Positions 1 to 37,593 of a DNA stretch of 37,593 bases are shown in pieces. The stretch covers positions 1-37,593 of IMG/VR virus record IMGVR_UViG_3300037246_000673; one strand, given 5' to 3'. The stretch is from a virus. The notes under the pieces are model-generated. The model searched no databases and was not told the DNA's origin. It was given only the letters and a program-made list of their open reading frames with translations. Positions within the stretch are counted from its first letter, which is position 1; each line of letters starts with the position of its first letter. The translations under genes and the position numbers were made by a program.

Positions 1-2
1 AG

Positions 3-812
3 ATGAGTAAACAAGTTGATCACACAGGTGATAGAGTTGTCTTCGATATTGAAGTGTCACCCGCTGAGTACTGGCTGTGGAAGGGAGGGTACGGCATCAA
101 CGTACCAACAGCCAACCTGATAAAGGAACCGGCGGTGATCTGTATCTCGTACCAGTGGGAGGGGGAGACAGAGATCCACCACCTACAGTGGGACTCTAAG
201 CAGAATGATAAGGCGATGCTGAAGAAGTTCATCCCTATCATGCAGCAGGCGGGTACCATCATTGGGCACAACAGTGACAACTTCGATATTAAATGGCTTA
301 GAACCAGATGCCTTTTCCACAGGCTACCTTGTCCTCCTGAGTTCATCACGATAGATACGTGGAAGCAAGCGAAGAAGTATTTTCGTTTCCAAGGAAACGG
401 CCTAAAATACATTGCCCGCTTCCTCGGCCTCGAAGGTAAGATAGAGACAGGAGAGAACGCTAAGTTGTGGCAGGAGGTGGTGTACAAGAAGAGTGCCAAA
501 GCTATGAAGGAAATGTTGCGGTACTGTGACAGGGATGTCGATCAGACCATGAAGGTCTATGAAGCCTTCCTGCCTTATACGCTGACCGTCGGCCACGTAG
601 GCAACAACATGACGGACTGCCCGCATTGTGGTGGGAAGAACACTAAGTGGGAGAAGGATCGAACTACACAGAAGGGCGGCAGTCACACGCAGTTCCGCTG
701 CCATACCCCGAAGAAGAACGGAAAGGGTATCTGTGGGAAGTACGCAACGGTTGCGTCTTCTAAGTGGTACAATGAAACCCCTATTAAGAAGCAACGAGGT
801 AAGAGCAATTGA
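3..812 (+). CDS. DnaQ/RNase H-fold 3'-5' exonuclease with C-terminal zinc-ribbon-like tail
   Basis: A 269-aa protein with the three exonuclease motifs of the DEDD superfamily in order: Exo I as FDIEVSP (D15, E17), Exo II as GHNSDNFD (residues 88-95) and Exo III as YCDRD (Y174 to D178, the YxxxD form). These acidic residues normally bind the two metals that cleave nucleotides from a 3' end. Residues about 206-244 add CPHC plus two further cysteines (C233, C244), a probable four-cysteine zinc site for nucleic-acid binding. The family role is proofreading or nucleic-acid degradation; in a phage it could support replication or host DNA turnover. The ATG is at base 3, so its ribosome site lies outside the window. 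The stop is 14 bases before the next likely start. The fold is clear; the exact substrate is inferred. Confidence 0.82.
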   Translation: MSKQVDHTGDRVVFDIEVSPAEYWLWKGGYGINVPTANLIKEPAVICISYQWEGETEIHHLQWDSKQNDKAMLKKFIPIMQQAGTIIGHNSDNFDIKWLRTRCLFHRLPCPPEFITIDTWKQAKKYFRFQGNGLKYIARFLGLEGKIETGENAKLWQEVVYKKSAKAMKEMLRYCDRDVDQTMKVYEAFLPYTLTVGHVGNNMTDCPHCGGKNTKWEKDRTTQKGGSHTQFRCHTPKKNGKGICGKYATVASSKWYNETPIKKQRGKSN

Positions 813-826
813 GAGAGGAGGTGTCG

Positions 827-1246
827 ATGAGAGTTTACCTATGTGGACCGATGGCTGGGTGTACAGATGAGGAGGCAGGTGGGTGGCGCAAGGCCGCAAC
901 TCTGCACCTCAACGGCTATGGTATCACGACCCTGGATCCTATGGATCGTGACTACAGGTACACAGCTTATGGGGATGACCCCACTAGCGTACTACCCCAG
1001 CTGGTAGAGGAAGACAAGATCGATATCGAGATGTCGGACGTGGTGCTTGTCAACTTCACTAAGCCCAGCACTGGCACAGCTATGGAGATCATCCTAGCGT
1101 GGCAGAAGCAGAAGCGTGTGATCGTTGTGAACCCGAACGGGTTGCAGCTATCGCCTTGGATCCACTACCATAGTCATGAGATCTACGACAACATGTATGA
1201 TGCGTACGATCACATCGTGACCTTCAACCACCGGATCAGGAAATGA
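827..1246 (+). CDS. Nucleoside 2-deoxyribosyltransferase-like protein
   Basis: A 139-aa Rossmann-like protein opening with RVYLCGPMAG, the nucleotide-binding start of the nucleoside 2-deoxyribosyltransferase family. It continues with DIEMSDVVLVNF (residues 66-77) and STGTAMEIILAW (81-92); E87 is in the position of the catalytic glutamate. The family transfers deoxyribose between bases or hydrolyses (deoxy)nucleoside monophosphates. In phages it occurs with nucleotide-salvage or base-modification genes. I chose the ATG at 827 because AGGAGGT sits at 816-822; an in-frame TTG at 809 has no ribosome site. It overlaps the next gene by ATGA. Its neighbours (DUF3310, deaminase) fit a nucleotide-pool module. 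Glycosidase rather than transferase activity is equally possible. Confidence 0.78.
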   Translation: MRVYLCGPMAGCTDEEAGGWRKAATLHLNGYGITTLDPMDRDYRYTAYGDDPTSVLPQLVEEDKIDIEMSDVVLVNFTKPSTGTAMEIILAWQKQKRVIVVNPNGLQLSPWIHYHSHEIYDNMYDAYDHIVTFNHRIRK

Positions 1247-1563
1247 GTAACTGGCGTGAATGGTTCGTACCACCTGATGGTGAGCAGCACTCCGACATGC
1301 AGCTCAACGATCAGGTACGAACTGAGTCAGGCGCGGGCCACAGGGGGGAGGATAGCACGTTACCTCCCCCTGCCGGTCAGCCCCGATGTGTGACATGCCG
1401 CAAGGATATGGACTACAGGGATGGTATGTACATCATGATCGGTGGGGACTGGAGATTACACATCTCCTGCTTCAATGATCAAATAGAAAGGCACTACAAG
1501 GATGGAGAGGTGATCGACCTTACCACCGGACAGATAATAAATATTGAAGTAGTAAGCAAATAA
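1243..1563 (+). CDS. Small Cys/His protein, unknown function
   Basis: A 106-aa protein I do not recognise. Residues 49-76 contain CxxC and HxxC (C49, C52, H73, C76) with 20 residues between the pairs, a likely single zinc site resembling half of a LIM or treble-clef module. The N-terminal 45 residues are polar and probably disordered. The start codon overlaps the upstream stop (ATGA), so it is probably translationally coupled; there is only a weak AGGA before it. It ends 12 bases before a promoter that restarts transcription for the next gene. Confidence 0.65.
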   Translation: MSNWREWFVPPDGEQHSDMQLNDQVRTESGAGHRGEDSTLPPPAGQPRCVTCRKDMDYRDGMYIMIGGDWRLHISCFNDQIERHYKDGEVIDLTTGQIINIEVVSK

Positions 1564-1575
1564 TGGCCGAAAAGG

Positions 1576-1604
1576 TTGCAATCGTTTGAGAAAAAAGCTA
1601 TAAT
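1576..1604 (+). promoter_or_regulatory. Sigma70-type promoter upstream of the DUF3310 gene
   Basis: TTGCAA at 1576-1581 and TATAAT at 1599-1604 with exactly 17 bases between them. The predicted start of transcription is around 1611, immediately upstream of or at the AAGGAG ribosome site (1611-1616) of the gene beginning at 1623, so the leader is very short. The same TTGCA(A/C)-N17-TATAAT architecture recurs on the minus strand at 16086-16114 and 29880-29908, which supports a real promoter class. Confidence 0.78.
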
Positions 1605-1622
1605 TGAACCAAGGAGAAAGAC

Positions 1623-2012
1623 ATGACAGACATGGTGAACAGCCCCGCACACTACAACCAGAGCAACATCGAATGTATCGACGCTATACGTGCAGCCCTA
1701 GGAGAGGAAGGCTTCGTAGCCTACTGCCGAGGCAACGCTATCAAGTACAACTGGAGAGCAGGCCACAAAGTCAGCACGACAGGCAGTACCGACAGCGGTA
1801 AGGAAGACCTTCAGAAGGCTGCGTGGTACAGCCGCATGGCCTCAGGGGATGACCCTCGCTACAGGCCCTCGGCTCCTAACCTTGCACCTGTCCACGGCGT
1901 AGTATGGTCATCCGGATCAGATGGGTACGTACCTCCGGAATGCGACACGGAGTCGGAGGAGTTCAGGGCCGTCCGCGCTCGTGTCCACTATGGTGATGGG
2001 ACCACCGACTGA
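1623..2012 (+). CDS. DUF3310-domain protein (related to the domain in T7 gp1.7)
   Basis: A 129-aa protein whose first 70 residues carry the DUF3310 pattern: MVNSPAHYN, IECIDAI, CRGNAIKYNWRAGHK and EDLQKAAWY. The domain is common in phages; T7 gp1.7, a nucleotide kinase, contains it, so a role in nucleotide phosphorylation or sensing is possible but not proven for stand-alone copies. Residues 75-129 are a polar tail of unknown role. It is the first gene after the 1576-1604 promoter, has AAGGAG at 1611-1616, and overlaps the deaminase gene at TGATG. Its place between deoxyribosyltransferase-like and deaminase genes fits a deoxynucleotide module. Confidence 0.85.
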   Translation: MTDMVNSPAHYNQSNIECIDAIRAALGEEGFVAYCRGNAIKYNWRAGHKVSTTGSTDSGKEDLQKAAWYSRMASGDDPRYRPSAPNLAPVHGVVWSSGSDGYVPPECDTESEEFRAVRARVHYGDGTTD

Positions 2013-2497
2013 TGACATACGACCGTAGCCTCAGCCTCGCACGATGGGACGCCTTCTTCATGGAGATGGCGTACCTCGTTGCGTCCAAGTCTAAAGATAG
2101 GTCGGTGAAGGTAGGGGCAGTAGCAGTGGGTGAGGGCAACACCATGCTGTCGATGGGGTACAATGGCTTCGTCCGGTTCGCAGATGATGATGATGATGAG
2201 CGACACGAGCGCCCTGAGAAGTACAACTGGACTGCTCACGCTGAGCTGAATGTGGTATGCAACGCAGCCCGCATTGGTATCAGCCTGCTCCGTTCCACTC
2301 TGTACGTCACGTCACACCCCTGCATCGAGTGTGCAAAGGCCATCGTGCAGGCAGGGATTGAGGAGGTAGTCATACCTTCCAAGTTGGACGATGCGTTCTG
2401 GCAGCACGGTAGGTGGGGAGAATGGGAAGACAACTTCAAGAAGGCTAGAGAGATCATGACGGAAGCAAACATAAGGATCATAGATCATGTCATTTGA
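2012..2497 (+). CDS. dCMP deaminase-family protein
   Basis: A 161-aa zinc-dependent cytidine/deoxycytidylate deaminase. It has the HAE motif at 76-78 (zinc ligand and proton-shuttling glutamate) and PCIEC at 103-107 (the two zinc cysteines), in a fold of normal family length. The likely reaction is dCMP to dUMP, feeding dTMP or a modified pyrimidine. A run of six aspartates at residues 58-63 lies in the loop before the active site, where other family members have variable insertions. The start overlaps the DUF3310 stop (TGATG). The gene overlaps the downstream glycosyltransferase gene by 11 bases. Confidence 0.88.
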
Positions 2498-5400
2498 CCA
2501 GCAAGGTAACTGGATAGGCAAGACGCAGGAAGAGCTAGATGGTTTCGAGGATATCCTCAACCAAGATACATACGAGGTGCCGAAGGAACTGCAAGCGCAG
2601 TTCAATGCACTAGGGATGCAGGTGCTGGAAGGCAATAGCGCTCTAGTTAAGTCCAACAAGAGCACCTCTGCTTCCTTCTTGAACCTCCTATCCAAGGGCG
2701 TGAAGCCAGTGGACATCATCATCCCTGTATATGGAGGGCTGCATGTCCTGATGGACTGCCTCAACTCCATTCAGGCTAGAACCCTATGGCCTCACAAGAT
2801 AATCTTAGTAGACGACTGCTCACCTGATAAAGCTACCCAGAAGTTTCTAACTACCTGGGCCGAGGCCAACCCAGAGCATACCGTCCTGTTCAATAAGAAG
2901 AACCGAGGCTTTGCAGCCACAGTAAATCGTGGTATAGAACACGGAGATGGGGCTTATCTTTGCATCCTTAATTCGGATGTGATTGTCACCCCTGGCTGGA
3001 TGTACAAGCAGATCATGGCGCTTGAGGCTAACCCCCTGAACAAGATCGTCAACCCTTGCACCAACAACACGGCCGAGATCGCTATCCCTATGCAAGAGGG
3101 CTACGACTACAACGATATGAACCGGGCATTCGAGAAGCTGTCTTCTCATGCGTACCCGGAGATCATGCCTACAGGGTTCTGCTTTACTATGGAACGTTCT
3201 CTCATTGATGAGATCGGCAGCTTCGATGAAGGGTACGGCTCCTATGGAGAAGAGACAGACTTCTGGATGCGCTGCATCACGCGTATCACCAATGGGCAGG
3301 TGTCTAATTGGCGGGCTGTGCTTGCTGACGATACCTACATCTTCCACGAGAGAGGCACATCGTTCAGCGTCTTGGGTGCTGAGGAACATATGGCTTTTCG
3401 TAAGGCAGGGTCAGCTAGGTTCCATAGCATCTGGCCGGGGTTCAAGGCCCTCTTTCGTACCTACAACTTCAAAAAGAGTCTTGCTACTTTGAGGTCTCCT
3501 ATCGGAATAGACCTTATCAAGAAAGAGAAGCCTCGGTATAAGATATGCTTCGTGGTCTTCAGCACAGAGAACTGCGGCGGCATGAAGGTAATAGCTGACA
3601 TAGTTAATTACCTCAATGAGGTAGGGGTAGAGGCTAAAGTAGCACACATCAAACGCGAGACGGAGATGGTGAAGAACGTTTTGCCCTCGCTGCACAGTGA
3701 GCCTATCGTATTCGATGGATTCTCTGACTTCGTTAGCACCTTCACACAGAGGGTGTTCAGCGACGGTATCGTGGTAGCAGGCACAGGTGAGCTGATGTCG
3801 GCAATCGCCGCAGTCACTATGGGTGAGCCTAAGCTTACCTCTCTCCACTTCTCTCAGAGCGACGACGTGGCTATCGCTCCAACGAAGGATCTGCAGAAGA
3901 CTATCGCTTCGGCAAACAGACTGGCTGGCTACACCATTACCAACAGCAAGTGGACAGCAGCTAAGATGGCTAAGAAGCACAAGGTTAGCGGTAGCGTATC
4001 GGTCGGGTACGACAACCTCATGTTCTTCCCTCGTGGTAGGGACAAGGGTGACGATAGACCTACATTGCTGGTGTCTCTAGGCAACAAAGTCTATCCCTTC
4101 AAGGGGCACGCCCGAGGCGTGGATATGTGCGAACACCTATACAATATGTGTAAAGAGAATAAGAAGGAGATCCGTATCCTAGCCAACGGTGTGGATGCAG
4201 TGCAGGGTGCTGAGTTCATCATAGGGCTGGGTGTGTTGAGTCAGTCTAGGTTCTCCACTGTACTAGGGACAGAGGTAGACGTGTATTGTGACCCTGCCCA
4301 CAACCATAGCTATGGGCTACCTACCCTTGAGGCAATGGCTTCGGGTGTTGTACCTGTGTGCTGGAACAACAAGGGTGTAGCTGAGTACGCCACCCATGAC
4401 CTAGATGCCATCATCCTAAACAACAAGACGGCGCCCGAGGTCATGGCTGAGCGTATCTACAACCTCCTCTTCAACGAACCTAAGAGGATGGAGCAGCTTA
4501 GGACTGCGGGGTTGAAGACAGCATCGAAGCTACCGAGAGCAGATGGAGTACTAGAGTTTGTAGAACTCCTAGAGAATACACTCGACCTCAAGTTTGAGCC
4601 TAAGAACATCGCAGTCATTACGCCTCACCTCCGCAAGTACGGTGGGCCTACTACCATACTAGACACAGCTAACCTACTGCAAGAGGCAGGCCACAAAGTT
4701 GCGCTATATACCATCTACCCTGACATAGATCCGGCCATCCAGAAGATGAGTAAGGTACCTATCAGGGTGGACTGGAAGAACATCCCGCCTTGTGACATGT
4801 TGATCTCCAACTCAGACAACCCTCACAACGATATGTTCTTAGAGATGGCACACATCAAGAAGAAGGTGATGCTCAAGCTGTCCCACAACGAAAGGTTCAA
4901 GGAGTTGGAAGCCAACTCACTCAACCTAGAGTGGGATGCTATAGCTACCAGCACCGACTGGTTGCAGAAGGCATGCAATGCAGTAACGGAAGGTTGGGAC
5001 TACAGCACAGGCCACAACGCCAAGCGCGTAGGCTGGTACCACTACGGCCACTCACTGTTCAGTCAGAACACTCACCGAAGGCCCTACGGTAACAACAAGG
5101 TAGGGATAACCATAGGAACCTTGATCCACCAGCATCCTCTCAAGGGTACTAACGAGGCTCTTGTTGTCATGGAATCCCTGCTCAAGAAGTACCCCGGTGC
5201 GATTCGTATGGTGGGTGTAGGTGAGGTCCCTGGCTTTGAGAAGACTAAGCCTCCGTGGTTAAACTACGTAGCCGGTGTCTCTAGAGAAGATATGGCTGGT
5301 GTGATGTCACAGGTAGACATTTGGTTGGTGGCATCCCACACCGAAGGGCTGGGCCGCATGACCCTAGAGGCTATGTCTAGTGGGTGCGCCATCGTATCCA

Positions 5401-5615
5401 CGGACACACAGGCTGAGTTCCTCAAGGATGGACAGAACTGCATGCTTGCTAAGGTAGGAGATGTTCAGGGCTTGACTGACTGCTGTGATAGGCTGTTCAA
5501 TGCTGAGGCACTGAAGGCCGATCTGGTAAAGAATGGGCTAGCGACAGCCACGCAGGCAGCTGACCCGACAGACTATATCGCTAACTGGAACAAGATCATA
5601 GGAGATTTGTTTTGA
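2487..5615 (+). CDS. Trimodular glycosyltransferase (GT2 + two GT4-like domains)
   Basis: A 1042-aa protein with three consecutive glycosyltransferase domains. Residues about 74-310 are GT-A/GT2: [10 protein letters not shown], the LVDDCS acidic pair (109-110), LNSD (161-164) and EETDFW (255-260). Residues about 351-700 are GT-B/GT4-like: an N-terminal [13 protein letters not shown] loop and the donor-site signature [14 protein letters not shown] (607-620). Residues about 706-1042 are a second GT4-like unit: [11 protein letters not shown] (716-726) and [16 protein letters not shown] (951-966). The enzyme could add two or three sugars in sequence. Acceptor and donor sugars cannot be read. Candidates are virion proteins, a host surface glycan, or modified phage DNA. 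AAGGA lies 10 bases before the ATG. Three sugar-transfer modules on one chain is notable for a phage. Confidence 0.88.
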
Positions 5616-5779
5616 AGAGAGATGAAGCTTTTGATAAGCTGGTAGCTGCAGTAGAGACAGCAGGTACCGCTCAGTTCGATAACGTAGACGATGCCTTCAA
5701 CGTGGCAGCTCAGGCTCTTAACTACATCATGGACAACATCGAGGTGCAAGATGGACAAGAGAGTACAGACACTGATTGA
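5612..5779 (+). CDS. Small acidic helical protein, TTG start
   Basis: A 55-aa reading frame starting at TTG (5612), overlapping the upstream stop as TTGA, with AGGAGA seven to eight bases upstream inside the end of the 1042-aa gene. It translates to a soluble, acidic, probably helical protein rich in Ala, Asp and Glu, with no cysteines. It fills an otherwise unexplained 135-base gap and overlaps the next gene start at 5751, consistent with tight packing here. I do not recognise it. The ribosome site, overlap geometry and absence of an alternative are the support; the rare start codon lowers confidence. Confidence 0.55.
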
Positions 5780-5945
5780 TAGCGTACTTTGGGCACACAC
5801 CCCTGCTTGGTACTGGAAAGAGGATGTCGCTGATCCGTCGCTGCCTTGGTGCTGTGGGTGTGAGGGAACCGTGTTGCATGAGGATTGCCCGGTAGTAGCG
5901 GCAGCAAAGGAGCTAGAAGATGACGACAAGAGCGATAGCAGTTAG
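5751..5945 (+). CDS. Small CxxC/HxxC protein
   Basis: A 64-aa protein with a probable zinc site: C34, C37, H43 and C46 (CxxC-5-HxxC), plus an extra C35, followed by an acidic Ser/Asp tail. GAGGTG lies at 5741-5746, four bases before the ATG at 5751; an upstream in-frame ATG at 5691 lies inside the preceding gene and has no ribosome site. It overlaps the next glycosyltransferase gene by 26 bases. It is one of several tiny Cys/His proteins between the glycosyltransferase genes. Function unknown. Confidence 0.65.
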   Translation: MDKRVQTLIDSVLWAHTPAWYWKEDVADPSLPWCCGCEGTVLHEDCPVVAAAKELEDDDKSDSS

Positions 5946-6666
5946 CACATACAATAGGGCAGGGCATATAAGTGAGGTGCTTGAGGGCATCCTATCTACT
6001 ATGCCCAACGAGACAGATGTGTTCGTGTGCGACGATGGATCTGCTGATGGAACTATCAACGAGGTGCTAGAGTTCCCTAACGTCCAGCTGTATAGCGCGG
6101 TAAACATGGGGGTGGGTGTCAACAAGACACGGTGCCTGTACTTCCTGAAGAACTACCACTTCAGCTGCCTACTTGAGGATGATCTTGTGCCTACAGAGCC
6201 GCACTGGTTTGAGACATACGAGACAGCTTCCAAGCTGATGGATGTCCACCACTTCTGCCGTGTGCAGGGCAAGGAGATCCCTGAGACTATGCCTTCATTC
6301 ACGGAGTACATGCAGAAGACAATGAACGCCACCCCTATCTATTCGGCCTCTCCAAGAGGTGACCTAACCTTCATAACGAGGCGCGTTATCACTGAGGTAG
6401 GTGGCCTCAACCCTCTGTTCCAGGGCGTAGGCTACGCTCATGGTGAGTGGTCAGCGCGGGTGGCTAAGGCAGGGCTTATCTCTCACCCCCTCCACTGGAT
6501 TGATATCGCCGAGGCGAGCGACAAGTTCAAGCAGGTAGGAGACACGGAAGGTGGGCGCTGGGAAGACGATCCTATTGAGATCAAGAAGCAGATGCAGTAC
6601 AACAAGAGAGTCCTACGCAACCTGAATACACAGGACTACATCCACAGCCCCTTGAGGATCGTCTGA
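5920..6666 (+). CDS. GT2-like (GT-A fold) glycosyltransferase
   Basis: A 248-aa protein with a GT-A start: AIAVSTYNRAGHISEVL, then VCDDGSADGT (D38, D39) for nucleotide-sugar binding, and LLEDDL (E86, D87, D88) in the place of the metal-binding DxD. Length and motif order are those of single-domain GT2 enzymes. AAAGGAG sits at 5906-5912, seven bases upstream. It joins the next gene at TGATGG. It probably adds one sugar to a product made with the neighbouring transferases; donor and acceptor are unknown. Confidence 0.82.
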   Translation: MTTRAIAVSTYNRAGHISEVLEGILSTMPNETDVFVCDDGSADGTINEVLEFPNVQLYSAVNMGVGVNKTRCLYFLKNYHFSCLLEDDLVPTEPHWFETYETASKLMDVHHFCRVQGKEIPETMPSFTEYMQKTMNATPIYSASPRGDLTFITRRVITEVGGLNPLFQGVGYAHGEWSARVAKAGLISHPLHWIDIAEASDKFKQVGDTEGGRWEDDPIEIKKQMQYNKRVLRNLNTQDYIHSPLRIV

Positions 6667-7583
6667 TGGCCAACATCATCCTAGGGCGCAGGCTGATGCT
6701 GGACAAGCGAAACAACCATATTGTCTCCTACGCTGACAGCACAGAGAGGGCGCTCCTAGACCTCGGTCACGCGGTAACCCTTATGGGAGAGGGGTACCCT
6801 TCTGAAACTCTAGACGAGCTGCCCGGTGGTGTAAGGGCACACGCAGACTTCTTTCTCGACCTCGACTGTGGGCGTAACAAGCAAGGTGACCTAGCCTTCC
6901 AGACCGAGAAGCCTTTCCTCCCTTCAGCCGTGAGATACATAGACACCCACGGCCACCCCAGCCTGCACAAGAGACAGGCTGAGTTCTACGACCATGTGTT
7001 TTTTGCTGTATGGGATAGGCGAGACCTATTTGCTAAGCACCCTTCGGCCCACTGGTGTCCTAACGCTAGCGATGCCAAGTACTTCGACAAGATGATTAAG
7101 CCTGAGGCCCACGGGTCTCGTCCTTTTGACGTAGGCTTCTTCGGTAGTAAGGGAGGGATAGACAGGGCTGATATCCTCAAGGAGATTTGTGAACGCCACT
7201 GCTGGGCAGTTGACATCCGGGACATTGGGAAGAACCGCAGCCGCTGGCCTGCCACAGCTGAGGCTATGGCCCAGTGCAAGGTGCTGTTCAACAAGGGACA
7301 GAAGCACGACGGACCCAACCAGCGAGTGATAGAGTCCATGTTAATGGGCCGTCCCTTGGTGAGTGACAGGGACGATCGGGATGGTATGTCTAAGCTGTTT
7401 GAGATAGGAGAGCACTACCTTAGCTACGATTCAACCACCGAGCTGGCAGACAACCTGGGCTGGTGCCTACGTGAGCCGTCCTTGGCTGCATCTATGGCTG
7501 ACAGAGCATTCAACTTGGCGCTAGAGAAGCACCAAGTCAAACACAGAGTAGAACAGATACTGGAGGTGTGTGGTGTCAAGTGA
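6666..7583 (+). CDS. CgeB-like / GT-B glycosyltransferase
   Basis: A 305-aa protein of the YkvP/CgeB type. It has an N-terminal Rossmann-like half, a linker FDVGFFGSKG (about 154-163), then a C-terminal donor site with LFNKGQKHDGPNQRVIE (about 207-223) and MGRPLVSD (227-234). In this family the C-terminal asparagine/arginine/glutamate cluster contacts the nucleotide-sugar. The start overlaps the previous stop (TGATG). The gene is co-oriented with the other transferases, supporting one glycan pathway. An early phage CgeB-like gene could also act on host surface glycans. Substrate not determinable. Confidence 0.75.
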   Translation: MANIILGRRLMLDKRNNHIVSYADSTERALLDLGHAVTLMGEGYPSETLDELPGGVRAHADFFLDLDCGRNKQGDLAFQTEKPFLPSAVRYIDTHGHPSLHKRQAEFYDHVFFAVWDRRDLFAKHPSAHWCPNASDAKYFDKMIKPEAHGSRPFDVGFFGSKGGIDRADILKEICERHCWAVDIRDIGKNRSRWPATAEAMAQCKVLFNKGQKHDGPNQRVIESMLMGRPLVSDRDDRDGMSKLFEIGEHYLSYDSTTELADNLGWCLREPSLAASMADRAFNLALEKHQVKHRVEQILEVCGVK

Positions 7584-7815
7584 ACGATGCGATATGGGGC
7601 TCCCTGAGTTCGGTTTGGAATGTCTGCGTCCTAAAGGACACTTTAGTCATACTTGTCCTTGCTTCTCCATTTATAGAGATCCAACGGCAACCTTCTTTGG
7701 TATGGGAGTTTACATAGATCATAACAGTAGTGGGATGTTCGACTGTGAGACATGGTTGGTTGATGATGAGTTTCCTGATGACATTATACTGGAGGTGATA
7801 GATGTCAAAGATTGA
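7573..7815 (+). CDS. Small Cys/His-rich protein, GTG start
   Basis: An 80-aa protein with C-x10-C and then GHxxHTCPC in its first 30 residues. The LECLRPKGHFSH stretch recalls the short C-LP-GH-x-x-H zinc-binding motif found in many small phage and bacterial proteins. GGAGG at 7562-7566 best fits a GTG at 7573; a GTG one codon earlier (7570) is possible. It overlaps both neighbours (end of the CgeB-like gene, start of the next transferase). The second half is acidic. Unknown function; base composition is somewhat richer in A+T than its neighbours. Confidence 0.62.
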   Translation: MSSERCDMGLPEFGLECLRPKGHFSHTCPCFSIYRDPTATFFGMGVYIDHNSSGMFDCETWLVDDEFPDDIILEVIDVKD

Positions 7816-8563
7816 AGGGCTGACCCCTACCATTCTGGTGATGAACGATCAGTACTGGCTTCCTTACGCCTTGGAGTCTCTCCGAGGTAGGTTCCACCGC
7901 TACGTGATCTACGATGCAGGCTCCGAGGATGGCACAGAGAACATCATCGACTGGTTCGTGGAGACAGAGGATGCCGAGTTCTTCGTCCGCAAGCTGCCGT
8001 TCGCTGTGCCTGATATCCAAGGGTGCTACCGCAACTCCATGCTAGTGGAGGCAGAGACAGATTGGACGTTCATGGTGGATGCGGACGAGGTGTATCACCC
8101 TGACAGCTTGGACAACATGATCGAGAGGATCACTCCTAAAACCGATCATAGTCGCATAGGAGTTATGATAGAGAAAACCCTGTACGGGGTAGTTAGGCGC
8201 ACTGAGATGGCTACGAACTTGCTCCACCGCTATTCAGAAGTACGCACACACCACCGCATGTACCGCCGCGGCGCGTACTTCACAGGTACCCACCCAGGAG
8301 AAGCACCTTGTCCTAAGCAGAACAAAAACAACGAGTTTCACATGGACAATGTGATGTGCTGGCACTTCCACAACGCTCTACGTTCGCCCTTGGAGGGGTC
8401 GGTACCGAAGAGGCTAGATCGAAAGTCACAAGGCACGTACCACCCAGGAGAGCTTGAGCCTTTCGATCTGTTGGAGGAACTGCCTATCTTGCGGGAGCCG
8501 ATCAACAACTTCCCAGTTAGCCCTGACTTGGAGAGGTTGCAGCATGTCGCTCGTAAAATGTAA
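7802..8563 (+). CDS. GT-A-fold glycosyltransferase with DxD motif
   Basis: A 253-aa protein with VIYDAGSEDGT (35-45), a GT2-type nucleotide-binding loop, and MVDADE (91-96), a textbook DxD metal site (D93, D95). The C-terminal half has a His-rich stretch, MCWHFHN, that could form part of the acceptor pocket. GGAGGTG lies five bases before the ATG, inside the preceding small gene. It is the last transferase of the block. Its sequence differs from the other two GT2 domains, so it probably performs a distinct step rather than being a recent duplicate. Confidence 0.8.
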   Translation: MSKIEGLTPTILVMNDQYWLPYALESLRGRFHRYVIYDAGSEDGTENIIDWFVETEDAEFFVRKLPFAVPDIQGCYRNSMLVEAETDWTFMVDADEVYHPDSLDNMIERITPKTDHSRIGVMIEKTLYGVVRRTEMATNLLHRYSEVRTHHRMYRRGAYFTGTHPGEAPCPKQNKNNEFHMDNVMCWHFHNALRSPLEGSVPKRLDRKSQGTYHPGELEPFDLLEELPILREPINNFPVSPDLERLQHVARKM

Positions 8564-8741
8564 GTGCGGCAGGTACACCCAGAATGGGTTCCTCTGCACT
8601 AACTGTCAGAAGGACGCCTCGATCGACACATCCTACTATGAACCTGATGTCGTAGAGGATGAAGAGGAACTCGATGAGCTAGGGTTCACTATCATTGATA
8701 CCCTGGAAGGGTACGATGATGAAGAGGAAGACGAAGACTAA
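8544..8741 (+). CDS. Small zinc-ribbon protein with acidic tail
   Basis: A 65-aa protein with C6, C8, C18 and C21 (CKC...CTNC), a short zinc ribbon, followed by about 35 residues dominated by Asp and Glu. GGAGAGG at 8530-8536 is correctly spaced for the ATG at 8544. It overlaps the transferase upstream by 20 bases and is the last gene of the plus-strand run. An acidic tail on a zinc ribbon could be a protein-binding or DNA-mimic element, but this is a guess. Confidence 0.65.
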   Translation: MSLVKCKCGRYTQNGFLCTNCQKDASIDTSYYEPDVVEDEEELDELGFTIIDTLEGYDDEEEDED

Positions 8742-8743
8742 CC

Positions 8744-8801
8744 TTTACGCAAGGTATAGCTTGCGTTATTAGGGCTTTTACGCAAGGTATAGCTTGCGTT
8801 A
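8744..8801. terminator. Tandem identical hairpins at the convergent gene junction
   Basis: Two identical 25-base copies (8744-8768 and 8777-8801), 33 bases apart start to start, fill the 60-base gap between the two convergent operons. Each holds a perfect hairpin, ACGCAAG-GTATAG-CTTGCGT (8747-8766 and 8780-8799). The first begins three bases after the plus-strand stop and the second ends just before the minus-strand stop. The position argues for a bidirectional terminator, although only short T runs follow. A protein-binding site or transcript-stabilising structure is an alternative. Confidence 0.65.
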
Positions 8802-9179
8802 CTAGAAGTCTATCTCGTACTCAGGATTCTTCCGCACACCCGAGTCGTCACACATCAGGTTCCATGCCTTCTCGATAGACGACGCATGCTTGTCCAGCAA
8901 ATCCCATTCCAGTTTCATATAGTAACACTTGAGGTGACCGTACTTGAAGTCGGAGTCGCTCTCAGCCCTTTCAAGGCAGTCTTTGTAATGCTTGAAGGTA
9001 TGCACCATTCCATCGTACAGGAAGGAATAGATCTCATCTAGGCCATCGCAAGGCATGCCTAGGTATGCTCTCACTAGGTTGGGATCGGAGTGATCGTCGC
9101 GCGGTGGGTCAACGATAGCACTAGCGCCCCCACCTCCGAAGAACCAGAACATCCAAGCCAAGGCAATTAGAAGTTTCAT
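8802..9179 (-). CDS. Exported four-cysteine protein, paralogue A
   Basis: A 125-aa protein with an N-terminal hydrophobic segment (LLIALAWMFWFF) and GGASA before residue 22, a plausible Sec signal peptide. The mature part has four cysteines spaced C-x23-C-x16-C-x24-C. The neighbouring gene encodes the same pattern with x23, x16, x25, plus shared residues (L/E/Y/F after the first cysteine, A-D/E-S and YG-x-L before the third). Even-numbered cysteines suggest two disulfides in the periplasm. The start overlaps the upstream stop (ATGA). It is the last gene of the virion operon. Possible roles: envelope factor in lysis control or superinfection exclusion, or a virion accessory protein. None is demonstrated. 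Confidence 0.72.
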   Translation of the reverse strand: MKLLIALAWMFWFFGGGGASAIVDPPRDDHSDPNLVRAYLGMPCDGLDEIYSFLYDGMVHTFKHYKDCLERAESDSDFKYGHLKCYYMKLEWDLLDKHASSIEKAWNLMCDDSGVRKNPEYEIDF

Positions 9180-9526
9180 TCTTCACCTGTGTAAGGTGAG
9201 CATTCTTTAGCGTTGAAGACATCCGCTATCGCATTGCTTTGGCCTTGTAGAAACTGCCCGTGTTGCTTGATAAGAGCGCAGTGCAGCAGCCCATATCCAT
9301 TGTCAGCAGGCGAGTCAGCATATGCTATACAACCTTGCCAGTAAGCGTACACGTCTTGTAGTAGTGTGAGGTTGAAGTTGTACCCTTCTACTAACTCTTC
9401 GCATGTCAGATCCTCAAGCAACCAATCACTATCGAAGTCTGCTCCTCTGGACTGGAGAGCCACCAGAAATAGGATCGCCAACACACATGCAATTCCAAGC
9501 GCACACGCTAGTAACCTTTGAGCCAT
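9176..9526 (-). CDS. Exported or membrane-anchored four-cysteine protein, paralogue B
   Basis: A 116-aa protein starting at the ATG at 9526, preceded by AAGGGGGA; a GTG 15 bases upstream has a poorer ribosome site. Residues about 4-27 form a hydrophobic segment ending QSRGA, either a cleavable signal or a membrane anchor. The remainder has the C-x23-C-x16-C-x25-C pattern of its downstream neighbour, with matching YxF, A-D-S and YGxL residues, so the two are tandem paralogues. The gene overlaps the end of the 1198-aa internal protein gene only through its ribosome site. Unknown function; the envelope is the probable location. Confidence 0.72.
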   Translation of the reverse strand: MAQRLLACALGIACVLAILFLVALQSRGADFDSDWLLEDLTCEELVEGYNFNLTLLQDVYAYWQGCIAYADSPADNGYGLLHCALIKQHGQFLQGQSNAIADVFNAKECSPYTGEE

Positions 9527-9527
9527 C

Positions 9528-12500
9528 TTATCCCCCTTCACCCTTCATACGTTGTGCATCTCTTAGAGCTTGCAACAGTTGTTGTCTCGCCTTGCTGCGG
9601 TACCCACCTGCCATCTTCCCTGCTCGTTGTAGCCTCTCTATAAGCTCACTCTCGCTCCAGCCTCTCAGGCCGGGAAGCTGACCTAGCTGCTTAACGTGTC
9701 GCTCTAGCCACTCCGTGTACTTATTCTGTGCCATTGCAGGGCTGTGCAGGTATTGTTCGGTGTAGGTTCCTTGGATATCTGTTAGGATATCGATCACATC
9801 CTTCTCATTCCCTTCGCTGGTGTGGAAGTCAAGGTTCTTAGACAGATGGTTTCTCACCTTGGTCAGGTGCTTCTCAGCTAGCTGCTCATTCGCCAGCTGC
9901 TGCTCACCTGTGGCTGAATACGACTTGAAGATACCTACGTTGTTCAGTAAGAAGTCGGTGGTCATGCTGCCAGGGCGTCCCGTCATCGGATCGATGGCGT
10001 TGCCTGTGTCTATCAGCGCTTTCGAGATGTTGGTGAGGCCAGTCGGTTCACCCCACAGAGGGACATCAGGAGTCGTCAGCCTGAAGCCATACTTCTGAAG
10101 GAACGGCGGGGCCATGAACCCAAGGATACCAGCTATAGTTTTGCCAACCCCACCCTCTATAGGCTTACCGTTACCGTCTTCACCTGTGAACGCCTGCACC
10201 ATAGGCTTGAGGATGGCCAGTGGGTCAGCGGGCATCTGTTCCAACAAACCTGACGCATCTCTCCAGGGGAGTGCTCCTTCTCCAGCGAAGTCAGTGGAGG
10301 TGCTCTTCAAGAAGAACGTGGAGTGAGGAAGGAAGTCAAGTAGCGCACCACGCATCTGGTTGCCGTGCTCCTCATCCGTCCCTAGTGCCGCTGCGAGGCC
10401 TAGCCCAACACCGCCGATAGCAGCACCCATATACGCACCGCCCGCACTCTTAGTCATAGCAGCACCCGCCACGGCACCAACCACGCCACCAGTACCTGCA
10501 CCAGCTATTCCCGCCAGAGACTTGCCGGTTCCGACTACGGTGGTGTACTTCTGTGCCCAGGTAGGCAGCTGCTTCTTGATGTCTGATACTTCTTGTGGGC
10601 TACCGGCGAAGCCCATACCACTCATTATAGTCTGGGAGATCTGGGGCGCTCTCAACCAAGGGATCATCCGGAGGGGGTGATCCATCAGGTTGTTCTTAGT
10701 AATACGCAGGGCCTCAGCCGGGAACGTGGCCCACGGGAAGGCGAACTTACGACCATACTTGATGGCAGACCCAACGGTTCCATACATGGGAAGCCTACGG
10801 GCCACCTCAGTTACGGCCGCTTTGCGGGTGAGGCCCTTGCCTCGGAGGTGCATGAAGTACGTCATCTTAGGGATCATGTCCTCAGCCAGATAAGCCTTGG
10901 TCATGTTGTCGAACCACTTCACTTTGCCTCTGCCTTGGGCAATATCCTTTACCTTTAGGAACTGGTCGATGAAGCCCTTGGTGAAGTACTGCTCTTTTCG
11001 GAGGGCATCCTTCAGCCGCAGCAGATGGGCTGAGCCTTCCACACTCTCGAAGGCTGACTCTTCCATTAGCTCTTTGACTGCGGGGTCGGTTAGCTCATCC
11101 AGCATATTGAATTCTTTGCCACCAGTGCGAACCTTTCCAAGGTTGATTCCCTTGAAGCGGTCTTTCCCTCTGAGCCCTGCTCTGTTAGCGGCCTTAGTCA
11201 TTTTGGCATAGTCGTTGAATGTGTGGGTCATCTCACCCATCAGCTTCAGGTTCTTGGGGGCCATAGAGTTGAAGCCAGCCTGATAAAGGAATGAGATATT
11301 ACCAGTGAGGTTCTGAAAGTGGGTAGCGGGATTCAGTGCCGTCTTCATGGTCTTGTAGATGGTCGTCATCACGTCCATCATATTGCCAGTGATACGGTCA
11401 CCCTGGAACATCATCCCTTCCTTGCCGAAGATACCTTCGAACACATTCCTATCAATCCAAGGGAGATCCGCCTCATCTAGCCCTGTCTTCTTGGCGATCA
11501 TGCGCTTCAGGATTGCCGTCGGTCCTTCACCTGCGGTGTCCATCCGAACAAACCCTAGCTTATGCATCTTACGAGAGTCGAACCCCAAGCTCTCTACCTT
11601 GGCGAGGCTCCAAACCTTATCGCCCTCTTTGGTTAGCATATCAGTGACGAACTGGTAGTTGGTGTGAAGGATACCATCATTGATGTACCCTTGCACGGTC
11701 ATCTCAGCGGGATCAGTGATAAGATCACCCGCCTCCAACCGTCCGAAGATGTCAGTATGATCCCCACCTCTATGCTTCAGGGTATTACTGGTAAGCCTGG
11801 GTTTGTTAGCAACCTTGACAGCGATGGTTTGGAACTCCTCCTCGCCTGCCGGATTGAATACTGTTCTCTCACCAAACAATCCCTTCTCTCGCTCCTTGAC
11901 CAGACCTGTAGCTCGGGTCTTCGGCGCGCCCTTCGGGGGCTTGATGGGAATGAGGTGGGTAGTAGTAGCACCGATGCCTAAGTCAGGGGTGCCCTTGCTA
12001 AGTGCCGGAAGATGAGCAGGGCCTACCCTCATGTATGTCTCTTGAGTGATGAACCCACTCTCTAGCATCTCGTCCTGTCGCTTACGTGCTGCGTTGAGGT
12101 AGAAGTCAGCCCACTCCTTGTTCTTGGCTGACAGCTTACCAAACCTGCCAGCAGCCTTGGCTGCGAGGCCAGCCCCCGGTGCAATCTCCCCAAGGATGTA
12201 GCCATAGATAGCATCTTGCTGCTCGATACCGGGCATCTCACGTAGAATGGTACCCATAGTATCGTTCTGCCACAGCTTTTGGTGCATGTCATGGAACTGG
12301 TTCTTGATATCACCGTTCTTAGCGTCTTGGATCATACCATTATAGGTTTGAGAGAACCTCTTATCAAATGCGTGCCGCATCGACTCCACCTTTGTAAGAG
12401 GGATGGTGTCTAGCCCTGCTACTTCTTCCGCCCTATCCGCCCGAAGCTTCATCTTTCGGTAGCTCTCGTTACTAAACTCTTGCTTGCGGAGCATATGGAT

Positions 12501-13124
12501 GGTGTCGTCGTCAAGTTCTGAATAGCTCTTCAAGTTCTTGAACCTATCAGGGTCTAGCATAGCTGTGATCTCTTCGCCTTCTTTTCCTAGCCCCTTGCCA
12601 AGCCACCTATCTATCTCCAACTTCTCGGCTGTGGTCCCTGCTCTCAGTGCGGTGAGACCCTTACCAACTCTCATAGTAGAGCGCGCCGCTAGTGTAGCAG
12701 GTAGGATCATTGTCCCAAGGAGGGAGGTGGTAGCGAGGGCGTTAACCCAGAGCGGTTCTTCTGACCACTGCTGTCGCAGGTTGTCTACGCTCCATGACCA
12801 GCCCTCGGTGTCGTGGGCGATGCCAATGACGGCGGCTTCAGGCCCGAACAGGAAGTCGAAGGCCTTGGTAGCCATACCATCTTGGGGGTCTTTGCTTAGG
12901 CGGGAGGATACCTGCCTAATGCTGACGGGCTTGTCGGGGTTACGAGGTTCGAAGTTCGTTATACCTGCGCGGGGAGGCAAGGGCTTAGAGCTAAAGATAG
13001 AAGGGCTCCTAACCTGCTCGTCCTTCTTGAACAGGCCAGCGGCCTCACCTTTCTTACTACCGATTTGGCCCCGGCGAGGCGCTACATAACCCTGCTCTGT
13101 AGTCCAGTCACTACCTTGTCCCAT
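9528..13124 (-). CDS. Large internal virion / DNA-ejection protein candidate
   Basis: A 1198-aa protein, the last large product of the operon, after tail and fibre genes, where podoviruses encode internal core or ejection proteins. It is mostly helical and charged, with a glycine-zipper-like hydrophobic stretch at about residues 873-913 (repeated GxxxG, GAVAGAA) suited to membrane insertion. A second hydrophobic patch (SLLGTMILPATLAA) lies near residue 135. A motif ALNPATHFQNLTGN recalls large virion-associated polyvalent proteins; I cannot confirm a domain. No lytic transglycosylase or protease motif is evident. GAGGA lies five bases before the ATG. A tape-measure role is unlikely because no long-tail genes are present. 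Confidence 0.68.
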   Translation of the reverse strand: MGQGSDWTTEQGYVAPRRGQIGSKKGEAAGLFKKDEQVRSPSIFSSKPLPPRAGITNFEPRNPDKPVSIRQVSSRLSKDPQDGMATKAFDFLFGPEAAVIGIAHDTEGWSWSVDNLRQQWSEEPLWVNALATTSLLGTMILPATLAARSTMRVGKGLTALRAGTTAEKLEIDRWLGKGLGKEGEEITAMLDPDRFKNLKSYSELDDDTIHMLRKQEFSNESYRKMKLRADRAEEVAGLDTIPLTKVESMRHAFDKRFSQTYNGMIQDAKNGDIKNQFHDMHQKLWQNDTMGTILREMPGIEQQDAIYGYILGEIAPGAGLAAKAAGRFGKLSAKNKEWADFYLNAARKRQDEMLESGFITQETYMRVGPAHLPALSKGTPDLGIGATTTHLIPIKPPKGAPKTRATGLVKEREKGLFGERTVFNPAGEEEFQTIAVKVANKPRLTSNTLKHRGGDHTDIFGRLEAGDLITDPAEMTVQGYINDGILHTNYQFVTDMLTKEGDKVWSLAKVESLGFDSRKMHKLGFVRMDTAGEGPTAILKRMIAKKTGLDEADLPWIDRNVFEGIFGKEGMMFQGDRITGNMMDVMTTIYKTMKTALNPATHFQNLTGNISFLYQAGFNSMAPKNLKLMGEMTHTFNDYAKMTKAANRAGLRGKDRFKGINLGKVRTGGKEFNMLDELTDPAVKELMEESAFESVEGSAHLLRLKDALRKEQYFTKGFIDQFLKVKDIAQGRGKVKWFDNMTKAYLAEDMIPKMTYFMHLRGKGLTRKAAVTEVARRLPMYGTVGSAIKYGRKFAFPWATFPAEALRITKNNLMDHPLRMIPWLRAPQISQTIMSGMGFAGSPQEVSDIKKQLPTWAQKYTTVVGTGKSLAGIAGAGTGGVVGAVAGAAMTKSAGGAYMGAAIGGVGLGLAAALGTDEEHGNQMRGALLDFLPHSTFFLKSTSTDFAGEGALPWRDASGLLEQMPADPLAILKPMVQAFTGEDGNGKPIEGGVGKTIAGILGFMAPPFLQKYGFRLTTPDVPLWGEPTGLTNISKALIDTGNAIDPMTGRPGSMTTDFLLNNVGIFKSYSATGEQQLANEQLAEKHLTKVRNHLSKNLDFHTSEGNEKDVIDILTDIQGTYTEQYLHSPAMAQNKYTEWLERHVKQLGQLPGLRGWSESELIERLQRAGKMAGGYRSKARQQLLQALRDAQRMKGEGG

Positions 13125-13132
13125 ACTATCCT

Positions 13133-14845
13133 CTAGATTTTAATGTCAAGTGCTTCGCCTTCGGCGCGCTCTTCTTCCGGGAAGAGTCCGGCATCGTCTG
13201 CCCTCTCCGGGTACACGTCCTCTCCGAACTCACTAAGGAAGTCGGGGATAAACTTACCAGCGAGGCTCTTAGCTGCTCGGCCTGTCGCACCAGTAGCCCG
13301 TCTGCGACGAGCAGCACCGGAGGGGGCCGGTCCAACCTCAAGGAACTTAGCAGCAGCCTTCCTAACAGAGTTCTTGATAGCAGCGATATAGGACTTAGTA
13401 GCCTTGTTGTCTGGATCGGCAGTGAGACCTCTAAGCTCCTTCAGATATGATTCGGTCTGTAGGTCTTGTCCTGTCTCCATAGCGTGAGGGAGCCACTCGT
13501 TAAGGACCCACCCAGCAACCTGATCCTTGTCCTGACCAAATCCCTTTTCAGACTCAGCGTACCTTTGTCCAGCATCAAGAGAGAGTGCTTCCCACTGCTT
13601 CTTGTACTGTCTAGTTTCCTTAGCATTAGGAGCCGTCGTGATGGCCATCTTAATCGGCTCCTTCTCCGCGGCGAATAGACCTCGGCTTTTCTGGCCAGCT
13701 TCAACATCAAGATTTGAAGTATCCACGTCACGTCTAAACTGTTCTCCACCTGCCTCTTCTAGAGCAGCACCAAGTATCAACTGCTCGATCTCGGCGTGTC
13801 TCTTTCGAAGCATGTCTTCTTGCCATGCCAGCACCTCTTTCGAGTGTGCATTATCATCTGTGATGGCGGGGTTTCTATTGCGCCAATCCGTAATGTATTG
13901 CTGTATGATCGGAGGCCCTAGACGCGCCATAGCGGGTGCTATTAGCTCCTGTCCTTCTGCTGTTCGAACATACGCCTCCATACCCGGAGCGCCTTCTCCT
14001 GTCATAGCTTCCTCAAGAGATTTGTACGGCTTACGTTCAGTCAGCGAACGCTCTTGTACCCTAGCTTGAGCGGTGTTCAACCTTGAAGCTGCCTTTCGCC
14101 CTTCTATCTCAGACTGAGCCTGAGCTGTGGACATGTCAGGCTTCTTGAACTGCGCTCCTAACATGGCAGTGGCGCCTTCCATCATCTGGGCGATCATGTT
14201 ATCTACGATAGGGTTGTTAGCATACTTCTGTGCCGCTGACTGCATCAGGCTGATGTGTGCTTCGGTCGCCTGATTAGCCATATCTCCTTCTAGCTGTGCC
14301 CGGTACCTTGCTGCCTTCACTTGGTCAGCAGGGTTAGTATAGTCCAGCATCACAGGGGTTCCGTCTTCCTCATGCCACCGTCCGTTCGTGAGCTTCTTGC
14401 CTAGATACTTGCCTTCTACTAAAAGCTTACTCATATTCTCTTGGAAGGGATCGAGGAGTTCTTTCTTGAAGTTCTCAAACTCGGCTGCGTGCCAACGATT
14501 CTCAAGGGCACCAGCAACCTGCTTTCCACTCTCGCTCCAGTTGTCGAGATAATCCTCGTTAGGGCGCAGGCCCCTAGGGGTGTACCCTCCACCCTCAAAC
14601 GCCTTACCGAAAGACCGAAATGCGCTCTCAGTCATAGCGCCAGACATTCCCTTGTAGATCTCTCCGAAGCCTGCTTTCAGTGCCCCACCAACGGTCTTCT
14701 TCTCAGGCCGTTGCTCAGGGACTAGACCTTCTTCTTTAATCTTATTCATAGATAGGCGATGCTGAGCGTCACGCATCTTCTGTGCGTCTAGTGCTTCTTG
14801 CCTGCCTTCTCTTTGTCTAAGTATTTGTTCGTCTGTCAGCGCCAT
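13133..14845 (-). CDS. Internal virion protein candidate (helical)
   Basis: A 570-aa hydrophilic, helix-rich protein with many Gln, Glu, Arg and Ala residues, consistent with coiled coil, for example in residues 1-45. No cysteine pattern, signal or catalytic motif is seen. The ATG at 14845 has AGGAG five bases upstream; a TTG 15 bases earlier is less likely. It lies between two other probable internal virion proteins and is co-transcribed with them from the promoter at 16086-16114. The position resembles the middle member of T7-type internal core genes (gp14-gp15-gp16 order), but I see no sequence identity to them. Confidence 0.62.
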   Translation of the reverse strand: MALTDEQILRQREGRQEALDAQKMRDAQHRLSMNKIKEEGLVPEQRPEKKTVGGALKAGFGEIYKGMSGAMTESAFRSFGKAFEGGGYTPRGLRPNEDYLDNWSESGKQVAGALENRWHAAEFENFKKELLDPFQENMSKLLVEGKYLGKKLTNGRWHEEDGTPVMLDYTNPADQVKAARYRAQLEGDMANQATEAHISLMQSAAQKYANNPIVDNMIAQMMEGATAMLGAQFKKPDMSTAQAQSEIEGRKAASRLNTAQARVQERSLTERKPYKSLEEAMTGEGAPGMEAYVRTAEGQELIAPAMARLGPPIIQQYITDWRNRNPAITDDNAHSKEVLAWQEDMLRKRHAEIEQLILGAALEEAGGEQFRRDVDTSNLDVEAGQKSRGLFAAEKEPIKMAITTAPNAKETRQYKKQWEALSLDAGQRYAESEKGFGQDKDQVAGWVLNEWLPHAMETGQDLQTESYLKELRGLTADPDNKATKSYIAAIKNSVRKAAAKFLEVGPAPSGAARRRRATGATGRAAKSLAGKFIPDFLSEFGEDVYPERADDAGLFPEEERAEGEALDIKI

Positions 14846-14856
14846 TCTGTCTCCTA

Positions 14857-16050
14857 TCAAGTATCCATTGACCAGCCTTCACCAGCAGAAGTTAGAGCCT
14901 TAGTGGGCCCAGATGTAGTGCTGTTGTAGGTTGGCTTCGTCCGACTCGACGAGTTAAGATACTCTAAACCCGATTTGAGTGTGTCGCCCATCGCCGCGCC
15001 TGCGCCGCCGCTCGCTGGTGCGGCTCCTGTGCCTCTAGCTGTATACCCACCTTGAGGATTGCCGCCAAACATCTGACCTAGCGCGCTATAGAGACCGCCT
15101 GCTTCCGCTCCCTTCGCTGCCCCTGTAGGCCCACCTGCTACGTACCCAACCACAGCACCTATGGCTGCGGGAACCAGCTTAACCAAACCTTCAACGAAGT
15201 TCTCGCCGAAGTTCACGGGTTGCTGGGTCATCTTGGTGTCGTAAGCATTCATGATAGCCGTATTGGCTAGTGTGCTAGCGTCGATCTGCAGGGCTGTCGT
15301 GCGCTGCATAGCGTCACGATACGAATCATTGACTAGAGGGAGCCCAGCCATGAAGGACGCTGACCCTGCTGCTACACGGTCAGCGTTCTGTCGGACGGAG
15401 TCGAAGAGAGCAAGGTTGGCTTGCCATGTCTCTTGGACTCTCGTTCTCATCGCACGCTCACCAGCGGCCAGCTCTTGTACTTCGTACATGGCTGCTCGTC
15501 GGGCGGTACCGCCCTTGGCGTATTGATTCTTTAGCTTCCGGACGGTGTCACGGAGCTGGAGGGCTGAGCCCTCGTTGATGGTACCTAGCACAGAGTTTTC
15601 CAGCATGTCCCAGGCAGGGCCTTCTCGGTTGAGAAGCTGCTCGGACTCTCTTACTCGCTGGCTCTGGATACGGAATTGGGCTGTGTCAGCGATGGCGTTG
15701 GCATACGACTCAGGGTCGAGGACGCCTTCTCGGGCCACACTTAAGATGCTGTTCTTAGCCGGGTCATTCGGGCCTAGGGAACGGAGATCCTGATCGGGCT
15801 GGGAGAGCCCTAATCCACTCGTGTCGAAGATGGACCCAGGGTCATCTACATTTCTTTGGTTCTGGTAGTCTGTATTGAATAGGTTGTCTGAGCCCAGCAT
15901 ACTCCAGACGCCCATCTTTGACTGCTCAGCGGCCATGTCTCTGGCTTGCTGAGCGGATACTGCCTCTGCTGCCCTGATAGCTGCGTGCTGCTGGCCTCCC
16001 GCTACCTCTTTGGCAGTTCTGATACCTTTCTTGTTTGAGAATATAGCCAT
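14857..16050 (-). CDS. Internal virion protein candidate with glycine-zipper segment
   Basis: A 397-aa protein beginning MAIFSNKKGIR, the same 11 residues that begin the basic protein at 31396-31962. The body is helical (Gln/Ala/Arg-rich), followed at about 287-327 by a hydrophobic Gly-rich stretch (LVPAAIGAVVGYVAGGPTG...) that could cross a membrane, and a Gly/Ser/Thr-rich C-terminus. The layout matches small ejection proteins such as T7 gp14, first of its kind in the operon. GAGG precedes the ATG, and a near-consensus promoter sits about 35 bases upstream. Function by position; the N-terminal motif may be a packaging or assembly signal. Confidence 0.65.
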   Translation of the reverse strand: MAIFSNKKGIRTAKEVAGGQQHAAIRAAEAVSAQQARDMAAEQSKMGVWSMLGSDNLFNTDYQNQRNVDDPGSIFDTSGLGLSQPDQDLRSLGPNDPAKNSILSVAREGVLDPESYANAIADTAQFRIQSQRVRESEQLLNREGPAWDMLENSVLGTINEGSALQLRDTVRKLKNQYAKGGTARRAAMYEVQELAAGERAMRTRVQETWQANLALFDSVRQNADRVAAGSASFMAGLPLVNDSYRDAMQRTTALQIDASTLANTAIMNAYDTKMTQQPVNFGENFVEGLVKLVPAAIGAVVGYVAGGPTGAAKGAEAGGLYSALGQMFGGNPQGGYTARGTGAAPASGGAGAAMGDTLKSGLEYLNSSSRTKPTYNSTTSGPTKALTSAGEGWSMDT

Positions 16051-16085
16051 AGTTTCCTCTCTATTAAAGCGCAGTCTCCTACATA

Positions 16086-16114
16086 ATTATAGGAATTTCC
16101 TCAACTATTTGCAA
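16086..16114 (-). promoter_or_regulatory. Sigma70-type promoter for the internal-virion operon
   Basis: On the minus strand, TTGCAA (16109-16114) and TATAAT (16086-16091) are separated by 17 bases. Transcription would start near 16079, giving a leader of about 29 bases before the ATG at 16050. The spacer ends GAAATTCC, exactly as in the promoter at 29880-29908. The -35 element directly abuts the stop codon of the fibre gene upstream, so it sits in the only free gap of that region. Confidence 0.8.
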
Positions 16115-18631
16115 CTATAGGTGTTTCCCTGGATAAGTCCAATCTGACTGTGTGGTCCCATTCGCCCCATCAGGGCTCACGATGTCATTGATGGAGGTGT
16201 TCTCAGACCATGAGTTTCCGTCCGGACCACCCCCCGGACCGATGGCGAACCGGGTAACAGGGTCGTAAGTATCATCAGGATAGTTGCTCTGGTACAACGC
16301 ATTGTGCCGCCTCCACACCCATGTAGCACGAGGGTACATATTTTCGTATATCCTAGGCACTCCACCACCACTATTTAGGATAGCAGGCTCTTGACTACAG
16401 AAGTTAAGGTCTTCTCCATACCTATAATTGCCGATGTCTCTCACTACCTCACTGCCGATAGCGAACTCCTCTTCAACCTGACCGAACATCCAGTAGTGAA
16501 CCATGTTCTCAGCGAACGTACCAGCCCTCCAGTTAACCTCATTGCCATGCCCTCCATTGTACAGAGAGTTGATATAGGAGAGGGTAGTGTTTTCCCAATG
16601 TTCCGGGTATATCTCTTCCCCATTCTCATCTCCGAACTTGTATGTCCAGCTCCAATCATACTTAGGCTCCGGAGGTTGTCCTTCACCGGGGTAAGGGAAC
16701 CCGTTAACAAGAGAGTCTACTCTACCATAGGGACCGGCAGGAGGCACGTCCATTCTATAGTGACTGTTTCCACCTCGCCCAGGAGGAGAGTCACTGTCGA
16801 TGCAGACATTCCAGATCGCTGCTCTGTTGTGGTAAGTATTTTGTCCAGCACCGGTGAGTCCAGAACCATAAGGCTGAGAGTATCTACTAATAAGGGAAGT
16901 GTCGGATCCTATACAATGTAGGTTCTTGTTATCGCTGTTACAGTATATAGCTTTATTGTAAGAGAAATCCGTCAAGGCAAGGCCCCCATAGTTCGGCGGT
17001 CCAGCAAGCTGACGTAAGCAAGCCATACCCCTATTATGGAACCCAGCGGGCTGCCCTGGAATTAGATTATCGTGAGGCATAATGTTCATGTACACCCTGA
17101 GCTTGGGAGTAGGTTCGTCTTCTTCTTCGTCGTATGCAGGGCCTCCTTCAAAGCAGACAACGATGAAGATCCATCCATTGTTCCTGCTGTTTAGGTCGTT
17201 TCTCCAAGGTTGCACTACACTCTGACCAGTAGTGGCGTCACCCCATAAGCCTGTGATGTATGTGCTTGAGGCCATACTCGTGGTCGTTGAATCGGTTACT
17301 CTGACGGTTACGTGATGCTTCTTCTGAGGATTCGGAGGATTAAAAGCACTATGCATGCCTATCTCGATCTTTCCATATGATTTATCATCGCCCCTCATAG
17401 GCTTCCTATGATATAGACGCCATACATGGTTTGTGTTGGCGATGGCGTTACGGTCTTCTTCGTCCAGAGGTGTGTCTGATAGCTGTTCGGAGAAGTTTCT
17501 ATGGTTGATTCTTACCCAACACGCAAAAGACCATTGGTTCCCTATCAGTCCTTGCCCAGGCTGACTGACACTCCAGATATGCCGCGCCGCTGATTGAAGC
17601 CAAACACCGTGGCCGCGGTCGTAGTACCCCACCATGGAAGGCCAGTAGCTATTCTTATTGTCCGTCCCGTCTATCTCTGTGTCTCCACCGTCCCAGGGGT
17701 CACTAGGTATAGCATCGCCGACTCCTGCGAACCCTGACCAGATGGTCAGAGAGAGGTTCACTTCGTCATCTTCTATCGTTCGGTTTAGAGCCTGAAGGAA
17801 GAAGGTTCTGGTAGTATCTTCCCAGGCAGTGGTGACAGGGATAGGGTTGAACATAACCGACTGGGATGTCTCAAAGCTACCGTTACGCCCATCGATAGAA
17901 GTCGCTCGGGTAATAGACCCTCCTCTAGCGTTACCATCTAGGTCTGCCCCTGACTCTGTAGCCGGGTACAAAACTATAGTCTGGTGCAAGGTTGCGGTGC
18001 CAGAGTCGAACACGGCGTTCTCGTTAGGCATGCTCCATAGCCTGAACACTACCTCGTTGTTGCTGCTCCCTGCTATGTACTTGTCTAGAATGACAGACGC
18101 CCAATTATAAACGAAGTACCCCTCTGCTAATTTTATATGGTCTTGAACTAAGGTGCCTACCTCAGTGGGGCCGTTCTTAGCTCCCTCTAATGACATGAAG
18201 GTAGAGGACAGCGTAAAGGTTATAGTCTGTAGGTCGGAGGAGGATCCATTCCTACCAACCGATTTGACCTTAGCCGTGTAGTTTCCGTAGTCCCCTTTGA
18301 AAGTGTATTGGTTAGTGAAGGAGGTCTTAGTGACGCTGACTCCTGTATCATCGTTTACGATCTCTATCTCATACCGTAGATGTATATCAGAGTCAGGAGC
18401 ATCCCAAGTGAGCTTCAGAGATTTAGCAGAGGTCTGGGCAAGCAGTCCTGTCGGAGGGTATAGGACTCTATCTGTCTTGTTCCTAGATGGCTCGAAAGGA
18501 TTAGATGCCTGCCTATTGTTTAAGGCTACATCCATCAAGGCACCTATCCGCATCATCAGAGCTTTCTCGTCGGGCGGAAGACCCTTCAACCTAGCAAACC
18601 TATGAACTATAGTGTTCCTTCGTCTAGCCAT
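16115..18631 (-). CDS. Tail fibre/spike protein with FN3 and LamG-like lectin domains
   Basis: An 838-aa protein. The basic N-terminus (MARRRNTIVHRFARL) is followed by a fibronectin type III domain (about 55-145; YPPTGLLAQ...LKLTWDAP...YTAKVKSVGRNG). A long beta-rich region follows, then at about 327-720 a concanavalin/LamG-like fold: QWSFACWVRINH, NNGWIFIVVCFEG, LRVYMNI, and VHYWMFGQ near its end. Such domains bind glycans. The ATG at 18631 overlaps the upstream stop (TAATG); an ATG 39 bases earlier lies inside that gene. It is the last of three consecutive FN3 proteins and the likeliest host-receptor binder, perhaps as the distal part of the fibre complex. Confidence 0.72.
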   Translation of the reverse strand: MARRRNTIVHRFARLKGLPPDEKALMMRIGALMDVALNNRQASNPFEPSRNKTDRVLYPPTGLLAQTSAKSLKLTWDAPDSDIHLRYEIEIVNDDTGVSVTKTSFTNQYTFKGDYGNYTAKVKSVGRNGSSSDLQTITFTLSSTFMSLEGAKNGPTEVGTLVQDHIKLAEGYFVYNWASVILDKYIAGSSNNEVVFRLWSMPNENAVFDSGTATLHQTIVLYPATESGADLDGNARGGSITRATSIDGRNGSFETSQSVMFNPIPVTTAWEDTTRTFFLQALNRTIEDDEVNLSLTIWSGFAGVGDAIPSDPWDGGDTEIDGTDNKNSYWPSMVGYYDRGHGVWLQSAARHIWSVSQPGQGLIGNQWSFACWVRINHRNFSEQLSDTPLDEEDRNAIANTNHVWRLYHRKPMRGDDKSYGKIEIGMHSAFNPPNPQKKHHVTVRVTDSTTTSMASSTYITGLWGDATTGQSVVQPWRNDLNSRNNGWIFIVVCFEGGPAYDEEEDEPTPKLRVYMNIMPHDNLIPGQPAGFHNRGMACLRQLAGPPNYGGLALTDFSYNKAIYCNSDNKNLHCIGSDTSLISRYSQPYGSGLTGAGQNTYHNRAAIWNVCIDSDSPPGRGGNSHYRMDVPPAGPYGRVDSLVNGFPYPGEGQPPEPKYDWSWTYKFGDENGEEIYPEHWENTTLSYINSLYNGGHGNEVNWRAGTFAENMVHYWMFGQVEEEFAIGSEVVRDIGNYRYGEDLNFCSQEPAILNSGGGVPRIYENMYPRATWVWRRHNALYQSNYPDDTYDPVTRFAIGPGGGPDGNSWSENTSINDIVSPDGANGTTQSDWTYPGKHL

Positions 18632-19512
18632 TACTCTACCCCTATCTCTAATACGTTTAGGTGGCACCACTCTATCAATGTAGAGTCCTGTGTCCTCGGG
18701 TCTCCGTTCTCTTTGGTAGTCAGATCCCAGGCAAGCAGCCTAATCACTAGTCTACTACCTGAAGGAGGATGATTCACTGGGAACGGCCCTATGTTCTGAG
18801 AGTTGTAGTGCTCTCCTAGTGTGATCCTTGCGTACTCCGTGCTGTCGGTAGTAGCTCCATTAGGATCAACCGTGTCTATCCACACAGCAGCTATGATCTT
18901 ACCATCTCCGAACATGGCTACAGCTGGGTCAGCATATGCTGTTAGGAAACCCCACACCATGCTGGTGCCATTTGTATTAGCCGGGGTGAAGTCTAGTGTT
19001 GTGCCGGTGCCTCCTAGTAGTGTGTACTGTATTGCCCCTTCTAATTTAGTGTAGAATCCTTCTGCTGTATGCGCCCTAATCTCAAACTGTTCTCCGGTTA
19101 TGGTTACTACGTCTGAATAGGGTGTCGCTGTACCATCTCGTCTAACCCCTCGTACTCTAACGTATTTTGAAGACGATAATCCCTCGATAATGATATCAGT
19201 TCCGAACGTCGTAACCGTAGTGAAGGTTGAAAAGTTACTGAACGTTGAGATGTTAGCCTCGTAGAAGTTTACCCTCTGGTCAGGCAGAGGTACCCAAGAG
19301 ATCTGTGCCCCCTTGATTCCCTCAGCCACAGTGAGCTGTGGGATAGGTAGCAGCTGATCTGGTTTCCTCTTTAGCAGCCGAAGCGATTCATCTAGGCTCG
19401 TCATCTCTTTGGAGTTCTGAAGCTCCGCGAAGGCCCTCTCTAGCTCCAACCTTTGCGAGCTTCTAAGGTTCGTAAAGAACTTAGCGAACGATCGTAGGAA
19501 TTCACCAGCCAT
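18631..19512 (-). CDS. FN3-containing tail fibre/tail accessory protein
   Basis: A 293-aa protein: residues 1-50 are helical, possibly coiled coil (RSSQRLELERAFAELQ). Residues about 57-140 form an FN3-like domain (PQLTVAEGIKGAQISWVPLP ... KYVRVRGVRRDGT). Residues 145-293 form a beta-rich module resembling the middle region of the 838-aa protein downstream (HTAEGFYTKLEGAIQY beside its HIKLAEGYFVYNWASV; both discuss-like beta strands around RITLGEHY and FRLWSMP). The start abuts the end of the 344-aa gene and the stop overlaps the next ATG. Probably a structural fibre or fibre-attachment subunit. Confidence 0.65.
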   Translation of the reverse strand: MAGEFLRSFAKFFTNLRSSQRLELERAFAELQNSKEMTSLDESLRLLKRKPDQLLPIPQLTVAEGIKGAQISWVPLPDQRVNFYEANISTFSNFSTFTTVTTFGTDIIIEGLSSSKYVRVRGVRRDGTATPYSDVVTITGEQFEIRAHTAEGFYTKLEGAIQYTLLGGTGTTLDFTPANTNGTSMVWGFLTAYADPAVAMFGDGKIIAAVWIDTVDPNGATTDSTEYARITLGEHYNSQNIGPFPVNHPPSGSRLVIRLLAWDLTTKENGDPRTQDSTLIEWCHLNVLEIGVE

Positions 19513-20546
19513 TATTCGTCACTCACAAGAGATTCAAAGATGTTAAAGTTCTTCAGTGATACGTTTGCATCCTGACCATAGGAGAAGCTAGTTCCCGAAA
19601 CCACAACAAAGTCGTTTGCGAACTTGTCGTGGTCCGGTATCATCCTAGCCTGTAGCTGGAAGGTGTAATCCCCCAGCTCTAGGTTCGAGAACTTTTGAAC
19701 GAACGTCCCTCTCCTCGGGTTCGTCCACGTCCCTGGTATATCCAACGGTGTATCGTACCCATCTGTAGTGACCTTGAAGGAGTAGAAGCCAGAGTAGGAG
19801 TACTCGTTACTAGAGCTGTAAGCGGTGGCGGTGAACACCTGTCCTTTCTGAACGAACTCAGATTCACCTGGGGTCAGTTCCATCCACTTGAACTCAACAT
19901 CACTCCACTGAATGTTTCCTTCAGTAGGGTCGCCCCAGTCGCGCAGTACTTGTACGTCATAGTCTACGGAGTAGTATGCCTTACCTCCGATCGCTGTATA
20001 GTCTCGCTCCCAGCACGGTGTCCATGGGTTGCCATTGGCGGTGCTGATCCTTCGTATCCTCTCTGTCCCATCGTACAACCCATATGATTGAGCGAAAGGA
20101 GTAACTACCTCTGTGTTCTCTGACCAAGGCCCTACCTCTCCGTTCTTGGTGACAACCCTGATCCTCAGGTAGTACGTGGTTCCCTCGTTCAGCTGGGGCC
20201 AGATGTAGAAAACCTCAGGGGTCTGGAACTGGTCGAAGTTGTAGAACCCTGGGGTAGCGCTTAGCTGCAGCTCGTAGAACAGGAGGTTCTTCAATCCTCT
20301 AGGAGGCTCAAAGAACACCCTCACCTCTTGGTAGGACGCCTCCACTGTGATGTCCTGAGGTACGATCTTAGGCACAAACTCAGAGAACGTCCGCTTAGGA
20401 GACTGCTCCACCTGAGCAGCCAGGGAGATACCCACGGCTTGCTCAAGGTGACCCAGGAACAATTTCAATTGAGAGACCCGTCCAGCAGGCCATTTCCGCA
20501 GCCGAACCTCAGCATTCAGCGAGTGTGCTTTCCCTACGTACGCCAT
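19512..20546 (-). CDS. FN3-containing tail fibre/tail accessory protein
   Basis: A 344-aa protein with a short helical N-terminus (about 1-55). An FN3 domain spans about 60-150: VPQDITVEASYQEVRVFFEP and TTYYLRIRVVTKNGEVGPWSE, the classic Y-x-x-R-V strand and GPWS end. A 190-residue beta-rich C-terminal part follows. It immediately follows the nozzle gene (TAATG overlap), so it may dock the fibres to the tail. It shares layout with the next two genes (helix, FN3, beta module), suggesting duplication and divergence. Confidence 0.66.
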   Translation of the reverse strand: MAYVGKAHSLNAEVRLRKWPAGRVSQLKLFLGHLEQAVGISLAAQVEQSPKRTFSEFVPKIVPQDITVEASYQEVRVFFEPPRGLKNLLFYELQLSATPGFYNFDQFQTPEVFYIWPQLNEGTTYYLRIRVVTKNGEVGPWSENTEVVTPFAQSYGLYDGTERIRRISTANGNPWTPCWERDYTAIGGKAYYSVDYDVQVLRDWGDPTEGNIQWSDVEFKWMELTPGESEFVQKGQVFTATAYSSSNEYSYSGFYSFKVTTDGYDTPLDIPGTWTNPRRGTFVQKFSNLELGDYTFQLQARMIPDHDKFANDFVVVSGTSFSYGQDANVSLKNFNIFESLVSDE

Positions 20547-23071
20547 TACGCGATCGTATCGTCTACGTCGATCTCTACAGCCAGGGCAGGCTGGACATGG
20601 TAGAAGAACCTCGACGCCAACAGCTTCGTATACACGTCCTTCTCAGCGTTCTGCCAAGTAAGACGTACATACTCTCCCGGTGTGGTGTCTCCCGAGGGGA
20701 TACGCTGTCGTATGAGTGAGTTGTTTAGTCCGAACTGCATAGACAAAGTAGCACTGTCGAGGGCTAGGGTCTGTGAGATACCCCGTGCTGTCTCCACGGT
20801 GGTTGTCCAGATACAAGCGTCGTCGTTCCCTATCCTCATCTCTACGGTATGGGGTGCGATCCTGCCTGTGGCTAGCTCTATTTCGCCACCGAGGAAACCG
20901 ACCCTCAGGTAGTGGGTCCGGATCTTAGTGTCGATAGCGTATGTGACGCCCGCAGCATCCACCCAATTCTTAGATGAATCATTGAACAGCCGATAGATCA
21001 TTCCGTCGGCCCCTCCTGCCAGGATCTGGAAGTCTCCATTCGAGTCCTCTATCTCCGTAGCGTCTAGGAAGTTCAGGTTGGCTGCTGTCGGGGTTACCAC
21101 CTCAGACCAGTACCCCTGACCTACTTCATCAATGGGGTATTGATAGCAGAAGATAGAGTCATACTCACCCGCAGCGTTAGGGTTGAACTGGAGGATCATA
21201 TTCTTAGATCTACTATGGACGGTATGGATTAGCTCAATGTTGACCTTATCGATATTTTCATCGTACTTGTCACGGATAGGCTCACTGATCTTATGGGTCT
21301 CGCTGAGGTCGAAGAGCCGCATTCCATCACGGTCAACTGAGAAGCCGATAAGACGTGCTGTTCCAGCAGCCCTACGACCTACACAGCCCATGCCCTGTAC
21401 GATCTTATCAAAGGAGAAGTCAGGGTTATCACCGATCACCTGCCACTTACCTGTCTCGGTCTCAACCACCAGCCCTGCGTAGGTCTCATACATAGCCGTG
21501 ATCTTCGCATCCATATCTAGAGCGTTGATAAGCGGGAAGCTCTCGGGCTCATCGTCCTCAGAGTAGTACAGGGTGTACGGGTTCTGGGGGTCACCTGCCA
21601 TGAACAACGTCTTCTTCCACTTCTTCACGATGCCACACTTGGGAGGCACGGAGTTGTCGTCGGAGTAATCCCCGGCCTGCGGGGCTGTCTCGTTGCTGAG
21701 GCTACCATCCGCAGTGGTATCCGTGTATGTGGTGGTAGTGTTGTCAAGGATCTCGTCAAGGTACAGCCAGACAGAACCATTGCCTACCGTTCGGTAGATC
21801 CGCCGAGCAGTGACTTGCAGATCTGGAGACACCGGGATCCTAGTGAGGTCAATTTGTCCATGATGATCAGCAGTAACGTTAACGCTTTTAGGCCCAGCAT
21901 TACTGCGCTGCCCATACTTACTAACATAAGTAACCTTGTAGCTATATACGCCCGTGAGGCCTCCTTCTCCGGTTGGATTGGCAACCACCGCTCCTTCATC
22001 CCTCTTTTGGTACCTGTCGATCCGGAGGTTGTTGACGGTCGTCTGCGCGGTCTGGAGGTAGAACTCAAACCGTGTGCTCTTGACAGACTGGTCTTCGGGG
22101 TAGAAGTGCCCGAAGTGTGTCCCTGCTGGTGCGCTGTATTGTGTTCCACCGGGAGCCCCCGCTGTAAAGTCTAGGTTAATCTTATTCCATCCTTCTCTCA
22201 AGCTACCGTTAGAGAAGTCGAACTGCCAGTTGTTGGTAGTGGTCACCACATCAGGGCTCACATAGACAGATAGCACAGGGCCATCTGTCTGGAACCCATG
22301 GTTCGTTGGGGTACTAAGAGAGGCCGTGAGGGTACCACGAGGGATATACGTGAAGAAGGATACCCTGTTGGCTATGGCCTTTGAGTTGTCTCTCTCATCT
22401 CCTTGGACGAAGAACTCACCGTGGGCCTTTTCAATGTTGAATACATCGGAGGCGTAGAAGACGGCGTTCAGCTTGACAGCTGCCCCGTCCCAGGTCACAT
22501 CTCCTGGCGTAGCGTTGGTCTGGTCCGAGGTCACACACCAAGCAGGGATCCAAGAGGAGGCATCATCGAACTCATCAACGACTGTCTCTTCAGAGCCGGG
22601 AGCTGTCACTCCCCATTGAGTTATCACTGCACCGTCATACTTGACGAGCTGGTCTCCTTCCCCTACGCGGTCGGGGTTGTAGTTGGTGATGAACATGAAG
22701 CGGTCCATCATATCAGATGTGTGGTATAGGTCTGCGGTTCGGCCTGTTAGGAGAGTGGTGATAGTACCACCATCTACTCTGCCAAGAGTAGTACCGGCTG
22801 CTACCAGTGTCTGTCTTAGGATGGTACCATCGAGGTCAGCTGACTTGTAGAACTCTATCCAAGAGATATTCTTAGCTACTCCACTCTCTGTGTAGGGTTC
22901 ACTAAGCACACGAGAGCTACCTCGTATCTTGGAGATAGCACCGTACTCCTCAAAGAAGTCTACGTTCTGGGCGATTGAAAGCTGCTCAGCCTGTAGCACC
23001 TCAGGGGTACTCTTCGTGTATAGACCTTGAAATCCTTTGATGTCAAGATACGGTATTCGTTCTCGTCCCAT
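20546..23071 (-). CDS. Tail tubular protein B-like nozzle protein
   Basis: An 841-aa protein with a start typical of podovirus nozzle proteins: IPYLDIKGFQGLYTKSTPE, then QLSIAQNVDFFEEYGAISKI. Beta-propeller-like stretches follow (LYYSEDDEPESFP, VETETGKWQVIGD, QGMGCVGRRAAGTARLIGF, SVDRDGMRLFDLS). An FN3-like insertion (GVYSYKVTYVSKYGQRS) lies near the middle. T7 gp12, about 794 aa, is the model: six copies form the tail tip that DNA passes through. It directly follows the adaptor gene (TGATG overlap), the conserved podovirus order. Identification rests on motifs, length and order. Confidence 0.8.
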   Translation of the reverse strand: MGRERIPYLDIKGFQGLYTKSTPEVLQAEQLSIAQNVDFFEEYGAISKIRGSSRVLSEPYTESGVAKNISWIEFYKSADLDGTILRQTLVAAGTTLGRVDGGTITTLLTGRTADLYHTSDMMDRFMFITNYNPDRVGEGDQLVKYDGAVITQWGVTAPGSEETVVDEFDDASSWIPAWCVTSDQTNATPGDVTWDGAAVKLNAVFYASDVFNIEKAHGEFFVQGDERDNSKAIANRVSFFTYIPRGTLTASLSTPTNHGFQTDGPVLSVYVSPDVVTTTNNWQFDFSNGSLREGWNKINLDFTAGAPGGTQYSAPAGTHFGHFYPEDQSVKSTRFEFYLQTAQTTVNNLRIDRYQKRDEGAVVANPTGEGGLTGVYSYKVTYVSKYGQRSNAGPKSVNVTADHHGQIDLTRIPVSPDLQVTARRIYRTVGNGSVWLYLDEILDNTTTTYTDTTADGSLSNETAPQAGDYSDDNSVPPKCGIVKKWKKTLFMAGDPQNPYTLYYSEDDEPESFPLINALDMDAKITAMYETYAGLVVETETGKWQVIGDNPDFSFDKIVQGMGCVGRRAAGTARLIGFSVDRDGMRLFDLSETHKISEPIRDKYDENIDKVNIELIHTVHSRSKNMILQFNPNAAGEYDSIFCYQYPIDEVGQGYWSEVVTPTAANLNFLDATEIEDSNGDFQILAGGADGMIYRLFNDSSKNWVDAAGVTYAIDTKIRTHYLRVGFLGGEIELATGRIAPHTVEMRIGNDDACIWTTTVETARGISQTLALDSATLSMQFGLNNSLIRQRIPSGDTTPGEYVRLTWQNAEKDVYTKLLASRFFYHVQPALAVEIDVDDTIA

Positions 23072-23763
23072 CAGCTATCCCGGTAGTGAGTGCGAAACGG
23101 AGTTACCTTATTAGAGGAAACCATTCGGTTATCAATGAATCGTTCCCAGGTCATCTCCCACTCGGCACGTAGTCTCAGCACGCTTCTCAGCCTGCCTTCT
23201 TCCTGCGTCTGCTCCTGATCAAACAGGGTCACCGCTGTATCAAGCACTAGGATCTCATCCAGCATCGTGGGGAAGTCCGAGTGCAGCTCGTCGTCATCCG
23301 CTGTCAGCTCCGTGGGGGTGATAGCGTACTCCATACGGATCTGTCCAGGCGTGCCCACAATAGGGGCAGGCTCAAGGACGAAGCCACTACCAATAGATCT
23401 GTATGTTGGGTTGTAGGAGTCTCCTGCTCCTTCGGGTGCAGGCTTAGCGCCGTAGTGACGCTCTTGCCTCTGGACAGGTACGGTGCGCCCATCAGTACGA
23501 ACCAGCTCCATCTTGAAGAGCCGTTCAAAGCTGGTAGGCCAAGCGTATCTCTCTTGGTTAGAAACTGAGTCTCGGGTAGCCACCACGGTGAAGTACCCTT
23601 CGAAGGCCATGATCAGCTCAGCTGCTCGCCTCCGATAACATGAGTTGAACACCTGCTTGATGAGATCGTCACTCCAAAAACTCTTCTCAGCGGTCTCTTC
23701 TCCGACGTATCTACGCACCCTGACAATGAAGTTAGCCAGTGTGCCAGTCAATTGGGCAGCCAT
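23071..23763 (-). CDS. Tail tubular protein A-like adaptor (head-to-tail connector)
   Basis: A 230-aa protein with FIVRVRRYVGEETAEKSFWSDDLIKQVFNSCYRRRAAELI at the N-terminus (quoted in part: RRYVGEETAEKSFWSDDLI), a helical docking region common to gp11/gp4-type adaptors, and a short beta-rich middle. Members form a twelve-subunit ring between portal and nozzle. Length (T7 gp11 is 196 aa) and its position directly before the nozzle gene agree. The ATG has AAAGGAG upstream. The overlap TGATG with the nozzle gene suggests coupled translation. Confidence 0.76.
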   Translation of the reverse strand: MAAQLTGTLANFIVRVRRYVGEETAEKSFWSDDLIKQVFNSCYRRRAAELIMAFEGYFTVVATRDSVSNQERYAWPTSFERLFKMELVRTDGRTVPVQRQERHYGAKPAPEGAGDSYNPTYRSIGSGFVLEPAPIVGTPGQIRMEYAITPTELTADDDELHSDFPTMLDEILVLDTAVTLFDQEQTQEEGRLRSVLRLRAEWEMTWERFIDNRMVSSNKVTPFRTHYRDS

Positions 23764-23782
23764 GTATGTCTCCTTTTAGGAG

Positions 23783-24460
23783 CTAAAGATCTTCAATACT
23801 CTTCAACCCCACGTCCGTATCATCAAGGGGCCTAGAAGTACGAGATTTGTTCTTCTGGCCACTGTAGCTCACGATCGTCTCCATCACGGGATTCGTGGGC
23901 GCTGTGATACCTCGGCTCATGTTGTCCCTGGCGTTCCTTAGAAGCCAAGCATTCTCTTCTTGTACGGCTTCGAACCCTTCTTGATGCGCGTCTTGCATCT
24001 TTATCTGGGCCTCTTCCTGTTCGTCCCGCGTGAGCCTATTCCAGGCGATGTCTCCATACTTATCACGGAACTCTCTCTGAATATGTAGTCGGTTGACCAG
24101 CAGACCAAGGTACTGATCATGCCTAGAGTCTACCCGAACCACATGTGCCCATCCGTGGGGCTCACAGAGCCTCCACACATGCCACGCGCATTCGGGGATG
24201 GGGGATCCATCACCTCTTGTGGTGACGAACCCCCATACCTCTTCGCCGTGTTCTCGGTGAATGGTGAAACGTGGATCCTCTAGCTCACCCTCGTACTGGT
24301 TCATCATGTCGTCCCATATCAAAGCGAAAGGGTGATAAACCAAGTACAGTTTCTCATCAATACTCTTCAGATCATCCATGAACCAAGAAGGAAGATCCTT
24401 CCCAGGAATGCATTCTCTGTATTTCGAGTTACTAGGTCGTAGCGTAGTAGGTAGTTTCAT
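23783..24460 (-). CDS. Hypothetical virion-module protein
   Basis: A 225-aa soluble protein I do not recognise. It is Trp- and His-rich in the first half (WFMDDL, FALIWDDMMNQYEGE, WGFVTTRGDG, CAWHVWRLCEPHGWAHVVRV), then helical with a Gln/Glu-rich segment (RDEQEEAQIKMQDAHQEGFEAV) and a polar tail. The ribosome site GGGGGAG precedes the ATG. It lies between head-surface candidates and the adaptor, where head-completion or connector accessory proteins are often encoded. Two cysteines and several histidines occur without a clear metal motif. Confidence 0.6.
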   Translation of the reverse strand: MKLPTTLRPSNSKYRECIPGKDLPSWFMDDLKSIDEKLYLVYHPFALIWDDMMNQYEGELEDPRFTIHREHGEEVWGFVTTRGDGSPIPECAWHVWRLCEPHGWAHVVRVDSRHDQYLGLLVNRLHIQREFRDKYGDIAWNRLTRDEQEEAQIKMQDAHQEGFEAVQEENAWLLRNARDNMSRGITAPTNPVMETIVSYSGQKNKSRTSRPLDDTDVGLKSIEDL

Positions 24461-24488
24461 CTTCTCCCCCGAGATTATGTAGTGTTTC

Positions 24489-24863
24489 TTAGTATCCGTA
24501 GACCGTGATTACCAGCCCAAGACCATTGAGATCAAGCGCGTCACGCAGAGTGATCGTCTTGAAGTTGGAATCCGATTCCAGCGAGTTCACTTCAACAGCA
24601 GCAATCAATGCCGTAGCACCCGACGGGTGATCCGACGCAACCACAACCGTAGCAAACAGCGGATGAGCCAACTGGCTTTTGATCGTGTCATCGGCCGCGA
24701 AGTCATTCGCTGCGGCCTGTTGAAACAACAGGGTCTCAGTCTTGTACGGACCGTGTGTCGATACGAAACGTACAAACGCCTCGGCCACTACCCCGACCGT
24801 ACCCACGGAGCTAGGCGCGCTGGCCTCATCCCGTAGTTCTACTAGTGTTCGTTCAGCCATCAT
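24489..24863 (-). CDS. Putative head decoration-type protein
   Basis: A 124-aa, mostly small-residue, beta-prone protein ending LGLVITVYGY. This resembles the C-terminal strand of the three 130-residue paralogues upstream (e.g. VVVLAYGD), so it may be a distant member of the same set. It has two in-frame starts (ATGATG at 24863 and 24860) after AAAAGGAG; the first overlaps the preceding zinc-ribbon gene's stop. No catalytic motif. Position in the head gene run suggests a capsid surface or fibre role. Confidence 0.6.
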   Translation of the reverse strand: MMAERTLVELRDEASAPSSVGTVGVVAEAFVRFVSTHGPYKTETLLFQQAAANDFAADDTIKSQLAHPLFATVVVASDHPSGATALIAAVEVNSLESDSNFKTITLRDALDLNGLGLVITVYGY

Positions 24864-24985
24864 TTACTCCTTTTCTTATACTCATCCTGGCGCTTCTTGC
24901 GGCAAGGGGCACAGTACTTCGGTGCCTTTCCCTGAGGGCGAACCCTCTTGATAGGGATACCGCAGTCAGCGCAGCGGAGAGTCAT
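24860..24985 (-). CDS. 41-aa zinc-ribbon protein
   Basis: A 41-codon frame with CxxC at 5-8 and CxxC at 25-28, separated by 16 residues, and a Lys/Arg-rich end (CRKKRQDEYKKRSK). It fills exactly the gap between two head-region genes and its TGA overlaps the downstream ATG (ATGA). Four properly spaced cysteines in such a short frame are unlikely by chance. A GGAG lies 13 bases before the ATG, which is far, so coupling to the upstream gene is likely. It could bind nucleic acid; unknown role. Confidence 0.62.
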   Translation of the reverse strand: MTLRCADCGIPIKRVRPQGKAPKYCAPCRKKRQDEYKKRSK

Positions 24986-24989
24986 TTAG

Positions 24990-25382
24990 TTAGACCAGCT
25001 CCGGATTCGAAGAGTCACCATACGCCAGAACCACGACAGAAAACGTTTCACTGTCATTTGCTTCTACCTGTGTGGTCGCATCATCAACGAGTAGCAATTT
25101 TCCTTCGTTTCCTGACTCAGCAATATACACCCCAAGGTTCGGGATCGTGCCAGTCGGGACCAAGTCGTTAGAATGATACACGTTGCAACCAACAACGAGA
25201 GTATCGATCTTTGAAAGACCAAGCTCCAGTGCTGTCAGCACGATACCACCTGTGTTGTAGGTACCCGTAATCTCAGCGACTACTTCAACTTTGCTGTTTG
25301 AGGCAATACCCGTGAGGGAGTGACCGCCACCAGCAAATCGACTTTTGATAAGTGTTTTAACGTCAAAATCACCATCAGCCAT
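24990..25382 (-). CDS. Tandem paralogue 3 of 130-residue head-surface-type protein
   Basis: A 130-aa protein starting MADGDFDVKTL, with EITGTYNTGGI in the middle and FSVVVLAYGDSSNPELV at the end. It aligns over its full length, without length change, to the two genes directly upstream. Rich in Val, Ala, Thr, Ser and Gly and beta-prone, with no signal or catalytic motif. It lies downstream of the capsid gene in a region where decoration proteins are expected. AAAGGAG precedes the ATG; the spacing to its upstream neighbour is 15 bases. Function inferred from position. Confidence 0.68.
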   Translation of the reverse strand: MADGDFDVKTLIKSRFAGGGHSLTGIASNSKVEVVAEITGTYNTGGIVLTALELGLSKIDTLVVGCNVYHSNDLVPTGTIPNLGVYIAESGNEGKLLLVDDATTQVEANDSETFSVVVLAYGDSSNPELV

Positions 25383-25397
25383 TTTGTGTCTCCTTTA

Positions 25398-25790
25398 TTA
25401 TGTGAGTTCCGGTGCGGCGGCAGAATCACCAAACGCTACGATGGTACATGAGAACGTTTGAGAGTCCGTTGCCTCTGCCTGTGTGGATGCATTGGTATGA
25501 AACATCAACAGCCCATTACTACCAGACACAGCAAGATACTGGCCGGTATGGGGGTCTGCGGCACCCGGTGCATTGAGGGTATTCGGATGGACTTGACTTA
25601 CAAGAATTGCATCAATCGTTGTAAGGCCAAGAGAGGTCGCATACACTGCGACGCCACCAGTGTTGTAGGTACCTGTAACAGATGCCACAACGCGAGTCTT
25701 AGAGTTGGAAGCAGCACCTAGAATAGTGTGCCCACCACCTTCAGCTCGATCTTTAGCGAGTACTTTAACTACGAAGTCGCCATCAGCCAT
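25398..25790 (-). CDS. Tandem paralogue 2 of 130-residue head-surface-type protein
   Basis: A 130-aa protein starting MADGDFVVKVLAKDR, sharing GGGH, SVTGTYNTGG, the LGL-x-x-IDA core and AFGDSAAAPELT with its neighbours. It matches the downstream copy at the N-terminus and middle and the upstream copy in the C-terminal third (LNAPGAADP; NASTQAE). All three genes have the same length and the same 15-base spacers, pointing to tandem duplication from one gene-plus-ribosome-site unit followed by considerable divergence. Confidence 0.68.
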   Translation of the reverse strand: MADGDFVVKVLAKDRAEGGGHTILGAASNSKTRVVASVTGTYNTGGVAVYATSLGLTTIDAILVSQVHPNTLNAPGAADPHTGQYLAVSGSNGLLMFHTNASTQAEATDSQTFSCTIVAFGDSAAAPELT

Positions 25791-25805
25791 TTTATTTCTC
25801 CTTTA

Positions 25806-26198
25806 TTATGTAAGTTCCGGTCCTTCTGCTGAGTCGCCGAACACTACAAGCGTAGTAGAAAAAGCAGTCTGAGCCGACTGCGCTTGTGTGGACGCGCTAG
25901 TATTCAGAATGAGCAGCCCTTCAGATCCAGAACGAGCAGCATATGCTACCCGGTTGGGTGCGCCAGCTGCGGGTGCTGTATCAGCACTAACAAATGTGTT
26001 CGCACCACTAAAGATAGCATCAATAGTTTCGAGTCCTAGATCTGATGCTTTCAGTGTAATCCCATCTGTCTTATAAGTCCCTGTAATAGAGACTACAATG
26101 CGAGTCTTGTTGTTCTTGGGCTGACCATTGATATTACGCCCGCCTCCATCAATTCTCGCGGCAGAGAGTGTTCTAACATCGAAATCGCCTGCGGCCAT
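25806..26198 (-). CDS. Tandem paralogue 1 of 130-residue head-surface-type protein
   Basis: A 130-aa protein starting MAAGDFDVRTL, with VSITGTYKTDGITL, LGLETIDAIF and VVFGDSAEGPELT. It is first of the three in transcription order. The paralogues diverge most in the central loop (about residues 65-85), which would suit an exposed surface if this is a capsid decoration protein. AAAGGAG lies upstream of the ATG. A phage head-fibre or tail-ornament role cannot be excluded. Confidence 0.68.
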   Translation of the reverse strand: MAAGDFDVRTLSAARIDGGGRNINGQPKNNKTRIVVSITGTYKTDGITLKASDLGLETIDAIFSGANTFVSADTAPAAGAPNRVAYAARSGSEGLLILNTSASTQAQSAQTAFSTTLVVFGDSAEGPELT

Positions 26199-26210
26199 AT
26201 CGTTTCTCCT

Positions 26211-26606
26211 TTAATCGTTGTCAAGCATCCACTGTGGTTGCTTGATATTGTGTCGGCACCGATCACCTTCCTCAGCGCCGCAGCTATCCCAGGAACCCCA
26301 GTCTCCTCCAATCCGTACTCCTATGTAGAGTATGATCGGTGCGAGATTGAGCCACCAGGGAAGTAGCTCTCTTGCATGCTTACGTAGCGCTTTGTCAGCA
26401 AAGGCTCTAGCCTCATCGGTCATAGAATCTTTGCCATGACAGCGCGTGCAATAGTGCCAATCGTGAACCCTACCTGAGATCCACAACTGCCATCTTCGGT
26501 ACATCCAGTCAGGAAAACCACCAGAGAGACCATCATCCACAAAGTCAGGATAGTCTCTGCTGATGACGCTCATGTAGAATGCAACCTTCTCGATTGCCCA
26601 GCTCAT
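26211..26606 (-). CDS. Small protein resembling phage DUF1353-type proteins
   Basis: A 131-aa protein with GLSGGFPDW, then RVHDWHYCTRC, then EARAFADKALRKHA and finally ILYIGVRIGGDWG. The order HD-x-x-Y, AD-x-A-L and LY-x-GVR-x-GG is what I recall for the phage-encoded DUF1353-like group, whose function is unknown. The resemblance is by eye only. The segment around WWLNLAPIILYIGV is hydrophobic enough to associate with a membrane. Four cysteines and several histidines could bind metal. The start overlaps the lipoprotein-like gene's stop (ATGA). Confidence 0.55.
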   Translation of the reverse strand: MSWAIEKVAFYMSVISRDYPDFVDDGLSGGFPDWMYRRWQLWISGRVHDWHYCTRCHGKDSMTDEARAFADKALRKHARELLPWWLNLAPIILYIGVRIGGDWGSWDSCGAEEGDRCRHNIKQPQWMLDND

Positions 26607-26872
26607 GGTGTGGGTACCACACCTTTGACAGCGCCCTTAGCCAAACCTTCAACTACCTTACCGGCGTTGTCACTGAAGCCTGTATCCTTGGTGTCGTACA
26701 GTAGGTCTACACATTCGCTGACCACTTCTTTCTCGGTCTCGCCTGTGCCGAACACGGTGGACTTCACCACAGCACACAAGGTGCCGTTAGGATAGTAAAA
26801 CTTGTCGTGTGAGTGAGCACACCCGAAGGTGAGCCCAAACACACACAAGATGATTATTGCTGCAAATCTCAC
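26603..26872 (-). CDS. Small lipoprotein-like protein, GTG start
   Basis: An 89-aa protein with a hydrophobic N-terminus RFAAIIILCVFGLTFGC; C18 follows a G and could be lipidated, although the residue before the G (F) is atypical for a lipobox. The mature part is soluble with two cysteines (C33, C54) and an Ala/Gly/Val-rich end. The GTG start overlaps the preceding stop (GTGA) and no better start is visible. Its location among head genes is odd for an envelope protein. It could be lysis- or exclusion-related. Confidence 0.55.
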   Translation of the reverse strand: MRFAAIIILCVFGLTFGCAHSHDKFYYPNGTLCAVVKSTVFGTGETEKEVVSECVDLLYDTKDTGFSDNAGKVVEGLAKGAVKGVVPTP

Positions 26873-27150
26873 GTATCGGCTTTGAAATTAACCATGCCGT
26901 CGTGGCGCGAAACAACGATGTATTCCGTACCAACCGTAGCACCATCAATAGCCACGTTGTTCTTATCAGATGTCAGATAGAACGTAGGATCCGCCGTACG
27001 ATACGCGCCCGTCAAGAGCTGCACATCGGTAACAGTCGGAAGCTGAACGTGGTCTGACGTTGAAGTCAGAATCTTCACGTTACTAATCAGAATCTGAGTA
27101 CCGTCACGTTGATCGACAAAAGTTTGTTTGGAGGGAAATAGTTTAGCCAT
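26869..27150 (-). CDS. Small head-surface-type protein, pair member 2
   Basis: A 93-aa beta-prone protein starting MAKLFPSKQTFVDQRDG. It shares its N-terminal pattern with the next gene upstream: MAxxxPxxxxxVDxRxG, an I-x-x-V strand and a T-x-T-x-x-x-V turn. It is therefore the diverged partner of a tandem pair. AAAGGAG precedes the ATG. No cysteines, signal or enzymatic motif. The position two genes after the capsid gene suggests a decoration or cement protein. Confidence 0.62.
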   Translation of the reverse strand: MAKLFPSKQTFVDQRDGTQILISNVKILTSTSDHVQLPTVTDVQLLTGAYRTADPTFYLTSDKNNVAIDGATVGTEYIVVSRHDGMVNFKADT

Positions 27151-27162
27151 TATTAATCTCCT

Positions 27163-27468
27163 TTAACCGTCAATCTTTGACGAAGACGATCCAGCAGCGC
27201 TTCCGCTGAAACGAGCGATTACGGTGACAAGGCCGGAAGGTACGTTGGAAGCAACTGTCACTTCCTTGACGGCGTTAGCGGCCGTGTCAGCTACCGTGCA
27301 AGCCCCAGCAGTCGTAGCCACGAGCCCGATAATCGAAGCTGAGATACAACTGTTGTCCACTTCTACCAGACTGGTCGTCCCAGTAATATGCTGAACAGTA
27401 AAGATCCAGTAATGATTACCAGCTCGATCGTCAACCTGCAGGACGTTTTGCGGTTTGTATGTTGCCAT
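27163..27468 (-). CDS. Small head-surface-type protein, pair member 1
   Basis: A 101-aa protein starting MATYKPQNVLQVDDRAG, rich in Ala, Val, Thr, Ser and Gly, beta-prone, and ending in a Ser/Gly stretch. It is the first gene after the major capsid gene, separated from it by two hairpins. AAAGGAG lies upstream. Small, neutral, strand-rich proteins at this position in phages are often capsid cement proteins; this is inferred from position and composition. Confidence 0.62.
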   Translation of the reverse strand: MATYKPQNVLQVDDRAGNHYWIFTVQHITGTTSLVEVDNSCISASIIGLVATTAGACTVADTAANAVKEVTVASNVPSGLVTVIARFSGSAAGSSSSKIDG

Positions 27469-27481
27469 TGTTTACTCCTTT

Positions 27482-27546
27482 ACATGAAGGTCATGTGTAT
27501 AACAAACATGTAGGGAAGCCCCTCGTTAGTCGGGACTCCCCTACAT
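27482..27546 (-). terminator. Hairpins after the capsid gene
   Basis: The 105-base gap between the capsid gene and the next gene contains a long imperfect hairpin (27508-27546). Its outer stem is ATGTAGGG/CCCTACAT, with further GC pairs inside and a loop around 27522-27530. A perfect small hairpin, ACATGA-AGG-TCATGT, lies at 27482-27496. On the minus strand the large hairpin comes first after the capsid stop and is followed by TGTTTGTT, a weak T run. It could partly terminate transcription or stabilise the abundant capsid message, setting a high capsid-to-downstream ratio. Confidence 0.6.
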
Positions 27547-27573
27547 TATTCACTTACTACTGAGCCATTCGGC

Positions 27574-28782
27574 TTAGTAGGTCGGCGTAGTCAGACCAGT
27601 CAGCTTAGCTGTCTGGTTAATCATCCGCGCCACGTTCTCACCGTAGTACTTCATGAGAACCGTGAATGCGTCCTGACCCGGCACCCACGCCATATTGACT
27701 CGCTCGTCAATAGACAGGGGACGGACAACGCCACGCTCAATCGCGCCGAGGTTCAGTTGGAAAACCTGATCCGGCAGAGCGGCCCACGAGATCAGCCAGG
27801 GACGGCCTTCAAACGTAGTCAGCTCTTGCTGAGCACCCAACTCCAAACGCATATCGTTGAAGCGACGGAACGGAAGGGAGATCTCGGTGTAACGATCATA
27901 CTGTTCCCAGTTACTGATCATCGCGAAACCGTCCAGGCTTCCAACGTCCGTCTCAACCAACAGCTGGCGTCGCAGGCGGCGAAGCAGGGCTTCGTCAAGA
28001 GCAACATCACCAGCAGCGATTACCTTCGACTGAAGGATCGGATACGTGGTTCGAGAGAGGTTGTAGATTGTTCCGGTGGCCGACACGATTGCCGGGAGAC
28101 CCAGGGCTGTCACTTCGGCCGGGGCCGCAGCTTCGCTCTGTTCACCAGAAATGTAGATACCATCGTCAGTATTCCAAGTTACGGAACTAGATACCGTAAC
28201 CGTGGCGCCTGAGATGTCTTTCGCTGTAACAGTTACCGGTCCAAAGGTGCGGAGACCGGAAACGTTGTTCAGACCCACAAGAACCTGACCAGCGCGGAAC
28301 GGGCGAGCATCGTCAACCGCGATTGCGGTTCCCGTTGCGCCTGTGCCACAGTTAGTCAGACGACCCGTGCCGTCTCCCCGAAGGAAGTCAACTTCGAATC
28401 GTGCGCCCGCACGCTTGACAGCCTGACTAATCGCGTCAGTAATGCCAGCCGCAAAAGCGTCTTCCCCGCCACGAGCCGAAACTGCTTCGGCCAGACCGGA
28501 GAACGTTACTGTGTGGTAATACTTCTTGGGTCGAACACGCGCCTGCTTCACATTCTCATTAGACGCCGTGGGAAGGACGTTGTCGTCCGTAGCACGCCAT
28601 CCGCCGCCTGCTTCATTGCCGGAAATACGGACCGCGAAGTAAGCACCGTCACCCGAGGGGGTGAAGTTGCTATTCTCACGCAGTTGCGTATAGATCGGCG
28701 CAGACAGATTTTGCATCTGAGCGATGAAGTCAACGATGTATCGACGCAGAAGCATGTCACCAAGGGTATTAAATGTAATCAT
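27574..28782 (-). CDS. Major capsid protein, HK97-type fold
   Basis: A 402-aa protein with the N-terminal arm (LLRRYIVDFIAQMQNLSAPIYTQL quoted in part: MQNLSAPIYTQL), then YFAVRISGNEAGGGWRATDD, a KYYHTVTFSGLAE beta segment, and ARFEVDFLRGDGTGRL. A long beta-rich domain contains the sequence LDGFAMISNWEQYDR. Length, order and the acidic coiled scaffold gene directly before it fit the HK97-like coat of podoviruses and siphoviruses. There is no clear maturation-protease gene adjacent. Separate from the downstream genes by two hairpins that may tune expression. The coat assignment is firm; fold details are inferred. Confidence 0.85.
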   Translation of the reverse strand: MITFNTLGDMLLRRYIVDFIAQMQNLSAPIYTQLRENSNFTPSGDGAYFAVRISGNEAGGGWRATDDNVLPTASNENVKQARVRPKKYYHTVTFSGLAEAVSARGGEDAFAAGITDAISQAVKRAGARFEVDFLRGDGTGRLTNCGTGATGTAIAVDDARPFRAGQVLVGLNNVSGLRTFGPVTVTAKDISGATVTVSSSVTWNTDDGIYISGEQSEAAAPAEVTALGLPAIVSATGTIYNLSRTTYPILQSKVIAAGDVALDEALLRRLRRQLLVETDVGSLDGFAMISNWEQYDRYTEISLPFRRFNDMRLELGAQQELTTFEGRPWLISWAALPDQVFQLNLGAIERGVVRPLSIDERVNMAWVPGQDAFTVLMKYYGENVARMINQTAKLTGLTTPTY

Positions 28783-28809
28783 TGGTTAGCTCCTAAGTTG
28801 GCCCGCTAA

Positions 28810-29769
28810 CTACTCCTTTTGATGTGCTAACCGGATTGCCTGTGCCATCACCTTATTGAAATCTTCATCGGACAGCTCTGGATCAATTGATACAGTTCCG
28901 TCTTCGAATTCAGTTTCTCGGAGATCGCCCCAAGGCAGATCCATCAGCTCACCTAACTCCTCTTCAGGAGTTTGAGTATCAATGGGCTCTAAGTCTTCTG
29001 TCAATAGATCAACTTCTTCCGTGTCAAACAATGCTCCGCGTGGCATTCCGTACCTGTCAATGGTCTCTTGAAAACCCTCTGTGAGGATCTCGGCAAGATG
29101 ATCAGGGTGCTCTACTGCGGCATCCCAGTCCACCTTCTCTGTAAAGAGGTCATTGATAACGGCGAGGTCTTCGTCGTTATACTCTTCAGGTAAAGCTTGC
29201 AACAGCCTTTCAGCGATCGTATCAGCCTTGCTTATGAGCTGATCAGCTTGTAGATCGGCCTGAGTGTCTCGCAACTCGTCTTGGGCATCCTCAAACATCT
29301 CTCGAGTAGCCTGGAGTGCGTCCTCCGGATCCAACGTACCTTCGTCCACCGCCTCGTCGATCCCTTTCAAACGGGCATCGATAGCTAAAACGTGATCTTT
29401 CATCGCAGGGTCATTCACGAAGCTCTTGATCTCGTTTAGGGTCTGGACATCGCTGTCTCTGCTTTCCAGAAGGTCTTGCATTCTAACTAGCGCATCTTGA
29501 GACTCAGCGAGCTGGTCTCTCATCTCTGCCTCGGCCTCTCGGACCTCATGCAGAGCGTTGTTGACTTCGTTAAAACGCGACTGAGGGATACGGTTCTCTC
29601 CACCTTCTCCACCTTCTTCAGCTTCGTTGGCATCGAGTTCTTCCAATTCCTCAAGAACTTCTTCGTCGGTCATGTCTTCCACATCTGCTACGATCGATGA
29701 CTCCGTAGCTGCCGCCTCAAGTCTTTCCTCTAGGGTAGGCTCATTTACATCGAGTTCTTCTTCTTCCAT
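28810..29769 (-). CDS. Scaffold-like protein
   Basis: A 319-aa, very acidic protein (long Glu/Asp runs near residues 1-55 and again at the end), with a central coiled coil rich in Leu, Arg, Glu and Gln (about 75-190) and few aromatic residues. It directly precedes the major capsid gene, the normal scaffold position. The ATG at 29769 is preceded by AAAGGAG; an in-frame ATG 69 bases upstream gives an atypical hydrophobic extension and is less likely. The gene is the first of the operon from the promoter at 29880-29908. It probably organises coat assembly and is then released or degraded. Confidence 0.8.
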   Translation of the reverse strand: MEEEELDVNEPTLEERLEAAATESSIVADVEDMTDEEVLEELEELDANEAEEGGEGGENRIPQSRFNEVNNALHEVREAEAEMRDQLAESQDALVRMQDLLESRDSDVQTLNEIKSFVNDPAMKDHVLAIDARLKGIDEAVDEGTLDPEDALQATREMFEDAQDELRDTQADLQADQLISKADTIAERLLQALPEEYNDEDLAVINDLFTEKVDWDAAVEHPDHLAEILTEGFQETIDRYGMPRGALFDTEEVDLLTEDLEPIDTQTPEEELGELMDLPWGDLRETEFEDGTVSIDPELSDEDFNKVMAQAIRLAHQKE

Positions 29770-29879
29770 CTTTATCTCCTTTAACGACTGGGATATGTCG
29801 AAATAGAAGAATCCTTTACGTGGGAGAGCGGGCCACAACGCAGCTAACTACGGTAGAATTCTTCACACTCTCTCTATTA

Positions 29880-29908
29880 ATTATAGGAATTTCTACAACA
29901 ATGTGCAA
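29880..29908 (-). promoter_or_regulatory. Sigma70-type promoter for the scaffold/capsid operon
   Basis: On the minus strand, TTGCAC (29903-29908) and TATAAT (29880-29885), 17 bases apart, the spacer ending GAAATTCC as in the promoter at 16086-16114. Expected start near 29873, giving a leader of about 100 bases before the scaffold ATG. It lies immediately downstream of a terminator, so the structural operon is insulated from the basic-protein operon. Confidence 0.82.
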
Positions 29909-29920
29909 CTAATTCCATAA

Positions 29921-29968
29921 GATAAAGCCACAGCAGGGATAGGAGGGAGAGCAAACCCCCGCTGTGGC
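29921..29968 (-). terminator. Rho-independent terminator after the basic-protein operon
   Basis: On the minus strand, GCCACAGC...GCTGTGGC (29927-29934 with 29961-29968), extended by a run of G opposite C with one bulged base, forms a strong GC hairpin. It is followed by TTTATC at 29921-29926. It is 34 bases past the stop of the gene at 30003, and just upstream of the next promoter. A clear end of transcript. Confidence 0.82.
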
Positions 29969-30002
29969 CAGCCTATGTATCGTAACACACAGGCAAAATC
30001 TG

Positions 30003-30401
30003 TTATTGAGCGGCCCTACCTACTTTCAGGACCGCTGCGGATAAGATCTTGTTCTTAGCTAAGGAGGCAGTAGCGGGGCTCATAGGCTCAGAATCGTCAT
30101 ACCAGCCCTTCTGCTCCCTCTGTGCCTTCCCACGCCTGGATCTCACAGTCTCCTTCATATTAGGACGGCCCTTATTTGATCTTTGTCCTACCCTCTTCTG
30201 AGCCGACTTGACTCTTTCAGTTCTCTCAGCATCAAGGTCTCGGGCGCCAGGGTTCCGGTTCAGGAACTGCTCGCTAGACATGAAGCTATCCAGGCTCGCA
30301 GCGTTGCGGGACTTCCTAGGGGGCCTGACGGGATTGGACTCTCGGGACGTAGGGGTGCTAGCTGTCTTGCCCGCTCCTTTTAGTAGGTCGGTATACGGCA
30401 T
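30003..30401 (-). CDS. Basic protein, last gene of its operon
   Basis: A 132-aa polar, Arg/Lys-rich and probably disordered protein (RPPRKSRNAAS, AERTERVKSAQKRVGQRSNKG, RSRRGKAQREQKG) with a slightly hydrophobic C-terminal helix (LAKNKILSAAVLKVGRAA). No zinc motif. The ATG overlaps the TGA upstream (TGATG). It is followed by a strong terminator. Charged composition suggests binding to nucleic acid or to acidic partners, possibly inside the head. Unknown function. Confidence 0.62.
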   Translation of the reverse strand: MPYTDLLKGAGKTASTPTSRESNPVRPPRKSRNAASLDSFMSSEQFLNRNPGARDLDAERTERVKSAQKRVGQRSNKGRPNMKETVRSRRGKAQREQKGWYDDSEPMSPATASLAKNKILSAAVLKVGRAAQ

Positions 30402-30613
30402 CAGTACCCTTCTTCTTCTAGTAGATCAAGCTGCCGCGAAGTGCCGATACCTAGGCCTCCTCGCCCTTGCTTGGCTCCTTCCTTGATGAGGTCTTTAACA
30501 TCTTCCTTCTTCTTGATCTTCTTCTTCTCTTTCTCCGCTGCCTTGACAGCATCCTCTTCAGCATGCTTGTCCATCAGTGCGAAGGCTTCTTCCATCGTAA
30601 GATTATCTGCCAA
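30401..30613 (-). CDS. Small charged protein, probable TTG start
   Basis: A 70-aa protein with alternating acid and base runs (EKEKKKIKKKEDVKDLIKEG), helical in the first two-thirds, followed by GRGGLGIG and an acidic end. AAAGGAG is correctly spaced for the TTG at 30613; an ATG six codons on (MEEAFALMD) has no good ribosome site. It overlaps the upstream gene's end. Unknown role, perhaps a structural partner of the adjacent basic proteins. Confidence 0.58.
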   Translation of the reverse strand: MADNLTMEEAFALMDKHAEEDAVKAAEKEKKKIKKKEDVKDLIKEGAKQGRGGLGIGTSRQLDLLEEEGY

Positions 30614-30836
30614 GGGGTGCTCCTTTACGTTTCTTCAGCTTCTCTTCGACCTTCCCGGCCACGCCGTTGTCTTGCTCATTCAGCGCCATAGCAGCCGAGC
30701 CGGGGAATAACCCCGGCTGGGCCGCAGGTGCGGGAGGGGCATCGTAGTCTGAGCCACGATCGAGACCCATCTTCTCAGAGAGGAGAGTGGGTTTCTTCTT
30801 CTTCTTTGCATTAGGCTCAGTCTCTTTGCCAAACAT
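30603..30836 (-). CDS. Small Lys-rich protein
   Basis: A 77-aa protein with Lys runs at both ends (AKKKKKPTLL and EKLKKRKGAPLGR) and an Ala/Pro-rich middle. The start overlaps the upstream stop (TAATG) and its own stop overlaps the next start region. It is probably disordered. I see no recognisable domain. It belongs by position and composition to the basic-protein operon. Confidence 0.6.
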   Translation of the reverse strand: MFGKETEPNAKKKKKPTLLSEKMGLDRGSDYDAPPAPAAQPGLFPGSAAMALNEQDNGVAGKVEEKLKKRKGAPLGR

Positions 30837-31372
30837 TACTTCTCTCCGTAGTGACCGGGTCGGCCTGTGTGCATTGAGACACCCTTACGGATAGCTTTCC
30901 TCTTCTTACGTGCCAGCTCTCGCCTTGCCTTAGCCGCTGCCTTGTTACTGGTACGCTTGGCCGCGTTGGCAAGCTTCTTAGCCGCTCTCTTCTTCTTTCG
31001 AGCAAGAACCTTTCTCGCTCTTAGAGAAGCTTTACTCGGCGCCTTGGTCGGCGTCTTCGGCTTGATCACGGTCGGCTTCGGAGCAGGCTTGTTCTTGTCT
31101 GAAGCTGCGTACTCTTTTTGTTTAGCATCTATGTGTTCTTGCGGTACTCGTAGATTTTGCATCTTCGGAGCAGGCTTCGGCTTCGGAGCAGGCTTGGGCT
31201 TCGGCTTGTTAGCCTCCGCTGCTGCTTTCTTTCTCGCTGCGGCTAATGCCGCACGGCGCTTATCGTTAGCGATCTCAGCCGCTGTCTTTCCGCTGGGGCG
31301 GGTTGCGCCAGTTTGGCTCCCGGAACCAAAGACTCCGGGGTTACTTCCTTTGAGCATACTTGATGCGCTCAT
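30836..31372 (-). CDS. Lys/Pro/Ala-rich histone H1-like protein with shared C-terminal motif
   Basis: A 178-aa protein. A short Ser/Gly N-terminus is followed by Lys-Pro-Ala repeats (KPKPAPKPKPAPK; PAPKPTVIKPKTPTKAPS) and then an Arg/Lys/Ala helix (KVLARKKKRAAKKLANAAKR). The end is RKGVSMHTGRPGHYG, shared with the next gene upstream. This composition is that of histone H1 C-terminal tails and bacterial H1-like proteins, which condense DNA by charge. GGAGGT precedes the ATG within a repeated leader. It may coat packaged DNA, but RNA binding or capsid-interior scaffolding are alternatives. Confidence 0.66.
   Translation of the reverse strand: MSASSMLKGSNPGVFGSGSQTGATRPSGKTAAEIANDKRRAALAAARKKAAAEANKPKPKPAPKPKPAPKMQNLRVPQEHIDAKQKEYAASDKNKPAPKPTVIKPKTPTKAPSKASLRARKVLARKKKRAAKKLANAAKRTSNKAAAKARRELARKKRKAIRKGVSMHTGRPGHYGEK
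30858..30896. repeat. 39-bp direct repeat, copy 1
   Basis: Identical over 39 bases to 31418-31456. It encodes the shared C-terminal motif of two adjacent basic proteins in the same frame. Recombination between copies would delete 560 bp and join the two genes in frame. See copy 2. Confidence 0.85.
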
Positions 31373-31395
31373 TGTGTTACCTCCATATAGGGTTC

Positions 31396-31962
31396 TTACT
31401 TATTACCGTAATGTCCAGGTCGGCCTGTGTGCATTGAGACACCCTTACGGATAGCTCGTCTCTTGCGGGCTTCGAACGCCGGGCCAGAGTTCCTTCTCTG
31501 CTCTGCTTTCGTTCCAGCTTGAGTGCTACGAGTGGGCTTCTTACCAGGCTTGCGCGCTGCTCGTTGCCGTTGGCGTTCACGGCGTGCATTGGCACGGGGG
31601 TTGTTTCGTGTCCCGTCCCAGTTCTTGCCGTCTATGATAGCCGCGTGCCCAATTCCTTCTGAGCGCTGACCCGGCTTGCCTCTACGACGCAACTTACCAC
31701 GACCCGGCTTGCCCTTACGCGCAGTCTTTCGCCTATTCCTCAGAAGCTTCCGCAAGCGGCGTTTCAACTTACCGCCTAGCCTGCTCTTCGGAATCTTGCG
31801 CTTCGGCACAGGTCGTTTGCCCTCGGGAACGTAGGGAGGCGGACCTTCGCCTCGCTTCGGTGGCGCCCACTTCAGTCCCGGGATCGGCACGCGAAGCCCA
31901 CGCTTCGGGTCGGCGGTGCCTTTGCGTTTGCGTATACCTTTCTTATTAGAGAAAATAGCCAT
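31396..31962 (-). CDS. Arg/Gly/Pro-rich basic protein with virion-protein-like N-terminus
   Basis: A 188-aa protein starting MAIFSNKKGIR, the same as the 397-aa internal virion protein at 14857-16050. The body is dense in Arg, Lys, Gly and Pro (RRLRKLLRNRRKTARKGKPGRG), and the end RKGVSMHTGRPGHYG is shared with the downstream neighbour. There are no acidic stretches or cysteines. It is the clearest candidate for a packaged basic protein because it joins a possible virion-targeting start to a nucleic-acid-binding body. The GAGGTG ribosome site overlaps the stop of the preceding gene. Function inferred. Confidence 0.68.
   Translation of the reverse strand: MAIFSNKKGIRKRKGTADPKRGLRVPIPGLKWAPPKRGEGPPPYVPEGKRPVPKRKIPKSRLGGKLKRRLRKLLRNRRKTARKGKPGRGKLRRRGKPGQRSEGIGHAAIIDGKNWDGTRNNPRANARRERQRQRAARKPGKKPTRSTQAGTKAEQRRNSGPAFEARKRRAIRKGVSMHTGRPGHYGNK
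31418..31456. repeat. 39-bp direct repeat, copy 2
   Basis: Perfect copy of 30858-30896 in the same orientation, encoding the C-terminal motif RKGVSMHTGRPGHYG. Flanking bases differ after about two bases at one side (CGTAATGTCCA beside CGTAGTGACCG) and immediately at the other. Recent duplication or gene conversion is more likely than chance. Confidence 0.85.
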
Positions 31963-31967
31963 GACTA

Positions 31968-32216
31968 TTATTTCACCTCAGGATTACGCTGCGCCTTAGC
32001 ACGAGCACGATGCGCGGCGCGCAGACGCTTCTTCATCAAGCGCTGTCGAGCACCGCCTTCTGTGGAGTTGCGACTACCACCACGTCGCTCGCGGTTAGCG
32101 TCACGAGTCCGTCGCTTCATCTTCCGACGACGACCGTCGTTGCCCTTGCCTTCGTTACCATCATCGATGGCCTTGGGCGGTCCTGCTTTACCAAATCTTC
32201 CTGTTGAATATGCCAT
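31968..32216 (-). CDS. Small Arg-rich protein
   Basis: An 82-aa protein with a short neutral start (MAYSTGRFGKAGPPKAIDD), then strongly Arg/Lys-rich (GRRRKMKRRTRDANRERRGG; RQRLMKKRLRAAHRARAK). GGAGGT in the repeated leader precedes the ATG. It is probably disordered or helical on binding; composition suits nucleic-acid binding. No recognised domain. Confidence 0.62.
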   Translation of the reverse strand: MAYSTGRFGKAGPPKAIDDGNEGKGNDGRRRKMKRRTRDANRERRGGSRNSTEGGARQRLMKKRLRAAHRARAKAQRNPEVK

Positions 32217-32243
32217 TGTGTAACCTCCTTTACGGGTTCGTTC

Positions 32244-32882
32244 TTATCGATTCGCTTGGCGAGCACGACGCGCTGCTACGCGAGCCCTGAGTACTCTCTG
32301 TGCTGCCGCGCTCTGGGGTGCCCGAGCACCTCGTCCTTGACCACGTCGTCCACCCGGTGCGCCTGCGCGACGGGGAGCGGCTGCTGCTGCCTTGGCTGCA
32401 TTGATCTCGGCACGAGACTGGTACAGGGTATCACTACGATCTTGGTTCACGTTGCGCTTCGTGATCTGCTTGTTGACACGAGTCCGAGCCTTGTCCTTAT
32501 CAGCGAAGCGCTCGACATCCTTAGCGTCTTTCCTGGCTCGACGAGCAACAACCTTCGAACTCGGCGCGCCCTTACGCGCGTCTAGCTTCTCACGTCGCTT
32601 CTGCTTGCCAGACACTCGAACGTTGGTGTCCTTCTTCTTGAAGAGCTTCTTAACAAGCCGGAGTCCTTCACTGATTCCACCGGTCGCTACTGCGGCGCCG
32701 CCTCGCGACACAATCTTACCAGCCTTACCACCGATAAGTTTGCCAGCAAGATTACTCATTCCTGTAACCGGGTTTGTATACTTGTGAACCTTCTTCGCTA
32801 TCTTGAAGCCTTTCTTGTGAGCCTTGAGCCCCCACTTAGCTGCTTTCTTGTGTTTCTTAAGTACTCGACGTGTAAATGCCAT
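32244..32882 (-). CDS. Lys/Arg-rich protein with KKKxTNV motif
   Basis: A 212-aa protein: Lys-rich amphipathic start (RVLKKHKKAAKWGLKAHKKGFKI in part), a Gly/Ala hydrophobic segment near residues 40-70 (LAGKLIGGKAGKIVSRGG), then VKKLFKKKDTNV (about 75-86) and a long Arg/Ala/Gly tail. The KKKxTNV block recurs in the next gene upstream, so they are likely paralogues. The ATG at 32882 follows GGAGGT in the repeated leader. The upstream in-frame extension lies inside the other gene. The hydrophobic segment between basic parts hints at membrane or DNA contact during ejection. Confidence 0.66.
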   Translation of the reverse strand: MAFTRRVLKKHKKAAKWGLKAHKKGFKIAKKVHKYTNPVTGMSNLAGKLIGGKAGKIVSRGGAAVATGGISEGLRLVKKLFKKKDTNVRVSGKQKRREKLDARKGAPSSKVVARRARKDAKDVERFADKDKARTRVNKQITKRNVNQDRSDTLYQSRAEINAAKAAAAAPRRAGAPGGRRGQGRGARAPQSAAAQRVLRARVAARRARQANR

Positions 32883-32904
32883 TGTGTTACCTCCATTAGG
32901 GTTC

Positions 32905-33294
32905 TTACTTGTTAGCCTTCCGCTCTCTGCGGGCTGCTTTCCTTGCTGCTCGCTTCTCATCGCGAGCCGTTCGTCTATCAATCTGAGACTGCACGCGTTT
33001 CGCTGCGCGCGGGTGCTTCACATCATACGCAGCATGCTTCGCATCTACCTTAGCTCTGTGCGCGTCAACCTTGGCCTGCTGTTTCTCTGAGCGGCCTGCG
33101 CCCTTATTATGCTTAGCTGCTGCTCTATCAATTCTAGCACGACGCCACTTCTTAGAAGAGCGTGTCACATTTGTATTCTTCTTCTTAAGGAGAATCTTGA
33201 CAATGTTTTGAATGGCACCCGTAGGGGTAGCCCACTGCGCGTTGGCGTAGCCTTTCTTAATCTTGTCTTTAGTTGAGTCTTTAGTTCCTTTCAT
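32905..33294 (-). CDS. Lys/Arg-rich protein with KKKxTNV motif, paralogue
   Basis: A 129-aa protein of which 41 residues are Lys or Arg. IVKILLKKKNTNV (about 31-43) aligns with LVKKLFKKKDTNV in the downstream protein, followed in both by S-x-K-x-x-RR-x-x-x-D-R/A. The C-terminal half has a KVDAHRAKVDAKHA short repeat. GAGGA is spaced correctly before the ATG. It looks like a shortened relative of its neighbour. Unknown function. Confidence 0.65.
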   Translation of the reverse strand: MKGTKDSTKDKIKKGYANAQWATPTGAIQNIVKILLKKKNTNVTRSSKKWRRARIDRAAAKHNKGAGRSEKQQAKVDAHRAKVDAKHAAYDVKHPRAAKRVQSQIDRRTARDEKRAARKAARRERKANK

Positions 33295-33301
33295 ACTATC
33301 C

Positions 33302-33640
33302 TCACGGTACGTACTTGTTGTAGTAAGCCTTCAAGGTCATGTTACGCTGCTTAGCGTTCTGCATGAAGAACATCCGATCGTCGTCGGTGTACTTGGAGTC
33401 GGTTCTCTTCTCCTTCATATCCTTAAACGTGCCTCGTTCCGCCTTTCTTTCATCTCGCGCAGTCTTACGCGCATCACGCTTAGCGATACGTTCGGCTTTT
33501 CTTGCCGCCGCTGTATCCATGCGTTCCTGCCTCTTGGCCGGGGCCTTGTCGTATCTCTTCTGCCAATTCGCTTGCCGCTTAGCCGCAGCAGCTGCCTTAC
33601 GCTCGGCTCGTCTCTCACTTATTACGTTGTTAACTGCCAT
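33302..33640 (-). CDS. Arg/Lys/Ala-rich helical protein
   Basis: A 112-aa protein of which 33 residues are Lys or Arg. Residues 1-80 are an almost continuous Ala/Arg/Lys/Glu helix; the C-terminal 30 residues (DDDRMFFMQNAKQRNMTLKAYYNKYVP in part) are different, with aromatics, and may be a small folded or binding element. GGAG is eight bases upstream. Second gene visible in the operon, after the giant protein. No recognised family. Confidence 0.63.
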   Translation of the reverse strand: MAVNNVISERRAERKAAAAAKRQANWQKRYDKAPAKRQERMDTAAARKAERIAKRDARKTARDERKAERGTFKDMKEKRTDSKYTDDDRMFFMQNAKQRNMTLKAYYNKYVP

Positions 33641-33642
33641 GG

Positions 33643-36600
33643 TTAAACTCCTCTGGGCCGACGGCCCATCTTCTTAGCATCTTTGATTCGTTTGTCTCTC
33701 TTAGTCTTAGCTTCCGCCTTCTGTCGATCCAGCATAACTCCAGCATCCTCTAGCGAAAGCTTTCTGTTTCGGTTACGACGGGTTTGGGTAGCACGCTCAA
33801 CGGTTCCGTACTTCGCTTCCATGACCGCCTTCTCTGAGATCTCCTTCTGTACCTGGGAGTCCCATTGATGCTTGGTCTTGGCTACTACCTCACCGACCTT
33901 GAAGGCAGTGAACGCCATCGCGGGGATAGGCATCACCTTCTCCGCGGCTACCAAGAAGGGTGTACCTGCTCCAGCCGCCGCGAGGCTCGCTCGGCGCGCG
34001 GCCCATGTAGCTACAGAGAACTCAGTCACGCCAGCAGCCGTATCCATACCAACCTCAAGGGCTGTTTCCTGAGCGGCTCTGATCTTCTCACGCTGCGTGC
34101 CTTGTGTCTCTGATGCAGCCTTTGCTCCTTCGGCAACACCGAAGATACCAGCGAGTGCTGCGACCGGGGCACCGAACCTACCTGCTCCCCTAGCGAGACC
34201 AGAGCCTTTCTTTCCAACGACCTGTCGGCCTTGTGCCTTGCCAGCCTCAGCTGCCAGTTCAATTCCCGGACCCTTGATAACCTGAGCCACCCTACCTGCT
34301 AGGGCCCTGGCCTGCTTGAATCTCCTATTAGCTTCTGTAGCGAGGTCACCAATCGCACGGCCGAAGTTCCTACCACGCGGGTGCCTAACCGGAACTTCCG
34401 GAGTGTACTCAGGCTTAACCTGCTGGTACGTAACCGACCCTTGCCTGGGTGAAGGCTGATCGGGCGCTCTCCGCTCTTCGGGAGTTTGCCGTCTTGAAGG
34501 CGTCCTTGGCGCAGCGGGTTTCGGGTCTACAAATCTCTCACCGCCCTCGACAGTAACCTTATGACCACGACGCTCCACGTCAGGTATGGTGACAGCACCC
34601 TTATCCTTTCCTTCTTCGTACTCTGCTCTCGCCGACTGCCAGGGGGCTACTGCGCCTTCCGCTTGCAGCTTCGCTCCCGGCTGGGCGCGTACGGGTAGCG
34701 GCTCTTTAGGTTTGTCCTCTACGAGATACTCCAACTCTCGTTCACGGGTAAGCCTATCACGATCCACGTTCGGAGCGTTAGCTTCACCCTCTCGGCGAGC
34801 CTTAGCTTCGCCACGCTTCTCACGCTCCATGCGGTTGAGAAGGTTTTGAGCATCCTTAGATCCTAGCTCAGCTCGCGCCTTTATCTCTTCTACATCTTGA
34901 GCATCAAGACCAGCAGAGAAGCTCTCGCCTCGCCGTTCAAATGACGCAGGCTTCCACTCCTCTCGCATTTCGAGGTCACTCTCTGCGACAGGCGCGAGCG
35001 GGGGACGAATCTCGCTTGTGACTATCTTCCCACGCCGGTTCTCTCTCCCTCGCCGGGAGGGACTCTTCTTGGCAGCAGCCTCTCGTTCTTCTCCTTCTAG
35101 TACTACCACTGCCTCACCCTTAGATAGGCGGGAGGTGTAGTCTCGACGCTCTTGTAGACGTCTCTCTTCTGTGTTGCGACGATCATCAATCTCACCCAAC
35201 TCTTCATTAGTGTACCAACCGACACCTTCATTGCTGGGAAGTATACCACGTTGTGCTGCCTCTGAGTGGCCCCTGCTTTCCGCAGCTGTCTTAGCCTCCT
35301 TAGTGGCCTGGGCTTCAAGTACCTTTACCTTCTTCCGGTGCTCGGCATCGATCTCCTTTTGGATCTTCTCAGCCTTGGCCTCAGCGTCTTCACGCTTCTG
35401 AGCCTGTACCTCAGGGTCTTGGCCTGACGACACAGCATCCATCTTCACAGTAAGGTCGGTCAGCTCTGCATCAGTGAGGCCTGCTCTCTGTGCGAGATCA
35501 GACTCAGGAGTGCGGATGCCCTGTCCCTCAGCCAGCTCACGGACGTTCACATTAGAGGCTCCGCGTTGGTGGTAGCCTGTGGTGGCTTGACCAGCGCCAA
35601 CCTCAACTCCTGCCTTCTTAGCGGCCGCTGTTCTTTCCTTCTTGGCTTCGACTTCTCTCTTGGCTGCTTCTTCCTGGGCCTCTGTTCCGGGGCTAATCGT
35701 TTGGCCAGGAGTAGTTGCTCCCGTACCAATACCAGCTCTCGGGGCTACATACGTGCGCCCAGGAATCTCAAACTTGGCTTCCTTAGCTGTCTCTACCTTC
35801 TCGTTGAACTCAGTCCAGTACCTACGGTTAGCGCGCCGCCGCTTACTCTTGTTGATAGTAGAGCCACGAGTCTGACGGGTTGGCTTGTCAGCTCCTGTCT
35901 CGGGAGCTTGGTTCCTCAGCTGCGCGTTCTTAGCTTTCTCTTCCGCCAGATCCTTCTTGATACGAGCGGCTTCCAAAGCCTCAGCGTGACTCTTCAGATC
36001 GTCGGGGCTTAGGCCTCGCTTGGTGTCCTTGGGAGGAGCATCAACTTGCTTCTTCTCTTGCGCGAGCTGCTTAGCTAGCTCCTTCTTCTCCAGGGCCTCT
36101 GCTTTCTCTGCGTCTACCGGAGGCTGGTCTGTCGGTTGTCTAGCTACGAGCTTAGCCTGCTTAGCCTTCTCAGCAGCCAGATCCTTCTTCAGCTGTGCGC
36201 GATCACGCGCCGCCTTCTGATCGTCTGCCTGGGTCGGCAGATCACCAGCCTCAGCCGGGGGGCTTACGGGCTGTGTCGCTCTCGGTGCGCGGTCAGCGGG
36301 CCTGGGCTCATCTACCGGGGTACGGATCACGGTCTCACCTGTACCACGAGGATCGGTACCTCGGGCACGTCGAGTGCTTCTCTGGGGCGCAGTGGCACCT
36401 TCCGTAGCCTTGGCTCGGGTAGGTTGATCTCTACGGCCGCTCTTGCCACGTCGCGGGCCAACACGATTCTCGGGCTTGGCGTCCACTTCCATCTTTTCGA
36501 TAGCCTGATCCAGCTTCACTTCGTCTACGGCTGCAACGCTCTCTCTCGCTTGGTCAAGAACCTTAGCCTTGCCATAGCGGGTGGGGCGCTCACCTGTTTC

Positions 36601-37593
36601 GATCAGGTACTCAAGCTCACCACGGAGAACATCAGCACGCCTACCTGTCTTCGGTAGGGCGTCGGATGCTGCTCGGGCACCTTCAACGTTACCGGCCTTC
36701 AGTATGGCCTTCGCATTGGCACTCACCTTCTGGCGAGTATCGATGTCCATCTCTACTTCCGCGGGCTGTGTAGCCGGGGCGGCGGGAGCCTTGGGGGCCT
36801 TCGGTGCTTTGGGGGTAGTAAGCTTAGCCTTCTTCAAGGCTACTTCGGTACGCGTCCGTTCCTTAGCAGAAGCCTTGCCATCGGGCGGCAGTCCACCCTC
36901 TGCTAGAGAGGCGGTCATACCTTCGACGTTACCGGACTTCCTGGCTTCGCGGGCTGTGTTCAGTGAGGTCTTGCGGGTGTCACTGTCCCATCTCTCCAAG
37001 GAGACTTCGGCTGTGGGGGGCTTGACTGCTGCCCTAGCTGCCTTCTTCTCGGCGGCAGCGACGGGGTCGGTCGCTCGTTCTACACCAGCGCCTGCTGCCT
37101 TAGCAGCTTTCTGAGCGGCGTGAAGAACACCACGCGCGGGAGCGGTGCCCACATGCACTGCACCACGGGCCACTCTACTTACACGGCCACGGGGTTTCGC
37201 GGGGGCGGGCTCAGCTTCAGGAGCAGGAGCGCGGCGCGCTTGTGCGGCCCTCTTCTCAGCTACCACGGCCGGGTCTGAGAACGCTTCCTTTATACGCTGT
37301 ACGCGGCCTACCTTAGCGGGCCTCGCAGTAACAACGGTCTCTACCGGCTTCATCTTCGGAGCACGGTGATCGACCTCTACAATCTTAGTGGGGGTCACCT
37401 TACCTATGGGCTTACGTCGCCCAGGAGAAACGTCTACTGTCGTACCACGCTGGCCCTTGTCGGCCCAGGTACGTATCTTCGTCGGGGGTCTCTTCAACTC
37501 GCCTGTCTTAGCCAGCTCACCTTCCACTCTGCCTGCGCCGCTTCTGACACGAGCTACTTCTAGCACGCCTCTCTGCGTGGAGGTTAGGGGCTT
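33643..37593 (-). CDS. Giant charged, repetitive protein (5' end outside the window)
   Basis: At least 1307 residues; the frame stays open through the window edge, and a GTG at 37566 has no convincing ribosome site, so the N-terminus is probably missing. Coordinates here run to the edge. Residues (from 37566) about 187-245 and 267-325 are a diverged repeat centred on DTRK/DTRQ...GNVEG. Around 463, 497 and 537 are three copies of a Lys/Glu coil (LKKDLAAEKAK; ELAKQLAQEKK; IKKDLAEEKAK). Most of the rest is Arg/Glu/Ala/Pro-rich and likely disordered. About 1132-1222 is a Gly/Ala hydrophobic stretch (FGAPVAALAGIFGV...TPFLVAAEKV) that may insert in a membrane. A structural or ejected virion protein is plausible; I see no enzymatic motif. 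Confidence 0.62.
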   Translation of the reverse strand, partial: KPLTSTQRGVLEVARVRSGAGRVEGELAKTGELKRPPTKIRTWADKGQRGTTVDVSPGRRKPIGKVTPTKIVEVDHRAPKMKPVETVVTARPAKVGRVQRIKEAFSDPAVVAEKRAAQARRAPAPEAEPAPAKPRGRVSRVARGAVHVGTAPARGVLHAAQKAAKAAGAGVERATDPVAAAEKKAARAAVKPPTAEVSLERWDSDTRKTSLNTAREARKSGNVEGMTASLAEGGLPPDGKASAKERTRTEVALKKAKLTTPKAPKAPKAPAAPATQPAEVEMDIDTRQKVSANAKAILKAGNVEGARAASDALPKTGRRADVLRGELEYLIETGERPTRYGKAKVLDQARESVAAVDEVKLDQAIEKMEVDAKPENRVGPRRGKSGRRDQPTRAKATEGATAPQRSTRRARGTDPRGTGETVIRTPVDEPRPADRAPRATQPVSPPAEAGDLPTQADDQKAARDRAQLKKDLAAEKAKQAKLVARQPTDQPPVDAEKAEALEKKELAKQLAQEKKQVDAPPKDTKRGLSPDDLKSHAEALEAARIKKDLAEEKAKNAQLRNQAPETGADKPTRQTRGSTINKSKRRRANRRYWTEFNEKVETAKEAKFEIPGRTYVAPRAGIGTGATTPGQTISPGTEAQEEAAKREVEAKKERTAAAKKAGVEVGAGQATTGYHQRGASNVNVRELAEGQGIRTPESDLAQRAGLTDAELTDLTVKMDAVSSGQDPEVQAQKREDAEAKAEKIQKEIDAEHRKKVKVLEAQATKEAKTAAESRGHSEAAQRGILPSNEGVGWYTNEELGEIDDRRNTEERRLQERRDYTSRLSKGEAVVVLEGEEREAAAKKSPSRRGRENRRGKIVTSEIRPPLAPVAESDLEMREEWKPASFERRGESFSAGLDAQDVEEIKARAELGSKDAQNLLNRMEREKRGEAKARREGEANAPNVDRDRLTRERELEYLVEDKPKEPLPVRAQPGAKLQAEGAVAPWQSARAEYEEGKDKGAVTIPDVERRGHKVTVEGGERFVDPKPAAPRTPSRRQTPEERRAPDQPSPRQGSVTYQQVKPEYTPEVPVRHPRGRNFGRAIGDLATEANRRFKQARALAGRVAQVIKGPGIELAAEAGKAQGRQVVGKKGSGLARGAGRFGAPVAALAGIFGVAEGAKAASETQGTQREKIRAAQETALEVGMDTAAGVTEFSVATWAARRASLAAAGAGTPFLVAAEKVMPIPAMAFTAFKVGEVVAKTKHQWDSQVQKEISEKAVMEAKYGTVERATQTRRNRNRKLSLEDAGVMLDRQKAEAKTKRDKRIKDAKKMGRRPRGV

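Follow-up and report, generated by a model that had tools for sequence, protein, structure and literature searches.

We propose that nine small proteins and the giant charged protein encoded beside them form a fast-evolving late set that is loaded into the procapsid before packaging, probably travels in the head, and is in part ejected with the DNA. We infer loading, presence in the virion, DNA binding and ejection from what can be read directly, namely position, charge, selection, terminal tags and one SLT transglycosylase. The window (the whole 37,593-nucleotide stretch analysed) is a contig covering part of the genome of an undescribed bacterial virus; phages of this type have circular genomes of ~119.5 kb. 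The locus comprises:

33643–37593, minus strand: giant charged protein, 1307 aa from a GTG at 37566; the reading frame is still open where the contig stops, and the N-terminus is absent
33302–33640, minus strand: b1, 112 aa, net +17; C-terminus NAKQRxMxLxxYYxKYV conserved in four phages
32905–33294, minus strand: b2, 129 aa, net +30; paralogue of b3
32244–32882, minus strand: b3, 212 aa, net +50
31968–32216, minus strand: b4, 82 aa, net +19; no relative found
31396–31962, minus strand: b5, 188 aa, net +54; tagged at its N- and C-terminus
30836–31372, minus strand: b6, 178 aa, net +41; Lys-Pro-Ala repeats
30603–30836, minus strand: b7, 77 aa, net +5; KKKxxLLSxKMGLDxG conserved
30401–30613, minus strand: b8, 70 aa, net -3; C-terminus GLGxxxxxLLxxxD conserved
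30003–30401, minus strand: b9, 132 aa, net +15
31370–32894, minus strand: linker/RBS cassette AAGAACCC..GGAGGT(A/T)ACACAATG, three copies, preceding b3, b4 and b6
29926–29994, minus strand: two strong terminator-like hairpins at the run/scaffold boundary
29804–29908, minus strand: promoter TTGCAC-17-TATAAT and leader, preceding the scaffold gene
28810–29769, minus strand: putative scaffold, 319 aa, net -76, mostly helical
27574–28782, minus strand: major capsid protein, 402 aa; N-arm TLGDMLLRRY nearly invariant

The nine consecutive ORFs of the original prediction are indeed present on the minus strand, from 33640 to 30003, with the start of b3 placed at 32882 rather than 32981. Their products are small, Cys-free and predicted to be disordered; the set has no Cys in 2,496 aa, against 101 in 9,647 aa elsewhere. 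The earlier counts of 33 Lys or Arg in the 112-aa protein and 41 in the 129-aa protein were exact, and the Lys-Pro-Ala repeats were located in b6. Calling the proteins strongly basic or charged needs a correction: six are strongly basic (28–34% K+R, net +17 to +54), b7 and b9 are mildly basic, and b8 is slightly acidic. Genes with at least 28% K+R number six among the 43 in the window, all inside the run (P=3e-5), and in a complete relative with 201 genes three of the four such genes sit in the run (P=2e-4).

The predicted strong terminator before the capsid operon was recovered as the hairpin pair (z -5.9), followed by the promoter, between run and scaffold. Because the reading frame of the giant continues past the edge of the contig, the predicted insulation on the 5' side falls outside the window; in relatives, same-strand genes go on upstream (a cREC gene, small genes and the portal). 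Cassette copies lie at 32880–32894 (b3), 32214–32228 (b4) and 31370–31384 (b6) and nowhere else in the window. The 73-nt leader (29804–29876), at the expected transcript start of the scaffold promoter, is a covarying, pseudoknotted RNA. We assign the putative scaffold by inference from its acidity, mostly helical character and position directly 5' of the capsid gene; it had no family match, and a fold search with its model gave no significant match.

A search for the same gene run in related phages was productive: ~40 relatives have a similar series of small genes, often basic, with the portal on one side and the scaffold on the other. The sets are usually net basic, ranging from about +340 to below zero. 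The nearest named phages (Shocker, Manatee Spring podoviruses) proved too remote to serve as comparators; in Shocker a single gene, not a basic one, separates the portal from the scaffold. Judged by Shine-Dalgarno sites, orthologues and selection, the run ORFs are real genes; their products diverge fast under purifying selection (dN/dS 0.05–0.45, versus 0.04–0.08 for the capsid protein). The repeated cassettes, the b2/b3 and b5/b6 duplications and the 111 singletons among 314 run proteins would suit low-complexity by-products, basic ORFs under weak constraint that arose by duplication and persist through recombination without any specific function. The dN/dS values well below 1, the conserved motifs in b1, b7 and b8, and tags rich in synonymous change with conserved amino acids make this highly improbable.

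None of the nine run proteins matched Pfam or PHROGs, and neither they nor the giant showed profile homology to known ejection proteins. Among 80 run proteins from relatives, Pfam and PHROG scans gave a single informative match, an SLT transglycosylase in the run of one relative, L061 (PF01464, 2e-26; phrog_342, internal virion protein, 1.6e-20). The other Pfam matches were DUF1353 and a weak fusellovirus VP2, and the PHROG families listed were mostly lysis or transglycosylase. Binding of nucleic acids by the run proteins is plausible from composition. It is, however, very unlikely that they form a nucleoprotein core, as the original prediction had also offered, in which many packaged copies would compact the genome, as adenovirus protein VII and H1/Hc1-type histones do. 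The very high K+R content, Lys-Pro-Ala repeats and disorder would suit such a core, and an H1-like protein of unknown function is reported from other environmental phages (PMC12619734). But profiles of H1, Hc1 and other DNA-binding families found no match among the nine proteins and the giant (E up to 1), nor did histone/Hc1 families among the 80 proteins from relatives, and a core sits poorly with relatives' sets that range in charge to below zero. Moreover, the set of the relative G002 carries about +230 net against the ~239,000 phosphates of its genome, so that neutralising even 10% of them would take ~100 copies of each member of the set, with the giant counted in; for a 119-kb genome the charge would matter only at very high copy numbers.

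Short peptides at the ends of the run proteins involve these additional features:

14857–16050, minus strand: 397-aa protein containing a hydrophobic segment rich in Gly; putative gp14-like ejection protein
9528–14860, minus strand: late proteins of 575 and 1198 aa, putative gp15/gp16-like ejection proteins
31930–31962, minus strand: N-terminal tag MAIFSNKKGIR of b5; the same 11 residues open the 397-aa protein (16018–16050)
31396–31467, minus strand: C-terminal tag (R/K)KR(R/K)AIRKGVSMHTGRPGHYG(N/E)K of b5, with a second copy in b6 (30836–30907)

Like that of the scaffold, the identities of the ejection proteins are putative, drawn from order, size and composition; hydrophobic Gly-rich segments, with order and size, point to the gp15/gp16-like pair. 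The three had no profile match to known ejection proteins at E 0.001, and the 397- and 1198-aa sequences retrieved nothing from the PDB. Between b5 and the 397-aa protein the shared start differs by five synonymous codon changes and no amino-acid change (pN/pS 0.05, P=1.7e-4). An FSNKKGI-type start is conserved in ejection-protein homologues of four relatives (G002, L006, L003 and L061), and the L002 homologue of b5 has a weaker version. A pattern scan of viral contigs found the b5/b6 C-terminal tag in no other contig, and several tags are similarly local. In three relatives (L016, L028 and L056) the N-arm of the major capsid protein reappears, in register, at the start of a run protein; such copies occur in 3 of ~38 loci, not including the window's phage, and in none of ~560 proteins outside runs, and shuffles predict none. 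A 289-aa protein of L004 scored within chance as an arm copy and was left uncounted. In L053, L050, L009 and L055, neighbouring run proteins share termini on unlike bodies, with excess synonymous change in those termini (P=0.04 to 2e-9); in L053 one of the copies sits not in the run but with tail-adaptor genes. The L060 tags show no synonymous change, implying recent duplication. A T4-type N-terminal capsid-targeting sequence (CTS) common to the whole run was sought and rejected, since N-termini of run pairs were no closer than shuffles in a first control. End-tags that some run proteins have copied from the shell protein or the injection protein suggest that these proteins are loaded into the head, probably as cargo.

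The giant, net about +65 and mostly predicted to be disordered, ends in the motif KYGTxExAT, and the AF2 model of its C-terminus is of low confidence (pLDDT 45). Full-length homologues of 1189–1533 aa occur in L002, L003, L004, G001 and G002, and hydropathy shows hydrophobic Gly/Ala segments in the giants. A Pfam scan of the window's giant, which lacks its N-terminus, found no domain and hence no enzymatic domain. The packaged-or-ejected half of the original prediction gained independent support at the sequence level, from the head-operon position, the N-terminus common to b5 and the putative ejection protein, the capsid-arm copies, the SLT domain and the Gly/Ala segments.

The same locus could also be read as an assembly core only, whose proteins enter the procapsid with the scaffold, shape it or balance its charge, and exit either ahead of packaging or while it proceeds, as part of the T4 core does. 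The run (about +290) directly precedes the acidic scaffold, and scaffold and run charges are weakly negatively correlated across loci (rho -0.45, P=0.02, n=26, kinship ignored). In P22 the scaffold C-terminus binds the coat N-arm (PMC9965877), and capsid N-arm copies would likewise bind scaffold. This reading leaves unexplained the end common to b5 and the putative ejection protein, the SLT transglycosylase and the giant's hydrophobic segments, and no S78 prohead protease was found in six records by a search that did detect its positive control (the ClpP gene of G002 lies away from its head genes). We therefore regard it as unlikely.

Fast turnover and the lack of families are also what host-takeover factors would show, made late, acting in the producing cell and left unpackaged. 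All 24 loci in the family table that include a portal also have a gene with a cREC (cyclic-phosphate processing) domain, a predicted counter-defence domain (PMC7824862). Takeover genes are, however, more usual in regions like the opposite strand of G002, which is already packed with many small unrelated genes, and the head-operon location, the capsid-arm and ejection-protein tags and the SLT domain speak against this explanation, which appears quite unlikely.

Taken together, we favour head-borne cargo. The set would enter the procapsid ahead of DNA packaging, with the short terminal peptides as loading handles whose origins would differ across phages (a capsid N-arm copy, the start of a gp14-like ejection protein, or a source within the set, giant included); the basic bodies may have an affinity of their own for the acidic scaffold. 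As DNA is packaged, the cationic disordered chains would lie among it, and at ejection they could thread the portal because they are disordered and Cys-free, while the giant, with its Gly/Ala hydrophobic segments, may act at the envelope. A bolder version, which we offer only tentatively, is a modular head-loading code, with basic disordered cargo tagged by a capsid N-arm or an ejection-protein start, taken up via scaffold or portal, with bodies swapped, in an island that also holds cREC.

Several known systems invite comparison. The moraphage H1-like PF07432 proteins (PMC12619734) are likewise basic and from environmental phages, but the run has no PF07432 or histone match and occupies a head operon as a whole set. 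Polyvalent proteins such as P1 DarA, thought to be packaged and injected (PMC5512222), resemble the giant as large late proteins near portal genes, but carry several enzymatic domains each. crAss001, a ~100-kb phage, stores virus-encoded proteins in its head for ejection through the tail, much as proposed here (PMC10172136); its cargo is large (60–277 kDa) and partly RNA-polymerase related, and no such homologue was found here. The ejection proteins of T7 (gp14/15/16) and P22 (gp7/16/20) share the late operon, Gly-rich hydrophobic segments (here in the giant and the 397-aa protein) and an SLT domain (here in one relative's run), whereas the run consists of small, disordered, basic proteins that come in addition to a separate putative ejection trio (9528–16050).

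For small basic proteins that a short peptide guides into a phage head, T4 has long served as the principal example; its internal proteins are present at about 300 copies each per virion and are ejected. The original prediction knew of no matching described system. No homology was found, the T4 internal protein family (IPI–IPIII, Alt) matching neither the nine proteins nor the 80 from relatives, but the T4 internal proteins appear to be a close functional parallel. They share a CTS, which a prohead protease removes, and co-purify with the acidic scaffold core (PMC9026906); as in the run, they are small, basic and poorly conserved between relatives, with a short terminal peptide in common on differing bodies, a peptide whose targeting role in the run is presumptive. 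The run differs in its many more genes and giant, in having no detected gp21-type protease, and in tags that stand at either end, copied from capsid or ejection protein, rather than a single N-terminal CTS. If our proposal is correct, this lineage would add to T4 an independent case of peptide-steered head proteins, on a larger scale and with more variation. Its loading tag, being a copy of capsid N-arm or ejection-protein sequence, could be recognised by sequence comparison; tag-dependent loading would then be directly testable, and the head cargo of uncultured phages could be traced in the same way.

The window, 37,593 bases of an IMG/VR record, has a late gene block on the minus strand, and the features of this block around the run of nine small genes (b1-b9) are as follows.

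33640 to 30003, minus strand: nine small run genes, upstream of the scaffold and capsid genes
29926-29994, minus strand: pair of strong hairpins in the run-scaffold spacer
29804-29876, minus strand: leader RNA of 73 nt, placed where the scaffold/capsid transcript is expected to begin
28810-29769, minus strand: putative scaffold, downstream of the run
27574-28782, minus strand: major capsid protein (phrog_14242 match, E 1.5e-16)

The nine genes are preceded by a giant ORF that stays open up to the end of the contig. The original prediction described nine basic or charged proteins; its Lys/Arg counts were exact on recount, and six of the nine are indeed strongly basic (28-34% K+R) and the 77-aa and 132-aa proteins mildly so, while the 70-aa protein is slightly acidic. 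Most of the run, giant included, is predicted to be disordered by the charge-hydropathy index, and its 2,496 residues contain no Cys, compared with 101 among 9,647 residues elsewhere in the window. PHROGs and Pfam searches of the run proteins and the giant gave no credible match. Elsewhere in the window, tandem genes of ~124-131 aa follow the capsid gene (24489-26606, minus strand); three of 130 aa are clear paralogues, and their products are possibly head fibre or decoration proteins. In a glycosyltransferase cluster (2487-8563, plus strand), one protein of 1042 aa has three glycosyltransferase regions.

Capsid-protein searches retrieved 31, then 49, viral loci, together with a single contig assigned to a deltaproteobacterial MAG; isolated phages gave distant matches only. 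End overlaps of 121 and 87 bp mark two relatives as circular, at ~119.4-119.5 kb, so the window represents about one third of a genome. The complete relative G002 has, in order, the portal, a 63-aa basic gene, a 206-aa gene, a cREC gene and a giant (1484 aa, net +125), followed by genes of 160 aa (+45), 72 aa (+21), 84 aa and 65 aa, the scaffold and the capsid. Among relatives whose locus reaches the portal, the portal-to-scaffold interval holds 6 to 15 genes, the run gene count varying by one or two because genes were called by our simple script and several loci are fragments; net charge ranges from ~+340 down to negative in a few distant relatives. Proteins turn over, with 111 of 314 in the comparison being singletons; relatives of b1, b7 and b8 occur in 4-5 phages, and b3 and b4 have none by the criteria used. 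The cREC domain protein (PF20274, phrog_1479), present at 24 loci, forms the most widespread family and is encoded between portal and scaffold (for example L002 1310-1693, L053 557-943 and L050 3095-3478). The predicted function of this domain is cyclic-phosphate processing in counter-defence (PMC7824862), which places a predicted counter-defence enzyme within the head operon. In the MAG-binned relative L050, a 225-aa basic ORF between the scaffold and capsid genes (9257-9934) reads like a putative homing endonuclease. G002 also encodes, outside the head operon, a ClpP-type protease and an RtcB RNA ligase (L037:651-1241 and L037:18058-19311), and 21 small minus-strand proteins (44977-88327, L037-L039), their bodies mostly unlike, carry a similar CxxC-x(4-6)-P-x-(E/G)-(I/M) motif towards the end, in most cases 22-34 residues before the C-terminus.

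Between pairs of relatives, dN/dS of the basic genes was 0.05-0.45 versus 0.04-0.08 for the capsid protein; their sequences evolve rapidly and their basic character is retained. Adjacent genes show duplication (b2/b3 and the C-termini of b5/b6), and a linker with ribosome-binding site is repeated before b3, b4 and b6 and is absent from the rest of the window. The histone-like nucleoprotein core that the original prediction had entertained is less likely than the internal-head reading given below, since one G002 set carries ~+230 against ~239,000 phosphates.

Locus by locus, we compared the termini of every protein, using body similarity and shuffled termini as controls, and found recurrent cases of a common terminus on unlike bodies. 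The tag P values are approximate, coming from Fisher tests on fractional counts for pairs chosen for their alike ends: b5 and b6 have 23 C-terminal residues in common (pN/pS 0.31, P=0.03), and b5 has its first 11 residues, MAIFSNKKGIR, in common with a 397-aa protein (14857-16050; pN/pS 0.05, P=1.7e-4). The latter copies differ in five codons, all amino-acid-synonymous; the sole step scored as nominally non-synonymous arises on the route from one Arg codon to another. A Gly-rich hydrophobic segment occurs in the 397-aa protein, which is followed, where the late block ends, by proteins of 575 and 1198 aa. This arrangement is that of T7 gp14-gp15-gp16, and we assign the 397-aa protein putatively to the ejection type; no profile match for the three proteins supports that assignment. 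An FSNKKGI-type start is retained in its homologues in G002, L006, L003 and L061, and therefore belongs to the ejection-type protein, b5 having it too; the L002 homologue of b5 begins MALFSSKKLIQ. In relative L053, the giant and a run protein of 189 aa have their C-terminus in common with a 220-aa protein located outside the run, ahead of a nozzle-like gene (closest pair, approximate P=5e-5). By the same tests, ends are shared by the giant and a 108-aa protein in L050 (P=1.4e-4), by N-termini in L055 (P=2e-9) and by a terminus in L009 (P=0.04). A shared end in L060 is a recent copy and uninformative.

We further looked for the capsid protein N-terminus within residues 1-26 of 931 proteins, with shuffles as control. 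Besides one capsid protein itself, three matches exceeded all shuffles, and all three are run proteins: MITFGNLGGMLMRNY (L016, 70 aa), MSMTMATLGEQVMRKY (L028, 107 aa) and, if started at an upstream ATG, MENVATMGDMLMRQY (L056). Their alignment with M-TF-TLGDMLLRRY, an arm nearly invariant among the capsid proteins, is in register starting at the first Met. In P22, the coat N-arm is bound by the scaffold's C-terminal helices (PMC9965877); by analogy, a small basic protein starting with the capsid arm would be a scaffold ligand.

Other features point to cargo. The L061 run encodes a 147-aa SLT transglycosylase (PF01464, 2e-26) matching phrog_342, internal virion protein with endolysin domain (1.6e-20). 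The giants carry 19-residue Gly/Ala hydrophobic stretches, close to both ends in several, and a C-terminal KYGTxExAT module present too in a small L050 run protein. The last 330 residues of the window giant received no confident AlphaFold model, consistent with either disorder or shallowness of the alignment. Taken together, we propose, with somewhat better than even confidence, that the run encodes internal head proteins. Short terminal handles would load them into the procapsid, their likely partner being the acidic scaffold, and at least some would exit together with the DNA; loading and ejection, like presence in virions and binding to DNA, are inferred. The main rival to this internal-cargo reading is a role in the assembly core only.

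The 230 nt separating run from scaffold are conserved and non-coding. In the two strong hairpins, the loop UCUCCCUCCU is kept in six of seven aligned relatives despite diverging flanking proteins. A promoter lies in this interval, and the leader begins at its expected transcript start, folding into three helices plus a pseudoknot in which a hairpin loop pairs with the 5' end. Across seven sequences, 11 pairs changed on both sides versus 3.4 in shuffles, and covariation supports all four helices. The covariance model gave 16 matches upstream of the capsid region (E up to 1), occurring once in the complete G002; a rule-based search recovered the layout at the majority of 35 loci, with 16 scoring above every one of the 60 shuffles. 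Rfam returned no match to the leader, which may act in mRNA stability, autoregulation or put-like antitermination.

The run proteins would work like the T4 internal proteins, basic proteins present at ~300 copies each, which are poorly conserved, have divergent bodies with a common short targeting peptide, and co-purify with the core protein gp22 (PMC9026906). The run is not a member of the T4 system: it shows no homology to these proteins, its tags differ, and no gp21-type protease was found (the S77 search had no control). Moraphages carry H1-like proteins (PMC12619734). Further parallels are the crAss001 cargo (PMC10172136) and P1 DarA and the polyvalent proteins (PMC5512222).
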